Source of the DNA: Oscillospiraceae bacterium
GTDB taxonomy: Bacteria; Bacillota; Clostridia; Oscillospirales; Acutalibacteraceae
NCBI GenBank assembly: GCA_910574995.1
Contig: CAJTCS010000001.1
Coordinates: forward strand, 496,001-560,000
Direction: 5' to 3'
Length of the DNA stretch: 64,000 nucleotides
Numbering within the stretch: position 1 is the stretch's first letter; each line of letters begins with the position of its first letter. The notes below the pieces were generated by a model that was given only the letters and a program-made list of their open reading frames with translations, did no database searches and was not told where the DNA came from. The translations under genes were made by a program, and so were the position numbers. Positions 1-64,000 of this stretch are shown one piece after another.

Positions 1-660
<660 letters not shown>

Positions 661-714
661 GCGTATAAGGGAACTTATAGCGTACAAGTTTCTTTTTCAT
701 AAATCTCCTTTTTC

Positions 715-754
715 AGCGAAAGGCCCGGGGTTTTACCTCCCTGGGCCTTTCGCT
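715..754. terminator. Stem-loop after the htrA-like gene
   Basis: AGCGAAAGGCCCGGG pairs with CCTGGGCCTTTCGCT, with one imperfection, around a short loop. No T-run follows on either strand, so it is a stable hairpin that may act as a weak terminator or 3' stabiliser rather than a classical intrinsic terminator. Confidence 0.5.
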
Positions 755-771
755 GTGCTATAGTCAATGAA

Positions 772-841
772 GTTCAAAAGAAACTTTTGAACCAGGCGGC
801 AAAGCCGCCTGACTTGAGAATTGGATTTTCAATTCTCAAGT
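772..841. repeat. Three back-to-back perfect stem-loops
   Basis: Three perfect inverted repeats abut with almost no spacing. The first is GTTCAAAAG-AAA-CTTTTGAAC (772-792), the second CAGGCGGC-AAA-GCCGCCTG (793-811), and the third ACTTGAGAATTG-GATTTT-CAATTCTCAAGT (812-841). They lie between two convergent genes. They could form a bidirectional transcription barrier or be a small palindromic mobile repeat. Confidence 0.75.
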
Positions 842-860
842 TAATTTACTATATAGAACG

Positions 861-890
861 AAAAGGCAGCCCCCGGGGAAGTCGGGGGCT
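861..890 (-). terminator. Intrinsic terminator of the ABC exporter
   Basis: Read on the minus strand just after the stop codon of the exporter gene, AGCCCCCGACTTCCCCGGGGGCT forms a GC-rich hairpin followed closely by TTTT. Position and polarity fit the terminator of the upstream minus-strand gene. Confidence 0.7.
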
Positions 891-907
891 GAGGGGGCGG
901 GCGCTAT

Positions 908-2638
908 TTAAAAAGCGGACGAGGTCTGGTATAGCCGGGCATATACGCCGCCCTGGGCCATCAGCTGCTGATGGGTGCCTTGCTCGCAGATGCCGTTTTC
1001 GTCCAGCACCAGGATACGCCCGGCCCGCTGTACAGTGGAAAGCCGGTGGGCGATGACCAAAGTCGTGCGGCGCTGCGCCAGCCGCTCTAAGGATTGCTGG
1101 ACCACCTTCTCGCTGGCCGTATCCAGGGCGCTGGTGGCCTCGTCAAAGATGAGAATGGGCGGGTCCTTCAGGAACACCCGGGCGATCGACAGCCTTTGCT
1201 GCTGTCCCCCGGAAAGCCGGACCCCATGGGGCCCGATATCCGCGCCGTAGCCGCCGGGGAGTTTTTCGATGAATTCGTGGGCCCCAGCTTGTTTGGCCGC
1301 GGCCACGATCTCTTCCTGGCTGGCGCCGGGCCTGCCATAGGCGATGTTTTCCGCCACGGTGCCGGTGAACAGGTATACGTCCTGCTGCACCACGCCCACA
1401 GCCTGCCGCAGGGCGCGCAAGGGGTACTGTTCCACAGGCAGGCCGTCTAACAGGACGCTGCCCTGCTGCGGCTGGTAAAACCGGGGGATGAGGGCGCACA
1501 GGGTGGTCTTGCCCACGCCAGAAGCCCCCACCAGGGCTACATATTCCCCAGCCTCCACTGTCAGGTCCAGGTTTTGGAATACACTTTCCCCCTGGCCATA
1601 CCGGAAGCCCACGTGGCGGAATTCCAGCTTCCCGCTGATTTTTTCCCGGGGTTCCTCCTGGGGCGCGTCCTGTATCTCGGGCTGGGCTTCCATCAGCTCC
1701 CGGTAACGGCAAAAGCTGGTACGGCCTTCCTGCAAAAGGCGGCTGGTGTTTACCAGGCTTTGGATGGGGCCGGTAAAGTACCCCACGTACAGCAGGAACA
1801 GCAGCAGGTCTGGCAGGGACATAGAGCCCTTCCAGATAGCCAATCCCCCCAGCACCACCACGGCAATGGGGAGCAGGGCTGCGAAAGTGTCCATGCCGCC
1901 GTACAACAGGGCCTCGCTTTGATAGCCCGCCCGGCGGTCTTCCAAAAACTGCTGGTTCTGGCGGGAGAACTTCCTCTCCTCCAGTTCCTCCCCGGTAAAG
2001 GACTGCACCACCCGGATGCCCGAAAGGGAGTCCTCTGTCTGGGCGTTGATGCGGGCCATGCTTTCCCGTGAGCGTCCCATAGCGGCGCCCATTTTCTTAT
2101 TAAAATACAGGGTATAGGCTGTCATAAAGGGCAGGAAGGCCAGGAGGGCCAGGGCCGTCTGCCAATGGACAGCCAACAGGATGGCCGTAGAGCCCAGAAG
2201 CTTGATGCTGTTGACCAACAGGTCTTCAGGCACATGGTGGAAAAATTCCCCCATGGACAGGGAATCGTTGGTAATGCGGGACATCAGGTCCCCCACGGTG
2301 TGCCCGTCGTAATAGCTAAAGGAAAGGCGCTGGCAGTGCCGGAACATCTGGGCGCGCATGTCCCGTTCGATTTTAGCGCCTAAGTAATGGCCTTGGTAAT
2401 CGTAAAAATATGTGCATAAGGCCTGCAGCAAAGTAAGCGCCAGCAGGCCCAGGCCTGTTTGCAGCACCTGGGAAAAGGGGGCGGAGCCCTCCAGAAGGGT
2501 GCCGGCGATATACCGCACCCCCAGGGGCACGGCCAGGGCGATGCCCGCCGCCGCCACGGAACAGAGCAGGTCGCAGGCGAAAAGCAGGCGGTAGGGCTTA
2601 TAAAACGAACAGAGTTGGATAAAGCTTTTTTTACGCAA
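908..2638 (-). CDS. ABC exporter half-transporter (fused membrane and ATPase domains)
   Basis: This 576-residue protein has an N-terminal type IV exporter membrane domain (about residues 1-310, six hydrophobic segments) and a C-terminal nucleotide-binding domain. The latter carries Walker A GASGVGKTT (about residue 370), signature [13 protein letters not shown], Walker B with catalytic Glu in LIFDEATSALD, and the switch histidine in IAHRLS. All ATPase motifs are intact, so it probably works as a homodimer exporting a drug, lipid or peptide. The start is TTG at 2638, behind AAGGAGG at a spacing of about 10 nt. It stands alone between the H-cluster operon and the convergent protease gene. Its long leader contains a small ORF and competing stems (separate entries), which suggests induction by its substrate. 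Confidence 0.93.
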   Translation of the reverse strand: MRKKSFIQLCSFYKPYRLLFACDLLCSVAAAGIALAVPLGVRYIAGTLLEGSAPFSQVLQTGLGLLALTLLQALCTYFYDYQGHYLGAKIERDMRAQMFRHCQRLSFSYYDGHTVGDLMSRITNDSLSMGEFFHHVPEDLLVNSIKLLGSTAILLAVHWQTALALLAFLPFMTAYTLYFNKKMGAAMGRSRESMARINAQTEDSLSGIRVVQSFTGEELEERKFSRQNQQFLEDRRAGYQSEALLYGGMDTFAALLPIAVVVLGGLAIWKGSMSLPDLLLFLLYVGYFTGPIQSLVNTSRLLQEGRTSFCRYRELMEAQPEIQDAPQEEPREKISGKLEFRHVGFRYGQGESVFQNLDLTVEAGEYVALVGASGVGKTTLCALIPRFYQPQQGSVLLDGLPVEQYPLRALRQAVGVVQQDVYLFTGTVAENIAYGRPGASQEEIVAAAKQAGAHEFIEKLPGGYGADIGPHGVRLSGGQQQRLSIARVFLKDPPILIFDEATSALDTASEKVVQQSLERLAQRRTTLVIAHRLSTVQRAGRILVLDENGICEQGTHQQLMAQGGVYARLYQTSSAF

Positions 2639-2699
2639 AACGTAGTTCCTCCTTATAATGCGGGAGGACTGGCAGCGTTACATGCCGGAACGCCTCCCG
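2639..2699 (-). promoter_or_regulatory. Candidate translational attenuator controlling the ABC exporter
   Basis: On the minus-strand RNA three segments compete. CGGGAGG (2699-2693, inside the small leader ORF) can pair with CCTCCCG (2667-2661). The same CCTCC can instead pair with the exporter Shine-Dalgarno GGAGG (2652-2648), extended as AGTCCTCC with GGAGG(A)ACT with one bulged A. The first pairing leaves the ribosome site free and the second hides it. A ribosome on the leader ORF would decide which pairing forms. The pairings are read from the sequence; the regulatory role is inferred. Confidence 0.45.
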
Positions 2700-2734
2700 A
2701 GGGTGATGGCGGTGTTGGCAATGCTTTTTTTCAT
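2678..2734 (-). CDS. 18-codon leader ORF upstream of the ABC exporter
   Basis: An ATG at 2734, preceded by AAAGGAA at about 10 nt, opens an 18-codon frame (MKKSIANTAITLGRRSGM) ending in TAA 40 nt before the exporter start. It lies inside the transcribed leader defined by the consensus promoter at 2793-2821. Its last third overlaps one strand of the competing stem. Basic, short leader peptides in front of exporter genes are a known theme in drug-responsive attenuation. There is no homology evidence, so it may be chance. Confidence 0.4.
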   Translation of the reverse strand: MKKSIANTAITLGRRSGM

Positions 2735-2792
2735 ATGGAAACCGTTCCTTTCCGTATGGATTTTATGGGATAGGCGGGCCTATTCCCGGCAG

Positions 2793-2821
2793 ATTATAGC
2801 ATATGGGGGGCAGGGTGTCAA
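2793..2821 (-). promoter_or_regulatory. Consensus sigma-A promoter of the ABC exporter
   Basis: On the minus strand TTGACA (2821-2816) is separated by exactly 17 bp from TATAAT (2798-2793), a perfect match in both boxes. Transcription would start near 2786, giving a leader of about 148 nt before the exporter start codon. Confidence 0.85.
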
Positions 2822-3041
2822 GGGCGGCCCGCGCCTGCCCTGGGGGAAGGGAAAGCGGCCCAGCCAAAGCGGCTGCGCCGCCCAACATCGTATGGGGCCC
2901 ATGGGGGCAGTTTTGCAAATACTAAAAAGTGCGGCGGCTTGCAGGGCACAGGGCAGCGCCTTTTTTCTCATGATCCCCGAGGCCAGCTCTGGGTATAAAT
3001 TGCCGCGCTTGCGTTTTTTCAGGTTTCCCGGCGTATAGGCG

Positions 3042-4241
3042 TTACAGCATCCCCTGCATGCCGGGGAAGGGGGCCAGGCTGCGCCACAGTATGCCGTGCA
3101 TTTGGGCGATGGCAATGCCGTAATTGACCATTGGCACGCCCGCCTCTGCGGCCCGGGCCATGCGGTGGCGCATTTCCTTTTCGTTCAGCATGCACCCGCC
3201 GCAGTGCACGATCAGGCTGTAAAGGGAAAGGTCCTCTGGGAAGTCCCCGCCGGAGGTAAAGGTAAACTGGGGCTTTGCCCCACAAAAGCCTTCGATCCAT
3301 CCGGGCAGCTTTACAGTGCCGATATCCTTGCATTGGCGGTGGTGGGTGCAGCCCTCGGAAATGAGCACCCGGTCGCCGGTTTGCAGCCCCTTCAGCTTGG
3401 CCGCGCCTTGCACCAAAGCTTGCAGGCCCCCTTTATACCGGGCCATAAGGATAGAAAAGGAGGTGAGGGGCACGCTGGCGGGCACGTCCCTTGCCACCCG
3501 GCCAAAGGCCTGGGAATCGGTGATGACCAGGGCGGGCGGCTGGGAAAGCCCCTTTAACAGGGCGGGCAGCTCTTCCGGCTGGCAGGCGGCAAAAGCCAGG
3601 CCTGCGTCCAGCAAATCCCGCATGACCAGCTGCTGGGGTAAAATCAGCCGGCCTTTGGGGGCGGATTCGTCGATGGGGATAACCAGCGCCGCCAGGCCGC
3701 CGGGCGGCAGCAGGTCGGCGGCAATGTGCTTTGGCTGGCCTTGCCCTTGGGCCAACGCCCCCAACCGTTCTTTCAGCTGGGGGACGCCCTCCCCGGTTTT
3801 GGCGCTGACATAAAGGGCTTCCCCTTCCAGGGCGCCCCTCTCCGCCAGTAGGTCGGCCTTGTTATAGGCCACAAGATAGGGCAGCTGTTTCTCTTTGAAA
3901 AGGGCCAGAAGCTCTTGCTCTTGGGCGCCCAGGCCGGCCCGGGCGTCCGCCACCAGCACGGCTACGTCCGTTTGGGCCAACACTTGCCGGGCTTTTTTCA
4001 CCCGCTGTGCCCCCAGCTCCCCTTCATCGTCCAGGCCGGGGGTATCGATGATGACCACCGGGCCCAAGGGCAGCAGCTCCATGGCTTTACGCACGGGGTC
4101 GGTGGTGGTGCCTTTCACGTCCGACACCACCGCCAGCTGTTGGCCGGTGACGGCGTTCACCAGGCTGGACTTCCCCGCGTTTCGCAGGCCGAAAAAGCCG
4201 ATGTGCAGCCGCTCGGCAGAAACGGTTTCATGCAGGCTCAT
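3042..4241 (-). CDS. hydF: [FeFe]-hydrogenase H-cluster maturation GTPase HydF
   Basis: HydF is the scaffold and GTPase on which the diiron subcluster made by HydE and HydG is assembled before transfer to the apo-hydrogenase. The 399 residues (family about 400) start with a Ras-like GTPase domain holding P-loop GLRNAGKSS (about residues 18-26), switch DTPGLDD and NKAD. A dimerisation domain follows, then a C-terminal iron-sulphur region with the conserved EGCTHH and HCGGCM cysteine/histidine motifs. It is the last gene of a minus-strand operon with a zinc-ribbon gene 6 bp upstream. No hydrogenase subunit lies in the window, so the enzyme it serves is encoded elsewhere. Confidence 0.96.
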   Translation of the reverse strand: MSLHETVSAERLHIGFFGLRNAGKSSLVNAVTGQQLAVVSDVKGTTTDPVRKAMELLPLGPVVIIDTPGLDDEGELGAQRVKKARQVLAQTDVAVLVADARAGLGAQEQELLALFKEKQLPYLVAYNKADLLAERGALEGEALYVSAKTGEGVPQLKERLGALAQGQGQPKHIAADLLPPGGLAALVIPIDESAPKGRLILPQQLVMRDLLDAGLAFAACQPEELPALLKGLSQPPALVITDSQAFGRVARDVPASVPLTSFSILMARYKGGLQALVQGAAKLKGLQTGDRVLISEGCTHHRQCKDIGTVKLPGWIEGFCGAKPQFTFTSGGDFPEDLSLYSLIVHCGGCMLNEKEMRHRMARAAEAGVPMVNYGIAIAQMHGILWRSLAPFPGMQGML

Positions 4242-4247
4242 ATGCTC

Positions 4248-4445
4248 TCACTCCTTGTCTTTAGGCAATTCCGCTGTAAACAGTTCGGTATAGCCGCACT
4301 TCGGGCACACGGCCGCTTTCAGCTTGCCGGCTTCCTTTGACAAAAAACGCCCCTGTTTCCTCAGCTTTACCTGATAGCCGTGGCAGCCGTCCAGCAGGAC
4401 GTAGCCTTCTTCCATCTCGGCGCTGCAGCGCAAACATTTCCGCAT
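4248..4445 (-). CDS. Small zinc-ribbon protein in the H-cluster operon
   Basis: This is a 65-residue protein with CLRC near the N-terminus and CPKCGYTELF near the C-terminus, a four-cysteine zinc-ribbon layout with a basic middle. I chose ATG 4445 because AAAGGGG precedes it by 9 nt; the longer frame to a TTG at 4466 lacks a ribosome site. Similar short zinc-ribbon proteins of unknown function are common in Clostridia. Lying 6 bp before hydF and downstream of hydG, it is probably cotranscribed with the maturases. Whether it takes part in metal handling or is a passenger cannot be told. Confidence 0.7.
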   Translation of the reverse strand: MRKCLRCSAEMEEGYVLLDGCHGYQVKLRKQGRFLSKEAGKLKAAVCPKCGYTELFTAELPKDKE

Positions 4446-4670
4446 GGATATGCCCCTTTCCGGCAAGTGCCGTTTTCTCTTTTATTCCTTTTGGGGGCTG
4501 CCGCCCCCAAACCCCCGCTACATTATTTTTGGGCCTTCGGGCGCAAAGGCCGCGCCCTGCGGCAAGGCCTTGGGGCGTTGCCCCAACCCCTACCAAAGGC
4601 TCCGCCTTTGGAATCCGCCAGGGGCCCCGGCCCCTGGACCCCTTCGTCCCGCTTTATCACAGTTTGGAGG
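4446..4670. other. GC-rich intercistronic stretch with nested inverted repeats
   Basis: About 225 bp between hydG and the zinc-ribbon gene hold no supported gene. The stretch consists of short GC palindromes, such as GGGGGCTGCCGCCCCC near 4494 and AGGGGCCCCGGCCCCT near 4620. An unusually long structured spacer inside an otherwise tight operon could act as an mRNA processing or stability element. Confidence 0.45.
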
Positions 4671-6119
4671 TTAGAAACGGAAATCCCGCCTATTTGAATT
4701 TTTGATGTCCCTTATATTCTGCTCCGCGATTTGGCGCACCTTGTCCTTGGGGATGCGCTTCAGCTCTTCTTCCGCCATTTTGTAGCCCACCTCTTTGGTC
4801 TTATCAGAGGCGTAGTCTTCCAGGTACTCGCTTAGGGTCATCAGGGCGTTGGGGTGGCAGCAGTTTAAAATCTGCCCGGACTTGCACAGGCTCATGAAGC
4901 GGTCGCCGGTGCGGCCCTCCCGGTAGCAGGCGGTACAGAAGGAGGGGATGTGCCCGTTTTCCATCAGCCAGCACACCACCTCGTCCAGGGTGCGCTGGTC
5001 AGAGACGTCGAACTGCTCCGTGTCATGGGGGCGCTCTTTTTCAGTATAGCCGCCTACAGAGGTGCGGGAGCCGCCGCTTACCTGGGAGACGCCCAGGCGC
5101 AGGAGCTTGGAGCGCACATCCTCGCTTTCACGTGTAGAGATGATCATGCCGGTGTAGGGCACGGCCAGGCGGATGCAGGCGGTTATCTTGGCGAAGGTGT
5201 CGTCGTCGATGCCATTGTCGAACTCGTCCGGGTCGATGTCGTCGGCGCGCTTCAAGCGGGGCACGCTGATGGTGTGGGGCCCCACGCCGTGGACAGCCTC
5301 CAGATGTTCGGCATGCATGATAAGCCCGGCAAATTCATATTTGTACAGCTCTAGGCCGAACAGCACCCCCAGGCCCACGTCGTCGATGCCCCCCTCCATG
5401 GCCCGGTCCATGGCTTCCGTATGGTAGTCATAGTCGTGCTTGGGGCCGGTGGGGTGCAGCTCCAGGTAGCTTTTCTTATGGTAGGTCTCTTGGAAGAGGA
5501 TATAGGTGCCGATGCCCGCCTCTTTCAGCTTACGGTAATTTTCCACCGTGGTGGCGGCGATATTCACGTTTACCCGGCGGATATCGCCGTTTTTGTGGTG
5601 GACGCTGTAGATGGTCTTGATGCAGTCCAGGATATACTCGATGGGGTTGTTCTTGGGGTCTTCCCCGGCCTCGATGGCCAGGCGCTTGTGGCCCATGTCC
5701 TGCAGGGCGATGACCTCGGCCTTTACCTCCTCCTGGGTCAGTTTTTTCCGGGGGATGTGCTTGTTCTTCAGGTGGTAAGGGCAGTAGACGCAGCCGTTCA
5801 CGCAGTAATTGGACAGGTATAGCGGCGCGAAAATGACGATGCGGTTGCCGTAAAAGGCCAGCTTGATTTCCTCGGCGATCTGGTACATTTTTTCAATTTT
5901 TTCCGGTATCTCGCAGGCCAGCAGCACAGAAGCCTCCCGGTGGGAAAGCCCCGCGCAGACGTAGCCGGTCTCGGTCTTCTGGGGCCGGGCTTTCTCCAAT
6001 ATCTGGTCGATGAGCGCCCCGTTATCCTTGTTTGCTTCCGCGTAGGCCAGGGTCTCCTGTATCTCCCCGTCGTGGATGAATTCCTCTGCGCGCAGTGATT
6101 TTGGGTCGTACTTTGCCAT
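4671..6119 (-). CDS. hydG: [FeFe]-hydrogenase maturase HydG (radical SAM tyrosine lyase)
   Basis: HydG cleaves tyrosine with S-adenosylmethionine chemistry and supplies the CO and CN ligands of the H-cluster as an Fe(CO)2CN synthon. The 482 residues match the family length. The radical SAM cluster motif is CVNGCVYC (Cys106, Cys110, Cys113). The C-terminal extension that binds the second, five-iron cluster shows CTACYREGRTGDRF followed by the NCCHPNAL region. It has its own ATG at 6119 behind a GGAGA-type site and lies 68 bp downstream of a nucleotidyltransferase-like gene in the same operon. Confusion with ThiH is unlikely because of the C-terminal motif and the HydE/HydF neighbours. Confidence 0.97.
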   Translation of the reverse strand: MAKYDPKSLRAEEFIHDGEIQETLAYAEANKDNGALIDQILEKARPQKTETGYVCAGLSHREASVLLACEIPEKIEKMYQIAEEIKLAFYGNRIVIFAPLYLSNYCVNGCVYCPYHLKNKHIPRKKLTQEEVKAEVIALQDMGHKRLAIEAGEDPKNNPIEYILDCIKTIYSVHHKNGDIRRVNVNIAATTVENYRKLKEAGIGTYILFQETYHKKSYLELHPTGPKHDYDYHTEAMDRAMEGGIDDVGLGVLFGLELYKYEFAGLIMHAEHLEAVHGVGPHTISVPRLKRADDIDPDEFDNGIDDDTFAKITACIRLAVPYTGMIISTRESEDVRSKLLRLGVSQVSGGSRTSVGGYTEKERPHDTEQFDVSDQRTLDEVVCWLMENGHIPSFCTACYREGRTGDRFMSLCKSGQILNCCHPNALMTLSEYLEDYASDKTKEVGYKMAEEELKRIPKDKVRQIAEQNIRDIKNSNRRDFRF

Positions 6120-6187
6120 TTTGCATGTCTCCTTTTCTTTGGGGCAGGGGAAGCGCCCCCTTAGCCTCAGAATGTATTGTGCAATCC

Positions 6188-6736
6188 TTATGCGGTCCCC
6201 TGGTCCGGCGCGTGCCGCGCCAGGAACCCTTCCGTGGTCCGGATGTTTTCTTCCAGCACCGCCTTGTATACGTCCATAGAGTGGAATTTTTCAAAAGAGT
6301 ATAAGCCCCGGGCAATCAGCCCGCGCTTGATCTCTGTGATGCTCTCCCGCTGGGCAGGGGTGGCCCTGGCGGCTATGCCGTCGCAAAGGGCCTCGGCCTT
6401 TTCGATGGTTTCCCGATCGAAAAACCACAGGTCGAAGTTCCACCGCTCCCCGTCTATCCTGGCCTCAAAGCCCTGGAACCATACTTTTTTCCCCTCATCG
6501 TCCACCACCTCCTTGGCTTCATACCAAAAGGGGCGGAAGGTGTCCACCACGAACCCTGTCAGGCGGTGGAGCTTTTCTAAGGCCATGCCGTCATTCTCGA
6601 TATCGATGTCAATGTCGTTCCAGGCCATCATGTCCATGCGGCAGCTTCCAACGATGTGGGGTGTGCCATACTCCGCCAAATGCTCCAGCAGGCCAGAGCT
6701 TTGCAGGATATGCCCCGCCTTTTCTTTCCGGGTTAT
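6188..6736 (-). CDS. Nucleotidyltransferase-fold protein embedded in the H-cluster operon, possible ATA start
   Basis: The protein carries a nucleotidyltransferase-like signature, GS followed by a DIDID acidic run (GSCRMDMMAWNDIDID). It resembles small MNT/aminoglycoside-nucleotidyltransferase-like proteins of Bacillota, and no substrate can be assigned. No ATG or GTG exists in frame. The only conventional candidate, TTG 6679, has a poor ribosome site and would remove a helix-like N-terminus (KAGHILQSSGLLEHLAEYG) that looks native. ATA at 6736 has AAGGGAGGG 6 nt upstream and overlaps the hydE stop codon, so I use it; a base-call error or a mutated ATG is the alternative. It sits between hydE and hydG and is presumably cotranscribed, but no known maturation step needs such an enzyme. 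Confidence 0.75.
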   Translation of the reverse strand: MTRKEKAGHILQSSGLLEHLAEYGTPHIVGSCRMDMMAWNDIDIDIENDGMALEKLHRLTGFVVDTFRPFWYEAKEVVDDEGKKVWFQGFEARIDGERWNFDLWFFDRETIEKAEALCDGIAARATPAQRESITEIKRGLIARGLYSFEKFHSMDVYKAVLEENIRTTEGFLARHAPDQGTA

Positions 6737-7794
6737 ACGGTTCCCTCCCTTTTCACGTCCCCCCTGCCCATCACGATCTCATAACCGATTTTCCCCATGC
6801 GGGCCCTTAAAGCGGCAAGGCCCTGGGCGGCCTCGGCCCCCGTGTTCAGCTTGTTGTTATACAGCTCATATTTCCCCCGCACAGTTTCAGGGGAAAGGTT
6901 GGGCATCACCACGTTGGCCCCGGAAAGGACGCCCAGTTCACGGCCTTCCGGGTGGATGCTCCCCAGGGCCGTGGTGGCGGGCAGCAGGACAGGGGGGTGC
7001 GCCAGGCGGATGATGGAAAGCAGGAAACAGGTCAGCTCCAGGCCCTCGGCGGGCTCGTCCCGGAAAGGGGTGTCCTTGTGGGGGATGAAGGGGCCCACGC
7101 CGCACATGTCCGGCCGGAACTCTTCTATGAATTTCAGGTCTTGGCTAAGGGTCTCCGGGGTTTGGCCCGGCGAGCCCACCATGAACCCGCACCCTACCTG
7201 ATAGCCCAGCTCCCGCAGGTTTTGCAGGCATCCCATGCGGTTTTCAAAGGACATGGCAGGGGGATGCAGGCTTTCGTAATGCCCCTTGTCCGCTGTCTCG
7301 TGGCGGAGCAGGTAACGGTCCGCCCCGGCCTCCCGCAGGGCCCGGTAGCTTTCCCGGCTGCGTTCCCCTAAAGACAGGGTAACGGCGCAGCCGGGGTATT
7401 CCTTTTTTATCCGCCTGATAAGCCCCGTCAAAAGCGCGTCGGTATAATAGGCGTCCTCCCCGCCCTGAAGCACGAAGGTGCGGAAGCCCAGCCGGTACCC
7501 CTCTGCCGCGCAGGCCAGGATCTCCTCTGGCGCCAGGCGGTAGCGGGGGCAGTTCTGGTTTGAAGCCCGGATACCGCAATACAGGCAGTCGTTTTTGCAG
7601 ATATTGCCGATTTCAATAAGCCCCCGCACATACACGGCGTTGCCGTACACCTGTTTGCGGGCCTCTACCGCCCGCTGGGCCAACAGGGAGGCCAGCTCGG
7701 GCGTGCGGTTTTCGATAAGGCAGGCGTAGCCCTCCAGGGGGAGGCCCCGGCCCTGGGAAAGGGAATCGGCAAGGGACAGGAGCTCTGGCTTCAT
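6733..7794 (-). CDS. hydE: [FeFe]-hydrogenase maturase HydE (radical SAM)
   Basis: HydE is a radical SAM enzyme that acts on the HydG-derived iron complex on the way to the diiron core with its azadithiolate bridge. The 353 residues match the family. The cluster motif is CKNDCLYC (Cys66, Cys70, Cys73), followed by a TIM-barrel with the LQGGEDAYY glycine-rich SAM-binding segment. The start codon overlaps the stop of the TM1266-type regulator by 4 bp (ATGA) and the stop overlaps the next gene, so these genes are translationally coupled. BioB or a HydE-like methylornithine synthase is less likely because HydF and HydG are in the same operon. Confidence 0.96.
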   Translation of the reverse strand: MKPELLSLADSLSQGRGLPLEGYACLIENRTPELASLLAQRAVEARKQVYGNAVYVRGLIEIGNICKNDCLYCGIRASNQNCPRYRLAPEEILACAAEGYRLGFRTFVLQGGEDAYYTDALLTGLIRRIKKEYPGCAVTLSLGERSRESYRALREAGADRYLLRHETADKGHYESLHPPAMSFENRMGCLQNLRELGYQVGCGFMVGSPGQTPETLSQDLKFIEEFRPDMCGVGPFIPHKDTPFRDEPAEGLELTCFLLSIIRLAHPPVLLPATTALGSIHPEGRELGVLSGANVVMPNLSPETVRGKYELYNNKLNTGAEAAQGLAALRARMGKIGYEIVMGRGDVKREGTV

Positions 7795-8051
7795 GCGGCG
7801 CCCCCTTTCTGGTTAGAGAAAGCGGTTTTGGCGCTGACCCCTGGCAGGCTGCCAATGCGCCCGGCCAAAGTGGAGATGGCGTCCTGCGGGGCGTCGATGG
7901 CGATGCTGATAATATTGATTTTCCTGGCCCGGTAGGGGATGCCCATCCTACCGATGATAAAATCCCCATATTCGTGTAAAAGGGCGTTCAGTTTTTCCAC
8001 CGTATCCCCGTTCTCAACAATGACGCTGATGACAGCTACCCGCGTATCCAT
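7791..8051 (-). CDS. TM1266-family iron-only hydrogenase system putative regulator
   Basis: The 86-residue protein has the ferredoxin-like/ACT-like sequence pattern of the TM1266 family (MDTRVAVISVIVE, then the GDFIIGRMGIPY segment). Members usually lie at the head of hydEFG clusters and are annotated as hydrogenase system regulators, although the mechanism is not established. The start is ATG 8051, behind AGGAAGGAG at about 10 nt; an upstream extension would begin in GC-rich leader sequence. It is the first gene of the operon and overlaps hydE by 4 bp. A small ligand-binding role is plausible from the fold but is not shown by the sequence. Confidence 0.88.
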   Translation of the reverse strand: MDTRVAVISVIVENGDTVEKLNALLHEYGDFIIGRMGIPYRARKINIISIAIDAPQDAISTLAGRIGSLPGVSAKTAFSNQKGGAA

Positions 8052-8372
8052 AAAAAACGCGCTCCTTCCTGTGGGGGCCCCGCCCCCACCCCCTGCCAGG
8101 AAGGTTTTTTGAAAAAATCCCCCTGGGCTTTTACCAAAAGGCATTTGGGCCTGGCACGCAAAAGCGCCGCACCCCGGAAGGCACGGCGCACGGCGGCCTG
8201 GAACTTGTGCTCCAGCCGCTGCATATCGTTCTCCGTGCCTTTCACGCAGACCTGCGTCTTGATGTCAGGCTTTAGAATTTGTCTGAAAGCTTTAGAAAAA
8301 CCGGCAGTACGCCCCTTCCGCCGTTTTGGTGCAAAAGGGCCGGTGTTCCCCGGCTTCCCAATCCGTTTCTAG
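8052..8372 (-). promoter_or_regulatory. Long leader of the H-cluster maturation operon
   Basis: If the promoter at 8379-8407 is used, the operon has a leader of about 320 nt. It is GC-rich, with a palindromic block just before the ribosome site (GGGGGCGGGGCCCCC near 8070). It contains an open frame without a start codon. I find no match to a known riboswitch family by eye. Confidence 0.4.
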
Positions 8373-8378
8373 GGTTTT

Positions 8379-8407
8379 AGTATACAGTATGGGCGGGGGT
8401 TTGTAAA
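8379..8407 (-). promoter_or_regulatory. Sigma-A-type promoter upstream of the H-cluster operon
   Basis: On the minus strand TTTACA (8407-8402) and TATACT (8384-8379) are 17 bp apart, ten of twelve consensus matches. It points at the TM1266-type gene 320 bp away with no gene between. Confidence 0.65.
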
Positions 8408-8618
8408 GGGGGAATTTATGGCGGGGCGTGTTCAAGCCGCGTGGAGGAAACGCCGGGGCCAAAGGGTAAAGCGTATGCCAGAGGCGGACAAGCTGCGGGC
8501 CGTCCTGGAAAGCGGGGCCGGCGCCCCACGTGGGATTTTAGGGAAAAGCCTGAAACCGCTGGGGCCAAGATACAGTCATAAAACATACGGTTTGGACGCT
8601 CCCTTATAAAGGCGGCGA
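8408..8618. other. Divergent intergenic stretch without supported gene
   Basis: Between the minus-strand promoter and the plus-strand promoter there is a possible 63-codon frame from ATG 8418 behind AAGGGGGA. Its composition is arginine- and glycine-rich, as random GC-rich frames are, and it runs through the plus promoter region. I do not call it a gene. Confidence 0.4.
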
Positions 8619-8647
8619 TTGACGTGGAGGGGAAAATTTGCTATACT
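8619..8647 (+). promoter_or_regulatory. Sigma-A-type promoter of the UroD-family gene
   Basis: TTGACG and TATACT are separated by 17 bp. The next plus-strand gene starts at 8931, so the transcript would carry an unusually long leader of about 275 nt. Confidence 0.7.
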
Positions 8648-8930
8648 ATAAAGACAAAAAATTTTTGCAGGGCTTGTTTCTAAATGCTTGTTTGAAAAAA
8701 GAGGAAATGCCGGGTTTTTGCGCGGGGCCAGGCGGTTTCCATGCGGATGGGCCGCAAGCACAGCGGCGCCGCGTTTGAAAAGCTGGGACGGTTTTCGCCT
8801 TTTGGGGGATTTCCAGCACAGAAAGCGCCTGGCTATGGGCATGAAGACAGTATTTGCGGTTTTTCAAATGAGTACTGGTTTATGACAATAGGGAAAATGC
8901 CGGCAAGCCCGATGCTGGGAGGGGTTTCCT
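8648..8930 (+). promoter_or_regulatory. Long untranslated leader before the UroD-family gene
   Basis: About 275 nt of probable transcribed leader hold no convincing ORF. The stretch is lower in GC at first and then has several short stems. I looked for cobalamin-box-like sequence, because relatives of the gene are corrinoid methyltransferases, and did not find it. Confidence 0.35.
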
Positions 8931-9887
8931 TTGACAAAGAGAGAGCGTGTGCTGGCGGCTGTTGCCTGCCAGCCGGTAGACCATGTGCCCGCGGGCTTTT
9001 CCTTGCACTTCCCCGCTGACAGGAACAGCGGGGAAGCCGGGGTGCGGGCCCACCTGGAGTTTTTCCAAGAGACGGACACGGATATCCTGAAGATTATGAA
9101 CGAGAACCTGGTGCCGAACTATGGCACGATCAAAACGCCGGACGACTGGCAGTGCATCGGCGCCATGGGCCAGGACACGGGTTTCATCCGCCGGCAGCTG
9201 GAATTTACCAAGGCCATTTTGTCCCAGTGCGAGCCGGAGGGCTTCACCATGGGGACGCTTCACGGCATCACGGCTTCTTCTATCCACCCAATTGAAGCCG
9301 TGTATGGCTATGACGGCGTACGGACGCTGCTGACCGAGCACCTGCGGGAAAAAGAGCGGCCTGTGCTGGACGCCATGGCGCGCATTGCCGAGGGCATGTG
9401 CGCCCTAGCCCATGGGTATGCGCAGGCTGGGGTGGAAAGCGTATATTACGCGGCCCTGGGGGCTGAACGCAGGTGGTTTACCGATGAGGAATTCGCCCGG
9501 TGGATCGAGCCCTTTGACAAGCTGATTTTGTCGGAGATCCGGAAAGCCGGGTGCAAGGTGTTCCTGCATATCTGCAAGGACGGGCTGGAAATGGGGCGCT
9601 ATCAAGGGTATGGCGAGCTGTGCGATGTGGTGAACTGGGGCGTCTATGAGGCGCCCTATCCGGTAGAAGAGGCCCGGAAGCTGTTCCAGGGCAAGGCCAT
9701 TATGGGCGGGCTGGCCAACCGCAGCGGCGTGATGGTAGAGGGCTCTAAGGAAGAGCTGGCCCAGGCGGCCCGGGACACGGTGGCCCGGTATGGGGATACG
9801 GGCTTTATCCTGGGCGCGGACTGCACCCTGCCCACGGAGATCGACTACGGCCGGATACGTGCCATTGTGGAGGCAGTGCGGGCATAA
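8931..9887 (+). CDS. Uroporphyrinogen decarboxylase (UroD) family protein
   Basis: The 318 residues have the UroD fold pattern: N-terminal TKRERVLAAV, the DHVPAGF segment, and the C-terminal GFILGADCTLPTEIDY block found in UroD-like proteins. True UroD makes coproporphyrinogen III, but no other haem gene is nearby. Many clostridial members are corrinoid-protein methyltransferases or of unknown role, so I do not assign heme synthesis. The start is TTG 8931 with GGGAGGGG 7 nt upstream. The gene is monocistronic behind a promoter with a long leader, and is followed by a GC-rich palindrome and an RNA methyltransferase gene. Confidence 0.88.
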   Translation: MTKRERVLAAVACQPVDHVPAGFSLHFPADRNSGEAGVRAHLEFFQETDTDILKIMNENLVPNYGTIKTPDDWQCIGAMGQDTGFIRRQLEFTKAILSQCEPEGFTMGTLHGITASSIHPIEAVYGYDGVRTLLTEHLREKERPVLDAMARIAEGMCALAHGYAQAGVESVYYAALGAERRWFTDEEFARWIEPFDKLILSEIRKAGCKVFLHICKDGLEMGRYQGYGELCDVVNWGVYEAPYPVEEARKLFQGKAIMGGLANRSGVMVEGSKEELAQAARDTVARYGDTGFILGADCTLPTEIDYGRIRAIVEAVRA

Positions 9888-9926
9888 AACAACGCCGCCC
9901 GGCCCCTTCCGGCCTTTGGCCGGAAG

Positions 9927-9960
9927 CAGCGGGGAAGGCGGCGGGCGGCCTTCCCCGCTG
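9927..9960. repeat. Long GC-rich perfect hairpin
   Basis: CAGCGGGGAAGGC and GCCTTCCCCGCTG form a perfect 13-bp stem around an 8-nt loop, between the UroD-family gene and the RNA methyltransferase gene. There is no T-run, so it is a structural repeat or Rho-type 3' end rather than an intrinsic terminator. Confidence 0.6.
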
Positions 9961-10034
9961 GGCGCGCGCAGCGCGCCGGGCCGGGCGGGGCCTAGGGGCC
10001 GCGCTGCTGCCTGAAAGAGAAAGGGGGGAGGCCT

Positions 10035-10868
10035 GTGGACGTCCAGCGGATCTACAGCAAAAACGCCAGCTACCAAAGGTTCCAGGTGCTTAAAACCAAC
10101 CGGAACAAGCGCCACCGGTACGGGGCCTTTTTCGTGGAAGGGGTGCGCAACCTGAACGAGGCCGTGGAAAACGGCTGGCAGGTCGAGTCGTTCCTTTACG
10201 CAATAGACGCGCCCCTGTCAAGCTGGGCGCGGGGCTTGTTGGCGTCTGTGCCTACGCAGGGGAATTATGCCTTGGCCCCCCAGCTGATGGCGGAGCTTAG
10301 CGGCAAGGGGGATACTTCAGAGCTGCTGGCCGTGGTAAAAATGCGGCCGGACGATTTTTCCCAGCTGCGCGCCCTGGGCAACCCCCTGTGGGTGCTTTTC
10401 GACCGCCCCTCCAACCGGGGGAACTTGGGCACGCTGCTGCGCTCGTGCGACGGCCTGGGGGCCAGCGGGCTTATCCTTACCGGCCACGGGGTAGATTTGT
10501 ATGACCCGGAGGTGGTGGTGGCTTCCATGGGCTCCTTTTTCCGGGTGCCTGCCATCCGGGCAGGGGACAACGCTTCCGTATTGGGCTTCATCCAAAAGAT
10601 GCGGGAAAGCTTCCCGGGTTTGCGGGTGGTGGGCACAACGGCCCACCGGCAAAGGCCCGTTTACCAGGAGGACTTGGCTGGCCCTTTGCTGCTGATGGTG
10701 GGCAACGAGACCGATGGGCTGTGCCACGCTTTTAAAGAGGCATGCGACGTGTTGTGTACCATCCCTATGGCGGCGGGTTCTTCCGCATCCTCCTTCAATG
10801 TGGCCTGCGCGGCCACGGTGCTGCTGTATGAGGCCTCCCGCCAGCGGCAGGGGGCAAACGCTTCCTAA
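10035..10868 (+). CDS. TrmH/SpoU family RNA 2'-O-methyltransferase
   Basis: The 277-residue SPOUT enzyme transfers a methyl group from SAM to a ribose in rRNA or tRNA. The C-terminal SpoU domain shows motif 1 in the DRPSNRGNLGTLLRSCDGLG region, motif 2 in LLLMVGNETDGL, and motif 3 in the IPMAAGSSASSFNVACAA loop that forms the SAM knot. The N-terminal roughly 110 residues are an L30e-like substrate-binding domain (RFQVLKTNRNKRHRYGAFFVEG). The start is GTG 10035 behind AAGGGGGGAG at 4-5 nt. It may be cotranscribed with the UroD-family gene. The target nucleotide cannot be named. Confidence 0.93.
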   Translation: MDVQRIYSKNASYQRFQVLKTNRNKRHRYGAFFVEGVRNLNEAVENGWQVESFLYAIDAPLSSWARGLLASVPTQGNYALAPQLMAELSGKGDTSELLAVVKMRPDDFSQLRALGNPLWVLFDRPSNRGNLGTLLRSCDGLGASGLILTGHGVDLYDPEVVVASMGSFFRVPAIRAGDNASVLGFIQKMRESFPGLRVVGTTAHRQRPVYQEDLAGPLLLMVGNETDGLCHAFKEACDVLCTIPMAAGSSASSFNVACAATVLLYEASRQRQGANAS

Positions 10869-11084
10869 TGCTGTTACGGGGGTTGCGTTCCACAGCCCCA
10901 TGTTTTTTATACCGGGCAGCAGGCTGGCTCTAGGCCGTGTATGCTGAGTAAAGAAGCGATGGGGTCCTGCATTATATAGAGCGGCCGCTTTCAGTAAAAA
11001 TCCGGTTTTTTGGGTTTTAAGGAAGGCCCTGATCCCATATATGGGAAGCATTTACTGGCTTTCCGCTGTGCTGGCTATAAAAAC

Positions 11085-11140
11085 AAGTGCCCGTTATACG
11101 CTTTCCCTGGCAGGGGGCGTATAGCGGGCGCTTGCTTCGT
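11085..11140. terminator. Hairpin between convergent RNA methyltransferase and GNAT genes
   Basis: AAGTGCCCGTTATACGC pairs with GCGTATAGCGGGCGCTT, with wobble pairs, and is followed on the plus strand by TTCGTTTATGTTTT. It lies between two convergent genes and could serve both. Confidence 0.6.
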
Positions 11141-11147
11141 TTATGTT

Positions 11148-11753
11148 TTAATCCCGGCGGTACAGGCGGCACACCTGACGGAAAGCGTCTTCCCCAGGGC
11201 CTACCAGCGGCGGCACGATGGTGCGGTACACCTGTTCCAGCGCCGCCTGGACATCGCCGTCGGAAGGGGGGGCCCCTTCGTCCAGGGGCAGGTATAAAAT
11301 CTGGTACTCGACCCCGAACAGCCAGGAAAACACCCGGGTTTCCTGGCAGCCGTTATGCTGGTAAAACCGGATGCGCCGCTGGCGTTCTTCCGTCTGGGCA
11401 GGGGAGCGGGCGCTTTCCAGGCTTTCCACCTCGATGAGCACATAAGGCGCGCCAGACTGCCTGGCGTGCCGCACCAGCCCCTTTAAAAAGCGCCCCCCAA
11501 CCCCTTTCCCCCTTCGGGAATGGTCCACGGCGAAATAATCCAGCAGCAGGGCCCGGGGCTCTTGTTGGGAAAGCGCAAAAGTGGCGTAGGCCGCAAGCCC
11601 GTCTTCGAACATGCCGAAAGAGGCGTACTGCCCTTTCCCGGTCAGCTGCTGGATACTGGCAAAGGGCCGCAGCTCGCTGGGGGGGAAGTCCCGGCGCATG
11701 TGCGCCTCATATATGGGTCCAAGCTCTTCCAGTGCAAGCTTCCTGATTTCCAT
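11148..11753 (-). CDS. GNAT family N-acetyltransferase
   Basis: The 201-residue protein has the GNAT acetyl-CoA motif RRGKGVGGRFLKGLV near the middle and flanking beta strands (LLLDYFAV before it). It begins MEIRKLALEELGPIYEAHMRRDFP. I chose ATG 11753, with AAAGGAG 8 nt upstream; a GTG six codons earlier overlaps that ribosome site. The C-terminal roughly 80 residues extend beyond the core domain. It is monocistronic on the minus strand. The acyl acceptor (small molecule or protein) cannot be predicted. Confidence 0.9.
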   Translation of the reverse strand: MEIRKLALEELGPIYEAHMRRDFPPSELRPFASIQQLTGKGQYASFGMFEDGLAAYATFALSQQEPRALLLDYFAVDHSRRGKGVGGRFLKGLVRHARQSGAPYVLIEVESLESARSPAQTEERQRRIRFYQHNGCQETRVFSWLFGVEYQILYLPLDEGAPPSDGDVQAALEQVYRTIVPPLVGPGEDAFRQVCRLYRRD

Positions 11754-11847
11754 TTGGACAGCTCCTTTCACATGGGTTCCCTGTCTAGTATACCAGGTTC
11801 CCTGGCCAGAGGCAAGGATGGAAAATGACGGAATTGGGCATTATAGG

Positions 11848-11876
11848 TTGCACTTTCGACAAAATTCCTGTATAAT
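11848..11876 (+). promoter_or_regulatory. Sigma-A promoter of the first TIM-barrel isomerase gene
   Basis: TTGCAC and TATAAT are separated by 17 bp, about 60 bp before the start codon at 11937. Confidence 0.7.
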
Positions 11877-11936
11877 GGCTACTATAGTGTAGAGGTTGGC
11901 AGACTTCGCTCCTAAATGGCAAGGAGGAGACCGGAT

Positions 11937-12719
11937 ATGCTTTCGATCTTTGATTGGTTTGGCTACCAGCTGCCCCTGGAGGAACGCTATAGGCTGATCA
12001 AAAATGCCGGGTTTTCCGGCGTGCTGCTGCTGTGGGGGCGTTCCCTGGGCCGTGGGGCCGATTACCGCCTGGCCCCGGCGGCGGCCCGGGCGGCGGGGCT
12101 TTATATAGAGAACATCCACGCCCCAACTTTGGGCCAGCACACCCTGTGGGAGGATTCATTGGCGGGGGAGGGTACGGCGGCCTGTTACATGCAGTGCGTG
12201 GAGGACTGCCGGGATTTTGGCATCCCCACGCTGGTGCTGCACCTGCCAGGGGACGGGAGCCCCCCTACGGGGGTGGGCCTTGCCCGGCTGGAACGGCTGG
12301 TGGAAAAGGCGGAGCGTTTGGAAGTGAACGTGGCGCTGGAGAACCGGCAGAATCTGGAAAGCCTGCGGTTCGCCCTATACCGGATAGGCTCTTCCCGGCT
12401 GGGCTTCTGTTATGACTGCTGCCATCATTACAACTATGCCCCAGAGGTGGACCTTCTCAGCCTGTATGGCCCCCGGCTGATGGCGCTGCACCTGCACGAC
12501 AACAGTGGCAGCAGCCGCAGCTACTGCATCCAGCACCGGCTGCCCTTTGACGGGGGCGTCCCCTGGGAAAAGGTGATGGGGGGTATTGCGGCGGCGGGCT
12601 ATAAGGGCGTTACCGCCCTAGAGCCCATGAGCTGGGACTATCAGGAGCTGCCGCCAGACGTGTTCCTGTACCGGGCCTTTGAAAAGGCCAAGCGCCTGGA
12701 CGCCCTGCGGGGGCTTTAG
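11937..12719 (+). CDS. Sugar phosphate isomerase/epimerase-like TIM-barrel protein
   Basis: The 260 residues follow the xylose-isomerase-like/AP-endonuclease-2 TIM-barrel family. Visible metal-binding positions are the Glu of VALENRQNLE, the acidic and His residues of CYDCCHHYNYA, the LHLHDNSG motif, and the C-terminal Glu of TALEPMSWDY. The start is ATG 11937 with AAGGAGGAG 7 nt upstream; a longer reading from 11916 would translate that ribosome site. The gene has its own promoter and terminator. Family members isomerise or epimerise sugars, inositols or hydroxypyruvate; the substrate here is unknown. A related protein is encoded at 14806. Confidence 0.87.
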   Translation: MLSIFDWFGYQLPLEERYRLIKNAGFSGVLLLWGRSLGRGADYRLAPAAARAAGLYIENIHAPTLGQHTLWEDSLAGEGTAACYMQCVEDCRDFGIPTLVLHLPGDGSPPTGVGLARLERLVEKAERLEVNVALENRQNLESLRFALYRIGSSRLGFCYDCCHHYNYAPEVDLLSLYGPRLMALHLHDNSGSSRSYCIQHRLPFDGGVPWEKVMGGIAAAGYKGVTALEPMSWDYQELPPDVFLYRAFEKAKRLDALRGL

Positions 12720-12740
12720 GGGGTAAGCTTCTGGATGTTG

Positions 12741-12776
12741 CAAACCCCGCGGCCTGCATGCGGGGTTTGGCGCTTT
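12741..12776 (+). terminator. Intrinsic terminator after the first TIM-barrel gene
   Basis: CAAACCCCGC and GCGGGGTTTG form a perfect 10-bp stem around a 9-nt loop, followed by GCGCTTTTG. Confidence 0.75.
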
Positions 12777-12844
12777 TGCTTATGGACGATATAGGTTTGG
12801 GATCGTGTTTTTCGTATCCCATTTGCGGAAAAGAGGCCAAGCTT

Positions 12845-13729
12845 ATGATAAAAAAGAATGTGTTCCTGGCTGCCATTGCGGCGTTGGTTGTGTTGATCAT
12901 CATCCTTTCCGCCGTGACCCTGGCAAAGGGGCCCCGCACCAGCTCGGTAGAGCTGCTGGAAAAAAACGGCGCCCAGCTGAAGGTAAACGACATGTACGAG
13001 GGGGAGATGACCATCCCCAACCATGATATCCCGGTGTGCTCGTATAACCCCCAGGACTTTAAGGAGAACAAGGGTGTGGTCACCTATGAGGGGGGCGATT
13101 CCTTTGTGGGCATCAATGTCAACCAGAAGATGGGGGATATTGACTGGCAGGCCGTGGCCGAAAGCGGCGTGGATTTTGCCATGATACGGGTGGGCTACCG
13201 GGAAAATTCCAAAGGGCGTATCACGCCTGACCAGAAGTTTGAAGACAACATCAAGGGCGCCGCCGAAGCGGGCCTGCCCGTTGGGGTGTATTTTTATTCG
13301 AAAGCCGTGACAGACGCGGAAGCCGACGAAGAGGCCGTGTTTGTTTTAGAGCAGATACGGCTGTATTCGGTTACGTACCCGGTGGCCATCTATTGGGAAT
13401 ATGACCGGAAGAAAGACAGCGATGAGGTGGACGAAAACTCCCGTACCGTGCGCTGCAACGGCGACCAGGTGACAGGCTTTTTGCAGACTTTTTGTAAAAA
13501 GATAAAGAGTTCCGGCCGTACGGCGGCTTTCTACGCGGACAAGGACATGGGATACAACAAGCTGGACCTTTCCCGGCTGTGGGAATATGACATGTGGTAT
13601 GCCGAGCCGAAGGCCGCCCCCAGCTTTTACTATGACTATGAGATGTGGCAATATACAAAGGAAGGCGAGGTGCCCGGCATCGGGGAAAAGGTGCCGGTGA
13701 CCATCAGCCTGAAAAAATACGGCGGGTAA
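12845..13729 (+). CDS. Membrane-anchored GH25-like protein lacking catalytic acids (putative pseudoenzyme)
   Basis: The 294-residue protein has an N-terminal transmembrane anchor (about residues 6-27) and an extracellular GH25 (Chalaropsis-type lysozyme) domain from about residue 80. In active GH25 enzymes the acids lie in GIDVSxxQGxIDW and in a DWE or DxE motif. Here these read GINVNQKMGDIDW (Asn91) and IYWEYD (Tyr183 in place of Asp), so both key aspartates are gone while the fold-determining sequence is kept. The very next gene encodes an intact paralogue. ATG 12845 is preceded by AAAGAGG at about 8 nt. It likely binds peptidoglycan or partners with the active copy; catalysis is improbable. 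Confidence 0.85.
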   Translation: MIKKNVFLAAIAALVVLIIILSAVTLAKGPRTSSVELLEKNGAQLKVNDMYEGEMTIPNHDIPVCSYNPQDFKENKGVVTYEGGDSFVGINVNQKMGDIDWQAVAESGVDFAMIRVGYRENSKGRITPDQKFEDNIKGAAEAGLPVGVYFYSKAVTDAEADEEAVFVLEQIRLYSVTYPVAIYWEYDRKKDSDEVDENSRTVRCNGDQVTGFLQTFCKKIKSSGRTAAFYADKDMGYNKLDLSRLWEYDMWYAEPKAAPSFYYDYEMWQYTKEGEVPGIGEKVPVTISLKKYGG

Positions 13730-13750
13730 CGCCGGGGAAGGAATGTGGTT

Positions 13751-14683
13751 ATGCAGCAGAGAAACCGCAGGCGGCCCTCTCGGGCCGCCCAGCTATGGAG
13801 GAAGGGCCGACGGTGGGCGCTGCCCGGCCTGTGCGGCCTGGCGGGCGTAGCCCTGGTAGCGTGCGTCCTGATATTTGCCCTTCCCGGCGGCGAGCCGGAG
13901 CCTGCCGCGCCCTCTACGTACATACCGGAGGGCATGCTGCTGGTAGACGATATCTATGAGGGGCAAGAGCTGATACCGGAATTCGACCTGCCGGTGTGCC
14001 AATATGACCGGGAGAAGTTTTCTGACAATGGCAACCTGGTGCGCTATGAGGATGGGAAAGCCCTGGCGGGCATAGACGTTTCCGAGTTCCAGGGGGAGAT
14101 CGATTGGGCCCAGGTGAAGGGCTCCGGCATGGTGGACTTTGTTTTTCTCCGCTTGGGCTACCGGGGCATGACCCAGGGCCTGCTGGTGACGGACGAGGCC
14201 TTCGAGCGGAATTTCCAAGGGGCTACAGAGGCCGGCCTGCCTGTAGGGGTATACTTTTTCTCCCAGGCCATTACAGAGGCCGAGGCGGAAGCCGAAGCGG
14301 ATTTCGTCCTTTCCACCCTGGACGGCCGGAAGCTGACCTATCCCGTGGTATTTGACTGGGAGCCCCCTGTCCCCAGCGAGGACCTGCCTGCCGAAGAGCT
14401 GCGGGCCTATGGCGCGGACGGCGCTACAGTTGCAAAAGCCGGGGCGGCTTTTTGCAAACGCATCCAGGATTCCGGCTACCGGCCCTGCTTCTATTCCAAC
14501 AAGAACATGATCTATAGCTTTTTCGACATGGACCAGGTGAAGGAGTACCCCCTGTGGCTGGCGGAATACCAGCGGGCCCCCAGCTTGTATTATGACTTCC
14601 GCCTGTGGCAGTACTCGGACAGCGGCTCGATCCCGGGTATCGGCACCACGGTAGACCTGGATATCTGCTTTGAGCCGTATTAA
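13751..14683 (+). CDS. Membrane-anchored GH25 family lysozyme
   Basis: The 310-residue paralogue of the preceding protein has a basic cytoplasmic N-terminus, one transmembrane helix (about residues 24-45) and an outer GH25 muramidase domain. The catalytic motifs are intact: GIDVSEFQGEIDW (Asp109) and VFDWEPP (Asp202, Glu204), plus the C-terminal LWQYSDSGSIPGI block. Such enzymes cleave the MurNAc-GlcNAc bond of peptidoglycan. The start is ATG 13751, behind GGAAGGA at 8 nt; GTG 13745 is the alternative. The gene follows its degenerate paralogue by 21 bp, so the two are probably coexpressed and may form a hetero-oligomer at the wall. Confidence 0.92.
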   Translation: MQQRNRRRPSRAAQLWRKGRRWALPGLCGLAGVALVACVLIFALPGGEPEPAAPSTYIPEGMLLVDDIYEGQELIPEFDLPVCQYDREKFSDNGNLVRYEDGKALAGIDVSEFQGEIDWAQVKGSGMVDFVFLRLGYRGMTQGLLVTDEAFERNFQGATEAGLPVGVYFFSQAITEAEAEAEADFVLSTLDGRKLTYPVVFDWEPPVPSEDLPAEELRAYGADGATVAKAGAAFCKRIQDSGYRPCFYSNKNMIYSFFDMDQVKEYPLWLAEYQRAPSLYYDFRLWQYSDSGSIPGIGTTVDLDICFEPY

Positions 14684-14805
14684 AGGCGCCGCCGGTTTTT
14701 GCCCTGCCCTGTCCAGGCTATAGGGAAGCTTCCTGCTAAGGCGGTTTTCCCGTAAAAATACTTTTGCAGACCTATCCATAAAAACAAGGAGAGGAAGGGA
14801 TTCGC

Positions 14806-15675
14806 ATGCTCCTATCCACCCAGACCGATTTCCTGGGCCGGGCCTACGGCGAGGCCCAGGCCATCCGTATGCTGGCCCAGGCGGGCTTTGACGCATATGA
14901 CATGAGTTTGTTCGCTATGTTCGGGAACCCCGCATACCCGATGAACGGCCCGGGCTTCCGGGAATATGCCCAAAGCCTGCGGGCGGAAGCCGAGAGCCGC
15001 GGCATTGCCTGCAACCAGGCCCATGCGCCGTTTGCCAGCAGCACAGGCGACCCCGAGGAGGACGAGAGGCGCTTTGGCGCCATTGTACAAGCCATAGAGG
15101 CCGCTTCGATTTTGGGGGCCAAGGCCATCGTGGTACATCCCAAGCACCACCTGCCTTACATCACCCATGCGGAGGAGCTGTGGGAGATGAACATTGCCTT
15201 TTATAGGCGGCTGGTCCCCTATTGTGAACAGTTCGGCATAAAGGTGGCATGCGAAAACATGTGGCAGTACCGGGAGGGGGCCGGGCGCATCGTTGACAGT
15301 GTCTGTTCCCGCCCTGGGGAATTCTGCGGGTACCTGGATGCTGTCGGGAGCCCCTGGGTGGTGGCCTGCCTGGACGTGGGCCATACCGCCTTGACCGACG
15401 AGGATGTAGGGGGCTTTGTGCGGAAGCTGGGGCCCCGGCGGCTGCAGGCGCTCCACGTCCACGACAATGACCTGCTGGAGGATTCCCACACCCTGCCCTT
15501 CACCTGCAAGATCGATTTCTCTGCCTTGGCTACCGCCTTGAAGGAAATCGGCTATCAAGGGGACTTCACCCTGGAGGCCGACCATTTCCTGGAGAAATTC
15601 CCCCTGCCCTTGGTGCCGGACGCCCTGGCCCTGCTGTATAAAACCGGCCGCTGGCTGGCGGACCGGTGCGTGTAG
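14806..15675 (+). CDS. Sugar phosphate isomerase/epimerase-like TIM-barrel protein (second copy)
   Basis: The 289-residue protein of the xylose-isomerase-like TIM-barrel family has the expected metal ligands in VACENMWQYREGAGR, ACLDVGHTAL, LHVHDNDLLEDSH and the C-terminal TLEADHFLEKFP. The start is ATG 14806 with AAGGAGAGGAAGG upstream. It is only distantly similar to the protein encoded at 11937 and has its own terminator. Neighbouring genes do not identify a substrate; myo-inositol, hydroxypyruvate or ketose-phosphate chemistry are all possible in the family. Confidence 0.88.
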   Translation: MLLSTQTDFLGRAYGEAQAIRMLAQAGFDAYDMSLFAMFGNPAYPMNGPGFREYAQSLRAEAESRGIACNQAHAPFASSTGDPEEDERRFGAIVQAIEAASILGAKAIVVHPKHHLPYITHAEELWEMNIAFYRRLVPYCEQFGIKVACENMWQYREGAGRIVDSVCSRPGEFCGYLDAVGSPWVVACLDVGHTALTDEDVGGFVRKLGPRRLQALHVHDNDLLEDSHTLPFTCKIDFSALATALKEIGYQGDFTLEADHFLEKFPLPLVPDALALLYKTGRWLADRCV

Positions 15676-15690
15676 GGGGCCGCAAATATA

Positions 15691-15729
15691 ACAGCCGGAG
15701 CTACAGTGCCCCGGCTGTTTTTATTTTAT
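15691..15729 (+). terminator. Intrinsic terminator after the second TIM-barrel gene
   Basis: ACAGCCGG and CCGGCTGT form an 8-bp stem followed by TTTTTATTTTAT. Confidence 0.85.
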
Positions 15730-15866
15730 AGCAGCCGTACCTGGGGAGCGGCAAGCCGCTTTCAGGCATGGTGGATAAAGGTGCCGTTATGTTTTCCAAA
15801 GGGAAGCGCCGAATGGGCTTATGTCCCCGCGCCCCCAGGCTGTGGGGGCCCCAGGGCTGCCTGGTT

Positions 15867-16541
15867 TTACAATGACGGCAAGGCCATTTGGTGGGCTTCC
15901 AGCAAAAAGTCGTACAGGGGCTTCAGGGCGGAGAAAGACCCCGCCAGGCGTTCCGGCAAGCCGGGGCTGAACAGCTCTGGCCCGAAATAGTTTTCATATC
16001 CGGCGCTTACCTGTTTCCGGTTGTACCAGGGGTCCAGCAGCGGGCCCTTTTCCCCTTTGGGCCGCTTGTATTCCTCCCCCCACAGGCGCATCCGCTCCCG
16101 GTCTGGTATGGCTAAAAGGATATCCTCCAGGCGCGCCGGGGCCGCGTCGATTTTTTCCCGAAGGGCCTGGGCCTGGGCGGCCTTTCCGTTCCAAATGCCC
16201 ACCCCGTGGGAGGTGCCGTCTTTGCCCAGCTCGAACCAGAACACCGGCCCTGCCGGCAACTGGGCGTCCCCTTTTTCCAGAGAGAACCACAGGTTGTCCT
16301 GATAGGGCCCGCGGCCAAAAAGCCGCCGGGCGTCCCGGTATATACGGGATATATGCAGCTGCAGGCCCGCCTGGGGCCAGCGTTCCCGCATCAGGCCAAG
16401 GGTGGCCTGGGCCAGGGCCTGGAAGGGCTTCTGCAGCACCCTTTGGAATTCCTCCTTGTGGTCCTGGAACCAAGGCCGCTGGTTATGCAGGGCAAGCTCC
16501 CAGAGGAAGTCGACGCTCTGCTGTGTCAATCCTTCAAACAT
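15867..16541 (-). CDS. DUF2461 family protein
   Basis: The 224 residues begin with the family hallmark WELALHNQRPWFQDHKEEF and continue with HISRIYRDARRLFGRGPYQDN and the VGIWNGKAAQAQALREKI segment, matching DUF2461 (TIGR02453) proteins of about 220 residues. The function is unknown; members are cytosolic and widely scattered in Bacillota and Bacteroidota. ATG 16541 lies behind AAAGGGG. It is a single minus-strand gene upstream of, and probably independent from, the zinc-ribbon gene at 16624. Confidence 0.88.
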   Translation of the reverse strand: MFEGLTQQSVDFLWELALHNQRPWFQDHKEEFQRVLQKPFQALAQATLGLMRERWPQAGLQLHISRIYRDARRLFGRGPYQDNLWFSLEKGDAQLPAGPVFWFELGKDGTSHGVGIWNGKAAQAQALREKIDAAPARLEDILLAIPDRERMRLWGEEYKRPKGEKGPLLDPWYNRKQVSAGYENYFGPELFSPGLPERLAGSFSALKPLYDFLLEAHQMALPSL

Positions 16542-16565
16542 ATCCGCGGTCCCCTTTCATAAATC

Positions 16566-16601
16566 AGACAAGGAGCCGCCGGGCGTTTGCCGGGGCTCCT
16601 T
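16566..16601 (-). terminator. Hairpin between DUF2461 and zinc-ribbon genes
   Basis: On the minus strand AAGGAGCC and GGCTCCTT form an 8-bp stem with a GC-rich internal helix, directly downstream of the gene ending at 16624. The T-tract is weak (GTCTGATTT). Confidence 0.55.
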
Positions 16602-16623
16602 GCGTCTTGTATCGTTGCGGCAT

Positions 16624-17325
16624 TTAGAACCCGTCGATCTCGTCGGGGTTGATATACCAGCGGTTCCCGATCTGCACTACCTGGAAGGTGACCTCATCCT
16701 CTTCTTTCTGGCCGAACAGCTCGATAGAAACCTTTACTTCTACCTCTTTGGCGGCTTTTACCCGGACGCCCAGCTCTTCATAATCGTCCTGTACATCCTC
16801 CAGGCTGTCCTTGTCCAGGTCCTCTGCGCCCTTGATCTTATACTTCAGGTTGTCGGAAAGGTCCAGGCCGCCCAGCATAGAGCCGAACTCGTCGTAGACC
16901 TCTTTCTGCATCATGCTGTTAAATTCTTTTTTGGACATGCCGCTTTCTTTCAGGAAGCCCTTCACCATCTCGTCTGAGATCATAGAATCCATAAGGGCTT
17001 CCATATTCCCATGCTGCAGGCCCTTAAAGAACTGGTTGATGGGGTCTTTATAGCTGCCGCCGCCCAGTACGCCAGTCAGAAGCAAGACCAACAGGATGAT
17101 GACGACGGCACCGCCCGCCACCACCGCCACGCCGATTTTTTTGAACTTTTGGCTGTGGGCGTCGGGCGCGGGGGCAGCCGGCGCGTATGCAGGCGCGGGC
17201 GGCACAGGGGAAAACTGTGCCGGCTCTTGGGGGGCAAGGGGCTGCGGGGTGCGCAAGGGCGCGCCGCACTCCTGGCAGAAAGCGGCCTCTTCCGGGTTTT
17301 GTACTCCGCATTTTCCGCAAAACAT
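16624..17325 (-). CDS. Zinc-ribbon membrane protein with extracytoplasmic domain
   Basis: The 233-residue protein opens with a zinc ribbon (CGKCGVQNPEEAAFCQECG, residues 3-21), continues through a proline/alanine-rich linker, and crosses the membrane once (about residues 66-88). It ends in an extracytoplasmic, acidic domain resembling DUF4878/DUF5105-type NTF2-like folds (LFGQKEEDEVTFQVVQIG near the end). Such zinc-ribbon plus single-pass proteins are frequent in Clostridia and are of unknown function. It lies 38 bp downstream of another zinc-ribbon gene and shares its promoter. Confidence 0.8.
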   Translation of the reverse strand: MFCGKCGVQNPEEAAFCQECGAPLRTPQPLAPQEPAQFSPVPPAPAYAPAAPAPDAHSQKFKKIGVAVVAGGAVVIILLVLLLTGVLGGGSYKDPINQFFKGLQHGNMEALMDSMISDEMVKGFLKESGMSKKEFNSMMQKEVYDEFGSMLGGLDLSDNLKYKIKGAEDLDKDSLEDVQDDYEELGVRVKAAKEVEVKVSIELFGQKEEDEVTFQVVQIGNRWYINPDEIDGF

Positions 17326-17363
17326 GTACTACTCCTCCATTTTCCTTAGTTTGCCGGCCGCCG

Positions 17364-17978
17364 TTAAGGCTGTTCTTCTGGCGCGGGCATGGCCGGAGCG
17401 CCTGGCTGTGTTGGCTCGGCTGGCTGGGGCGGGGCATAGGGCACAGGCGGAGGCGCCTGGGGGGGCTGCCCAGCCGGGACGAAGGGGGGCGGGGCCTGTA
17501 CGGGGGGGATATCCATGTTCATGCCGCAGTTGCTGCAAAAACGGTTGTCCGCGCTTACCTGGGCCCCACAAGCCGGGCATATCCGGAAGCCAGCCTGTTG
17601 TACGACAGGGGCCGGGGCGGGCTGTTGGGGCATCCGGGCGCCACAGGAATTGCAGAAAGCCGCCTGGGCGGGCACGCCCGCGCCGCAGGCAGGGCAGATG
17701 GCCAGCCCCTTGATCTGGTTGATTTCCCGCTGGTACTGCTCAATCTCCCCGTACAGCCGGGCGATCTCTTCCAGCTTTTCCCGCTCTTCGGCGGCGGGGT
17801 CTTGGAGATGGCGCTGGTAATAGGCCTGGCCAATGGCCTGGAACAGCTGGGCAACGCGCCTTTCCCGTTCGGAAACGGCCCCGTTTAGGCGGCTGGTGTC
17901 CGCGATATTCTTTGTCTGCTGGGCCACGCCCTGGCCCATGTTGGAGAGCTTCCTACCAAGGTCTTCAAAAAATGGCAT
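17364..17978 (-). CDS. Double zinc-ribbon protein with coiled-coil N-terminus
   Basis: The 204-residue protein has an alpha-helical, probably coiled-coil N-terminus (about residues 1-85), two zinc ribbons (CPACGAGVPAQAAFCNSCG and CPACGAQVSADNRFCSNCG) and a proline-rich tail. ATG 17978 lies 8 nt after GGGAGGAA; an ATG two codons upstream is too close to that site. It is the first gene of a two-gene unit with the membrane zinc-ribbon protein, behind a good promoter. No enzyme motif is visible; the layout suggests a scaffold or adaptor. Confidence 0.8.
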   Translation of the reverse strand: MPFFEDLGRKLSNMGQGVAQQTKNIADTSRLNGAVSERERRVAQLFQAIGQAYYQRHLQDPAAEEREKLEEIARLYGEIEQYQREINQIKGLAICPACGAGVPAQAAFCNSCGARMPQQPAPAPVVQQAGFRICPACGAQVSADNRFCSNCGMNMDIPPVQAPPPFVPAGQPPQAPPPVPYAPPQPAEPTQPGAPAMPAPEEQP

Positions 17979-18041
17979 TGTCATTTCCTCCCGTGTATTC
18001 GTTTGGGGCGGGCTGCCCCTCCCCAAGAATGTTCATATAAA

Positions 18042-18070
18042 ATTATACGGTTTTCTTCCCTGTTTTGCAA
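18042..18070 (-). promoter_or_regulatory. Sigma-A promoter of the zinc-ribbon pair
   Basis: On the minus strand TTGCAA (18070-18065) and TATAAT (18047-18042) are 17 bp apart, about 65 bp before ATG 17978. Confidence 0.75.
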
Positions 18071-18127
18071 GGGCTTTCCGGTTTCAAAACCGCCGTTTTT
18101 TGGCAAATTACCTGAAAAAACGGCTTT

Positions 18128-18973
18128 TCATACCCCAGAGTACGCCGCGAAGCCCCCGTCGATGGGCAGCACTACCCCCGTGATGGCGCCGGCGGCCCGC
18201 TGGTCGCACAGGAAGAACACGCCGCCCAAAAGCTCCCGGCTTTCCAAAAAGCGCCCCATGGGTGTGCCCGCCAGGATTTTATGGGCCCGGGGCGTGGGGG
18301 ACCCGTCCTCGTGGAACAGCAGCGCCCGGTTCTGGTTAGACACCAGGAAGCCCGGCGCGATAGCGTTGCACCGCACCCCTGTGCCGGCAAAGTGGGCGGC
18401 CAGCCATTGGGTGAAATTGGACACGGCGGCCTTTGCGGCCGAATATGCCGGTATCTTGGTCAAGGGGACATAGGCGTTCATGGAAGAGATGTTCAGCACG
18501 CAGCCCGCGCCCCGTTCCACCATGTCTTTGGCAAAAACCTGGGTGGGCAGAAGGGTGCCCTGGAAATTCAGCTTAAAGACAAGGTCCACGCCGTCCGCGT
18601 CCAGGCCGAAAAACGTCTTCTGCCCTTCCTTTGCCTCATGGTGGTATTCGTTGTCTGTGGTGGCCCGGGGGTTGTTCCCGCCCGCCCCGTTCACTAAAAT
18701 GTCGCAGGGGCCCAGGTCGGCCACCACCTGCCGGCGCACCCCCTCCAGGCACTGGGGGTCCAGCACGTCGGCCCGGTACCCCTGGCAGGAAAAGCCCGCC
18801 TCCCGGCACTCTTTTGCCAGGGCCTCCACCGCTTCTTGGTTCAGGTCCAGCGCGGCCACCTTGGCCCCCGCCTGCGCAAAGGCCCGGGCCATGTCCGAGC
18901 ACAGCACGCCCCCCGCCCCGGTGACCACCGCCACTTTCCCGCTGAAATCCGCCTGGTATGGCAATCTTTCCAT
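18128..18973 (-). CDS. SDR-family oxidoreductase, probable D-mannonate oxidoreductase
   Basis: The 281-residue short-chain dehydrogenase has the N-terminal nucleotide-binding motif VTGAGGVLCSDMA (a GGVL variant typical of mannonate/fructuronate reductases), LVNGAGGNNP, and the catalytic NISSMNAY...YSAAK tetrad. It lies downstream of uxuA in a two-gene minus-strand operon. The most economical role is interconversion of D-fructuronate and D-mannonate with NAD(H), next to mannonate dehydratase in hexuronate breakdown. No other hexuronate genes are in the window. The assignment rests on the uxuA linkage. Confidence 0.85.
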   Translation of the reverse strand: MERLPYQADFSGKVAVVTGAGGVLCSDMARAFAQAGAKVAALDLNQEAVEALAKECREAGFSCQGYRADVLDPQCLEGVRRQVVADLGPCDILVNGAGGNNPRATTDNEYHHEAKEGQKTFFGLDADGVDLVFKLNFQGTLLPTQVFAKDMVERGAGCVLNISSMNAYVPLTKIPAYSAAKAAVSNFTQWLAAHFAGTGVRCNAIAPGFLVSNQNRALLFHEDGSPTPRAHKILAGTPMGRFLESRELLGGVFFLCDQRAAGAITGVVLPIDGGFAAYSGV

Positions 18974-19016
18974 CTCAAAACCCTCCCTTTCTGGCGGGAC
19001 CCTGTCCCGCGCCCTG

Positions 19017-19051
19017 CTTAAGGGGCTTTTTTCGGGGGAAAGCCCCTTAAG
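19017..19051. repeat. Intercistronic hairpin between uxuA and the SDR gene
   Basis: CTTAAGGGGCTTT and AAAGCCCCTTAAG form a perfect 13-bp stem. The same hairpin occurs at 28748-28781 between two other operon genes, so it appears to be a repeated mRNA-processing or stability element. Confidence 0.7.
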
Positions 19052-19151
19052 GATCTTTCAAAACCTCTTGTTTTCCCAAATTCCCACCGCTTTTAAAAGC
19101 GCCGGAAGCCGGCGGGCCGTCGCCCGGGCCCAGGGCGGGAAGCCCTGGGGG

Positions 19152-20228
19152 TCAGCGCGCCCGCCCCGGGGAAAGGCGCTCCAGCGTATCCCAGACGCCT
19201 AACAGGTACATGACGCCCAGGGCCCGGTCGTAAAGGCCATAGCCTGGGCGGCACTGCTCGCCCCAGATGTGCCTGCCGTGGTCGGGGCGGATATAGCCCT
19301 GATAACCGCAGTCATGGTACGCCCGCATGATCTCCAAAATGCCCACGTCCCCGTCGCAGTCCCGGTGGGAAGCCTCGGTAAAGTCGCCGTTTTCAAAATG
19401 CTTCACGTTGCGCACATGGGCAAAAGCGATGCGGCCGCAGTAGGTGCGGATGATATCCGGCACGTCGTTTTTGGGGTTTGCCCCCAACGAGCCCGAGCAC
19501 AGGCACAGGCAGTTATAGGGGTCGTCCACCATTCCCAGGAATTTCCCGATGGATTCCTTGTCCACCAGCAGCCGGGGCAGGCCGAAAATATCCCAGGGCG
19601 GGTCGTCCTGGTGGATGGCCATTTTAATGCCGGTCTCGTGGCAGGTGGGCATAATCGCCTCTAGGAAATACCGCAGGTTTTCCCACAGCTTTTCCTTGGT
19701 GACCGGGCGGTAAGCCTCGAAAAGGGCGTCCAGCTTTGCCATGCGTTCCGGCTCCCAGCCGGGGAAGGTCATGCCGTGCAGGTTGTCCAGGATGTACTGT
19801 GCCATCCCCTTATAGTCCTGTTGGATTTTATCCTTTTCATAATACAGCGCCGTCGAGCCGTCCCCCATGGGGTGGAACAGGTCGGTGCGGGTCCAGTCGA
19901 AGACCGGCATAAAATTGTAGGTGACCACCTTTACGCCGAACTTCGACAGGTTGCGCAGGGTCTGCTTATAGTTTTCTATGTACTGGTCCCGGGTGGGAAG
20001 GCCGGTTTTGATATCGTCATGGACGTTCACGCTTTCCACTACGTCCATGTGGAAGCCGTGGCCTTCTATCTGGCGGCGGGCCTCTTCGATCTCCTCCACC
20101 TGCCAGACTTCCCCGGCCGCCTTATCGTGCAGCGCCCATACCAGGCCCGTCACGCCGGGTATCTGTTTGATCTGTTCTTGGGTGATGCTGTCGTTGCCTT
20201 CGCCGTACCAGCGGAATGTCATTTCCAT
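19152..20228 (-). CDS. uxuA: Mannonate dehydratase UxuA
   Basis: UxuA removes water from D-mannonate to give 2-keto-3-deoxygluconate in hexuronate catabolism. The 358 residues match the family. They include MTFRWYGEGND at the start, the metal-binding KMAIHQDDPPW (His and Asp), CLCLCSGSLG, and the C-terminal signature FTEASHRDCDGDVG with IRPDHGRHIWGE. ATG 20228 lies behind GGAGGATC. It is the promoter-proximal gene, followed after a structured spacer by the SDR oxidoreductase. Confidence 0.96.
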   Translation of the reverse strand: MEMTFRWYGEGNDSITQEQIKQIPGVTGLVWALHDKAAGEVWQVEEIEEARRQIEGHGFHMDVVESVNVHDDIKTGLPTRDQYIENYKQTLRNLSKFGVKVVTYNFMPVFDWTRTDLFHPMGDGSTALYYEKDKIQQDYKGMAQYILDNLHGMTFPGWEPERMAKLDALFEAYRPVTKEKLWENLRYFLEAIMPTCHETGIKMAIHQDDPPWDIFGLPRLLVDKESIGKFLGMVDDPYNCLCLCSGSLGANPKNDVPDIIRTYCGRIAFAHVRNVKHFENGDFTEASHRDCDGDVGILEIMRAYHDCGYQGYIRPDHGRHIWGEQCRPGYGLYDRALGVMYLLGVWDTLERLSPGRAR

Positions 20229-20284
20229 AAAAAAAGATCCTCCCTTTTTGCGCCGTTGGGGTTTGAAACAGGCTTTATGATATA

Positions 20285-20313
20285 ACTATACCATGCCTGG
20301 GGGACGATGTACA
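20285..20313 (-). promoter_or_regulatory. Promoter of the uxuA operon
   Basis: On the minus strand TGTACA (20313-20308) and TATAGT (20290-20285) are 17 bp apart. The -10 region overlaps an AT-rich near-palindrome (TATAGTTATATCATA) that could be an operator. Confidence 0.55.
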
Positions 20314-20383
20314 GGGGGCCAAGGCGTTTTTCTTTACTAGATTCGGCGCGGAAGGGAGGCGCCGCTTCCGGCGCGGGGCGCAC

Positions 20384-20412
20384 TTGACATTTACCGCAGT
20401 TGCGGCTACAAT
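20384..20412 (+). promoter_or_regulatory. Sigma-A promoter of the TPM-domain gene
   Basis: TTGACA and TACAAT are separated by exactly 17 bp, about 40 bp before the start codon at 20451. Confidence 0.8.
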
Positions 20413-20450
20413 AGTTTGGGTATTTATCTGCTTTGAGAGGGTGACGGGAT

Positions 20451-21320
20451 GTGAGGGGTATTCCCCGGCGTATGCCGGCGTTTTTTGCAATCGCTTTGTT
20501 TTCCCTGTTTTTTTTGTGGCTGCCTGCTGGGGCCGCCGGGCTGCCCCAGCCTGGCGGGGAGTTCTATATAAACGATGGGGCCGCCCTTCTCAGCCAAGGG
20601 ACAAAGGAGGATATCCTGGCCAAGAACCAGGAATTATATAATACATATGGCGTGCAGCTGGTCGTTTATACGGTGGATGCCCTGCCTGCGGAGGGCTATG
20701 CCGGGCGGGTGGCCTATCTGCGGTCTTTGCTGGACAGCTGGCAGGTGGGCGGCCCCCAGGGCAACGGGATGATATTGGCGCTGTCTGTGGGGGACGGGGA
20801 CTATTTGGCTGTGTCTGGCCAGGGGCTGCGCGCCCAGCTGACCAGCGAAAACCTGAAATCCCTTCTGGATACCCATCTGGAGGCCGACTTCAGCGCCGGC
20901 TCTTATGACGCGGGCGTGGCTAAGTTCTTTTCGGCCTGCGCCGCCCAGGTAGAGGCTTTCTGCGCCCAGAACCCCGCGCTGTTTTCAGGCCCCCCACAGG
21001 GCGTGCAGCCGGAAAGCAGCGGGGCTTCGGCTGTCCGGCTTGGCCAGGAGGAGGGCGCGGGCCTGGGGGCCTTGGTGTGGGTGCTTATTGGCGCGGGGGC
21101 TGTGGTGGTGGTGTGCGTGCTGCTGTTCTTCCGGGCCGGGCAGGCCAGGCGGCGGCGTTCCCGCCGCACGGTGCACGGCGGACGCGCGCGCTTGCTGCAT
21201 CCGTCCAACGCCTCGCCGGTGATACGCAACGAAACCCGGCCGACGGTACAGGTCAAGCGTTCCAGCCAACAGGCGGGGACGTACCGTTCTTCCGCCAGGG
21301 GGCGGGGGGACCGGCTTTAG
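20451..21320 (+). CDS. TPM-domain (YgcG-like) membrane protein
   Basis: The 289-residue protein has a signal sequence (about residues 8-29), an extracytoplasmic TPM domain (FYINDGAALLSQGTKEDILAKN through the LAVSGQGLR block), one transmembrane helix (about residues 203-224) and a very basic cytoplasmic tail with RRRRSRR. TPM-domain proteins (TLP18.3, Psb32, MOLO-1) occur in membrane repair and assembly; bacterial members are of unknown function. The start is GTG 20451; ATG 20472 is an alternative that would still leave a signal peptide. It has its own promoter and precedes the MBOAT gene by about 90 bp. Confidence 0.87.
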   Translation: MRGIPRRMPAFFAIALFSLFFLWLPAGAAGLPQPGGEFYINDGAALLSQGTKEDILAKNQELYNTYGVQLVVYTVDALPAEGYAGRVAYLRSLLDSWQVGGPQGNGMILALSVGDGDYLAVSGQGLRAQLTSENLKSLLDTHLEADFSAGSYDAGVAKFFSACAAQVEAFCAQNPALFSGPPQGVQPESSGASAVRLGQEEGAGLGALVWVLIGAGAVVVVCVLLFFRAGQARRRRSRRTVHGGRARLLHPSNASPVIRNETRPTVQVKRSSQQAGTYRSSARGRGDRL

Positions 21321-21407
21321 GCGGCCGCAAGAGGCCGCTGGATTTTAAAGAATGAAGGGAAGGGGCGGCCAGCCCGGGAAGAAGGGGCGGCCGTATGGCA
21401 AGCTGAA

Positions 21408-22829
21408 ATGGTATTTGCAGATCTGTTTTTTATATACGTCTTTTTGCCCCTGTGCCTGATAAGCTATATGCTGGCCCGCAGCCTTACCGCCAAAAATGTG
21501 GTATTGGTGGTGTTTTCCCTGGTTTTCTACGCCTGGGGCGAGCCCTTATGGATTTTTTTGCTGCTGTTCAGCTCTTTTTTAAACTGGGGCGTCGGGCTGC
21601 TCATCGAAAAGGGCCGGGGTACGGGCCAGGCGAAGGCCGCCCTGGCCGCGGGCATCCTTATCGATATCGCCCTGCTTATCGTGTTCAAATACAGCGGGTT
21701 CATTGTGGAGAACATAAACGCGGCTTCGGGTCTGGCGCTGCCGGTGCCCCAGCTGCGGCTGCCCATTGGCATCAGCTTTTATACCTTCCAGGCGGTGTCG
21801 TATGTGTTAGACTGCTATTGGGAGAACGTAACGCCCCAGCGGCGGTACGGCCGGTTTTTGCTGTACCTCTCCTTGTTCCCCCAGCTGATTGCCGGGCCCA
21901 TTGTGCGGTACAGCGTGGTAGAAGAGGAGATTGACAACCGTACGGTCACGGTCAACGACCTGTGCGAGGGGGCCCTGCGGGCCATTGTGGGGCTGGCGAA
22001 AAAGGTCATTTTGGCCAACAACCTGTGGGTCATTGTAGACGCTTTTTTCGGGAAGGATATCACGGGGCTTTCGGTGCTGGGCACCTGGTACACCGTGATT
22101 GCGTATTCGTTATATGTATATTTCGATTTCAGCGGGTATTCCGACATTGCCATCGGCCTGGGGCGCATGTTCGGCTTCCACTTCGACGAGAATTTCCGGC
22201 ACCCCTTTGTGTGTAAGACCATTGCCGAGTTCTGGCAGCGGTGGCATATTTCCCTGGGTTCCTTCTTCCGGGACTATCTGCTGTATGTGCCCATTTTCGG
22301 CAAGAACCGCAAGTATGTCAGCCTGTTTTTGGTGTGGTTTTCCACGGGGCTGTGGCACGGCGCGGCCTGGAACTACATCATTTGGGGCCTGTATTTTGGA
22401 TGCTTCATCTTTTTCGAGCAGAAATTGGGCAAGAAGCGCATCAAAAAATGGCCGGTGTGGTGGAAGCATATTTACAGCAAGCTGGTAATCATCATCGGCT
22501 TCGGCATCTTCTATTTCGAGGACCTGGGACAACTGGGGCAGTTTTTCCTGCATATTTCCGGCGCAGCCGTGTTCACCAATGGCGCGCCCTTCTTCGACCC
22601 GGTTACATGGGCTTCGTTCCTGAACAATATGTTCCTGGTAGGCGTCTCGATTTTGTGCAGCCTGCCCCTGCTGCCAAAACTGAAAAGCTTTTTTCTGGAA
22701 AGCCCCCAGGATGGCCTCTATACGGTGGGGCGCGTGGGCTCGGTGGTGGCATGCCTGGGCATGCTGGCAGTTGCCAGCATATTGTTGGTAGATTCTACCA
22801 ACAATGTATTCCTATATTGGCGCTTTTAA
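21408..22829 (+). CDS. MBOAT family O-acyltransferase (AlgI/DltB-like), copy 1
   Basis: The 473-residue polytopic membrane protein of the AlgI/DltB branch has the LPIGISFYTFQAVSY and FPQLIAGPIVRYS motifs, the WQRWHISLGSFFRDYL motif, and the invariant catalytic histidine in GLWHGAAWNYI (about residue 316). These enzymes move an acyl group from a cytoplasmic carrier protein across the membrane onto a surface glycan. The upstream ribosome site is weak (AAGCTGAA). It is the first gene of a four-gene set: MBOAT, DHHW protein, FkbH-like protein, acyl carrier protein. The donor would be whatever FkbH loads on the carrier. Confidence 0.94.
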   Translation: MVFADLFFIYVFLPLCLISYMLARSLTAKNVVLVVFSLVFYAWGEPLWIFLLLFSSFLNWGVGLLIEKGRGTGQAKAALAAGILIDIALLIVFKYSGFIVENINAASGLALPVPQLRLPIGISFYTFQAVSYVLDCYWENVTPQRRYGRFLLYLSLFPQLIAGPIVRYSVVEEEIDNRTVTVNDLCEGALRAIVGLAKKVILANNLWVIVDAFFGKDITGLSVLGTWYTVIAYSLYVYFDFSGYSDIAIGLGRMFGFHFDENFRHPFVCKTIAEFWQRWHISLGSFFRDYLLYVPIFGKNRKYVSLFLVWFSTGLWHGAAWNYIIWGLYFGCFIFFEQKLGKKRIKKWPVWWKHIYSKLVIIIGFGIFYFEDLGQLGQFFLHISGAAVFTNGAPFFDPVTWASFLNNMFLVGVSILCSLPLLPKLKSFFLESPQDGLYTVGRVGSVVACLGMLAVASILLVDSTNNVFLYWRF

Positions 22830-22844
22830 AAGGAGGGGAAAGGC

Positions 22845-25031
22845 ATGGATGAAAAGGGACGGCAAACAGAGCCCCAGGAGGGCTTTTTCCGGGACGAGCG
22901 GTTGTTCCCCCGGGATCGGAGGATAGGCCCCCGCCACGCGGTCCCTGGCGTCCGGGAAGGGATGACAGGCCGGATACCCTTGCACGAGGAACCAGCCGCG
23001 TATACAAGCAGCACCCGGCAGCGGGCGTATGAAGCCCCAAGCGGCCAGGCGGAAGCGAGCTATAGGGAGGGACGGCCTTCCCGGGACGAGAGGCTGTTCC
23101 CCCGGGAGAGGCAGGCTGGAGCGGCTGCGTATACCGCCCAAACCACAAGCAGCACCCGGCAGCGGGCGTATGAAGACCCAAGCGGCCGGGCGGAGGCGGG
23201 CTATGGAGGGGGACCGCCTTCCCGGGACGAGAGGCTGTTCCCCCGGGAGAGGCAGGCTGGAGCGGCTGCGTATACCGCCCAAACCACAAGCAGCACCCGG
23301 CAGCGGGCGTATGAAGACCCAAGCGGCCGGGCGGAGGCGGGCTATGGAGGGGGACCGCCTTTCCGGGACGAGCGGCTGTTCCCCCGGGAGAGGCAGGCTG
23401 GAGCGGCTGCGCATATTGCCCAGGCAAGAAGGGACATGGGGCAGGACGTATATCCGCAAGAGGATTTCTATCAGGACGGCCTGCAGGCCCTGTATGAGGA
23501 GGAAGCGCCCCGGGCCCCGCAGCCCCAGGCCCGCAGCGCACGCCGGGACCGGGCCCAGCAAAAGGCGGACCGCCGGGCGGGGCTGGAGAAGCGGATGGCT
23601 TCCCTGTCTACGCTTATCCTGGGGCTGGCTTTCCTGGGCGTATGCGTGCTGATGGTGGCGCTGCCCCGTTCTACCGTGTCCTTCATTGAGAAACGGGAGC
23701 TGGCCACCTTCCCGGAATTTTCCTTAGAAAGCTATTTTGCCGGGGAGTACACGGCGGGGATCGCGAATTTTTATGACGACACGGTGCCCATGCGGGACAG
23801 CCTGAAAAACATAGGGAACAACTTCAAGGGCCTGTTCGGCCTGCCCAAGTCGGAGGATTCGGTGGAATTTGTGGGCAACGTAAACAAGGTGAACCCCAAC
23901 GGGGGGGACGCCAGCGCTCCTCCGGCGGACAGCAGCCAGGCAGGCGCGCCGGCCTCTTCCCAAGGGGCCCAGCCGCCGGCCGGCGGGGACAGCCAGCAGC
24001 TTGCCGCGGCGGCGGAGGCCCTGAGCGGGGCGGCGGGGCGGTATATGGACGGCGAAGCCCCGGCTGCCAACCCCTTCGTACAGGAGGAGGCCGACGGGGA
24101 CTTGACGGAGAACGGGCTGATCGTGCTGAAGCAGGACGGCCATTTCCGGGCGCTGGAGCTGTTTGGCGGGGGCAGCGGGGACAGCTATGCCCAAAGCCTG
24201 AACGAGCTGCATAGCCAGCTGGGGGACGGGGTGCAGATCTGGTCTATGCCGGCGCCCTTAGCCTGCGAGTTCTACACCCCCAGCAATTTCCAAGAGTTTA
24301 CCACCAGCCAGTCCGATTGCTTTGACAAGGTGGCTGCCAAGCTGGACGCGGGCATCCATTCCATCAACATCTGCGGCGTTTTGTCCCAGCATGTCACCGA
24401 GCCCATCTATTGCCGCACCGACCACCACTGGCAGCCCCTGGGCGCTTATTATGCTGCGAAGGCCTTTGCCGAGATGGCGGGTGTGCCCTTCAGCGATATC
24501 AGTACCTATACCCCTGGCAAGGTGGAGGGTTTTGTGGGCAGTATGTACGGCTTTACGGGTTCTTCAGACATCTTGAACGACCCGGAGGATTTCACCTATT
24601 ACACCCCCAGCGCCCCTTATACCAGCGTATACTATGACACGTATTTTGATTTCCAATGGGATGATGACGACCTGTTTTCCGGCGCGTCGGGTTCGGACGC
24701 CTATATGATCTACCTGGGGGGCGACGAGTATGTCATCAAGACCGACACCCAGGTGGACAACGGCCGGAAGCTTTTAATTGTAAAGGACAGCTATGGCAAT
24801 GCCACGGTCCCCTTCTTCACCGGCTCTTTCCAGCAGATATACGTGCTGGACATGCGCTATTTCCAGCGCAACCTGGTCAGCTTTATCCGGGACATGGGCA
24901 TTACCGACGTGCTGTTTACCATGAGCTCTTACTCTTTGGTTGGGGACGCGGCGGACAACCTGTCGAACCTGATCAGCCAGAACGCCGGGGAGGTCATTAC
25001 AGACAACCAGCCGGCAGGGGGAAGCGAGTGA
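22845..25031 (+). CDS. DHHW (AlgX/DltD-like SGNH-fold) surface protein with N-terminal tandem repeats
   Basis: The 728-residue protein has three parts. Residues 1 to about 245 are cytoplasmic, charged and repetitive: the phrase RDERLFPRER recurs at residues 16, 80, 127 and 174, and three 47-residue units are nearly identical. One transmembrane helix follows (about residues 255-276). The extracytoplasmic part has a low-complexity Ala/Gly/Pro linker, then the DHHW domain with the acetyltransferase-like CRTDHHWQPLG motif (about residue 524) and LIVKDSYGNA. DHHW/AlgX/DltD proteins partner MBOAT transporters in acylating glycans. It lies 15 bp after the MBOAT gene. The repetitive cytoplasmic tail is unusual for the family. 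Confidence 0.88.
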   Translation: MDEKGRQTEPQEGFFRDERLFPRDRRIGPRHAVPGVREGMTGRIPLHEEPAAYTSSTRQRAYEAPSGQAEASYREGRPSRDERLFPRERQAGAAAYTAQTTSSTRQRAYEDPSGRAEAGYGGGPPSRDERLFPRERQAGAAAYTAQTTSSTRQRAYEDPSGRAEAGYGGGPPFRDERLFPRERQAGAAAHIAQARRDMGQDVYPQEDFYQDGLQALYEEEAPRAPQPQARSARRDRAQQKADRRAGLEKRMASLSTLILGLAFLGVCVLMVALPRSTVSFIEKRELATFPEFSLESYFAGEYTAGIANFYDDTVPMRDSLKNIGNNFKGLFGLPKSEDSVEFVGNVNKVNPNGGDASAPPADSSQAGAPASSQGAQPPAGGDSQQLAAAAEALSGAAGRYMDGEAPAANPFVQEEADGDLTENGLIVLKQDGHFRALELFGGGSGDSYAQSLNELHSQLGDGVQIWSMPAPLACEFYTPSNFQEFTTSQSDCFDKVAAKLDAGIHSINICGVLSQHVTEPIYCRTDHHWQPLGAYYAAKAFAEMAGVPFSDISTYTPGKVEGFVGSMYGFTGSSDILNDPEDFTYYTPSAPYTSVYYDTYFDFQWDDDDLFSGASGSDAYMIYLGGDEYVIKTDTQVDNGRKLLIVKDSYGNATVPFFTGSFQQIYVLDMRYFQRNLVSFIRDMGITDVLFTMSSYSLVGDAADNLSNLISQNAGEVITDNQPAGGSE
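23006..23424 (+). repeat. In-frame 141-bp tandem repeat (three copies) in the DHHW gene
   Basis: Copies begin at 23006, 23147 and 23288, each 141 bp (47 codons). The second and third differ at only a few bases; the first is more diverged and the last is incomplete. A degenerate fourth unit precedes them. The near identity implies recent duplication and probable copy-number variation between strains. Confidence 0.95.
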
Positions 25032-25095
25032 TCTTATAAGGCCCTTTGGCCTTTGGCAAGGCCCGGGGCAGAGCCTGGGCGGAAAGGAGCGCGTT

Positions 25096-26886
25096 ATGCG
25101 GGAACTGGAATACCCCTTCCAGCCGGGGGAAATCATCAGCAAGCGTAAAGCCCTGCGCCGGGCCCTGGCGGCGGACGGCACAGCCCGGCTGCAGAAGAAG
25201 ATAGCGGTGCTGGGCGGGTCTACCACCAGCGACATTGTAAAAACCATGGAGCTTTTCCTGTTAGACGCGGGGATAGAGCCGGTGTTTTACGAATCGGAAT
25301 ACGGGCAGTATTACCAGGACGCCATGTTCCCCCCGGAAGGGCTGGCAGACTTTTCCCCAGACGTGGTGTTCATCCACACCACCGGGCGGAACATTGCCAG
25401 CTGGCCCGCGGTGGGGGAGGCCGCCCAGGAGGTGGACGGCAAGCTGGAGGCGGAGCTGGGGAAATTCCGCGCCATGTGGGAGAGCCTGGAACAGCGGTTC
25501 CATTGCCCCATCATACAAAACAACTTTGAGAAGCCTTTTTTCCGGCTGCTGGGGAACCGGGACGCCTGGGATATCCACGGCCGGACGAACTTTACCAACC
25601 GGCTGAACCAAGCCTTTTGCGATTGGGCGGCGGGCCATCCGGGGTTTTACGTACACGATGTCGACTACCTTTCCGGCGACTTCGGCCTGCTCCGCTGGGC
25701 GGACCCCGCCTATTGGAACCTGTACAAATACGCCATGTGCCTGGAGGCCATCCCGGCTTTCGCGTTCAGCGTGTCCAACATCATCAAGTCCCTGTTTGGC
25801 AAAAACAAAAAAGCCTTGGCCCTGGACCTGGACAACACCCTGTGGGGCGGCGTGGTGGGGGACGACGGCGTAGAGGGCATTGAGATTGGCCAGGAAACCG
25901 GCGTCAGCCAGTCGTATTACGAATTCCAAAGCTATGTGAAGCAGCTGAAAAACCTGGGCGTCCTACTGACGGTATGCTCGAAAAACGACGAAGAGAACGC
26001 CCTGGCCGGTCTGGGGCATCCCGAGGGCGCGCTGCGGCCTGGGGATTTCATCCTGATTAAGGCAAACTGGGAAAACAAGGACCGGAACATTGCCGAGACC
26101 GCCGCCCAGCTAAATATTTTGCCCGAGTCTATCGTCTTTGCCGACGACAACCCCGCCGAGCGGGAGATCGTGCGGGCCCAGCTGCCGGGGGTTATCGCGC
26201 CGGAGCTGGAGGGCGTGGAAAACTACATTGCCACTATAGACCGGGGTGGGTATTTCGAGGCCACCACCTTCAGCGAGGACGATTTGAAGCGCAACGAGAT
26301 GTACAAGGCGAACGCCCTGCGGGCGGCGCAGCAGGCTTCTTTCGCGGATTATGGCGAATACCTGAAAAGCCTGGGGATGCATGCCGTTATAGACGACTTT
26401 TTGCCCATATACCTTACGCGCATCACCCAGCTGGCCAACAAGAGCAACCAGTTCAACCTGACCACCCGGCGCTATACCACCGGGCAGATGGTACAGGTTT
26501 TCGAGAGCCCGGAATACGTACGCTTATACGGCAAGCTGGTGGATAAGTTCGGGGACAACGGGGTGGTATCGGTGGTCATCGGCCATAAGGACGGCCAGGC
26601 CCTGGACATCGAGCTGTGGCTGATGAGCTGCCGGGTGTTGAAACGGGACATGGAATTCGCCATGTTGGACCGGCTGGTGGAGCGGTGCCGGGAAGAGGGC
26701 GTGGCCACCCTGCGGGGGTATTATTTCCCTACCGCCAAAAACGGCATGGTACGGGAACTGTATGGCACGCTGGGCTTTCAAAAGGTCAGCGGGGACGAGG
26801 CGGGCCCTTCGGTTTGGGAGCTGGATACGGCCGGCTATACGCCCCAATGCCAGGTAATACAGGTCTCCGGCAACCCCGAAGGGTGA
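25096..26886 (+). CDS. FkbH-like HAD-IIIC protein (probable glyceryl-ACP-forming enzyme)
   Basis: The 596-residue protein has an N-terminal SGNH-like region, a central HAD domain with nucleophile motif LDLDNTLWGG (about residue 240) and VFADDNPAE. Its C-terminal part is GNAT-like and contains the FkbH hallmark RITQLANKSNQFNLTTRR (about residue 440). Characterised FkbH-type proteins take 1,3-bisphosphoglycerate, dephosphorylate it and load a D-glyceryl unit on a dedicated acyl carrier protein. A carrier protein gene follows directly and the MBOAT/DHHW pair precedes it. I infer that it supplies an acyl-ACP donor for surface modification. The exact acyl group (glyceryl or lactyl-like) is not provable here. 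Confidence 0.9.
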   Translation: MRELEYPFQPGEIISKRKALRRALAADGTARLQKKIAVLGGSTTSDIVKTMELFLLDAGIEPVFYESEYGQYYQDAMFPPEGLADFSPDVVFIHTTGRNIASWPAVGEAAQEVDGKLEAELGKFRAMWESLEQRFHCPIIQNNFEKPFFRLLGNRDAWDIHGRTNFTNRLNQAFCDWAAGHPGFYVHDVDYLSGDFGLLRWADPAYWNLYKYAMCLEAIPAFAFSVSNIIKSLFGKNKKALALDLDNTLWGGVVGDDGVEGIEIGQETGVSQSYYEFQSYVKQLKNLGVLLTVCSKNDEENALAGLGHPEGALRPGDFILIKANWENKDRNIAETAAQLNILPESIVFADDNPAEREIVRAQLPGVIAPELEGVENYIATIDRGGYFEATTFSEDDLKRNEMYKANALRAAQQASFADYGEYLKSLGMHAVIDDFLPIYLTRITQLANKSNQFNLTTRRYTTGQMVQVFESPEYVRLYGKLVDKFGDNGVVSVVIGHKDGQALDIELWLMSCRVLKRDMEFAMLDRLVERCREEGVATLRGYYFPTAKNGMVRELYGTLGFQKVSGDEAGPSVWELDTAGYTPQCQVIQVSGNPEG

Positions 26887-26948
26887 GCCGCCCCAGCCGC
26901 TGCCGCTTGCTTAACATGATATAACAAGGAAAAGAAAGGATGAGCACC

Positions 26949-27194
26949 ATGGACATGAGAGAAATTTTTGCAAAACTGGACCGCGTGTTCCAAGAGGTCT
27001 TCGACGACCCCGGCATACGGGTAACGCCCCAGACCACGGCTGACGACATCGAGGACTGGGACAGCCTGGAGCACATCACCCTGATCTCCGCCGTAGAGAG
27101 GGCGTTCCGCATGAAGTTCAAAATGGGGGAGATATCCTCTATGCGGAACGTGGGGGAGATGGCTAACATCATACAAGAGCGGTCCAGGGGCTGA
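26949..27194 (+). CDS. Acyl carrier protein linked to FkbH-like protein
   Basis: The 81-residue acidic four-helix carrier has the phosphopantetheine site in the DWDSLEHI motif (Ser39). I chose ATG 26949, with GAAAGGA 8 nt upstream; an ATG three codons earlier abuts the ribosome site. It is the last gene of the set MBOAT, DHHW, FkbH-like, ACP, and a bidirectional terminator follows. By analogy with DltC and with the FkbH-partner carriers of antibiotic pathways, it would hold the activated acyl unit at the cytoplasmic face of the MBOAT protein. A fatty-acid-synthesis role is less likely from the context. Confidence 0.93.
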   Translation: MDMREIFAKLDRVFQEVFDDPGIRVTPQTTADDIEDWDSLEHITLISAVERAFRMKFKMGEISSMRNVGEMANIIQERSRG

Positions 27195-27214
27195 CACGCC
27201 CCATGCAAAACCAC

Positions 27215-27258
27215 AAAAAAAGGGCGCCAATCAGGTTTTCTGGCTGGCGGCCTTTTTT
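27215..27258. terminator. Bidirectional terminator between ACP and ABC transporter genes
   Basis: A GC stem (GGGCGCCA with TGGCGGCC plus inner pairs) is flanked by an A-run on the left and TTTTTT on the right. It lies between convergent genes, so it can end transcription from both sides. Confidence 0.8.
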
Positions 27259-27276
27259 CTATGCTTTTTGCTTTTT

Positions 27277-27999
27277 CTACAGCACTTTGGACAAAAATTC
27301 CCGTAAGCGCGGGTTCTGGGGAGAGCCGAAGAAATCTTCGGGCTTGCCTTGCTCGGCGATGTCCCCCTGGTCCATAAACAACACCCGGGTTGCCACAGAC
27401 CGGGCAAAGCCCATCTCGTGGGTGACGACGACCATGGTCATGCCCTCTTGGGCCAGCTCTTTCATAATCTCCAGCACCTCGCCCACCATCTCGGGGTCCA
27501 GGGCCGAAGTGGGCTCGTCGAAAAGCATCACGTCCGGGTTCATGGCCAAAGCCCGGGCAATGGCAATGCGCTGCTGCTGCCCGCCGGAAAGCTGCTTGGG
27601 ATAGGCGTCGGCTTTGTCGGGAAGGCCCACCCGCCTTAAAAGCTCCAGGGCTTTTTCCCCGGCCTGGTCCTTGTCCATCCGCTTCAATTTCACCGGGGCC
27701 AGGCGGATATTCTCCAGTACGGACAGGTGGGGGAACAGGTTGAACTGCTGGAACACCATGCCCATGCGGGAACGCAGCCTGTTTATGTCCGTTTTGGGGT
27801 CGGTGATGTCTACCCCCTCGAAGGTAATGGTGCCGCCGGTAGGCCTCTCCAGCAGGTTCAGGCACCGCAGGAAGGTAGATTTGCCCGAGCCGGACGGCCC
27901 GATGACCGCCACCTTTTCCCCTTTGAAAATGTGCTCGTTGATCCCTGCAAGCACCTTATGGCCCCCAAAGGATTTGGTAAGGTTTTTAACGTCTATCAC
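27277..27999 (-). CDS. Polar amino acid ABC transporter ATP-binding protein
   Basis: The 240-residue ATPase of the GlnQ/HisP type has Walker [16 protein letters not shown], signature [15 protein letters not shown], Walker [17 protein letters not shown] and the H-loop [10 protein letters not shown]. It energises uptake of polar amino acids with the permease that overlaps its start by 14 bp. It is the third gene of a minus-strand operon: binding protein, permease, ATPase. Confidence 0.96.
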
Positions 28000-28708
28000 T
28001 GGCCCGCAGCCTCCTTTCCAACAGGTTCAGCAGCCCTGTCAGCGCCAGCACCAGCACCAGGTAGATAACGGCGATGGAGATATAGGGCATATAGGGGGCA
28101 TAGGTGCGGCTTTGTACAATCATGGCGCCCTTGGTCAGGTCCGCCAGGCCGATGAACCCGCACACCGATGTCTCCTTCAGCAGGGTAATCAGCTCGTTGC
28201 CCAGGGCGGGCAATATGTTCTTGATGGCCTGGGGGATGACAATGTACCGCATGGTCTGGACATAATTCAGGCCCAAAGACCGCCCGGCCTCGGTCTGCCC
28301 CAGGTCGATGGACATGATGCCCGACCGCACGATCTCCGCCACATAGGCGCCGGAATTGATGCCAAAGGACAGGGACGCCACCCACAGCATCATGTTGTCC
28401 CGGGCCCACTGGAACACGATGAACCACATAATCAGCAGCTGCACCGTGCTGGGCGTGCCCCGTATCACGGTCAGGTACAGCTTGCATACCCAGTCCAGCA
28501 CACCCAGCACGGCATGCCCCAGGCCCTTCTTATTCCCCCGCTGGGAATCGTGGGCCGAACGCACCACCGCCACCAGGACGCCAATAATGGTGCCCAGCAC
28601 CAGCGCCAGGCAGGTCACCTCCAGCGTGGTGGCAACGCCCCGGGCAAAATACCGCCACCGGTCGTCGGTGACGAAGGTTTGGACCAGCTGGTCCATTAGC
28701 CATTCCAT
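27986..28708 (-). CDS. Polar amino acid ABC transporter permease
   Basis: The 240-residue HisM/GlnP-type membrane protein has an N-terminal [15 protein letters not shown] helix, the EAA loop in the [21 protein letters not shown] region, and the [16 protein letters not shown] motif. It forms the membrane channel with the ATPase encoded immediately downstream. A 110-bp spacer holding a stable hairpin separates it from the binding-protein gene. Confidence 0.95.
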
Positions 28709-28747
28709 GCTTTCCTCTCCCCCTCTGTTTCAGGCTGCTTTTGACAG

Positions 28748-28781
28748 CTTAAGGGGCTTTCTTGCGAAAAAAGCCCCTTAA
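28748..28781. repeat. Intercistronic hairpin between binding-protein and permease genes
   Basis: CTTAAGGGGCTTT pairs with AAAGCCCCTTAA. It lies just 3' of the binding-protein gene, where a stable stem often raises the level of the binding protein over the membrane parts. The same stem occurs at 19017-19051. Confidence 0.7.
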
Positions 28782-28818
28782 AAGAACGTTTTGGACACTT
28801 GGTTTTGCGCCGGCAGCC

Positions 28819-29661
28819 TTACTCGGCGGTAATGTATTTGTCTACGATTTCCTGTACGGTGCCGTCGTCGATGAGCTCGCCCAGGGCGGTGTCGATCTTC
28901 TCCAGCATCTCCTGGTTGTCCTTGGCCACGCAGATGGCATACTGCTCTTCCGCATAGGCGGTGTCCAGGATCTTCAGGCCCTCGTTGGCGGCCACGAAAG
29001 CTTTCGCGGGCTCGTTGTCGATGACCACGCAGTCCACCTTGCCGGAAAGCAGGGCCATAACGGCGTCAGAGCCCTTGTTGTAGCGGGTGACGTTCTCCTC
29101 GCCAAAGCCGCCGTTTTCCGGGGTGTCCGAGCAATAGATATCGCCGGTAGTGCCCTGTTGTACGCCAATCATCTTGCCCTCCATGTCGTCAAGGGAGGCG
29201 ATATCGCTGCCCTCGGGCACGATGACCACCTGGATACCGGTGGAATAGCTGCGGGTAAAGCTTACGTTCTTCTCCCGGTCCGGGGTAACGGTCATGCCGG
29301 CCATGCCCATGGTAGCTTTTCCGCTTTGGACATTGGGGATGATAGCGTCAAAGTCCACGTCGGAAATCGAGAAATCCATACCCAGCTTGTCCGCGATGGC
29401 CTTGCCCACCTCGGCGTCGATGCCCACAATGTCGTCGCCCTCATAATACTCGTAGGGCTCGAAGAAAGCGTTGGTGGCCATGACCAGGGTGTTGTCGCTG
29501 GCAGCAGGCTGGGCCGATTCGCCGCCCGAAACCGCGCTGGCCGGGGCGGAGGTATCGCCCCCGGGCTGGGAACCCGCGCCGGAAGCGCCGTCGTCGTTGC
29601 CGCAGGCGGCAAACAGGGTGGCCAGCAGCAGGGCCGCCAGCAAGCATGCAAATTTTTTCAT
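28819..29661 (-). CDS. Amino acid ABC transporter substrate-binding lipoprotein
   Basis: The 280-residue protein has a lipoprotein signal ending in the lipobox LFAAC (Cys20), a Gly/Ser/Ala-rich linker, and a family-3 solute-binding domain (LVMATNAFFEPYEYYEGDDI, GMAGMTVTPDREKNVSFT). It captures a polar amino acid, probably glutamine, glutamate or cystine, at the outer membrane face and delivers it to the permease and ATPase encoded downstream. ATG 29661 has GGAGAGGG upstream. Confidence 0.95.
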   Translation of the reverse strand: MKKFACLLAALLLATLFAACGNDDGASGAGSQPGGDTSAPASAVSGGESAQPAASDNTLVMATNAFFEPYEYYEGDDIVGIDAEVGKAIADKLGMDFSISDVDFDAIIPNVQSGKATMGMAGMTVTPDREKNVSFTRSYSTGIQVVIVPEGSDIASLDDMEGKMIGVQQGTTGDIYCSDTPENGGFGEENVTRYNKGSDAVMALLSGKVDCVVIDNEPAKAFVAANEGLKILDTAYAEEQYAICVAKDNQEMLEKIDTALGELIDDGTVQEIVDKYITAE

Positions 29662-29737
29662 GTTGATCCCTCTCCTTGGGCTGCGCAGCAGCAGCCATAT
29701 TGTAAATTTTGCGCGCCTCCTCTTGGGCGCTGGTAGT

Positions 29738-29766
29738 ATTATACAGCATATTCTTCCAGCTGGGAA
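29738..29766 (-). promoter_or_regulatory. Promoter of the amino acid ABC transporter operon
   Basis: On the minus strand TTCCCA (29766-29761) and TATAAT (29743-29738) are 17 bp apart. The -10 box is perfect and the -35 box weak. Confidence 0.55.
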
Positions 29767-29845
29767 GGGGTAAAACAGCGAATATGCGGAAGTTTATGCA
29801 GAATGTTTTGTATAAAAATGCAAAACTGGCTTCCTGGGGCGCCGG

Positions 29846-29874
29846 TTGACAAAGGGCGGGGAGAGGGGTAAACT
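29846..29874 (+). promoter_or_regulatory. Sigma-A promoter of the MerR-family gene
   Basis: TTGACA and TAAACT are separated by 17 bp, about 40 bp before the start codon at 29916. The spacer is of normal length, unlike the 19-bp spacers that MerR activators remodel. Confidence 0.7.
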
Positions 29875-29915
29875 TAAAGGCAGGCAGCAGCCAGACATGC
29901 GAGGAGGGCATAAGG

Positions 29916-30302
29916 ATGGAACGCTACAGCATTTCCCAGGTGGCCAAACGGTTTGGTATAGAGCCCCACACCCTGCGCTTTTACGAAAAAGAGGGCATCA
30001 TCTCCCCGGGGCGGGCGCCCAGCGGGGTGCGGGTGTATTCAGAGGAGGATGTAAGCCAGCTGGAGACAGCCATGTGCCTGAAAAGCACCGGCATGCCTTT
30101 GAAAGAAATTAAGCGGTATTTCCAGCTGGTGCAGGCAGGCGACGCCACCCTGGACCAGCGGCTGGATATTTTTAAGGACCACCGGGAGCGGGTGCTGGAG
30201 GAGATCCGGGTGCTGCATAAGCACCTGGAAAAGATTGACCATAAGATCGGCTGGTATCAAAGTTTTGTGCGCGAGCGCCAGGCCCGCACAGAAGAGGAAT
30301 AA
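29916..30302 (+). CDS. MerR family transcriptional regulator
   Basis: The 128-residue protein has the N-terminal winged helix (YSISQVAKRFGIEPHTLRFY, residues 3-22), the wing with SGVRVYSEEDV, and a long C-terminal dimerisation helix. No metal-binding cysteine cluster is seen, so it is not an obvious metal sensor. It is monocistronic, divergent from the amino acid transporter. Its target may be itself or the adjacent transporter. Confidence 0.92.
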   Translation: MERYSISQVAKRFGIEPHTLRFYEKEGIISPGRAPSGVRVYSEEDVSQLETAMCLKSTGMPLKEIKRYFQLVQAGDATLDQRLDIFKDHRERVLEEIRVLHKHLEKIDHKIGWYQSFVRERQARTEEE

Positions 30303-30382
30303 GCTTTATCAAAGCCGCCCCTTGCCCAACCGGCAGGGGGCGGCCCCGTCTATCCCCAGGGTTTTGGCGCCCCTATCATAGG

Positions 30383-30570
30383 GGGAATGTCCAAAGCGAG
30401 TATTTTAAAAAATGAAGAAACACAAAAGTTTCGTCCACCTTTTCAAAGGTGGTGGGGTATTTAGGGGGCGAGGGTTGCCAGTGGCAACCGTTCCGAGCCG
30501 ACCGAGCTGGAAGGCGAGACTTAAAGCCCCTAAACCGCCGGAGGCATAAAACGCGTGGTTGGGCACTCCC
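30383..30570. mobile_element. MITE-like insertion with inverted ends, target duplication and branched secondary structure
   Basis: This 188-bp segment starts GGGAATGTCCAA and ends with the inverse of GGGAGTGCCCAA (10 of 12 matching). It is flanked by an 8-bp direct repeat ATCATAGG at 30375-30382 and 30571-30578. The left copy lies in the perfect palindrome CCCCTATCATAGGGG after the MerR gene. Inside it are the perfect hairpins CCACCTTT/AAAGGTGG (30435-30452) and GGTTGCC/GGCAACC (30473-30489). An outer stem TTTAGGGG/CCCCTAAA (30460-30467 with 30527-30534) encloses the second. It has no coding capacity. This is what an old non-autonomous insertion would look like; a structured RNA is the alternative. 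Confidence 0.55.
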
Positions 30571-30585
30571 ATCATAGGGCCCGCG

Positions 30586-30614
30586 TTGACAAAAAGGGGG
30601 AAATGTGGTTCAAT
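30586..30614 (+). promoter_or_regulatory. Promoter of the second DHHW/MBOAT pair
   Basis: TTGACA and TTCAAT are separated by 17 bp, about 30 bp before ATG 30645 and immediately right of the MITE-like insertion. Confidence 0.7.
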
Positions 30615-30644
30615 AATACCATATACACGTTTCAGGAGATGCCT

Positions 30645-31826
30645 ATGAAGCTTTTACAAAAGATACTGGACGGCGGGTTCCTTTTCCTGCTGGGGGCGTT
30701 CCTTTTGGCGGGGCTTGTGAAGACCGCCTTTTTCCCCAAAGAGCTGAACACTTATGAAAACCGGTATGCCAACGCGCTGCCTGTCCCCACGGTGGGCACG
30801 GTGCTGGACTGTACCTTCCAGGATGGGGTGGAAGACGCCCTTTCCGACCAGGTGCTGCTGGCCCAGACCTGCAAAAAAGCCTATAATATGGCCAATTCCG
30901 CCCTGCAGCTGCATATGCTTTCCGGCTTCATCCAAAGCAACCCCGGCCGGTATATCAAGCTGCTGGGGCTGAAGACCTTTGGCGGGGAAAACCTGGTATA
31001 CGATATGCAGCCCTTCCCCAGCATCCAACAGGCCCTGGAAGAGCGGGCCCAAAGCCTGAACGCCTTGATGGGGGGGAACCCCGGGCCGGAATACTACGCC
31101 TACTATATTGAAAAAGACTCGGATATGGACTTTGAGACCGGGGAGAAGTCGGGGGCTTACGAGCTTTTGCAGGCCCGGCTGGACCTGCCGGCCGGGCACA
31201 TGGCCCGGCTGGAAATGGACGGCTTCGATACCTACCGGGAGTATTTTTATAAGACCGACCACCACTGGAACTACAAGGGGTCTTATCAGGGGTATACCCA
31301 GGTGGCAAAGCTGCTGGGGGTGGACGAGCCCCTTTTGCTGCCCCAGGAGGAGAAGGTGATTTCCCACAGCTTCAGCGGCTCGAAAGCGGCGGGCATGGGG
31401 GCCAAGGATACCTTTGTAGAGGATTTTACCGCCTACCGGTTCCGTTTCCCGCCCATGGAGGTATGGCATGACGGGGAGCCGGCCGGGGACTATGGCAGCC
31501 AGGAGGCCTATCTTGCCGGCGCCGCGGCCCTGGAAGTGGAGTACGGTTATTTCTATGGGGGGGACTGGGGCCAGCTGGTGCTGGATACCGGCCGGGAAGG
31601 CAGGGGGAACCTTTTGGTCATCGGCGAATCGTATGACAACGCGATTTTAAAGCTGCTGGCCTCCCACTTCCACAAGACCTATTCCATCGACCTGCGCAAT
31701 TATGAGAAGTTTAACGGCGGGCCTTTTTCCTTTTCCCAATACCTCCAGGAGCACGACGTCCAGAAGGTGCTGTTCAATGGCAGCATCGGCTTTTACACTT
31801 CGTCCGAATTGTTGCCGGGGAGCTGA
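30645..31826 (+). CDS. DHHW family protein (AlgX/DltD-like), copy 2
   Basis: The 393-residue protein has one N-terminal transmembrane helix (about residues 8-28) and an extracytoplasmic DHHW domain with FYKTDHHWNYKGSYQGY (about residue 203) and VIGESYDNAI (SGNH-like catalytic region). It lacks the long repetitive cytoplasmic tail of the protein encoded at 22845. ATG 30645 lies 6 nt after AGGAG; upstream in-frame codons lie at or before the promoter. It precedes the second MBOAT gene by 5 bp, so the two form a transfer pair acting on a surface glycan. No carrier or activating gene follows, so it may share the FkbH/ACP donor encoded upstream. Confidence 0.88.
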   Translation: MKLLQKILDGGFLFLLGAFLLAGLVKTAFFPKELNTYENRYANALPVPTVGTVLDCTFQDGVEDALSDQVLLAQTCKKAYNMANSALQLHMLSGFIQSNPGRYIKLLGLKTFGGENLVYDMQPFPSIQQALEERAQSLNALMGGNPGPEYYAYYIEKDSDMDFETGEKSGAYELLQARLDLPAGHMARLEMDGFDTYREYFYKTDHHWNYKGSYQGYTQVAKLLGVDEPLLLPQEEKVISHSFSGSKAAGMGAKDTFVEDFTAYRFRFPPMEVWHDGEPAGDYGSQEAYLAGAAALEVEYGYFYGGDWGQLVLDTGREGRGNLLVIGESYDNAILKLLASHFHKTYSIDLRNYEKFNGGPFSFSQYLQEHDVQKVLFNGSIGFYTSSELLPGS

Positions 31827-31831
31827 AAGAA

Positions 31832-33259
31832 ATGGTTTTTAGCAGTCTCAGTTTTTTATATGCTTTTTTGCCTTTATGCGCCTTATCTTATTACGCTTGC
31901 GCGGGCAGGCGCTGGCGCAACGGGGTGCTGTTGGCGTTCTCTTTGGCGTTCTATGCCTGGGGCGAGCCGAAAAACGTCGCCCTGATGCTGCTGGCCTCTT
32001 TGGCGGCGTACCTGTGCGGCCTGGGCATAGGCCGGTCGAAGAAAAAAAGCGCGCGCAAAGCCTGGTTGGTTTTGGGTGTGGCGCTGCTGGCCGGCAACCT
32101 GTTTGTCTTTAAATACCTAAATTTTTTCTGCGGCAACCTGCGGGTCCTGGGCGTCCCCCTTTCTGTAAAAGAGATCGCCCTGCCCATTGGTATCAGCTTC
32201 TATACCTTCCAGATCCTTTCTTATGTGATCGACCTCTACAGGGGGGAGATACAGGTGCAGAAAAATTATTTTTACCTGACCCTGTACGTCAGCTTCTTCC
32301 CCCAGCTGATTGCCGGGCCCATTGTGCGGTACCAGACCATCGAGGAGGAAATCCTTACCCGCCGGGAAACCTTGGAGGACGTGGCGGCGGGCTTGAAGAG
32401 GTTCCTTACCGGCCTGGCGAAAAAGGTCATCCTGGCCAACAACACGGCGCTGGTGGCGGAGACGGTATATGGGGGGGACCCGGCCCTGTACGGCACGGCG
32501 CTGTACTGGGTGGCGGCGCTTTCCTATGCCCTGCAGATCTACTTCGATTTTTCCGGCTACAGCGACATGGCCATCGGCCTGGGGCGTATGTTCGGCTTCC
32601 ACTTCTTAGAGAATTTCAACTACCCTTACACGGCTTTGTCCATCACGGACTTCTGGCGGCGGTGGCACATCTCCCTGTCCACCTGGTTCCGGGACTATAT
32701 CTATATCCCCTTGGGGGGCAACCGGGTGGGGAAGCCCCGCTGGGTGCTGAACCTGCTGATCGTGTGGGGCCTTACGGGTTTCTGGCACGGGGCCCAGTGG
32801 AATTTTGTGCTGTGGGGGCTGTATTACGGGGCGATCCTGCTTCTTGAAAAGCTGTTCTTAGGCCGGTATTTGGACAAGTGCCCCCAAGGGGTGCGGTGGC
32901 TGTATACCATGTTTTTCGTGCTCATCGGCTGGGTGCTGTTCGACCTGACGGACTTTAGGCAGATGGCCGGGGCCCTGGCCATGATGTTCCGCTTTGCCCC
33001 TACGGATTTTGCCGGCATGCTGGCGGCGGATACCTCCCTTGTAATGGGCTTGTTATACATGGCGCTGGGGCTGGTGTTCTCTTTCCCGGTGGGCCGGTGG
33101 CTGGGGCAGTGGAAAGCAAAGGGGCTGGGGCGTGCGCCGGGCCTGGTGCGGGCAGGGGCCGCTGCTGCGGAAAACCTGTTCTATCTGGGGCTGCTGGGGC
33201 TGTGTGTGGTGTATATCATCAGCGCCACCTATAACCCCTTTATCTACTTCCGGTTCTAG
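31832..33259 (+). CDS. MBOAT family O-acyltransferase (AlgI/DltB-like), copy 2
   Basis: The 475-residue paralogue of the 21408 protein has the same motif set: LPIGISFYTFQILSYVID, FPQLIAGPIVRYQ, WRRWHISLSTWFRDYIYIP and the catalytic histidine in GFWHGAQWNFV (about residue 318). It carries a somewhat different C-terminal helix bundle. Unlike copy 1, its motif reads IPLGGNRVGKPR, as in classical AlgI-type enzymes such as alginate and wall-glycan acetylases. It is coupled to the DHHW gene 5 bp upstream. The donor could be acetyl or the same carrier-bound acyl group as copy 1. Confidence 0.94.
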   Translation: MVFSSLSFLYAFLPLCALSYYACAGRRWRNGVLLAFSLAFYAWGEPKNVALMLLASLAAYLCGLGIGRSKKKSARKAWLVLGVALLAGNLFVFKYLNFFCGNLRVLGVPLSVKEIALPIGISFYTFQILSYVIDLYRGEIQVQKNYFYLTLYVSFFPQLIAGPIVRYQTIEEEILTRRETLEDVAAGLKRFLTGLAKKVILANNTALVAETVYGGDPALYGTALYWVAALSYALQIYFDFSGYSDMAIGLGRMFGFHFLENFNYPYTALSITDFWRRWHISLSTWFRDYIYIPLGGNRVGKPRWVLNLLIVWGLTGFWHGAQWNFVLWGLYYGAILLLEKLFLGRYLDKCPQGVRWLYTMFFVLIGWVLFDLTDFRQMAGALAMMFRFAPTDFAGMLAADTSLVMGLLYMALGLVFSFPVGRWLGQWKAKGLGRAPGLVRAGAAAAENLFYLGLLGLCVVYIISATYNPFIYFRF

Positions 33260-33262
33260 GCC

Positions 33263-33655
33263 GTGGAAGGGAGGAGGTTTGCCCGCCCCCAGGACGCGCT
33301 GCTGGTGCTGGGCCTGCTGGCCCTGGCGGGGATATGCTTTGCCATGCTGCGGGCCGCCCCCTTAGGGGCCCGGGCGGTAATCGAACAAGACGGCCGGGTG
33401 GTGCTGGCCCGGGAACTGGCCCAGCTTGCCGGGCCGGAGGAAGTTACGGTGACCGGCGCGCAAGGCGTCCGCCTTACCATTGCCCTGTACCCGGACGGGG
33501 CGCAGGTGATAGCGGCCGGGTGCCCAGACCAGGTGTGCGTGCGCACCGGGAAGCTGGGGCGGGCGGGGGAATCGGCCGTGTGCCTGCCTGCCCGGGTGGC
33601 CCTGCGCCTAGAGGGCGGGGGGGGCGCTGGGGAAGCGGACGCTGTTACCGGGTAG
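33263..33655 (+). CDS. NusG domain II-containing membrane-anchored protein
   Basis: The 130-residue protein has one N-terminal membrane segment (ALLVLGLLALAGICFAML, about residues 12-29) and a NusG-domain-II-like beta domain ending with CPDQVCVRTGKLGRAGESAVCLP, a cysteine pattern typical of this family. The start is GTG 33263, 4 bp after the preceding stop; the ribosome site is poor, so translation may be coupled to the MBOAT gene. Its usual neighbours are Gx transporter, polyprenyl synthase or ApbE genes, and a Gx transporter follows here. Its function is unknown. Confidence 0.83.
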   Translation: MEGRRFARPQDALLVLGLLALAGICFAMLRAAPLGARAVIEQDGRVVLARELAQLAGPEEVTVTGAQGVRLTIALYPDGAQVIAAGCPDQVCVRTGKLGRAGESAVCLPARVALRLEGGGGAGEADAVTG

Positions 33656-33670
33656 AAGGAGGGGCGGGAT

Positions 33671-34180
33671 TTGAAACGGAAAGCGGGCATGGTGGCCTTT
33701 ACAGGCATGTTGGGCGCCCTGGCCCTGGCGCTCTCCTTTTTAGAGGGGCTGCTGCCCCCCCTGCCTATGCTGCCCCCGGGGGCCAAGCTGGGCCTGTCCA
33801 ATGTGGCTGCCATGTACGCGGCGGGCAGTGTGGGGCTGCCCTGCGGGCTGTTCCTGGCAATCTTGAAGGGCGGGTTCGCGTTTTTGGGGCGGGGTGTTGC
33901 GGCCGGGTTGATGAGCCTTTCCGGCGGGATGGCCAGCACGGTGGTGATGTGGCTGGTTTTGAAAAGGCCCCAGGCCTCCCTGTTAGCCACAGGGGTATGC
34001 GGCGCCATGACCCATAACGCCGCCCAGCTGTGCGTAGCCTGGGCGCTCACCTCCCGGGCGGTGGTGTTTTACGTGCCAGCCCTGGTGGCCTTTGGCGCCC
34101 TGGCCGGGGTGCTGACTGGCCTGGTGCTGCGGATTTCCCTGCCGCCCCTGCAAAAGCTGGGCAGGCGCATGGGCCTGTAA
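33671..34180 (+). CDS. Gx transporter family (heptaprenyl diphosphate synthase component I-like) membrane protein
   Basis: The 169-residue protein is mostly hydrophobic, with about five helices. It carries the family pattern AFTGMLGALALALSFLEG, then PPLPMLPPGAKLGLSNVAAM (Gly-rich entry motif of ECF-S-like folds) and GMASTVVMWLV. The start is TTG 33671 behind GGAGGGG. Despite the older name, such proteins resemble substrate-binding membrane components rather than synthases. It lies 15 bp after the NusG-II gene, the usual partner. The substrate is unknown. Confidence 0.85.
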   Translation: MKRKAGMVAFTGMLGALALALSFLEGLLPPLPMLPPGAKLGLSNVAAMYAAGSVGLPCGLFLAILKGGFAFLGRGVAAGLMSLSGGMASTVVMWLVLKRPQASLLATGVCGAMTHNAAQLCVAWALTSRAVVFYVPALVAFGALAGVLTGLVLRISLPPLQKLGRRMGL

Positions 34181-34301
34181 AAAAACGCAAATGGGGCAGC
34201 GCCCCTTGAGATACCCGCTTCCCAACGCCCCCGCCGTTTGCGCCCGCTATAAGAAGGAAGCGGGCATGATACCCTTTTAACTTTGCTGATAGCATAGAAA
34301 A

Positions 34302-34338
34302 GCTGCTTCCCGGTGAGGAAGCAGCCTTTTTTCTTTTT
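34302..34338 (+). terminator. Intrinsic terminator after the Gx transporter gene
   Basis: GCTGCTTCC and GGAAGCAGC form a 9-bp stem followed by CTTTTTTCTTTTT. It also borders the convergent small membrane-protein gene. Confidence 0.9.
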
Positions 34339-34583
34339 CAATCCCCAGAGAGCATCTCTTTGTCCGTACCCTGCCTCCGGTATGCCTCCCGCCGCAGCAT
34401 GGACCCAGAAAGGCTGCGCAAGGCCAGCAAGGCCCCCAACAGAAGCGCCCCCAGCCCCCAAAGGGCATGGCCAGACAGGGCCAGCCAGACCCCCAGGCCA
34501 GACCCCCCCGCCAGAAGGGCCCCAAACAACAGCCAGACGGAAAACCCATACAGCTTGCTCCACATGGCTTCTCGTTTATACAT
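34338..34583 (-). CDS. Small two-helix membrane protein, function unknown
   Basis: The 81-residue protein begins MYKREAMWSKLYGF and has two hydrophobic stretches (about residues 12-32 and 37-56) and a charged tail. I chose ATG 34583, 8 nt after AGGGGGA. It is divergent from a small Xre regulator gene, with shared operator-like palindromes between them. That layout is common for regulator plus small membrane protein pairs (compare DUF2178/DUF6442-type proteins). I recognise no specific family. Confidence 0.65.
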   Translation of the reverse strand: MYKREAMWSKLYGFSVWLLFGALLAGGSGLGVWLALSGHALWGLGALLLGALLALRSLSGSMLRREAYRRQGTDKEMLSGD

Positions 34584-34622
34584 GGCAATCATCCCCCTTA
34601 CAAAAAATTCTGTTCCCATGAT

Positions 34623-34669
34623 AGGACAAATTGTCCTTTTTGTCAATACTCCTTTATGACAAAATGTTC
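34623..34669. promoter_or_regulatory. Operator-like palindromes between small membrane protein and Xre genes
   Basis: AGGACAA-A-TTGTCCT (34623-34637) is a perfect 15-bp palindrome. A second pair, TTGTCA...TGACAA, spans about 34640-34662. Both share the TTGTC/GACAA half-site, in the 105-bp gap between the two divergent start codons. Autoregulation by the Xre protein is the natural inference. Confidence 0.6.
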
Positions 34670-34688
34670 TAAAAGGAGTGGATCAGAA

Positions 34689-34928
34689 ATGGGGGAGCGT
34701 TTACGGCGGCTGCGCAAAGAGCGGGGGCTGACCCAGGTGGCCATGGAGATGCGGACGGGCATTGAGCAGACGCTGCTTTCAAAATATGAGCGGGGGGAAC
34801 GGGTGCCGCCTACAGAGACCCTGATGCTGCTGGCCAGGTTTTTCCACACCAGCATGGATTATATCGCTGGGTTGACAGACTGCCCCCAGCCCTATCCGGC
34901 AGCCCGGGGTATGGACGATTCTTTTTAA
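34689..34928 (+). CDS. Small Xre-family helix-turn-helix regulator
   Basis: The 79-residue protein is little more than one HTH_3 domain (RLRRLRKERGLTQVAMEM, then LSKYERGERVPPTETLMLLARFF) with a short tail ending in DYIAGLTDCP. ATG 34689 lies 10 nt after AAAAGGAG. It is divergent from a small membrane protein gene, with palindromic operators between. It probably represses both. Confidence 0.88.
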   Translation: MGERLRRLRKERGLTQVAMEMRTGIEQTLLSKYERGERVPPTETLMLLARFFHTSMDYIAGLTDCPQPYPAARGMDDSF

Positions 34929-34934
34929 AAGCAC

Positions 34935-34963
34935 TTGACAGGACGCCCGGGGCAGGGTATAAT
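34935..34963 (+). promoter_or_regulatory. Perfect consensus sigma-A promoter of the MarR/ABC exporter unit
   Basis: TTGACA, a 17-bp spacer and TATAAT all match consensus. A promoter this strong normally needs a repressor, fitting the MarR gene it drives. Confidence 0.9.
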
Positions 34964-34972
34964 AATAGCATC

Positions 34973-35002
34973 CTAACAGTTTGGAAGCTAACAATATGGA
35001 AG
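34973..35002 (+). promoter_or_regulatory. Tandem 15-bp repeat, candidate MarR operator
   Basis: CTAACAGTTTGGAAG and CTAACAATATGGAAG are adjacent, direct, and 13 of 15 identical. They begin 10 bp after the -10 box and cover the likely transcription start up to the ribosome site. Two head-to-tail sites rather than a palindrome are atypical for MarR proteins. Confidence 0.6.
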
Positions 35003-35012
35003 GAGGGGTCTT

Positions 35013-35501
35013 GTGCAAGAGCATGGGCGCCTGGATGGGCTGGAGGGGCCCCGCCGGGAGAGGCGGGATGAGATCGGCTTCTATGCACACCGGCTGCACA
35101 CCTTGTGCAAGCGCCTGGTAGACGAGGAAGCCTTTCAGGACGTGGCCGAAAAACCCACCAGGATGCAGAGTTGGATTATCGGGTATCTGTATGAAAACCG
35201 GAACCGGGATGTATACCAGAAAGACGTACAGGCCCATTTTTCCGTACGCCGGTCTACGGTAACGGGGATTTTACAGCTGATGGAAAAGAACGGGTGGATT
35301 ACCCGTATTTCGGTGGAGGGGGACGCCCGCCTGAAAAAGCTGGGGCTGACCCCCCAGGCTATCGAGTTGCACGAACGTATCGAAGAGAGCATCCAAAGGG
35401 CCGAGCAGCAGCTGTCTAAAGGGCTGACCCCCGGGGAGAAGCAGCTCTTTTTAGAGCTGTGCCAGCGCATTGCCCAAAACGCCCAGGAAGGGGTGCGGTA
35501 A
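35013..35501 (+). CDS. MarR family transcriptional regulator
   Basis: The 162-residue winged-helix regulator has a DNA-binding region containing VYQKDVQAHFSVRRSTVTGILQLMEKNGWI, a wing with GDARLKKLGLTPQA, and N- and C-terminal dimerisation helices. The start is GTG 35013, 6 nt after AAGGAGGGG. It is the first gene before two ABC half-exporters and presumably represses them until a drug or metabolite binds. Confidence 0.93.
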   Translation: MQEHGRLDGLEGPRRERRDEIGFYAHRLHTLCKRLVDEEAFQDVAEKPTRMQSWIIGYLYENRNRDVYQKDVQAHFSVRRSTVTGILQLMEKNGWITRISVEGDARLKKLGLTPQAIELHERIEESIQRAEQQLSKGLTPGEKQLFLELCQRIAQNAQEGVR

Positions 35502-35627
35502 GTTTTTTTGCCCATATAGTTCGTATACGTACAGTAAGGAAACGGACAGTGCGGGCACATACAAGTTAAGCGGGTGGCCGGCAGCATGGCCCCTTGCTAT
35601 ATACAAACAGAAAGGAAGCGGTAGATC

Positions 35628-37361
35628 GTGATGAGAAAGCTTGCCGGGTGTATCCGGCAATACAAGGGGGCCGCGCTGCTGGCCCCGGCCTTTGTCACAC
35701 TGGAGGCCGTGATGGAAGTGATCATCCCCTTGCTGATGGCCCAGCTGATCGACCTGGGCATAGAGGCCGGGGACATGGCCTTTATTGTGAAGATGGGCGC
35801 GGCCCTTACGGCCTCCACGCTTATCTCCTTGGCGTTCGGGTTCCTGTCCGGGCGATGCGCGGCGAAGGCCTCGGCGGGGTTTGCCTGCAACCTGCGCCGG
35901 GACATGTACCACAGCGTGCAGGGGTATTCTTTCCAGAACATCGACAGGTTCTCTACGGCCAGCTTGGTAACGCGTCTGACCACCGACGTGACCAACCTGC
36001 AGAATGCCTTCCAGATGCTGACGCGCTGCGTGCGGGCCCCGGCCATGCTGGTATTCTCGCTGGGGATGGCCTTTTACCTGAACCCCACCTTGGCGCTGGT
36101 CTTCTTGGCGGCCATCCCCATTTTGGGGCTGGGGCTGCTGTTCATTGCCAGAAAGGCCCACCGGTTCTTCGAGCGCATGTTCAGGCGGTATGACCGGCTG
36201 AACACCGTAGTACAGGAGAACCTGCGGGGCATCCGGGTGGTGAAGGCCTTTGTGCGGGAAGAGCACGAAGTGGAGAAATTCACCCAGGCCAGCGAGGATA
36301 TCCGCCGGGATTCCTCCATGGCGGAGAAGATACTGGCGTTCAACTCCCCCTTGATGCAGTTCTGCATGTACGCCTGCCTGCTGCTGATCTCCTGGCTGGG
36401 GGCAAAGCTGATTGTAGGGGGGAGCATGACCACCGGCCAGCTGATGAGCCTGATCTCCTATGCCACCCAGATTTTGATGAGCCTGATGATGCTCTCCATG
36501 TTCTTTGTGATGATCACCATGTCCCGGGCCTCTATGGAGCGCGTGTGCCAGGTGCTGGACGAGGAAAGCACCATTGCCGATGGGCCGGAGAACGTGGCGG
36601 CCGTGGCAGACGGCTCTATCCGCTTCGAGGATGTGGAGTTCCGCTACCAGGAAGGGGGCCGGGCCTGCCTGTCCCACATAGACCTGGATATCAAGCCCGG
36701 CCAGACCGTGGGTATACTGGGGGGCACCGGCGCGGGCAAAAGCAGCCTGGTGCAGCTGATCCCCCGGCTGTATGACTGTACCGCGGGCCGGGTGCTGGTG
36801 GGCGGCGTGGACGTGCGGGACTACAACGTGCAGGCCCTGCGGGAGGAGGTTGCCATGGTGCTGCAAAAGAACGAACTGTTCTCCGGCACCATCAAGGAGA
36901 ACCTGCGCTGGGGCAACGAAAACGCCACGGATGAGGAGTTGGCGCGGGTGTGCAAACTGGCCCAGGCGGACGGCTTCATCCGGCAGTTCCCGGATGGGTA
37001 CGGCACCTATATAGAACAGGGCGGCACCAATGTCTCCGGCGGGCAGAAGCAGCGGCTGTGCATCGCAAGGGCATTGCTGAAAAAGCCGAAGATACTTATT
37101 TTAGACGACTCCACCAGCGCGGTGGACACCCGCACGGACGCGCTGATACGCCAGGCCTTCCGGGAGGAGATACCCGACACCACCAAGATCGTCATCGCCC
37201 AGCGGGTGGCCTCGGTGCAGGACGCGGACCAGATCATCGTGCTGGACGGCGGCAAGGTGGCGGACGTGGGCACCCATACCGAATTGATGGAAAAGAGCGC
37301 CATCTACCGGGAAGTATACGAATCGCAGCAAAAAGGAGGGGATGAAAATGGCGCAGCCTAG
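35628..37361 (+). CDS. ABC exporter half-transporter with degenerate ATPase site (heterodimer subunit A)
   Basis: The 577-residue protein has six membrane helices and then an ATPase domain with Walker A GGTGAGKSSLV, signature VSGGQKQRLCIARAL, and Walker B ILILDDSTSAVD. The catalytic Glu after Walker B is replaced by Asp (LDD), and the switch His is Gln (VIAQR). This is the known asymmetry of heterodimeric exporters (TM287, LmrC, BmrC types). The partner with the intact site overlaps its 3' end. The GTG at 35628 is spaced 9 nt from GGAAG; ATG 35631 is the alternative. The MarR gene upstream suggests drug-responsive control. Confidence 0.94.
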   Translation: MMRKLAGCIRQYKGAALLAPAFVTLEAVMEVIIPLLMAQLIDLGIEAGDMAFIVKMGAALTASTLISLAFGFLSGRCAAKASAGFACNLRRDMYHSVQGYSFQNIDRFSTASLVTRLTTDVTNLQNAFQMLTRCVRAPAMLVFSLGMAFYLNPTLALVFLAAIPILGLGLLFIARKAHRFFERMFRRYDRLNTVVQENLRGIRVVKAFVREEHEVEKFTQASEDIRRDSSMAEKILAFNSPLMQFCMYACLLLISWLGAKLIVGGSMTTGQLMSLISYATQILMSLMMLSMFFVMITMSRASMERVCQVLDEESTIADGPENVAAVADGSIRFEDVEFRYQEGGRACLSHIDLDIKPGQTVGILGGTGAGKSSLVQLIPRLYDCTAGRVLVGGVDVRDYNVQALREEVAMVLQKNELFSGTIKENLRWGNENATDEELARVCKLAQADGFIRQFPDGYGTYIEQGGTNVSGGQKQRLCIARALLKKPKILILDDSTSAVDTRTDALIRQAFREEIPDTTKIVIAQRVASVQDADQIIVLDGGKVADVGTHTELMEKSAIYREVYESQQKGGDENGAA

Positions 37362-39315
37362 AGTACACCAAGGCCCTGGCCCGGGGCGGGGCCCAGGGGC
37401 GTTTGTAAAGGGGCCGAAGCCCAAAAACCAGGGCAAAACCATTGCCCGGCTGCTGGGGTACCTGAAGGGGGGCTACCTGGCGCCCTTCGCCCTGGTGCTG
37501 GTATGTATTTTAGTAAGCGCCCTGGCGGGGGTGCTGGGCTCTATGTTCCTAGAGGTGCTGATCGACGATTACATCACGCCCCTTACCACCATGGACCCCC
37601 AGCTTGGCCCCGACAGCGCGGCCTTTGCCAGCGTGGCCCAGGGCATGGCCCAGCTGCTGAAGGCCATCGGCGTCATGGCGCTGATTTACCTGTTGGGCAT
37701 CGCCTCTACGTTTTTATACAACTGGCTGATGGTGGGCATCTCCCAGGGCATGCTGAAAAGCATCCGGGATGAGCTGTTCACCCATCTGCAAAGCCTGCCC
37801 ATCAAGTACTTTGATACCCACACCCACGGCGACCTGATGAGCCGCTTTACCAATGACACGGACACCCTGCGGCAGATGATCTCCCAGGGCATCCCCCAGA
37901 TATTCTCTTCCGCTATCACAGTCGTTTCCGTCTTTTGCGCCATGGTAAGCACCAGCGTCCCCCTCACCGCGCTGGTAGCGGTGTTTGTGGCCTGCATGCT
38001 GGGGCTGACCCGGTTCATCGGCGGGCGCAGCGGCCAGTATTTCGTCAAGCAGCAGCGGTCTTTGGGGGCGGTAAACGGCTATATCGAAGAGATGATTGCT
38101 GGCCAGAAGGTGGTAAAGGTCTTTTGCCGGGAGGAACGGGCCAAGGCGGACTTCGACGCCCTGAACGAGGCCCTTCGGCAAGAGGCCCAGGCGGCCAACA
38201 GCTACGCCAACATCATGGGCCCCATTATGAACAACCTGGGCCATCTGCAATATGTGCTCATTGCCATTGTGGGCGGCGCGCTGGCCATATCCGGCGTGGG
38301 GGGGCTGACCCTGGGGGGCATCGCGGCGTTTTTGCAGCTAAGCCGCAGCTTCACCATGCCCATCAGCCAGATATCCCAACAGTTCAATACCATCATCATG
38401 GCCTTGGCCGGGGCCGAGCGCATCTTCGACGTGCTGGACGAGGCCCCGGAAGCGGACGACGGCTACGTTACCCTGGTGAACGCGGAAGAGGTGGACGGCC
38501 AGCTGGCCGAAACGGCAGAGTGTACGGGCCTGTGGGCCTGGAAGCATCCCCACGGGGACGGTAGCGTTACCTACCAGCGGCTGGAAGGCCGGGTGGAGCT
38601 GCTGGGGGTAGACTTCGGCTACACAGGGGATAAGCTGGTGCTCCACAATATCGCCCTGGAAGCCCAGCCTGGCCAGAAGATGGCCTTTGTGGGGGCCACA
38701 GGCGCGGGCAAGACCACCATCACCAACCTGATCAACCGCTTTTATGATATTGCCGACGGCAAGATACGGTATGACGGCATCAACATCAACAAGATCAAAA
38801 AGCCGGACCTGCGGCGCTCTTTAGGCGTGGTGCTGCAAGAGACCAACCTGTTTACCGGCACGGTGGCCGAGAACATCCGCTATGGCAAGCTGGACGCCAC
38901 CCAGCAAGAGGTGGAAGCGGCGGCCAGGCTGGCCAATGCCGACGGCTTCATCCGCCGCCTGCCCCAGGGCTATGACACCATGCTGACCGGGGACGGGGGC
39001 AGCCTGTCCCAGGGCCAGCGGCAGCTGCTTTCCATCGCCCGGGCCGCTGTGGCCAACCCGCCCGTGATGGTGCTGGACGAGGCCACCTCATCCATCGACA
39101 CCCGCACCGAACGCCTGGTGCAGCGGGGCATGGACGGCCTGATGCAGGGCCGCACGGTGTTCGTCATTGCCCACAGGCTTTCCACAGTCCAGAATTCCGA
39201 CAGCATCCTGGTGCTGGAGCTGGGGCGCATCATCGAGCGGGGTGCCCACGAGGAGCTTATCGCCCAGCGCGGAAAATATTACCAGCTGTATACCGGCGCT
39301 TTCGAGCTGGAATAA
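37348..39315 (+). CDS. ABC exporter half-transporter with canonical ATPase site (heterodimer subunit B)
   Basis: The 655-residue partner of the preceding protein has an N-terminal Pro/Gly-rich extension, six membrane helices, and an ATPase domain with Walker A GATGAGKTTITN. Its signature is the variant LSQGQRQLLSIARA; Walker B is MVLDEATSSID with the catalytic Glu, and the switch is IAHRLS. ATG 37348 is 8 nt from GGAGG; an ATG two codons earlier is too close. It overlaps the subunit A gene by 14 bp, so the two are coupled. The pair probably exports drugs or lipids. Confidence 0.94.
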   Translation: MAQPRVHQGPGPGRGPGAFVKGPKPKNQGKTIARLLGYLKGGYLAPFALVLVCILVSALAGVLGSMFLEVLIDDYITPLTTMDPQLGPDSAAFASVAQGMAQLLKAIGVMALIYLLGIASTFLYNWLMVGISQGMLKSIRDELFTHLQSLPIKYFDTHTHGDLMSRFTNDTDTLRQMISQGIPQIFSSAITVVSVFCAMVSTSVPLTALVAVFVACMLGLTRFIGGRSGQYFVKQQRSLGAVNGYIEEMIAGQKVVKVFCREERAKADFDALNEALRQEAQAANSYANIMGPIMNNLGHLQYVLIAIVGGALAISGVGGLTLGGIAAFLQLSRSFTMPISQISQQFNTIIMALAGAERIFDVLDEAPEADDGYVTLVNAEEVDGQLAETAECTGLWAWKHPHGDGSVTYQRLEGRVELLGVDFGYTGDKLVLHNIALEAQPGQKMAFVGATGAGKTTITNLINRFYDIADGKIRYDGININKIKKPDLRRSLGVVLQETNLFTGTVAENIRYGKLDATQQEVEAAARLANADGFIRRLPQGYDTMLTGDGGSLSQGQRQLLSIARAAVANPPVMVLDEATSSIDTRTERLVQRGMDGLMQGRTVFVIAHRLSTVQNSDSILVLELGRIIERGAHEELIAQRGKYYQLYTGAFELE

Positions 39316-39349
39316 GGCCCTGCCCCACAGGGGCGGAGCCTTTGCCTTG

Positions 39350-39388
39350 AAAGCCTGCAAGGGGCCCCCCGGCCCCTTGCGGGCTTTT
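39350..39388 (+). terminator. Intrinsic terminator of the MarR/ABC exporter unit
   Basis: AAAGCC(T)GCAAGGGGCC pairs with GGCCCCTTGC(G)GGCTTT around four Cs and ends in TTTT. Confidence 0.85.
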
Positions 39389-39454
39389 GCGGCCTATACC
39401 GGTGGGGGCTATATCTGGAATGAGGGGGCCGGCCGGCGGGGGGGCTTTGCCAGG

Positions 39455-39483
39455 TTGACAAAACAGGGCGGGGAGGGTAAAAT
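39455..39483 (+). promoter_or_regulatory. Sigma-A promoter of rsmE
   Basis: TTGACA and TAAAAT are separated by 17 bp, about 35 bp before ATG 39519. Confidence 0.8.
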
Positions 39484-39518
39484 GCAGGGAAAGGCTTTCA
39501 TAGAAAGGGGGCGGGGGC

Positions 39519-40244
39519 ATGCCCAGGTTTTTTATAGAAGGGGCCCCGGCTGGGCGGTGGTTTTTGGGGGGCGGCGAAGGCCGCCACGGGGCCCGGGTGC
39601 TGCGCATGCGGCCAGGGGAGGAGGCTGTGCTGTGCGACGGCAAAGGCACGGACTTCCCTTGCGTGGTAGAGCGGGCTGAAAAGGAGGGCCTTTGGCTGCG
39701 GGTGGGCCAGCCCCAGCCGAACCTGGCGGAGCCCCGTACGCATGTGACCGTATGCCAATGCCTGCCCAAAGGGGACAAGCTGGAGACGGTGGTACAGAAA
39801 GCGGTAGAGCTGGGGGCCGGCGCCATATGGACGGTGGAAAGCGCCCGGTGCGTGTCCCGCCCAGACCCCAAACAGGCGGAGAAAAAGGCGGCCCGCCTGC
39901 AGCGTGTGGCGCTGGAGGCCGCCAAGCAAAGCGGAAGGGGGGTCGTGCCCTTTGTACGGCCCCCCATAGGGTTCGCCCAGGCCATCGGGGAGGCGGCCCA
40001 ACAGGGCGGCGTCCTGTTTTTTTACGAAAAGGGCTCCCACAGCCTGGCGCAGGCCCTGGAAAAGGCGGGGGACAGGCTGTTCCTGTTCGTCGGGCCAGAG
40101 GGGGGCTTTACCCCGGAAGAGGCGCAGCTGGCCCAAAGCCTGGGCGCGCCGCCGCTGACCCTGGGCAGGCGCATCCTGCGTACAGAGACGGCCTCCCTGG
40201 CGGCGTTGGCGGCCGTCTTGTACCAGCGGGGGGAGTGGGCCTAA
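39519..40244 (+). CDS. rsmE: 16S rRNA m3U1498 methyltransferase RsmE
   Basis: RsmE methylates N3 of U1498 in 16S rRNA. The 241 residues match the family: an N-terminal PUA-like domain (MPRFFIEG, HGARVLRMRPGEE), then a SPOUT domain with QKAVELGAGAIWTVES, the VGPEGGFTPEEA motif, LGRRILRTETA and the knot region. It has its own promoter. RsmE often follows a PrmA gene in Bacillota, but here it stands alone. Confidence 0.95.
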   Translation: MPRFFIEGAPAGRWFLGGGEGRHGARVLRMRPGEEAVLCDGKGTDFPCVVERAEKEGLWLRVGQPQPNLAEPRTHVTVCQCLPKGDKLETVVQKAVELGAGAIWTVESARCVSRPDPKQAEKKAARLQRVALEAAKQSGRGVVPFVRPPIGFAQAIGEAAQQGGVLFFYEKGSHSLAQALEKAGDRLFLFVGPEGGFTPEEAQLAQSLGAPPLTLGRRILRTETASLAALAAVLYQRGEWA

Positions 40245-40278
40245 AAGGGCGCGTAGGCCCCGCCGGCGCTGGAATCGC

Positions 40279-40307
40279 TTGACGAAAGGCCTGGGAGATA
40301 CTATAAT
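40279..40307 (+). promoter_or_regulatory. Sigma-A promoter of the yfhO-like gene
   Basis: TTGACG and TATAAT are separated by 17 bp, about 45 bp before the start codon at 40352. Confidence 0.85.
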
Positions 40308-40351
40308 AGCCCTATACGCAGGACGAAAACAAGGCGGGAGGTATACAGGCA

Positions 40352-43042
40352 TTGGCAGAAGAGAGGCGGGCTGGCAAGGGCTGGCGGGACAATTATTTCC
40401 TGAAGGCGTTTTTCCTGGGGCTGGGGCTTTCGTTTTTGGTTTTCCTGCCCTTTATGGTCATAGACGGGGGGCGGTTCCTGTTCTACGGGGACTTCAACGT
40501 GCAGCAGGTGCCTTTTTACCGGCTGGCCCACGACGCCATACGCAGCGGGCAGATTGGCTGGAGCCAGCATACGGACCTGGGGGCCAACTTCATCGGGTCT
40601 TATTCCTTTTACCTGCTGGGCAGCCCCTTCTTCTGGCTGACGCTGCCCTTCCCCTCCCAATGGCTGCAATATATGATGGGCCCGCTGCTCATCCTGAAAT
40701 TTGCCTGCGCAGCCTTAACGGGGTATGTTTTTCTGCACCTGCATACCAAAACCCGGGACGCGGCGCTGGTCGGCGCGGTGCTGTATGCTTTCTCGGGCTT
40801 TTCCGTATATAATATATTTTTCAACCACTTCCACGAGGCCATCGTGTTCTTCCCCCTGCTGCTGGCCGCCCTGGACGAATATATGGCGCGCAGGCGGCGG
40901 GGGCTGTTTGCCCTGGCGGTGTTCGCCTGCTGCCTGACCAACTATTACTTCTTTGTGGGGCAGGTCACGTTTACCCTGATCTATTTCTTCCTGCGGCTGT
41001 TCTGCGGCAGCTGGCGCGTCTCGTTCCGGGATTTCCTTTTCCTGGCGCTGGAGGCCGTGCTGGGGGTGGGGCTGGCCTGCGGGCTGCTGGTGCCCTCTGT
41101 GCTGGCGGTGCTGCAGAATTCCCGCACGGGGAACATCATAAACGGCTGGAACGCGCTGCTGTACAACAAGAACCAGCGGTATTTCCACATTATCGAGTGC
41201 TTCTTCTTCCCGCCGGACCTGCCCGCCCGGCCCAACTTCACCCCCGACTCCGAGTCCCGGTGGGCGTCGCTGGGGGCGTGGCTGCCGCTGTTCAGCATGG
41301 CGGGGGTTGTCGGCTGGCTGCAGCTGCGCCGCAAGCATTGGCTGAAGAAGCTTTTGTGGATCCTCTTTGCCATGGCCCTGGTGCCGGGGCTGAACTCGGC
41401 TTTCCAGATGATGAACAGCGCCTATTATGCCCGGTGGTTCTACATGCTTACCCTGGTGATGGCGCTGGCCACGGCGATGGCACTGGAGGAAGAGCGGGTA
41501 AACTGGAAACGCGCGATAACCTGGACGTTTGCCATTACCCTGGCGTTGGCGGCGGCGGTGGCCTTTACCCCGGTGGTGGAGACTGTGGACGGGGAGAAAA
41601 GCGTATCCTTTGGGCTGATGCAGTACCCCACCCGGTTTTGGAGCTATGTGGCGGTATCGCTGCTGTCTTTAGGGGCGCTGGTGTACCTGTTCACCTTCCG
41701 GCGCACCAGCCGGGCCGCTTTCCGCCGGGGGACCCTGTGGGCCCTGTCGGCCATTTCCGTGCTGTATTCCATCTTTTTCATCGCCCTGGGCAAGACCCAG
41801 GCCGACTATACCTGGGACCACCTGATCCCCTATGAGTTAAACGGCGGGGCCGGCGTCGACCTGCCGGACCTGCAGCAGTGCCGGTCTGACTTCTACGAAT
41901 CCACAGACAACGCGGGCATGTTCTGGCAGGTGCCCACCATCCAGGCCTTCCACAGCATCGTCCCTGGGTCTGTCATGGAGTTCTACGAGTCTATCGGCGT
42001 GCAGCGGGACGTGGCATCCCGGCCGGAAGTGAGCCATTATGGCCTGCGGGGCCTCACTTCGGTGCATTGGCTGTTCGACGACGACCACGACGGGGAGTTT
42101 TTTGCCGGGGAGGACGCCGACCAGCCGGCCATGCCGGGCTGGGCCTACTATGGCAACGCCAACGGGTACGATATCTGGGAGAACGAATATTACGTGCCCA
42201 TGGGCTTTTCCTATGACTATTGCATCAGCCGCAGCGAGTATGAGGAACTAAGCCAGGGGAGCGAATCCGGCGTGGGGACGCGGGAGCTTTGCATGATGCG
42301 GGCCATTGTGCTGGAAGACAAGGATATGGAGGCTTTCCAGGGCCTGCTGCCCCGGCTGCCAGAGGGCATGAAGGTGTTCACCCGGGAGGCGTATAGGCAG
42401 GACTGCCTGGACCGGGCGGCTTCGGCCTGCCAGTCTTTCGAGTATACCCGCACCGGGTTTTCCGCCACGCTGGATACGGAGACGGAAGAGCTGGTGTTCT
42501 TCAGCGTGCCCTATGAAAAGGGCTGGTCCGCCCAGGTGAACGGCGAGCCCACCCAGGTGGTGCGGGTGAACGTAGGCTTTATGGCCGTGGTGGTGCCCCG
42601 GGGGGAACAAGTGCAGATCGAGTTCACCTACCGCACCCCTGGGCTTATGGCAGGCCTGGCAGCGGCGCTGGCGTCTTTGGGGCTGCTGGCAGCCTATCTG
42701 CTGCTGGCCCGCCGTTTCCGGCGCAGGGCCGCCCACCGGCCCGCCGGCTGCCTGATGCGGCTGGGACGGTTCTCAGACTATGAAAAGAAGCGCCATGCCA
42801 CTTTCCTGCGCCCAGGCGCGCTGTCCCTGGGGCATACACGCCAGCCGGCCCTGCCGCCAGAAGGGCCGGTGGGGCAGCCCGCTTCGCCGCCTGACGGGAA
42901 GGGGGGCCCGCCGCCGGTGGATTATGTGGATTCCCTGGCTGGCAGCGCCCATACGGAAGGAGGGCCTGCCGTTATAGAAGGCGGCGTGCCGGCGGCGCCG
43001 GAGGCCCCCGCAGAAGAAACCAAGGAGGAGCCCGCGCCATGA
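40352..43042 (+). CDS. YfhO family membrane protein
   Basis: The 896-residue protein has about a dozen hydrophobic helices in the first 480 residues. The N-terminal FLPFMVIDGGRFLFYGDFNVQQ region and the YSFYLLGSPFFWLTLPFP segment are typical of YfhO (GT-C-like fold). A large extracytoplasmic domain follows, then a last helix (about residues 770-790) and a charged, proline-rich cytoplasmic tail. YfhO proteins glycosylate lipoteichoic acid or other surface polymers in Bacillota, using undecaprenyl-linked sugars made by a partner GT2. The next gene, overlapping by 4 bp, encodes such a GT2. The start is TTG 40352 behind GGGAGG at 10 nt. Confidence 0.9.
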   Translation: MAEERRAGKGWRDNYFLKAFFLGLGLSFLVFLPFMVIDGGRFLFYGDFNVQQVPFYRLAHDAIRSGQIGWSQHTDLGANFIGSYSFYLLGSPFFWLTLPFPSQWLQYMMGPLLILKFACAALTGYVFLHLHTKTRDAALVGAVLYAFSGFSVYNIFFNHFHEAIVFFPLLLAALDEYMARRRRGLFALAVFACCLTNYYFFVGQVTFTLIYFFLRLFCGSWRVSFRDFLFLALEAVLGVGLACGLLVPSVLAVLQNSRTGNIINGWNALLYNKNQRYFHIIECFFFPPDLPARPNFTPDSESRWASLGAWLPLFSMAGVVGWLQLRRKHWLKKLLWILFAMALVPGLNSAFQMMNSAYYARWFYMLTLVMALATAMALEEERVNWKRAITWTFAITLALAAAVAFTPVVETVDGEKSVSFGLMQYPTRFWSYVAVSLLSLGALVYLFTFRRTSRAAFRRGTLWALSAISVLYSIFFIALGKTQADYTWDHLIPYELNGGAGVDLPDLQQCRSDFYESTDNAGMFWQVPTIQAFHSIVPGSVMEFYESIGVQRDVASRPEVSHYGLRGLTSVHWLFDDDHDGEFFAGEDADQPAMPGWAYYGNANGYDIWENEYYVPMGFSYDYCISRSEYEELSQGSESGVGTRELCMMRAIVLEDKDMEAFQGLLPRLPEGMKVFTREAYRQDCLDRAASACQSFEYTRTGFSATLDTETEELVFFSVPYEKGWSAQVNGEPTQVVRVNVGFMAVVVPRGEQVQIEFTYRTPGLMAGLAAALASLGLLAAYLLLARRFRRRAAHRPAGCLMRLGRFSDYEKKRHATFLRPGALSLGHTRQPALPPEGPVGQPASPPDGKGGPPPVDYVDSLAGSAHTEGGPAVIEGGVPAAPEAPAEETKEEPAP

Positions 43043-44022
43043 ACCCAACCGTATATTTTGTCATCCCCTGTTATAACGAGCAAGAGGTGCTGGAAGAGAC
43101 CGTAAAGCGCCTGACGGCCAAGCTGGGCGCTATGGGCGGCCAGGGGCTGGCAGGCCCTAAAAGCCGCGTCTTGCTGGTGGACGACGGCAGCAAGGACAGG
43201 ACCTGGGAGATCATTGCCCGGCTGCATAAAGAAAACCGTTTGGTCGAGGGGGTCAAGCTGGCCCACAACCGGGGCCACCAGCACGCCCTTTTGTGCGGGC
43301 TGATGACAGCCATGCCCCTGTGCGACTGTGCCATCAGCCTGGACGCGGACCTGCAGGACGACGTGGACGCCCTGGACCAGTTTGTGGCCAAATACCTGGA
43401 GGGCTGCGACGTAGTCTATGGCGTGCGCAACAAGCGGGACACGGATACCTGGTTCAAGCGCACCACGGCCGAGGGCTTCTACAAGGTGATGAAGCTGCTG
43501 GGGGTGGATGTGGTTTTCAACCATGCGGATTACCGCCTGATGAGCCGGCGGGCCTTAGAGGGGCTTTCGGAATACAAAGAGGTGAACCTGTTCCTGCGGG
43601 GGATCGTGCCGTTGATCGGCTACCGCAGCGACTATGTGTATTACGACCGCCACGAGCGTTTCGCGGGGGAATCGAAATACCCCCTGAAAAAGATGATTTC
43701 CTTGGCCCTGGACGGCATCACCAGCTTCAGCGTGAAGCCCTTGAAGCTGATTTCCAACTTTGGCATTCTGATTTCCATTCTCAGCGTGTTTGGCCTGTTA
43801 TATGCCCTTGTCTCGTATTTTGCCGGCTGGGCCGTCTCCGGCTGGACGGCCATCGTGTGTTCCATTTGGCTTTTGGGCGGCCTGCAGATGCTGTGCCTGG
43901 GGGTTGTGGGGGGGTATATCGGCAAGATATACAGCGAGGTGAAGGCCCGCCCCCGTTACCGGGTGGAGGAGTTGTTACAACAGGAAGAAACAGGCCCAGA
44001 ACCAACCGGAAGCAAAAAATAA
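43039..44022 (+). CDS. Family 2 glycosyltransferase (GtrB/DPM1-like)
   Basis: The 327-residue protein has an N-terminal GT-A catalytic domain with VIPCYNEQEVL, LVDDGSKDRTW, and the metal/nucleotide motif SLDADLQDD, and two C-terminal transmembrane helices (about residues 236-300). GtrB/DPM1-like enzymes move glucose or a related sugar from a nucleotide to undecaprenyl phosphate at the inner membrane face. The 4-bp overlap with the yfhO-like gene suggests a two-step surface-glycosylation system: this protein makes the lipid-linked sugar and the YfhO protein transfers it outside. Confidence 0.94.
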   Translation: MNPTVYFVIPCYNEQEVLEETVKRLTAKLGAMGGQGLAGPKSRVLLVDDGSKDRTWEIIARLHKENRLVEGVKLAHNRGHQHALLCGLMTAMPLCDCAISLDADLQDDVDALDQFVAKYLEGCDVVYGVRNKRDTDTWFKRTTAEGFYKVMKLLGVDVVFNHADYRLMSRRALEGLSEYKEVNLFLRGIVPLIGYRSDYVYYDRHERFAGESKYPLKKMISLALDGITSFSVKPLKLISNFGILISILSVFGLLYALVSYFAGWAVSGWTAIVCSIWLLGGLQMLCLGVVGGYIGKIYSEVKARPRYRVEELLQQEETGPEPTGSKK

Positions 44023-44048
44023 GGCCCCCTGCCCAGCGGGAGCCTTAT
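44019..44048. terminator. Palindrome between convergent GT2 and carboxypeptidase genes
   Basis: ATAAGGC(C)CCC pairs with GGG(A)GCCTTAT and covers the GT2 stop codon. There is no clear T-run; it probably serves as a bidirectional 3' structure. Confidence 0.45.
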
Positions 44049-44079
44049 GTACGGCGGCACTGCCTGGATGGGGGGAGGC

Positions 44080-44847
44080 TTACGGGGCCTGCCCGGCAGG
44101 GCCATACTCTTCCAGGCACAGGCCCCGCCCCATAATCTCCTGGGCGTCGGCTGTGCCTACGTAGCGGTAGTGCCAGGGCTCGTAGTTCACCCCGGTCAGC
44201 TGGGTCTTGTCCGGGGGATAGCGCAGGATGAAGCCGTATTCCTGGCAGTGCTTCAAAAGCCATTGCTGCTCGGGGGTGCCCTCCTGGGTTTCGTCCAGGT
44301 TCTGGTTGCTTTTCGCAACGATGTCTGCGGCCAGGCCCAGCTGGTGTTCGCTGCAGCCAGGGGGCGTTACCCATAGGGAGGCTTGCTGCCAGGCCTCCTC
44401 TTGGGAGAAGCCCTCTTCCAAAGCGCGGCTTACGTTTTCCTGGAAGATATCCGCCTGGGCCTGGTACGGCCGGTATCCCGAGCACACCAGGGGGTGCAGG
44501 CCCTCTTCCCGCATGGCGGCCAGCATGGCCTGCAGGCTGCCCACAGCCCGGCTGTCGAATTGTTCCCCGGTCTCTTCGTCGATGGTGGAAAGGGCCGGGG
44601 CCCAATCCTCCGGCAAGGGGTGGGCGGTGTTCACCAGCCGCAGATACCAGCTGGATTCCCCATCCCCAGCAAGGGCCAGGCTGGGGGTCTGGCGGGCTTC
44701 GGCAATGGGCTGGGCTGTCCAGGTATTGCCGGCTGGGCTGTTGGGCGGCCCGCCCAAGACATACCAAAGGGACAGGGCCAGCAGGACGGCAAGCAGAACA
44801 AAGGCCCCGTAATAGGGCAGGGCGGCCGGTTTTCTGTAGGAACGCAA
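44080..44847 (-). CDS. D-alanyl-D-alanine carboxypeptidase, M15B/VanY family
   Basis: The 255-residue protein has an N-terminal transmembrane anchor (about residues 14-33) and an outer peptidase domain. It shows the zinc-site motifs SEHQLGLAADI (SxHxxGxAxD) and EPWHYRYVG, plus CSGYRPYQAQADIFQ. It would remove the terminal D-Ala from peptidoglycan stem peptides. The start is TTG 44847 behind AAAGGAGGG. There is no vanH/A/X in the window, so this is a housekeeping-type carboxypeptidase rather than evidence of glycopeptide resistance. Confidence 0.92.
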   Translation of the reverse strand: MRSYRKPAALPYYGAFVLLAVLLALSLWYVLGGPPNSPAGNTWTAQPIAEARQTPSLALAGDGESSWYLRLVNTAHPLPEDWAPALSTIDEETGEQFDSRAVGSLQAMLAAMREEGLHPLVCSGYRPYQAQADIFQENVSRALEEGFSQEEAWQQASLWVTPPGCSEHQLGLAADIVAKSNQNLDETQEGTPEQQWLLKHCQEYGFILRYPPDKTQLTGVNYEPWHYRYVGTADAQEIMGRGLCLEEYGPAGQAP

Positions 44848-45056
44848 GAGGCTCCCTCCTTTTTAGGTTTTATGTATACCGATTAGACGGGCGGGGCTAT
44901 ACTCTGGTAAGGCGCGGGGCCGGTTTTGTAAGATTCCTGTAAGTTTTTGCCGGCTTTTAGGAGAAGCGCGGCCCTGGCAGGGAGCGATATAGATGGCTGG
45001 GGGCGCGGCGGTTGTGTGACCCGCGGCTATGAAATCATAGAAAGAAGGCGCATTTT

Positions 45057-46484
45057 ATGGACGGCAGGAAACCAAACCCACCGGTAGGGCGGAAAAAGCG
45101 CAGCCTGCGCTTTTTCTTCGCATTGTTCTTTGCCAAGGGCACAGCCCTGGTGCTGAAGCTGATTGGCCGCAAGGGCACCTCGATGCCCGGCTCTTGGGCG
45201 ATTATCCTGTGCCCGGATTTCCTGGCCCGGATGCCCCGCCCTAAGACCGTGCTGGCCATCACGGGCACCAACGGCAAGACTACCGTCTCCAACATGGTGG
45301 AGGACGTCCTTTCCGGGTGCGGGTATGATTTCGTGTGCAACCGCGCCGGCACCAACGTGCATACCGGGGTGGCCTCAGCCCTGATTGCCAACAGCACCCT
45401 CTTTGGCAAGCCCAAGAAGAAGGAACTGGCTGTTTTCGAGGTGGACGAGCGCAGCGCCGGGAACATTCTGCCCCAGCTGCAGCCGGACATTTTGCTGTGT
45501 ACCAATATCTTCCAGGATTCCTTCAAGCGCAACGCCCATCCAGAGTTCATCGTGGACATCCTGTCCCGGCATATCCCCGGCGGAACGCGCCTGGTGCTGA
45601 ACGCCGACGACCTGTTGTGCGCGGGGATAAAGCCCGGGAACCAGCGGGTGTATTTTGGCGCGGGCCCCTTGCCTGGGGATACTCAGCTGTGTGAAAACCT
45701 GGTGCAGAACGTACGGGTGTGCCCCCAATGCGGCCAGCCCCTTGCCTGGGAATACCGGCGGTACCATCACATTGGCAAGGCCCGCTGCCCGGCCTGCGGG
45801 TTCCGGTCCCCCCAGGCGGACTATTTTGCCACGCTTTCCGAGGACGGGGCCATGGCCGTCACCATCCAGGGGGAGGAATACCGGCTGCCCCTGCCAGACA
45901 GCGCCCCCATGCAGGTGTACAATTCCCTGGCGGCGGCGGCGCTGCTGTCTGAATTTGGCCTGTCCCCCCGGCAGCTGGCGGAACAGATGGGCAGGCTGAC
46001 GGTAAGCGAATCCCGCTACAGCGAAAAAGAAGTGGGGGGCCGTAAGCTCATCCTCCACATGGCAAAGGGGCAGAACCCGGTGGCCTGTTCCCGGGCCTTT
46101 GACAACATCCGCCAATATCCCGGGAAAAAAGCGGCGGTGCTGTTTTTAGACGACTTTTTCGACGCGGCCCGGTCTGTCGAAAATACGGCCTGGCTGTATG
46201 ACGCGGACTTTGAGTTCCTGGCTGGGGAAGACGTGGTGCAGATTGTGGTGGCTGGGGCCCGCCACTGGGACGTATACCTGCGGCTGCTGATGGCTGGGGT
46301 AGACCCCGGCCGGGTGGTGCACATGCGCGGCACAGGGGAGGCCGCCGGGGCCTTGGACCCGGAAAAGGCCGAGGCGGTCTTCATTTTGTACGACGTGTAT
46401 ACCATCGCGCTGGCAAACCAGGTGCGAGAGCAGATTGGGAAGCGGATTACAGAAAAGGCAGGGGGCGGGCGTCATGATAATTGA
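45057..46484 (+). CDS. murT: MurT, lipid II isoglutaminyl synthase Mur-ligase subunit
   Basis: MurT is a Mur-ligase-like ATPase that, with GatD, amidates the alpha-carboxyl of D-Glu in lipid II. The 475 residues show Walker A TGTNGKTTVSN (about residue 71) and the MurT-specific Cys4 zinc ribbon inside the central domain (CPQCGQPLAW...CPACGF, about residues 221-246). The DUF1727 C-terminal domain (QNPVACSRAFDNIR, FLDDFFDAA) follows. The gatD-like gene overlaps its 3' end. The ATPase side appears intact, in contrast to the degenerate amidotransferase partner. Confidence 0.93.
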   Translation: MDGRKPNPPVGRKKRSLRFFFALFFAKGTALVLKLIGRKGTSMPGSWAIILCPDFLARMPRPKTVLAITGTNGKTTVSNMVEDVLSGCGYDFVCNRAGTNVHTGVASALIANSTLFGKPKKKELAVFEVDERSAGNILPQLQPDILLCTNIFQDSFKRNAHPEFIVDILSRHIPGGTRLVLNADDLLCAGIKPGNQRVYFGAGPLPGDTQLCENLVQNVRVCPQCGQPLAWEYRRYHHIGKARCPACGFRSPQADYFATLSEDGAMAVTIQGEEYRLPLPDSAPMQVYNSLAAAALLSEFGLSPRQLAEQMGRLTVSESRYSEKEVGGRKLILHMAKGQNPVACSRAFDNIRQYPGKKAAVLFLDDFFDAARSVENTAWLYDADFEFLAGEDVVQIVVAGARHWDVYLRLLMAGVDPGRVVHMRGTGEAAGALDPEKAEAVFILYDVYTIALANQVREQIGKRITEKAGGGRHDN

Positions 46485-47175
46485 AGTGTTATTCCCACAG
46501 CAGTGCGGCCTGTTCGGGGACCTGGGCAATGTGCGGTATTTGCAGAAGTGCCTGCCACAGGCGGAATTTATAGAGACGCCTATGGGCGGCCGGCCACTGT
46601 TTGCCTCTGGGGGGGAGGCCCCGGCCCTGGTTTACCTGGGGCCCATGACCGAGCGCACCCAAGAGAAGGCCATAGGGGCGCTGGCCCCTTATAAGGAGGC
46701 CTTGCGGGAGCATATCGGGAAAGGAGGGGCCTGCCTGTTTACTGGCAATGCCCTGGAGGCGCTGGGGGCCTATATCCAGGACGGGGACAGGCGGATCGAC
46801 TGCCTGGGGCTGCTGCCAGTATATGCCAAACGGGACATGCTCCACCGGCACAACAGCGTGTTCCTGGGCGGTTTCCAGGGCCAGCGGGTAATGGGCTTCA
46901 AATCCCAGTTCACGATGTGCTGGCCCACAGGGGGGGAAGCTTTCCAGGATGGGCTGTTCAGGGTAGAGAAGGGGACGGGCCTGTACCCCCATTGCCCGGT
47001 AGAAGGCGTACGGACCCAGAATTTTTTCGGCACCTACCTACTGGGCCCTGTTCTGCTGTTGAACCCGGGCTTCACAAGGTATCTGTTGGAAAAGATGGGC
47101 GTAGAGCGCCCGGCGCTGGCCTTTGCCCAGGAAATGGAGGCGGCGTACCAGCAGCGCCTGCAGGATATGTCGTAA
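46474..47175 (+). CDS. GatD-like class I amidotransferase homologue lacking catalytic Cys and His
   Basis: The 233-residue protein has the CobQ/GatD type amidotransferase fold and is the partner position of MurT (ATG 46474, overlapping murT by 11 bp). In GatD the nucleophile lies in an ICGGYQFLG elbow and the His in TYLHGPIL. Here these regions read LFTGNALEALG (no Cys at the elbow, residues 88-98) and TYLLGPVL (Leu190 instead of His). Glutamine hydrolysis by the usual triad therefore looks impossible. It may be a structural partner for MurT using free ammonia, or part of a differently acting complex. I compared it with the S. aureus GatD sequence from memory. Confidence 0.85.
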   Translation: MIIEVLFPQQCGLFGDLGNVRYLQKCLPQAEFIETPMGGRPLFASGGEAPALVYLGPMTERTQEKAIGALAPYKEALREHIGKGGACLFTGNALEALGAYIQDGDRRIDCLGLLPVYAKRDMLHRHNSVFLGGFQGQRVMGFKSQFTMCWPTGGEAFQDGLFRVEKGTGLYPHCPVEGVRTQNFFGTYLLGPVLLLNPGFTRYLLEKMGVERPALAFAQEMEAAYQQRLQDMS

Positions 47176-47208
47176 TAAAGAGAACCATATCGAGTTTTGT
47201 GAATATAG

Positions 47209-47236
47209 TTTACGTTAAGTTAAAATTTTCTAAAAT
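47209..47236 (+). promoter_or_regulatory. Possible promoter of the Xre-family gene
   Basis: TTTACG and TAAAAT are separated by 16 bp in an AT-rich stretch after the gatD-like gene. Confidence 0.4.
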
Positions 47237-47363
47237 CGCTGGCATTTTTCTTAAAGATGCGGTAAAATAAATCCGTTGAAGTTTCATGGCCTGTATTTAT
47301 GAAAGAAGTTTAAAGCGTAAAGGTTTTCTTGTCTTTACCAGAGATTTTAGAAAAGGGATTGCT

Positions 47364-47804
47364 ATGGCATTTGAAGATGAAAAGGCCTTGGGTGGGCGGA
47401 AAAACGGTACGTTGGCAGGATCTTTACGAGAGTTGCGCCTGCGGGCCGGTTATTCCCAACAAAATATTGCGGATTTATTGAATGTAAGCCGTTCGGCGTA
47501 CACCTATTATGAGATGGGGAAAACTTCTCCAGACCCTTCCACACTTTACCGTATTTCTAAGATGCTGGGTGTATCTATGGAAGTTTTTTTCGAAGAGGAG
47601 GACTCCCAATTATGTCTTTCCGATTCGAAACCTGTTTCAACCCGGTCTTCTAAGAAGGTTGGGCTCAACCCTCAAAAAATTGGGGAGCTTTCTTCTGGGG
47701 AACGCGAGGTCATAGGATATCTTCGGGAGAAGGAGTTGCAGCCCGAGGCGGTTTTGGCGGCACTTCGCGGTCGTTTTGATGAAAAGGTGGACGGAACTTC
47801 TTAA
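47364..47804 (+). CDS. Xre-family transcriptional regulator
   Basis: The 146-residue protein has an HTH_3 domain (LRELRLRAGYSQQNIADLLNVSRSAYTYYE, about residues 20-49), an acidic hinge, and a C-terminal part of unknown fold. ATG 47364 lies after AAAAGGG; a longer reading from 47286 is not needed. Base composition is clearly poorer in GC than the upstream genes, and it sits next to the tRNA integration site, so it may belong to acquired DNA. Its targets are unknown. Confidence 0.87.
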   Translation: MAFEDEKALGGRKNGTLAGSLRELRLRAGYSQQNIADLLNVSRSAYTYYEMGKTSPDPSTLYRISKMLGVSMEVFFEEEDSQLCLSDSKPVSTRSSKKVGLNPQKIGELSSGEREVIGYLREKELQPEAVLAALRGRFDEKVDGTS

Positions 47805-47932
47805 AATTGAAAAAGTTTCCAAAATTCGACATTTTTTACAAGTGAATGGTTGTATACTTTAAGAGCAGTGAGAAGAACTGCATTATATATAAATTTTATC
47901 TTTATTTTTAGATAAAAGGTGGGTCCTGGTAC

Positions 47933-48314
47933 TTCAGGCCGGTTCGGTTGAGATGAGCCGGAAAACCCAGTGTTTCCAAGGCTTTGCGGGGTTTTTGAAA
48001 AGGAAAATTTTCGCCGTTGATTGCTGTTTGATTACTATTTTTACAAGGTTGACTACCGTGAGTTTCGCGGTTCTCATAAATATGCGCTTGTAGCTCAGTT
48101 GGATAGAGTATCAGACTCCGACGTTTCAGGCCGGTTCGGTTGAGATGAGCCGGAAAGCCCGGTGTTTTCTAGGGGTTTCGGGGTTTGTTGGAAGAAAAAA
48201 TTTCGCCTTTGACTACTGTTTGACCACTATTTTTACAAAGTTGACTACCGCGAGTTTCGCGGTTCTCATAAATATGCGCTTGTAGCTCAGTTGGATAGAG
48301 TATTAGACTCCGAC
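47933..48314 (+). repeat. Tandem 192-bp duplication at the tRNA-Arg locus (att-like)
   Basis: Two copies, 47933-48124 and 48125-48314, start TTCAGGCCGGTTCGG and end with the first half of tRNA-Arg (through GACTCCGAC in the anticodon loop). They are similar but diverged at scattered sites. Each carries several TTGACTAC/TTGACCAC-type short direct repeats near the tRNA, resembling integrase arm sites. The layout is what repeated integration at the anticodon loop followed by loss of the elements would leave. Confidence 0.8.
48084..48122 (+). pseudogene. 5' fragment of tRNA-Arg (acceptor strand through anticodon loop)
   Basis: These 39 nt match the first 39 nt of the intact tRNA at 48276 apart from one base. 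They stop exactly at the end of the anticodon loop and run into the second copy of the 192-bp unit. There are no 3' anticodon, T or acceptor strands, so it cannot be a functional tRNA. Confidence 0.88.
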
Positions 48315-48352
48315 TCTAAGGGCCGCTGGTTCGAATCCAGTCAAGCGCGCCA
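48276..48352 (+). tRNA. tRNA-Arg (anticodon CCG)
   Basis: The 77 nt fold as a full cloverleaf. The acceptor is GCGCTTG/CAAGCGC with discriminator G and encoded CCA. The D stem is GCTC/GAGT, the anticodon stem TTAGA/TCTAA with loop CTCCGAC (anticodon CCG, reads CGG), the variable loop GGGCC, and the T stem GCTGG/CCAGT with loop TTCGAAT. Its 5' half is supplied by the second copy of the duplicated att-like unit. Confidence 0.95.
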
Positions 48353-48417
48353 GAAAGCGGGAAGGTTCAGTGTGAACTTTTCCGCTTTTTTCAAATTATC
48401 TCCCATGAGGTACTTCA

Positions 48418-49038
48418 ATGAAGAGTGTAATTATTGTCGGGCCGTCCAGGGCTGGGAAAACGACTCTGGCGAAGCGGCTCCACGAAAAATTCAATTATTT
48501 CGTCATCAGCCTTGATAAGCTGGTCGCTACATTCCAAGCAGCCTATCCCCAACTGGATATCCGGCTTAACTGGAATAGGAATAAAACAACGGAAAATATA
48601 GCGCTGTTTATTGGGCATTTCCTGGGGTTATTTTCTTCGGATGACGGGATCAAAGGTGACCTGAACCTCCGCGCACATCATGTAGAAGGGAATCATTTTG
48701 TGCTGGAGGGCGGGTATTTTGATTTTGAGAAGATAGCGTCCATTTTGAAGGAATACGGAACGGAAGAATTAAAAGACCGCTTTATACTGATTGGCTTGGT
48801 GCAGGGCCAAAAGACGGTTGATGAATATGTGCGTGACTTTAAAAAGTACGACACTAAGGATGATTGGACGTACAATTTTAGCGAGGATGAATTGCGGGAA
48901 TATGCCGCGCAGGACGCCATTCCGTTCAACCATTTTATGACGGATTATTTGACGAAGTATGGTTTTATTATCTACGATACATCGACGGAGAGAGAAGCCG
49001 TTTTTGATAAAATCATCGAAGACATATCGATTAGTTAA
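48418..49038 (+). CDS. P-loop NTPase, small-molecule kinase-like
   Basis: The 206-residue protein has Walker A GPSRAGKTTLAKRL at residues 8-21 and an adenylate-kinase-like helical body (ISLDKLVATFQAAYP, then LEGGYFDFEKIASIL). It resembles shikimate/gluconate-kinase-type or zeta-toxin-like P-loop proteins, but no substrate motif is decisive. It is the first gene after the tRNA, 12 bp before an MBL-fold gene. AT content is higher than the chromosomal average here, consistent with acquisition. Confidence 0.75.
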   Translation: MKSVIIVGPSRAGKTTLAKRLHEKFNYFVISLDKLVATFQAAYPQLDIRLNWNRNKTTENIALFIGHFLGLFSSDDGIKGDLNLRAHHVEGNHFVLEGGYFDFEKIASILKEYGTEELKDRFILIGLVQGQKTVDEYVRDFKKYDTKDDWTYNFSEDELREYAAQDAIPFNHFMTDYLTKYGFIIYDTSTEREAVFDKIIEDISIS

Positions 49039-49050
49039 GGAGGGAAATTT

Positions 49051-49899
49051 ATGGAATCCAAATTTTTCAGAGCAAAGAAGATTTATGACAACGTGACCCT
49101 GATTGCCGGTCTGGGCGGTGAGCAAAGCTACTTAATTGAGGGCAGCGAAAAAGCCCTGCTTATCGACGGACTAGCCGGTGTAGGCAGCCTAAAGGCTTTC
49201 GTGCGGGAGTTGACCGACCTGCCTGTCACGTTGGTAAACACCCATGGTCATGTCGACCACATCGGCGCGGACTTCGAGTACGGTGAGGTCTATATTGACC
49301 CGGCAGACATTGCCCTGCTGTACGAGCACTCCCACCGTGAAATGCGCCTGGGATTTGCCAAGAGCGGCGCCATGTTCGGGCCTCTGCCTGTCGAGCCTCG
49401 CCTGGATGATGTGACCGTCCCCGGTCCCATCAAAACTCTTCCGCTGAAAGATGGCGATGTCTTCGACCTGGGCGGCGTTCGGCTGGAAACCATCTCGGTT
49501 CCCGGCCACACCAGGGGAACGGTGGTTTTTCTTGACCGTGCAAGGGGCGTGGTGTATTCTGGCGATGCCTGCAACCGCAACACATTGTTGTTCACGGAGT
49601 TCTCAACCACCATCGAGGAATACAAGGAAAGCCTGCTGCATTTCCAGAGCTTTGAGGACGCTTTTGAACTGCTGTGGGGCGGCCACGGCGGTCAAGCGGA
49701 AAAGAAATCTATCATTGAGGACGCGCTCCAACTCTGCGATGAGATCATGACCGGGATGGATGACGCGGTCGAGTCTGTTAGCATTGGCAGGCCCTGCTGG
49801 TACGCCAAGGCTAAGAACGAGCGTTTTCAGCGCTTGGACGGCGGTGTGGCGAATATTGCTTACGCTAAAGACCGTATCTGGAAAAAGGATTTGCAATGA
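49051..49899 (+). CDS. MBL-fold metallo-hydrolase
   Basis: The 282-residue protein has the zinc-site motif THGHVDHIG (HxHxDH), then VPGHTRGT, YSGDACN and a C-terminal GGHGGQ histidine, all expected for a dinuclear-zinc hydrolase. The sequence is closer to the glyoxalase II-like branch than to beta-lactamases, and there is no signal peptide, so a cytosolic thioester, ester or nucleotide hydrolase is likely. It overlaps the HD gene by 4 bp, so the two are coupled. Confidence 0.88.
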   Translation: MESKFFRAKKIYDNVTLIAGLGGEQSYLIEGSEKALLIDGLAGVGSLKAFVRELTDLPVTLVNTHGHVDHIGADFEYGEVYIDPADIALLYEHSHREMRLGFAKSGAMFGPLPVEPRLDDVTVPGPIKTLPLKDGDVFDLGGVRLETISVPGHTRGTVVFLDRARGVVYSGDACNRNTLLFTEFSTTIEEYKESLLHFQSFEDAFELLWGGHGGQAEKKSIIEDALQLCDEIMTGMDDAVESVSIGRPCWYAKAKNERFQRLDGGVANIAYAKDRIWKKDLQ

Positions 49900-50354
49900 A
49901 AATCAACCCGCTGATAATCGTCCAACAATATGGCAGGGAGATTCTGGAATCGCCCGGCATGGAAATGAGCAAGGGGTTCATGCAGCATGGGGATACCAGC
50001 GTGTTTGCGCACTCGCTGGCGGTGGCGTTGATTTGCGTTCAGATTGCGTATTTCCTACCGAAGTTTCTATCGAAACACCTAAATAAGCGGGCGCTGGTGC
50101 GCGGTGCGCTCCTACACGATTATTTCCTCTATGACTGGCACACCAAGCATGAGGGGCATAGTCTACACGGATTCTTCCACCCTGGCCGGGCTCTAAAGAA
50201 TGCGGAACGCGACTTCTCCCTCTCTCCTATAGAGCGCAACATGATAAAAACGCATATGTTTCCGCTGACGCTCCCGCCGCCAAAGTGCAAGGAGAGTTGG
50301 ATTCTCGTTGTGGCAGACAAGGTTTGCGCTGTCAAGGAAACTTTTTGGAAATGA
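49896..50354 (+). CDS. HD-domain phosphohydrolase
   Basis: The 152-residue protein has the HD metal site in VFAHSLAVAL, ALLHDYFLYDWH and HGFFHPGRAL, with ADKVCAVKETF near the C-terminus. These proteins hydrolyse phosphate esters, often nucleotides; the substrate is unknown. The start overlaps the MBL gene stop (ATGA). The C-terminus is slightly shorter than relatives I recall, possibly trimmed. Confidence 0.85.
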   Translation: MKINPLIIVQQYGREILESPGMEMSKGFMQHGDTSVFAHSLAVALICVQIAYFLPKFLSKHLNKRALVRGALLHDYFLYDWHTKHEGHSLHGFFHPGRALKNAERDFSLSPIERNMIKTHMFPLTLPPPKCKESWILVVADKVCAVKETFWK

Positions 50355-50439
50355 TTTTATGAATATAGATATGGTAAGTCCTATACTGACAGGGAATCCA
50401 TCGGCTGTCGGATGTAAACTCGAATAAGGAGCCGTGTCA

Positions 50440-51351
50440 ATGCTATTCAACGAACCTATCCATAATTGGAGTGAGTGGGGCGCGATATTTCAATCGACAA
50501 AAGCTTTCACCCCGCTGGCGAAAGAAATTTTCCGCCGGGAGGGGCTGGCGTTTCCCGGGCTTGAAAACCTGACACCCGGAACCAACGCGGTCTTTCGCGC
50601 GGGGGATTACGTGGTAAAAATATTTGCCCCCCGCGAATCAGGCATGGAGCCGCAGCTGGACTATTCCAACGAGTCCGCCGTCTGCGGCGCCCTGACCCGC
50701 TGGGGGATTTCTACCCCCCGGCTGGTTGCCCATGGGATGATACAAGATACCTACCTTTTCTACTATCTCGTCACGGAATACTGCCCCGGCGAGGAGGCTG
50801 GACAGTGGCTGGAAAATGCTGATCCCGGCCAACTGGAGGGCTTTATTCAACAGCTCAAGGGGCTGCTCCAGACCCTGCACCGCCCCGCCCAGGGACTGAT
50901 ACCGCCAGTGGATTTGCTGGGCCAGGCCTTAGAAAATCCCCGATTGGAACGCCTGCCAATCAGCCTGCGCGACGAGATGGCAGAGCGCGCGGCAAGGCTG
51001 AATCTGGCAGATACGGTACTGGTCCACGGTGACTTGACTGGCGAGAATATCCTGATTGGGGCGGACAACCAGCCCACCATTATCGACTGTGCCGACGCCT
51101 GCCTGGCCCCCTGGTGGTATGAGTTGGCCCCGCTGGTCTTTGAGCTGTTCCATTGCCGCGGGGATTTGCTGCGGCTGTTCGCGGACACCGATACAGAAGC
51201 GTTCGTAGAACAAGTCATGGATGCTGTGTGCATCCATGACTTTGGTGCAAATATGCTGTGGGATACGGCTGTCCGGGAAGGAGTTCCATGCTTTTCACAT
51301 TTGGCAGAGGTGAAAGTTTTTTTTATGGACAGAATGTGCAGTCGCACTTGA
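50440..51351 (+). CDS. Aminoglycoside phosphotransferase (APH) family kinase
   Basis: The 303-residue protein kinase-like enzyme has Brenner motif LVHGDLTGENILIG and metal site IDCADACLAPWWYEL in the C-lobe, with an N-lobe lysine in VVKIFAP. The family phosphorylates aminoglycosides, homoserine, choline and others, so resistance cannot be claimed. ATG 50440 lies 8 nt after AAGGAG. Its 3' end lies 1 bp from the convergent integrase remnant, so the last residues may be altered by the rearrangement. Confidence 0.83.
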   Translation: MLFNEPIHNWSEWGAIFQSTKAFTPLAKEIFRREGLAFPGLENLTPGTNAVFRAGDYVVKIFAPRESGMEPQLDYSNESAVCGALTRWGISTPRLVAHGMIQDTYLFYYLVTEYCPGEEAGQWLENADPGQLEGFIQQLKGLLQTLHRPAQGLIPPVDLLGQALENPRLERLPISLRDEMAERAARLNLADTVLVHGDLTGENILIGADNQPTIIDCADACLAPWWYELAPLVFELFHCRGDLLRLFADTDTEAFVEQVMDAVCIHDFGANMLWDTAVREGVPCFSHLAEVKVFFMDRMCSRT

Positions 51352-51352
51352 G

Positions 51353-51808
51353 TTATATGTCTAGGCTCTCTTGCAGAACCGCGCTCGCAGCTTTCTTCTT
51401 ATCGTCAAAAGCGTGAGTGTAAATATCCAGCGTAGTGGACACCTGGGAGTGGCCCAACAAGCCAGATACTGTGGCCACGTCCGCGCCGCCTGCAATCATA
51501 AGGCTGGCTGCGGTGTGGCGTAGGGTGTGCAGATGGAATGAATCTGGAAAACCGTTCTCCTTGAAAATCTTTCGCAGATGTTTTGTAAACGTATCCGGGT
51601 GGATGAAATTTCCTTTCTCGTCAGCAAAAAGATAAGGGCTTACCTCGCGCCCGGCTTTTTGTGCCAAGTTATTCTTATAGTGACAATAGCTCAGCACCAA
51701 CGACGTGATTTCATCCTCAATCACGATAGTGCGGCTGCGGCCATTCTTGGTCGGCCCCTCCTGCACTCCCTGACCTGGGATGTGACTCCTTGAGCGGCTG
51801 ACCGTAAG
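51353..51808 (-). pseudogene. Tyrosine recombinase (integrase) C-terminal remnant
   Basis: The frame encodes only the catalytic half of a Tn916/phage-type integrase. From its 5' boundary it reads LTVSRSRSHIPGQGV, then TKNGRSRTI. The catalytic box HTLRHTAASLMI (HxxR), LLGHSQVSTTLDIYTH with the nucleophile Tyr, and a short tail follow. The N-terminal arm- and core-binding domains and the first catalytic Arg are missing. Near 51808 the sequence changes to the surface-protein gene in another frame, which marks a deletion junction. It is inactive as it stands. Confidence 0.85.
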
Positions 51809-52245
51809 TACACAGCGATACTTAAGGTATAGGCGGCATTGCTGACCGGCTTTAGGGTGCGGCTGTTCTTGACTGTCAGGGTCACACTGCCCTTGACTGG
51901 GCTAATGTCCACCGGGTCATACACAGCCAGAGCCAGTCTTTTCTCCGTGTTTTCCTCGCCACATACCACTGTAATGGTCTTATCGGTGGAAGCATAGAGG
52001 GAATCGAATTTCAGCGTGTTTCCGTCAAAAGAAAAAGTAAAGGCGGGGTCTTCCCCCGCCTCCACATTGGTAATATCTTTGTCTATGGCAAACTCGCCGG
52101 AGAACGTGTCCCCAGCAGTTTCTCGGTAGAAAACCTGGTCGGGGATAGGCAGGTCTGTGACCACCACCGCCCCAGCCGGGAGTGCTCCCACAAATGCAAA
52201 AGCCGCTGCCAGAACGACAGCGGCCAGTTTATTCAGTTTCTTCAT
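51721..52245 (-). CDS. Signal-peptide protein truncated by fusion into the integrase remnant
   Basis: The 174-codon frame begins with a clear signal peptide (MKKLNKLAAVVLAAAFAFVG, cleavage after about residue 26) and continues as a beta-rich secreted domain (AGDTFSGEFAIDKDITNVEAG). After about residue 145 (upstream of 51808) it reads out of frame through integrase DNA and ends by chance. Only the first part is native. Its position 11 bp downstream of the sortase-anchored chimera suggests both came from one surface-protein locus of the element. Confidence 0.7.
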   Translation of the reverse strand: MKKLNKLAAVVLAAAFAFVGALPAGAVVVTDLPIPDQVFYRETAGDTFSGEFAIDKDITNVEAGEDPAFTFSFDGNTLKFDSLYASTDKTITVVCGEENTEKRLALAVYDPVDISPVKGSVTLTVKNSRTLKPVSNAAYTLSIAVYLRSAAQGVTSQVRECRRGRPRMAAAALS

Positions 52246-52256
52246 ATCGTTCTCCT

Positions 52257-54173
52257 TTAAGCCCTACGGTGCTTGAGCAGATACCAGAGTAATCGGCCAG
52301 CGCAGGCCAGCATGAGCAGGGCCACGCCGCCGATCAGCCAGGGGTTGGGCCGGGTATCGCCGGTCTTGGGTACGTCATTGGAGGGTGTGGTAGGAATTTT
52401 CTCGTTCTCAGCGGTGACTTCTACTTTGATATTTTCGGTATTGATTTCAAATTTATGCTCGGTATCGTCCAGTTTGTAGCCCTCGGGGGCGTATACCTCC
52501 TGATAGGTGTAGCTGCCAAAAGGTAAATCCTCAAAGACGATTATACCATCCTTGTCAGTCTTGCCCTCGGCTACAACCTGCCCATTCTCGTCCTTGACGC
52601 AGAATGTCGCACCGGCCAGTGGAGTGGTCGTGCCCTTCTCAACCTTGACGATACGCAGGGAGCCGGTCTGCTTTTTGTTGACAAACCCGGCATCATTGTC
52701 AGCCGTGTTAGTGACCTCCACACGCTCTCCATCCTCGGAGAGTTTGAAATAGTAATAGCCCTCATCGGCGGCATAGCTTTCCGGTGCCTTTTCCTCGTGG
52801 ATGAAGTAGCCGCCCATCGGCAGATCCGACAGAGAATAGCAATCCTCCGCAAACTCCAGCTTGCCGAACAGGGGGGCGGTTCCCGGGTCAAACTCGGCGT
52901 TGCCGTCCACGTCCGCATAGACCGCAAACTCCGCGCTGGGGAGATTTTCATTGGGAGCACTCTCTGCGGTCTTAATGACATAGACAGAGCCGCGCTTGAG
53001 TTTGTTATGGAACTCTACCTCGGCAGGCTCGTCGCCAGAAGTGATGGTCACGGTTTTGCCCGCCTCGATGATGTACTTAGCGGTCACATCATTCTCCACC
53101 TCGGTGACGGTGTACTCGCCGGGTACAAGGCCCTGCACATAAATCTGTCCCTGCTTGTCAGTGACAAAGGTTTCCTCGTACCCCTCACCAGCGACGATGA
53201 AGGAGATACCCTCCACGAAATCATCCTCAGAGGTCTTGCGAATGAGCAGCCCGCCTTTGCGCCGGATGATGATGGTCTGGTCCTCGTCCTCCAAATCGGC
53301 GTGAACAGCAACTTCCTTGCCCCCGTGGTACACGCCCTCGAACACAACAATGGTCTTGCCAGCCAGGGAGTTGGCGGGGAAAGTAAAGGACATTTCCACG
53401 GTGCCGGTGGGCTTTTCGGGGATGAAAATATTCTCGGCGGTGGCTTCCTTGCCATCCACCAGGAGCTTTTCCCCGGTTCCCTTATCCATAAGCACGCCCT
53501 TAACCTGATAGGTCCTTCCGGGTATCAGGTTGCGGTAGGTAACGGTATCGGTCAGGGTAATAGTTTCCAGGGGGTCAACCTCTTTTTCGCCGCCCACGGT
53601 GGCCTTGGTCTTTATCTCGGGGCCGTCAAACTCCACGGTCTGGCCCAGGTCGTTGATGTCCGCATGAGAGGCCACTTCTTTGCCCTCGTGGTACAAGGTT
53701 TCAAAGACCACCATAAACTCACCGCTTTGCACACAGGCCATGCGGTAAGCCTGGTACAGCTCACTGGACTTTTCCTCGTAGGACGGGTCAAGGTCGCAAT
53801 GCTCCTCAAGGAACTGCCCCAGCCAGTCGTTGGAATCCCGGTAATGGTAAATAGCATCCCTGACCGCCTGGGGAAGGTCCGTATGGAAGTGGGTGCCGAT
53901 AGCCTTTTCCGCTCCCTCGACAATCCACTTCATGATGGCAGGGCCAGCCTCATCTACGAGGTAATCTGCATAGTTCTTGATGTCGCTTTTCCCCGTGATC
54001 TTCGCGCTGAAGGGAATGACGATAAGCCTGCGCCAGATGCCGTCATCGTTGGCGCCGACCTTCGGAAGATGGTTGGTGTACAGTACCAGCGTATGGGACG
54101 GCACAAAATAGAACGGGTCCTTGTACTTCTTCTCCGCTTCGATTTCATCGGTGGAGCAGAGCTGCTTGCGCAA
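52257..54173 (-). CDS. Chimeric ORF: primase/helicase fragment fused to a VaFE/Cna-B sortase-anchored surface protein
   Basis: The 638-codon frame is two unrelated pieces. Residues 1 to about 150 match the C-terminal part of phage/ICE P4-type primase-helicases (KQLCSTDEIEAEKKY, TLVLYTNHLPKVG, DDGIWRRLIVIPF). Walker A is missing. From about residue 151 (MVVFETLYHEGKEV) it is the interior of a VaFE-repeat surface protein, followed by SpaA/Cna-B-like domains (GSLRIVKVEKGTTTPLAGATF). It ends with a sorting signal VPKTGDTRP, a membrane helix and KHRRA. The TTG start near 54173 gives no signal peptide, so the anchored part could not be exported. A deletion joined the genes in frame; misassembly is the alternative. 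Confidence 0.82.
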   Translation of the reverse strand: MRKQLCSTDEIEAEKKYKDPFYFVPSHTLVLYTNHLPKVGANDDGIWRRLIVIPFSAKITGKSDIKNYADYLVDEAGPAIMKWIVEGAEKAIGTHFHTDLPQAVRDAIYHYRDSNDWLGQFLEEHCDLDPSYEEKSSELYQAYRMACVQSGEFMVVFETLYHEGKEVASHADINDLGQTVEFDGPEIKTKATVGGEKEVDPLETITLTDTVTYRNLIPGRTYQVKGVLMDKGTGEKLLVDGKEATAENIFIPEKPTGTVEMSFTFPANSLAGKTIVVFEGVYHGGKEVAVHADLEDEDQTIIIRRKGGLLIRKTSEDDFVEGISFIVAGEGYEETFVTDKQGQIYVQGLVPGEYTVTEVENDVTAKYIIEAGKTVTITSGDEPAEVEFHNKLKRGSVYVIKTAESAPNENLPSAEFAVYADVDGNAEFDPGTAPLFGKLEFAEDCYSLSDLPMGGYFIHEEKAPESYAADEGYYYFKLSEDGERVEVTNTADNDAGFVNKKQTGSLRIVKVEKGTTTPLAGATFCVKDENGQVVAEGKTDKDGIIVFEDLPFGSYTYQEVYAPEGYKLDDTEHKFEINTENIKVEVTAENEKIPTTPSNDVPKTGDTRPNPWLIGGVALLMLACAGRLLWYLLKHRRA

Positions 54174-54209
54174 AACCTCCCTTTTTGTAATATTTTTGTA
54201 ATGATTATA

Positions 54210-55580
54210 TCACTTGCAGGTTCCCTGGTCAAACAGGGGGCGCTCCCGTTTTTCCTTCTTTGCCAGCAGCAGGAAATACCCTAAAAACAATAGGATCTGT
54301 ACGGCTGTAGAGCTGGGCGTGGCCAGCCCCACCCGGAACAGGCTTATCGGCGTAAGGCGGCTCATCAGGAAGGACATGGGTATCCGCACCAGGAACGCCC
54401 CGGCAATGCCCTGGGCCATAACAAAGGTAGTCTTGCCGCAGCCGTTGAAGTACCCCACAAAGCAGAACATGATAGAGGTCAGCAGGGTGTCGATGGCGTA
54501 GGCACGCAGGTAGTCTGCCGAGGCGACCATGACGGCAGGGTCTTTCGTAAAAATGCCTGCCAGCAGGGAGCCGTGGAAAAAGGAGAAATAGGCCAGCGCC
54601 ACCCCAAAGGCCAAGGAGGCCCCCATGCCGTAGAGCATGGACTGCTTGGCACGGCCAGGCTGGCGGGCGCCAATATTTTGGGCTACAAAGGCCGAAAGGG
54701 ACTGCATGAACGCCGAGGGCACCAGCATGATGAACTCGCAGAGCTTTTCCGCTACGCCCACCCCAGCGGAAGCCACCACCCCCAGACCGTTGACAATGGC
54801 GGTGATTGCCAGGAAAGAGACGCTTGTCAGGGCGCTTTGCAGGGCTACCGGCGTGCCCAGCCGCAGGATGTGCACAACGTATAGGGCACGGGGGCGCAGG
54901 CAGGGGGGTGAAAAATCAAAGGGAAGACCCCGGCGGGCCGTTACAAAAAGACTGAGCACCACGCTGACCCCCTGGGCCGCAATGGTGGCAACGGCTGCGC
55001 CCGCCACCCCCATGCGGAAAGCGCCTACCAGGAGCAGGTCCCCGGCGATGTTTACCGCGCAGGCGATAGCCACAGCCAGCAGGGGCGTTTTTGAGTCGCC
55101 AATGCCCCGGAAAACAGCTCCCAGGACGTTGTACCCCACGATAAAGACCGACCCGCCGGAGCAGATGCGCACATAGGTAACGGTCTTGCTAAAAGCCTCC
55201 GGCGGGGCATGGAGGAGGCTGGACATGGGCTCTGCCGCCGCAAGCATTGCAGCGGTGAGCACCAGCGCGATAGCCCCGAACAGCGTGACCGCGCTGCCCA
55301 GCACCTGACCGGCCTCCTGGCGCCGCCCCTGGCCCAGCTTCTGCCCCAGCAGGATGGTGGCCCCCATGGACAAGCCGGTGATGACAACGGTGAGCGTGTG
55401 CATCACCTGGCTGCCGGTAGCCGCAGCGGACACATCGGCAGGGGAGCCGAACTGGCCCACCACCAGCAGGTCCACCGCGCCGTACATGGCTTGCAAAAAC
55501 AGAGCCGCCAGTACCGGTACAGTAAAGCGCAGCAGCGGCGAGAGTATGGGGCCCTCGGTAAAGGAAATCTCTTTTTTCAC
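54210..55580 (-). CDS. MATE family efflux transporter
   Basis: The 456-residue, 12-helix protein has the MATE layout: PILSPLLRFTVPVLAALFLQAMYGAVD, the VGQFGSPADVSAAATGSQ loop, and the second-half repeat QNIGARQPGRAKQS. It would export cationic drugs or dyes using Na+ or H+. The start is GTG 55580, 7 nt after AGGAGG; the ATG six codons earlier lies before that site. A consensus promoter and a leader containing a strong terminator lie upstream, indicating transcription attenuation. Confidence 0.94.
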   Translation of the reverse strand: MKKEISFTEGPILSPLLRFTVPVLAALFLQAMYGAVDLLVVGQFGSPADVSAAATGSQVMHTLTVVITGLSMGATILLGQKLGQGRRQEAGQVLGSAVTLFGAIALVLTAAMLAAAEPMSSLLHAPPEAFSKTVTYVRICSGGSVFIVGYNVLGAVFRGIGDSKTPLLAVAIACAVNIAGDLLLVGAFRMGVAGAAVATIAAQGVSVVLSLFVTARRGLPFDFSPPCLRPRALYVVHILRLGTPVALQSALTSVSFLAITAIVNGLGVVASAGVGVAEKLCEFIMLVPSAFMQSLSAFVAQNIGARQPGRAKQSMLYGMGASLAFGVALAYFSFFHGSLLAGIFTKDPAVMVASADYLRAYAIDTLLTSIMFCFVGYFNGCGKTTFVMAQGIAGAFLVRIPMSFLMSRLTPISLFRVGLATPSSTAVQILLFLGYFLLLAKKEKRERPLFDQGTCK

Positions 55581-55599
55581 AAAACAACCTCCTAACATG

Positions 55600-55648
55600 A
55601 AAAAAGGCCCGGATAAGCGCGGGCGTCTCAGCCCGCCATCTTATCCGG
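55600..55648 (-). terminator. Leader terminator (attenuator) of the MATE gene
   Basis: On the minus strand CCGGATAAG...CTTATCCGG forms a long stem with an inner GCGGGC/GCCCGC helix, followed by GCC and TTTTTT. It lies between the promoter and the MATE ribosome site, so it would stop transcription before the gene unless an alternative structure forms. Confidence 0.8.
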
Positions 55649-55686
55649 ACCTCACGCTTCTTGTGAGCGTTTGTCCTCCGATGTAC
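55649..55686 (-). promoter_or_regulatory. Candidate sensor/antiterminator part of the MATE leader
   Basis: Before the terminator the RNA can fold CTCAC/GTGAG or, alternatively, ACGCT/AGCGT. GGAC near 55673 can pair with GTCC at the foot of the terminator, which would open it. I do not recognise a named riboswitch class. Confidence 0.4.
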
Positions 55687-55692
55687 TCGTAT

Positions 55693-55721
55693 ATTATAGT
55701 GCGGAATGGGCGGCGTGTCAA
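55693..55721 (-). promoter_or_regulatory. Perfect consensus sigma-A promoter of the MATE gene
   Basis: On the minus strand TTGACA (55721-55716), a 17-bp spacer and TATAAT (55698-55693) all match consensus. Transcription would start near 55686, giving a leader of about 105 nt. Confidence 0.88.
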
Positions 55722-55801
55722 CACCCGCAAAGAAGCGGGAGTACCTAATCCCAAGAGTTTGTGCCTCTGGCGGCCAAGGGGCATGCGGGCACTGGCACCG
55801 C

Positions 55802-56809
55802 TCATACACTTTTGCGCTTTATCAGCACCGCGCTGATTTCAATTTTCATAGTATGGGAATCATTTTTCTCTACCATTTCCGCCAGCCTGCCCACGGCTGT
55901 TTCCCCCATGAGATGGGTGGGGACGTGGACGGTAGTCAGCGGCGGGTCCATGTAATTGCACAGGGGCAGGTCGTCAAAGCCCACCACGGCCACGCCCTGG
56001 GGGATCCGGTACCCGGCCTCCTTCAGCGCCGCAATGGCCCCGATGGCAATGTGGTCGTTGTCAGCAAAATAACAGCCCGCGGGCTCCTCCCCGCTTTCCA
56101 GCAGGGCCTTCATGTCGGCGTAGGCGCCCTCCTGGGAGGGCGTAAGCGGGTGGACGGGGGACTTTGCGGTGGACATGCCGTTTTTGCGGATAGCTTTGTA
56201 AAAGCCGTCGGCCCGCTCGGCGAAATTGCTGATTTGATAGGAAGAGCACAGGTAGCCCGGCTGCGCCCTGCGCTTGGAAATGAGATATTGGGTGGCAAGG
56301 AACGCGCCTTGGATATTGTTGATAAGGACATAGTTATAGTCCGCCGTTTCGAAATAAGCGTCCAGGATGACAAGGGGCGTCTTGATCTGCGAAAAACGGG
56401 AAAGCGACGGGGCGTCCATCTCCGTGGCCAGGAGGATGATCCCCCGGAAGCCGGAGCCCTCCAAAGTGTAAAGCTGGTCGGTCAGGGTCTCATCCTCGTA
56501 GACATAGCGGATGAGTACATCATATTGCGCCTTTTTACAGCCAACGCTTACGCCGTTTGTCAGGTCCGCAAAAAAGGGGGTGTCCCCCACGACCGCGCCG
56601 CTGCGCCTGTACACCACCAGGCAAAATTGCCCCTTCCAATTTCCGCGGGCAACGGCCTTCCGGGAGAAGTCGTACCCTAAGCGCCGGGCGGCCTCCATCA
56701 CCTGCCGCCTTGTGGCGGTGCTGACGCCGGGCTTATTGTTCAGGGCCATGGAAACCGCCGCCTGGGAAAGCCCCAGCGCCTTTGCCAGTTCTTTCGCTGT
56801 AATTGCCAT
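55802..56809 (-). CDS. LacI family transcriptional regulator
   Basis: The 335-residue protein has an N-terminal HTH (ITAKELAKALGLSQAAVSMALN), hinge region GVSTATRRQVMEAARRLGY, and a periplasmic-binding-like sugar domain (AIGAIAALKEAGYRIPQGVAVVGFDD). ATG 56809 is 8 nt after GGAGG; a GTG three codons earlier overlaps that site. It is divergent from the sugar operon at 56937-63070 and is its probable repressor, with the inducer likely being the substrate or first intermediate. Confidence 0.94.
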   Translation of the reverse strand: MAITAKELAKALGLSQAAVSMALNNKPGVSTATRRQVMEAARRLGYDFSRKAVARGNWKGQFCLVVYRRSGAVVGDTPFFADLTNGVSVGCKKAQYDVLIRYVYEDETLTDQLYTLEGSGFRGIILLATEMDAPSLSRFSQIKTPLVILDAYFETADYNYVLINNIQGAFLATQYLISKRRAQPGYLCSSYQISNFAERADGFYKAIRKNGMSTAKSPVHPLTPSQEGAYADMKALLESGEEPAGCYFADNDHIAIGAIAALKEAGYRIPQGVAVVGFDDLPLCNYMDPPLTTVHVPTHLMGETAVGRLAEMVEKNDSHTMKIEISAVLIKRKSV

Positions 56810-56827
56810 GCCGCTCACCTCCGTTCC

Positions 56828-56856
56828 AGTATAGATGATTTAGTAGATTAAGTCAA
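56828..56856 (-). promoter_or_regulatory. Promoter of the LacI-family gene with embedded operator-like sequence
   Basis: On the minus strand TTGACT (56856-56851) and TATACT (56833-56828) are 17 bp apart. The spacer contains the imperfect palindrome ATTTAGTAGATTAAGT, a plausible LacI-family operator that would give autoregulation and lies 80-100 bp before the divergent operon. Confidence 0.65.
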
Positions 56857-56936
56857 TAAACACTGAATTTTTTCTGTAAATTAAGCTTCCGGTTTGGTAT
56901 CCTTTTAAGTACGGAAAACTTTGAAGGAGGAATAGT

Positions 56937-58337
56937 ATGGCAGCTATCAAGCTGGGCTTCGCGCCTACCAGGAGAAGTATTTTCAGCGCGCCGGACGCGG
57001 TGAAATACCGGGGCCTTACCGCCGACCGCCTGCGGGAGCTAGGCGTGGAGTTTGTAGACATTGACGACATAAACGAAGAGGGCCTGCTCTATGATGAAAA
57101 CGACCGGCTGAAGGTCCTGGAAAAATTCAAGGCGGCGGGGGTGGACGGCCTGTTCCTGCCCCACTGCAATTTCGGCACAGAATACCTGTGCGCCAGGCTG
57201 GCAAAAGACCTGGGCGTACCTGTGCTGCTGTGGGGCCCCCTGGACGAGCGGCCGGAACCCAACGGCGTGCGGCTGCGGGACACCCAGTGCGGGCTGTTCG
57301 CCACTGGGAAGGTGCTCAGGCGCTTTGGCGTGCCCTTTACCTATATGACAAACTGCCGGCTGGAGGACCCCGTGTTTGCCCGGGGCGTAAAGGATTTCCT
57401 GGCTGTGTGCAATGTGGTGAAAACCTTCCGCCATATCCGCATTCTGCAGATAGGGCCCCGGCCCTTTGATTTTTGGAGCACCATGTGCAACGAGGGGGAG
57501 CTGCTGGAAAAATTCGGCGTGGAGCTGTCGCCCATCCCCCTGCCGGAGCTGACCGCGGAAGTGAAGCGGGCCATTGCCGAGGGGGGCGAGGTGCGGGAGG
57601 CCATTGCCTATTGCAAGGAAAATATGGAGATAAATGTGACCGAGGAGCAGCTTGAAAACATGGCGGGGCTGGCTGTGGCCATGGAGCGCCTGATGGAAAA
57701 GTACCATTGCGGCGCCGGGGCCATCCAGTGTTGGAACGCCTTGCAGGGTGAGCTTGGCATTATGCCCTGTGCCGCCAACGCCCTCCTCAACGAAAAGGGC
57801 CTGCCCGTTGTCTGTGAGACGGACATCCATGGGGCCATCACCGCCTTGTTGGTGGAAGCCGCCGCTAACGACGGGACCCGCGGCTTTTTTGCCGACTGGA
57901 CCATCCGCCACCCGGACATAGAGAACGGCGAGCTTTTGCAGCACTGCGGCCCCTGGCCCATTTCCTGCGCCAAAGAGAAGCCCCGCATCACGTACCCCTT
58001 AGCCTTCGATCACCCCGGGGCCATCACAGCCGAGGCAAAGCACGGGGAGCTGACCCTGGCCCGGTTCGACGGCGATAACGGCCAATACAGCCTGCTTTTG
58101 GGCAATGCCAAAGGCGTAGACGGCCCCAAAGGCATGGGGACCTACCTGTGGGTAGAGGTGGAGAACATCAAGCGGCTGGAGGCCAAGATTGTGGAGGGGC
58201 CGTACATCCACCACTGTGTGGGCATACACAAAGACGTGGTGCCGGTGCTGTATGAAGCCTGCAAATACCTGGGCGTTGCGCCCGACCTTTACGATCCCAT
58301 TGAGGAGGAAGTGAGGGCGTATCTCCGTGGGGAATAA
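56937..58337 (+). CDS. L-fucose/L-arabinose isomerase-family protein
   Basis: The 466-residue protein resembles the fucose/arabinose isomerase superfamily. It has an N-terminal AAIKLGFAPTRRS, a central FLPHCNFGTEYLCARLAKD, the IGPRPFDFWSTMCNEGELL segment, and the metal-binding core AIQCWNALQGELGI, CETDIHGAITALL and the late Asp/His residues. Family enzymes interconvert aldoses and ketoses; several clostridial members have no proven substrate. It is the first gene of an operon with split transketolase, a sugar kinase and a hydrolase, so it probably makes the ketose that the kinase phosphorylates. ATG 56937 lies after GAAGGAGG. Confidence 0.87.
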   Translation: MAAIKLGFAPTRRSIFSAPDAVKYRGLTADRLRELGVEFVDIDDINEEGLLYDENDRLKVLEKFKAAGVDGLFLPHCNFGTEYLCARLAKDLGVPVLLWGPLDERPEPNGVRLRDTQCGLFATGKVLRRFGVPFTYMTNCRLEDPVFARGVKDFLAVCNVVKTFRHIRILQIGPRPFDFWSTMCNEGELLEKFGVELSPIPLPELTAEVKRAIAEGGEVREAIAYCKENMEINVTEEQLENMAGLAVAMERLMEKYHCGAGAIQCWNALQGELGIMPCAANALLNEKGLPVVCETDIHGAITALLVEAAANDGTRGFFADWTIRHPDIENGELLQHCGPWPISCAKEKPRITYPLAFDHPGAITAEAKHGELTLARFDGDNGQYSLLLGNAKGVDGPKGMGTYLWVEVENIKRLEAKIVEGPYIHHCVGIHKDVVPVLYEACKYLGVAPDLYDPIEEEVRAYLRGE

Positions 58338-59163
58338 GGAATTCGAGATGCTCTCGTGGGAGCTGCGCCGGGACGTGCTGGACATCATCATGGCCGGGGG
58401 CGGGGGGCACATCGGCGGCGATATGAGTGTGCTGAACGCCCTGCTGGTGCTGTACAAAAACCACCTGCGTATTACGCCGGAAACCACCAACGACCCGGAC
58501 CGGGACCGCTTTGTGCTGTCAAAGGGCCATGCCATGGAAGCCTATTACGCCGTGCTGTGCCACCGGGGGTTCCTGGACCTGGATGACGTAAAGGCACGGT
58601 TCAACAAATGCGGTTCGCCCTATATCGGGCACCCCAATAACAAGCTGCCGGGCATTGAGATGAACTCCGGCTCGCTGGGCCACGGCCTGCCTGTCTGCGT
58701 GGGCATGGCCCTGGCGGGCAAGCGGGACGGCAGAAAGTACCGGGTGTACACCATTTTAGGGGACGGCGAGCTGGCCGAGGGCTCGGTGTGGGAAGGGGCC
58801 ATGGCCGCTGGCCACTATAAGCTGGACAATCTCTGCGCCGTTGTGGACCGCAACGGCCTGCAGATTTCCGGCCCCACCGAGGATGTGATGTCCCACGAGC
58901 CCTTGCGGGCCCGCTGGGAAAGCTTTGGCTGGCATGTGCTGGAGGTAAACGGCGACAGCATCCCAGAGCTGGACGGGGCTTTCTCCCAGGCCAAGTCCCT
59001 TAAGGGGAAGCCCACGGCCATTATAAGCCGCACTACCAAGGGCTTTGGCAGCCCGCTGATGGAGAACAAGGCCGAGTGGCACCACCACCTGCCTGCTGCT
59101 GAAGAATATGAAGCCATCAAAAAGGATTTCGAAAAAGGGAAGGGGGCGGCCGCCCGTGAATAA
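58327..59163 (+). CDS. Transketolase, N-terminal (TPP-binding) subunit
   Basis: The 278-residue protein equals the first domain of transketolase. It includes GGHIGGDMSVLNALLVLY, SKGHAMEAYYAVL, the TPP/metal-binding GDGELAEGSVWEGAMAA and DRNGLQ. The C-terminal half is encoded by the next gene, overlapping by 8 bp. Split transketolases in sugar operons are usually substrate-specialised, as in the apulose-4-phosphate transketolase AptA/AptB. The start is GTG 58327, overlapping the isomerase stop. Confidence 0.92.
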   Translation: MGNKEFEMLSWELRRDVLDIIMAGGGGHIGGDMSVLNALLVLYKNHLRITPETTNDPDRDRFVLSKGHAMEAYYAVLCHRGFLDLDDVKARFNKCGSPYIGHPNNKLPGIEMNSGSLGHGLPVCVGMALAGKRDGRKYRVYTILGDGELAEGSVWEGAMAAGHYKLDNLCAVVDRNGLQISGPTEDVMSHEPLRARWESFGWHVLEVNGDSIPELDGAFSQAKSLKGKPTAIISRTTKGFGSPLMENKAEWHHHLPAAEEYEAIKKDFEKGKGAAARE

Positions 59164-60097
59164 GATACCGAACCGGCAGGCCATCTGCCAGACGCTTTTG
59201 AAGCACGCGGCAACGGACAAAAGCATCTTTGCCCTGTGCAGCGACAGCCGGGGCAGCGCCAGCATGTCGCCTTTCTTCCAGCGGTTCCCGGGGCAGTCTG
59301 TAGAGATGGGCATTGCGGAGCAGAACCTTGTCGGCATAGCGGCGGGCCTGGCCTCCTGCGGGAAAAAACCCTATGCCTTTTCCCCCGCCTGCTTTCTCAC
59401 GACCCGTTCCTACGAGCAGGCCAAAATCGACTGCGCCTATTCCGACACCAACGTGAAGCTCATCGGCATTTCCGGCGGGGTCAGCTACGGCGCTTTGGGC
59501 ATGAGCCACCACAGCGCCCAGGACATTGCCGCCATGGCAGCCCTTCCCAACATGCGGGTATACCTGCCCAGCGACCGCTTCCAGACGGAAAAGCTGATAG
59601 AAGCCCTTTTGCAGGATGAAAAGCCCGCCTATGTCCGCGTGGGCCGCAACCCGGTAGAGGATATTTACCGTGAGGGGGCCTGCCCCTTTCAGCTGGATAA
59701 AGCCACGTGGCTGCGGGGGAAAGGGGAAGCCGTGCGGGCCGCCATAATCGCCTGCGGGGAGATGGCGCGCCCGGCCCTAGAGGCGGCGGAAGCCCTGGCA
59801 GAAGAGGGCATAAGCGCCAGCGTGCTGGATATGTACTGTGTAAAGCCCCTGGACCGGGAGGCTGTTTTGGAAGCTGCCGGGCTGGCGGATATTGTAGTTG
59901 CCGTGGAGGAACATTCCCCCTTTGGCGGGCTGGGAAGCATGGTGGCACAGGTGGTGGGCGAATACTGCCCCAAACGGGTAAAGTGCCTGTCCCTGCCGGA
60001 CGCGCCTGTGGTCACCGGTACCTCGGCAGAGGTGTTTGCCCACTATGGGCTCACTGGGGAGGGCATTACCCGGACGGTAAAGGAGCTGCTGTCATGA
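59156..60097 (+). CDS. Transketolase, C-terminal subunit
   Basis: The 313-residue protein holds the pyrimidine-binding and C-terminal domains of transketolase: FQRFPGQSVEMGIAEQNLVGIAAG with the catalytic Glu, GVSYGALGMSHHSAQDIAAM, PSDRFQTEKLIEALL, and the final VVAVEEHSPFGGLGSMVAQ. It forms the enzyme with the preceding subunit. GTG 59156 overlaps the upstream stop codon; a longer frame from 59108 would duplicate coding DNA of its partner. It transfers a two-carbon ketol unit from a ketose phosphate to an aldose phosphate. Confidence 0.92.
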   Translation: MNKIPNRQAICQTLLKHAATDKSIFALCSDSRGSASMSPFFQRFPGQSVEMGIAEQNLVGIAAGLASCGKKPYAFSPACFLTTRSYEQAKIDCAYSDTNVKLIGISGGVSYGALGMSHHSAQDIAAMAALPNMRVYLPSDRFQTEKLIEALLQDEKPAYVRVGRNPVEDIYREGACPFQLDKATWLRGKGEAVRAAIIACGEMARPALEAAEALAEEGISASVLDMYCVKPLDREAVLEAAGLADIVVAVEEHSPFGGLGSMVAQVVGEYCPKRVKCLSLPDAPVVTGTSAEVFAHYGLTGEGITRTVKELLS

Positions 60098-61533
60098 AAT
60101 ATATACTCGCCATTGACCAGAGCACCTCCGGCACCAAGGCGCTGCTTCTGGACGGGGCCGGGGCGCTCCTGAAGCGGGCGGACCTGCCCCACCGGCAGAA
60201 GGTCAACAGCCGGGGCTGGGTCAGCCACGACCCTATGGAGATTTACCAAAACACCATTGAAGCGGCCCACCGGGCAGTTTTAGGCATTGACCCGGCAAAG
60301 ATAGCGGCCATCGGCATCAGCAACCAGCGGGAGACCGCCCTAATCTGGGACCGCGGAACCGGGCTGCCCGTGGCCGACGCGGTAGTTTGGCAGTGCGGGC
60401 GGGCCCAGAATATTTGCGCGCGGCTGGAAACCCATGCCGAAGGCATACGCAAAAAAAACGGCCTGTGGCTCTCCCCCTACTTCCCGGCGGCAAAATGGGC
60501 CTGGATTTTAGAAAATACGCCAGGTATAGCTGATCAGAACCTATGCGCGGGGACCATCGACAGCTGGCTCATCTACAAGTTGGCCGGGGAGTTTAAGACG
60601 GACTACTCCAATGCCAGCCGCACCCAGCTTTTCAATATCCATTCACTGCAATGGGACAAAGAACTGTGTGGGCTGTTCGGCGTACCCCTGGCGTCACTCC
60701 CCCAGGTCTGCATGAGCGACAGCTGCTTTGGCGAGACCGACATGGGGGGCGTACTGCCGGGGCCTGTGCCCATATGCGGCGTTCTGGGCGACTCCCACGG
60801 GGCGCTTTTCGGCCAGGGCTGTGTAAAGCCCGGCATGGGGAAGGCCACCTACGGTACAGGCTCCTCTGTTATGGTAAATGTGGGGGAAAAGCCCGTGTTC
60901 AGCGACGGCGGCGTCGTGACTTCGCTGGCCTGGGGCATGGGCGGCAAAATCAATTATGTGCTGGAGGGGAACATCAACTACACCGGCTCTGTGATCAAAT
61001 GGCTGGTGGACGATGTAAAGCTGCTGGATTCCTCGAAAGAAGCCGGGAAAGTCGCCGCCGGCGCGGACCCGGAGGACGGCACCTACCTGGTCCCGGCCTT
61101 TACCGGCCTGGGGGCGCCTTACTGGAAGCCGGACGCCAGGGCCATCCTCTGGGGCATGGGCCGGGGGACCGGGCGTGCTGAGATCGTCAAGGCTGCGGAG
61201 GAAAGCATTGCCTACCAGATCGCGGACGTGGCCTTTGCCATAGAACAGGGGGCCGGGATTAGGCTCCATGAACTGCGGGCAGACGGCGGGCCTACCCGGG
61301 ATAAATTCCTGATGCAGTTTCAAAGCGACATACTGGGGCTGGAGGTTGTGGTACCGGAACGGGAAGAGCTGTCCGGCATAGGCGCGGCCTACTGCGCGGG
61401 GATCTCCTGCGGCCTGTACGGCTGGGGGATACTGGAAAAACAGGGCCGCGCCCGGTTTCTTCCCCAAAGGGACGCGGCCTGGCGGGAAAAGAAATATGAC
61501 GGATGGAAACAGGCGGTAAGCCTATTGCTATAA
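60094..61533 (+). CDS. FGGY family carbohydrate kinase
   Basis: The 479-residue kinase has the N-terminal phosphate motif AIDQSTSGTKALLLD, the SNQRETALIWDRGTGLP substrate region, the ATP-site YGTGSSVMVNVG, and FTGLGAPYWKPDAR with a C-terminal LRADGGPTRDKFLMQFQSDIL. Overall it looks glycerol-kinase/xylulokinase-like. The context points to phosphorylation of the ketose made by the isomerase. ATG 60094 overlaps the transketolase stop by 4 bp, behind AAGGAG. Confidence 0.94.
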   Translation: MKYILAIDQSTSGTKALLLDGAGALLKRADLPHRQKVNSRGWVSHDPMEIYQNTIEAAHRAVLGIDPAKIAAIGISNQRETALIWDRGTGLPVADAVVWQCGRAQNICARLETHAEGIRKKNGLWLSPYFPAAKWAWILENTPGIADQNLCAGTIDSWLIYKLAGEFKTDYSNASRTQLFNIHSLQWDKELCGLFGVPLASLPQVCMSDSCFGETDMGGVLPGPVPICGVLGDSHGALFGQGCVKPGMGKATYGTGSSVMVNVGEKPVFSDGGVVTSLAWGMGGKINYVLEGNINYTGSVIKWLVDDVKLLDSSKEAGKVAAGADPEDGTYLVPAFTGLGAPYWKPDARAILWGMGRGTGRAEIVKAAEESIAYQIADVAFAIEQGAGIRLHELRADGGPTRDKFLMQFQSDILGLEVVVPEREELSGIGAAYCAGISCGLYGWGILEKQGRARFLPQRDAAWREKKYDGWKQAVSLLL

Positions 61534-61546
61534 GGAGGAGAGCATT

Positions 61547-63070
61547 ATGTCAGCAAACACAGCAGAGCGCTGGGGCGTGTTCGAAGTAACCGTAACCGGC
61601 CCGGAGGAGGGGAACCCCTTTACGGAGCGGGAATTTTCCGGGGTGTTCCGGGGCAAAAACGAGGAAAAGCACGTTATGGGCTTTTATGATGGGGAGGGCG
61701 TGTATAAGGTGCGCTTCATGCCCAGCTTTGAGGGGGCGTACACCTACGAGACCACCGGCAATTTCCCGGGGGCTCAGACCTCCGGCAGCTTTACGGTAAC
61801 GCCGCCCAGTCAGGGAAACCATGGCCCTATGCGCGTTGTGAACCAATTCCACTTCGCCTATGAGGACACTACGCCCTATTATTCCGTGGGCACCACCTGC
61901 TATGCCTGGGCCCATCAGCCCGAGGGGATACACCAGCAGACCCTCAAGGAGCTGGACGAGGGGTATTTCAACAAAATGCGCTTCTGCGTTTTCCCCAAGC
62001 ACTATATCCACAATTTCCGCGACCCGGAGACCTTCCCCTATGAGGGCACGCCTATGGACAACGCCGGCCTGTGCGAGGAAAACTTCTCCTATGAGATGGA
62101 CATCTCCGGCAACCACTGGGACTTCGCCCGTTTCAACCCCGAACATTTCCGGCGCATCGAACGCTGCATCCTGGAGCTCCAGGAGCGGGGCATTGAGGCC
62201 GACATCATCGTTATGCACCCCTACGACCGCTGGGGATTCAAATCCATGACCCCGGAGCAGGACGACTTATACTGGAAGTATGTCATTGCCCGGTTCTCAT
62301 GTTATCGCAACGTGTGGTGGAGCCTGGCAAACGAGTACGACCTGCTTTTTGCCAAGCAGCCGGAGGATTGGGAGCGTTATGCCAAGATCCTTTGTGAAAT
62401 GGATCCTTATAACCATCTTAGGGGCATACACCAGTGCATGAAATTTTACGACCACTCCCGGCCCTGGGTCACCCACTGCAGCCTGCAAAGGCAGGATCTT
62501 TATAGGCATGTGGAGTACACCGACGAGTATCGGGTGCGGTGGGGCAAGCCCATCGTGTGGGACGAGATCAGCTATGAGGGCAACATAGACATGGGCTGGG
62601 GGAATATTTCCGGCCAGGAGCTGGTAAGGCGTTTCTGGGAGGCCAGCCTGCGTGGCGGCTACGCGGGCCACGGGGAGACCTTCTTGGACCCGGAAAACGA
62701 CATCCTATGGTGGAGCCACGGCGGGCCCCTGCACGGGGAGAGCCCGGCGCGCATCCGGTTCCTGCATAAGATATTGTGCGAAACCCCTGGCTGCGGCCTC
62801 AAGCGCGGCCAAGGGAGCTTTGACGAAATAGTAGGCGTACCCGACGGCATTGACTTCCTTCCCGGCGGCGAGGCCTCCTATGAAATACATTATTACGGCT
62901 TCGGCCGGCCCAGCTTCCGGGATTTCATTAAGTCCGAGGGGAAGTGGAAGGTAGAAATTATCGACACCTGGGGGATGGCCGTCACAGACGCTGGGGTGCA
63001 TGAGGGCAAGTTCCGTATTTCCCTGCCGGGCAGGGAGTATATGGCTGTGAGGCTCAGGCGGGTTTCTTGA
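61547..63070 (+). CDS. DUF5060/DUF4038-like/DUF5605 glycoside hydrolase-like protein (apiosidase-like)
   Basis: The 507-residue protein has an N-terminal beta-sandwich (WGVFEVTVTGPEEGNPF, DUF5060-like) and then a TIM-barrel with TTCYAWAHQ, IVMHPYDRWGF, WWSLANEYDLL (acid/base Asn-Glu) and VWDEISYEG (nucleophile candidate). A C-terminal domain (ALPGREYMAVRL-type ending, DUF5605-like) follows. The barrel resembles the DUF4038 group to which GH140 apiosidase belongs. No signal peptide is present, so it would act inside the cell on an imported glycoside. It is the last gene of the sugar operon, with GGAGGAGA before ATG 61547. Confidence 0.83.
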   Translation: MSANTAERWGVFEVTVTGPEEGNPFTEREFSGVFRGKNEEKHVMGFYDGEGVYKVRFMPSFEGAYTYETTGNFPGAQTSGSFTVTPPSQGNHGPMRVVNQFHFAYEDTTPYYSVGTTCYAWAHQPEGIHQQTLKELDEGYFNKMRFCVFPKHYIHNFRDPETFPYEGTPMDNAGLCEENFSYEMDISGNHWDFARFNPEHFRRIERCILELQERGIEADIIVMHPYDRWGFKSMTPEQDDLYWKYVIARFSCYRNVWWSLANEYDLLFAKQPEDWERYAKILCEMDPYNHLRGIHQCMKFYDHSRPWVTHCSLQRQDLYRHVEYTDEYRVRWGKPIVWDEISYEGNIDMGWGNISGQELVRRFWEASLRGGYAGHGETFLDPENDILWWSHGGPLHGESPARIRFLHKILCETPGCGLKRGQGSFDEIVGVPDGIDFLPGGEASYEIHYYGFGRPSFRDFIKSEGKWKVEIIDTWGMAVTDAGVHEGKFRISLPGREYMAVRLRRVS

Positions 63071-63140
63071 GAGGAAGAAAAGGCGCTGGACATAACATGG
63101 CAATAAAAAGAATCCCCGGCATCTAAAAAAAGGCCCGGAA

Positions 63141-63171
63141 AAACGCTCCCTTTACAGGGAGCGTTTCACTT
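63141..63171 (+). terminator. Terminator of the sugar operon
   Basis: AAACGCTCCCT and AGGGAGCGTTT form a perfect 11-bp stem around a 4-nt loop, followed by CACTTT. Confidence 0.75.
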
Positions 63172-63252
63172 TGGCGTACTCGACCGGTACAAGCTTTTCC
63201 CGGCAGTTATGGCAGTGTGTCGTGCTAAAGAGCCCGAATGGCGGACATGAAA

Positions 63253-64000
63253 TTACCGTTTACAGAGAGGTAAAACAGCCCCCACCCTTTGGGCAATCAG
63301 GCTCGCGGCCATTTGCAGCTGGTAGGGGTGGGAGGCAAAATCCTGCTCCGACCGGAACGCCAGCAGCCGGTGGGCGGGCAGGCCCTTTTGGGCGAACCTC
63401 TCCCGTATATCCGGGCACCCCGTCACCAGCCAGACCTTCGGCCCCTCCCGCAGGATGCCCCGGGGCAGGCCGTAGTCAAAATAAATGCCGGTGTAGCTGA
63501 AAATGACCACCAAATCCTCCGGTCCCGCTGACGAAAGGAAATCCATCTGCTCCCGGAAAGCCACCTTTGTCAGGGCGTTTTTGCCCAGCATCACAAGGTC
63601 GCTTTGCAGGCTGATGGCGGCAGACTCTGCCTTCAGCAGCCCAAAAGCCGCCACCCGCTTTGCCTCTTTGATTTCCTCTGCCAGCCGCCCCAGCGCTTCA
63701 TAATCAAGGCTTTCTGCCACAAGCCCCAGGCTCTCCTGCACGCGCCCGCAAAAATCCAACCCCTGTTCCTTGGGCGGTAAGCCCTGGCCATACAGGGTAA
63801 AGGTCTTTTCTGTCTGGCGCATCAAGTCCCGCAGTTCGCCAAAATCCTCCAGGCCAATCTCCCGGCAGAAGCGGCTTACCGTGGCCTTGGAGACAAAGCA
63901 CTCCGCCGCAAGCTTTTCTATGCTCACATCCTCCAGGCAGTCCAGCCTTTCCAGCAGATAGCGGGCGATGCGGCAGTTGTTGGAATCCTCCCTCCCCGCC
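63253..64000 (-). CDS. MurR/RpiR family transcriptional regulator (5' end outside window)
   Basis: The frame is open to the right edge, so the first residues are missing. The visible part includes the end of the N-terminal HTH_6 domain (RIARYLLERLD, then SIEKLAAECFVSKATVSRFCREIG) and a C-terminal SIS sugar-phosphate-binding domain (AFGLLKAESAAISLQSDL, LVVIFSYTGIYFDYG). RpiR regulators sense phosphosugars. It converges on the sugar operon and might regulate it together with the LacI protein, or belong to genes beyond the edge. Confidence 0.92.
   Translation of the reverse strand, partial: AGREDSNNCRIARYLLERLDCLEDVSIEKLAAECFVSKATVSRFCREIGLEDFGELRDLMRQTEKTFTLYGQGLPPKEQGLDFCGRVQESLGLVAESLDYEALGRLAEEIKEAKRVAAFGLLKAESAAISLQSDLVMLGKNALTKVAFREQMDFLSSAGPEDLVVIFSYTGIYFDYGLPRGILREGPKVWLVTGCPDIRERFAQKGLPAHRLLAFRSEQDFASHPYQLQMAASLIAQRVGAVLPLCKR

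Follow-up and report, generated by a model that had tools for sequence, protein, structure and literature searches.

Described acylation systems and the operon

To our knowledge, those surface acylation systems that depend on a carrier protein charge it by means of an ATP-using, AMP-forming ligase. The Dlt system, which D-alanylates teichoic acids, combines such a ligase (DltA) with a carrier protein, an MBOAT membrane acyltransferase, and an outer enzyme of the SGNH superfamily (DltD). Glycerate esters occur in gellan gum, a polysaccharide of a Gram-negative bacterium that carries L-glyceryl substituents, whereas the D form would be expected from FkbH. FkbH proteins and stand-alone acyl carrier proteins (ACPs) are proposed makers of glyceryl-ACP in the methoxymalonyl-ACP and tetronate modules of FK520, tetromadurin, and bafilomycin, where the glyceryl-ACP is oxidised or condensed into a polyketide. 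An MBOAT and an SGNH protein can also form a relay in surface acylation; PatB1, a characterised enzyme of the DHHW family, works with an MBOAT in acylating a wall polysaccharide (PMC9487903). In this PatA1/PatB1 pair, which O-acetylates the secondary cell wall polysaccharide of Bacillus cereus, the acyl group is acetyl, and the passages of PMC9487903 consulted name no dedicated carrier or loader for the pair.

We analysed a window of 64,000 nucleotides from a genome of 3.45 Mb in 54 contigs. The original prediction had described four cotranscribed genes here, encoding an MBOAT, a DHHW protein, an FkbH, and an ACP. The open reading frames and profile searches bore out all four identities and positions, with the genes arranged head to tail on the + strand in that order and separated by 15, 64, and 53 bases. 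The features discussed below are the following.

20384..20412, + strand: promoter-like site TTGACA-17-TACAAT before the TPM-domain gene (consensus scan, 11/12)
20451..21320, + strand: TPM-domain membrane protein (PF04536, 74.6 bits)
21408..22829, + strand: MBOAT membrane acyltransferase, 473 aa (PF03062, 77 bits; cut-off 27)
22845..25031, + strand: DHHW/SGNH protein, predicted outer acyltransferase, 728 aa (PF14286, 137 bits; cut-off 25)
23004..23422, + strand: array of three tandem repeats of 141 bases (47 residues) within the head region of the DHHW protein (95% matches by Tandem Repeats Finder)
25096..26886, + strand: FkbH protein, 596 aa, predicted glyceryl loader of the ACP (TIGR01686, 259.2 bits; cut-off 146.65)
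26940..27194, + strand: ACP, 84 aa, with phosphopantetheine site Ser42 (PF00550)
30555-33259: another DHHW/MBOAT pair, of 423 and 475 aa, 3.4 kb downstream of the operon
L122:5233-9721 (contig C13 of the same genome): AMP-ligase locus with an MBOAT, a 389-aa protein, an AMP-ligase, and a small ACP

The TPM-domain gene lies 87 bases upstream of the MBOAT gene and is probably the first gene of the four-gene unit. A homologue sits just upstream of the MBOAT gene in all 10 of the same-genus loci that were checked (L017-L022 and L160-L163) and in neither of the two loci checked from other families (L027 and L029). The promoter-like site is the best match of the consensus scan, which returned 7 matches in the window against 2.7 expected; it is a candidate, a consensus match being by itself no evidence of function. 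In the same scan, nothing resembling a terminator was listed downstream of the ACP gene. Given the promoter-like match before the TPM-domain gene and the outcome of the terminator scan, cotranscription of the genes for TPM, MBOAT, DHHW, FkbH, and ACP is plausible. That the gene set goes beyond chance follows from the linkage and co-inheritance tests described below.

The MBOAT is related to DltB (6BUG; 7.8e-25 by phmmer), whose two conserved His have aligned counterparts in His280 and His317. Against the NCBIfam DltB equivalog, the MBOAT scores 146.9 bits, where 375 are required. The DHHW protein, which also matches ALGX (32.8 bits; cut-off 26.5), has a long, repeat-bearing N-terminal head that is predicted to be cytoplasmic, a hydrophobic span at about residues 257-273, and a DHHW domain that is predicted to lie outside. 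A profile search of the PDB recovered 4NZK, a solved DHHW protein (1.8e-138), PatB1 of B. cereus (5V8D, 1.6e-22), and AlgJ; no match to DltD was found in this search or in Pfam, where DHHW and ALGX were the only families to reach an E-value of 0.01. The motifs of the DHHW family are present (DHHW at 526-529, Ser 649, and DXRY at 669-672). When the protein was aligned with a hand-picked 30 of 36 complete DHHW genes, H528, S649, D669, and R671 were invariant in 31/31 rows and D526 was kept in 30/31. The spacing of S649, D669, and R671 equals that of S337, D357, and R359 of PatB1, as these residues are given in the excerpted text of PMC9487903.

In the FkbH protein we distinguish FkbH_N (26.7 bits, just under the cut-off of 27), HAD-IIIC, and C-terminal acyltransferase regions. 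Residues D244, D246, T248, S295, K328, D350, D351, and C512 were invariant in all 61 rows of an alignment of the window protein with a hand-picked 60 of its 78 complete relatives; we take D244/D246/T248, S295, K328, and D350/D351 to be HAD motif residues and C512 to be the C-terminal Cys. The HAD motif residues and the Cys are also kept in the FkbH of a relative's hydroxymalonyl-ACP-like cassette (L030). The sole solved relative of the FkbH by sequence is 3SLR, an uncharacterised Bacteroides protein that covers the N-terminal and HAD parts. An extra N-terminal region brings the window FkbH to 596 aa, as compared with 356 aa in L030 and 367 aa in bafilomycin (PMC3679948).

The ACP scores 20.3 bits against PF00550, just under the cut-off of 20.8, and its nearest solved structure is 2LML (7.2e-17). 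As in Dlt, it is a dedicated carrier with a phosphopantetheine serine: Ser42, in a DSL motif, was invariant in the 28 aligned ACPs (a hand-picked 27 of 70 complete ACPs and that of the window). The DltC model is absent from its NCBIfam matches.

A methoxymalonyl or tetronate pathway was considered and rejected, as the operon holds none of the partner genes. By open reading frames and profile search it has no gene for oxidising glyceryl-ACP, and unlike the polyketide modules it lacks both the 3-hydroxyacyl-CoA and acyl-CoA dehydrogenases of the FkbGHIJK cassette and the FabH-like ring-forming enzyme of tetronate operons. A hydroxymalonyl-type cassette looks different: in L030, the two dehydrogenases lie beside FkbH and ACP.

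Linkage and co-inheritance of FkbH, ACP, and MBOAT

For an unselected sample, 391 genomes were taken evenly across the class; 24 of them, the source genome included, have an FkbH of the operon's type (match at E 1e-100). Of the 23 loci other than our own, 22 have a same-strand ACP no farther than 4 kb from FkbH, 22 an MBOAT no farther than 6 kb, and 8 a DHHW gene no farther than 3 kb. The one locus that lacks both ACP and MBOAT, L212, is a contig of 4.2 kb; FkbH sits at the contig's end, and a DHHW gene is present. Chance adjacency can be rejected: with four MBOATs per 3.45 Mb, an MBOAT on the same strand within 6 kb would be expected at about 1 locus in 100.

The same partners are inherited together. 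Among 60 genomes (our own and 59 relatives), 15 carry a close FkbH; note that G044, which has a weak match to an FkbH of another type, was scored as lacking it. A close ACP is present in 14/15 genomes with FkbH and in 0/45 without (Fisher 8.6e-13, kinship ignored), the one FkbH genome without a close ACP being G015, which is 63% complete. A close MBOAT (at least 56% identity, the next being 47%) is likewise present in 14/15 and 0/45. The one FkbH genome without it is G004, where the ACP adjoins a divergent MBOAT and no DHHW gene was found. Within one genus the FkbH set is patchy, occurring in 13 of 29 genomes. In four genomes (G010, G018, G019, and G023), FkbH lies elsewhere, beside pheST, while the genes for TPM, MBOAT, DHHW, and ACP are still together. 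These unlinked FkbHs are about 60% identical to that of the window whereas the MBOATs are 80-81% identical, and they may therefore be replacements by another FkbH; either way, an FkbH is retained. The partnership of FkbH, ACP, and MBOAT is thus real.

In a selected survey of the GTDB collection we examined the best 80 of 594 confirmed FkbH loci, most of them from Clostridia, with single records labelled Treponema, Endomicrobiellum, Synergistaceae, and Bacillus. (The surveyed loci include the near-copies L063/L066 and L045/L046, and L031 is evidently a contig of G011.) Of these best 80, 70 have an ACP no more than 4 kb from FkbH, 57 an MBOAT no more than 6 kb away, and 30 a DHHW gene no more than 3 kb away; all four genes come together in 24. 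Where over 6 kb of sequence was available on both sides, as at 45 loci, the counts were 42 for ACP, 33 for MBOAT, and 12 for all four. Note that the ORF caller keeps the longest frame, and the DHHW gene of L083 was lost from these counts through an overlap. A same-strand MBOAT within 6 kb was absent from 23 of the best 80 loci, some of which sit at contig ends; 7 of them have FkbH alone, 9 FkbH-ACP, 4 DHHW-FkbH-ACP, and 3 FkbH-ACP with tailoring genes. Three further loci have an MBOAT and no ACP. FkbH-ACP may therefore serve other enzymes too. The original prediction had offered co-occurrence of the four genes in other genomes as a check on itself. In this respect the strict set, with the DHHW gene, turned out to be one form, while the core of FkbH, ACP, and MBOAT is general.

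To place the MBOATs, we built a quick tree of 75 of them, with SH-aLRT supports and without bootstraps, in which those near an FkbH were admitted only if complete, longer than 1250 bases, on the strand of FkbH, and within 5 kb of it. Most of the FkbH-linked MBOATs belonged to one of two sets, with 29 and 27 rows and an SH-aLRT of 100 each; FkbH-near MBOATs of L054 and L108 and one of those of L061 lie outside both. The 29-row set includes the MBOAT of the window, and its neighbours, joined at 92, are MBOAT/DHHW pairs without an FkbH-type ACP. (Here and in the tree, the label 'no carrier' means only that there is no FkbH-type ACP within the available flank, because the ACP profile misses the AMP-ligase-type ACP of L122.) The 27-row set also includes the MBOAT of that AMP-ligase locus. 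On this tree, the minimum number of changes between the labels FkbH-linked and not FkbH-linked is four.

The source genome has four MBOATs in its 3.45 Mb. At L122, the 389-aa protein has no Pfam match, the AMP-ligase is the genome's highest-scoring DltA-like protein (238.5 bits against a cut-off of 559.85), and the small ACP scores 17.2 bits against 20.8 in Pfam and 29.9 against 68 with the DltC model. Since the ligase falls so far below the DltA cut-off, this Dlt-like set possibly loads something other than D-alanine. It seems, then, that the genome supplies one of its MBOATs by way of an ATP-dependent ligase and a different one by way of FkbH. Two further MBOAT/DHHW pairs (30555-33259 and L123) have neither an AMP-ligase nor an FkbH supply, the latter because the genome holds one FkbH and one ACP of the operon's type; the pair at 30555-33259, which has no FkbH or operon-type ACP of its own, provides a built-in comparison.

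The view that FkbH-ACP stands where DltA and DltC stand is well supported by the linkage at 22 of 23 loci, by co-inheritance even where FkbH is unlinked, by the FkbH-linked MBOATs falling mainly in two clades, and by the AMP-ligase/ACP/MBOAT arrangement of L122. Other parts of the parallel to Dlt in the original prediction fared differently: the roles of carrier and loader hold, whereas the outer protein is a PatB1-type DHHW protein in place of DltD and the MBOAT falls short of the DltB equivalog. Canonical Dlt was rejected on three counts, namely the lack of a DltA in the operon, where FkbH occupies its place (the genome's best DltA-like protein being on another contig), an MBOAT under the DltB cut-off, and the lack of a DltD match. 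The predicted acyl group differs as well, being a neutral glyceryl from an acyl phosphate, unlike the D-alanine of Dlt. The operon would work like Dlt and is built from PatA1/PatB1-type parts and an FkbH-ACP loader; it is no Dlt member, because its outer enzyme is a PatB1-type DHHW protein and the closest relatives of its MBOAT are in MBOAT/DHHW pairs that lack such a carrier.

A predicted route for glyceryl and competing readings

On the gene identities, conserved catalytic residues, linkage, co-inheritance, and repeated pairing described above, we consider it likely that the operon encodes a carrier-protein-dependent surface acylation machine that is fed by glycolysis and places D-glyceryl on a surface glycan. 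Each chemical step, and the topology, is modelled on characterised families. FkbH would take the acyl phosphate 1,3-bisphosphoglycerate and keep the three-carbon unit bound, probably through a thioester to Cys512, while its HAD domain would strip the remaining phosphate; D-glyceryl would then move to the phosphopantetheine arm on Ser42 of the ACP. By analogy with its family, FkbH very probably loads D-glyceryl on the ACP in this way. Glyceryl-ACP would dock on the MBOAT from the inner side, and the MBOAT would pass the glyceryl group across the membrane; we are strongly inclined to accept this coupling of glyceryl-ACP to the MBOAT if FkbH does load D-glyceryl. Outside, the DHHW protein would accept the group on the nucleophile Ser649, with His528, Asp526, and, in the oxyanion hole, Arg671, and would esterify a hydroxyl of a cell-surface glycan.

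The same machine could handle another acyl group if glyceryl-ACP were first converted, for example to a pyruvyl, lactyl, or L-glyceryl form, by enzymes encoded elsewhere. Candidate converting genes do stand beside FkbH-ACP-MBOAT in related loci, as MaoC with SDR, as a VOC protein, or as MaoC with a split transketolase; FkbH itself is sometimes unlinked, so that other parts could be too, and the window also encodes, at a distance of 31 kb, the N-terminal half of a split transketolase. Against this, MaoC, SDR, VOC, and transketolase genes are all absent from the operon, and among the 24 four-gene loci (of the best 80 of 594) a converting gene within 7 kb was found only in L084 (SDR-like), as it was among the unselected four-gene loci only in L200 (transketolase-C-like, several genes downstream). 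We therefore regard prior conversion as rather unlikely. A different reading makes the MBOAT and DHHW protein an ordinary acetyl-CoA-dependent O-acetylation pair of the PatA1/PatB1 type, with FkbH-ACP making glyceryl-ACP for something else and the operon simply common to both. Sequence alone cannot distinguish an MBOAT that uses ACP from one that uses acetyl-CoA, and this reading can point to the nearest relatives of the MBOAT and DHHW protein, which are pairs without an FkbH-type ACP, to the nearness of the DHHW protein to PatB1, and to FkbH-ACP loci with no MBOAT nearby. Yet it is improbable in view of the 60 genomes, where the close MBOAT never occurs without the close FkbH, of the MBOAT within 6 kb at 22/23 unselected FkbH loci, and of the second MBOAT clade that is likewise paired with FkbH-ACP; moreover, the same genome has separate MBOAT/DHHW pairs without an FkbH-type ACP, and a dedicated FkbH-ACP argues against an acetyl donor.

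Finally, the MBOAT might transfer glyceryl to a lipid or a soluble molecule, as part of a pathway for a secreted natural product or glycolipid, and not to a wall glycan. FkbH-ACP is indeed known from polyketide pathways, and papers on aeruginosins and suomilides mention both FkbH and MBOAT. However, no polyketide or peptide synthetase was found in the operon or in the 11 scanned of 21 recurrent neighbour families, and some related loci sit among glycosyltransferase genes; we thus hold a small-molecule product to be highly improbable.

If D-glyceryl transfer to a surface glycan is correct, the carrier would be charged by a high-energy acyl phosphate of glycolysis, and the cell surface would be tied to central metabolism. 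FkbH would also no longer be confined to polyketide pathways and would count as an envelope enzyme, one carried by 24/391 sampled genomes of the class. In open-licence PMC papers, we found no report that links FkbH with surface acylation, with DltB and DltD, or with O-antigen, none that joins HAD-IIIC to an acyltransferase, and none that combines MBOAT with an acyl carrier protein and SGNH; FkbH with exopolysaccharide led only to a software paper. Because only the open-licence PMC papers were covered, this is weak evidence of absence. By the proposed transfer, glycans of gut bacteria should carry an ester on which that literature yielded no report, and the identity of the ester is a directly testable question.

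Related loci and candidate acceptor glycans

Several genes recur beside FkbH-ACP in other loci, namely those for a MaoC-like dehydratase (alone or with an SDR), a VOC protein, and the halves of a split transketolase. A MaoC-like dehydratase and an SDR lie near FkbH-ACP in nine loci (L065, L067, L070, L078, L085, L098, L201, L202, and L213), which suggests as a hypothesis that glyceryl-ACP may be converted there by dehydration to pyruvyl-ACP and then by reduction to lactyl-ACP. Eight loci (L055, L097, L101, L107, L197, L205, L206, and L210) have a VOC protein resembling methylmalonyl-CoA epimerase, and there the acyl group may be epimerised. In five (L048, L090, L103, L104, and L110), FkbH, split transketolase halves, a MaoC-like protein, ACP, and MBOAT occur together, an arrangement that could turn glyceryl-ACP into something larger. 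In the window itself, a stand-alone N-terminal half of a transketolase, followed by an ORF, occupies positions 58327-60097.

Together, the related loci suggest a family of glycolysis-fed surface acylations. More broadly, FkbH-ACP may be a plug-in acyl supply for membrane acyltransferases, a generalisation to which we give about an even chance; the bare form would supply D-glyceryl, that with VOC the other enantiomer, that with MaoC and SDR lactyl, and that with split transketolase a branched or extended acyl group. If so, gut Clostridia would possess a hitherto undescribed class of modifications of surface glycans, built from 1,3-bisphosphoglycerate, and surface decoration would directly follow glycolytic flux. 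An SGNH-looking protein accompanies some of the variant loci. In L052, where it belongs to family K3, it matches GDSL at 42.3 bits (cut-off 32.9); the matches are weak in L205 (28.6 against 32.9) and in L202 (DUF1574, 16.6 against 29.1), and in L203, L213, and family K2 the SGNH motif was read by eye only. In a separate group of loci (L057, L058, L060, and L088), FkbH lies directly upstream of one common run of genes, joined by an ACP in L057, L058, and L060; the run starts with a phosphofructokinase (scanned in L060 only), followed by genes that resemble dnaX, ybaB, and recR by eye.

As to the acceptor, a GT2/CDP-glycerol-polymerase protein or a homologue of it lies just upstream of the operon in five related loci (L034, L038, L039, L042, and L047; Pfam scan of L042 only). 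The operon has no glycan polymerase next to it in the window, and the source genome lacks the CDP-glycerol polymerase family, so a teichoic-acid target is unsupported in that genome. The genome does encode two sulfatase-family proteins, in open frames of 646 and 710 codons, that may be lipoteichoic-acid synthases. Pairs of YfhO and GT2 proteins are known from lipoteichoic acid glycosylation, and a YfhO-family membrane protein with an adjacent GT2 glycosyltransferase is found in the window at positions 40352-44022.
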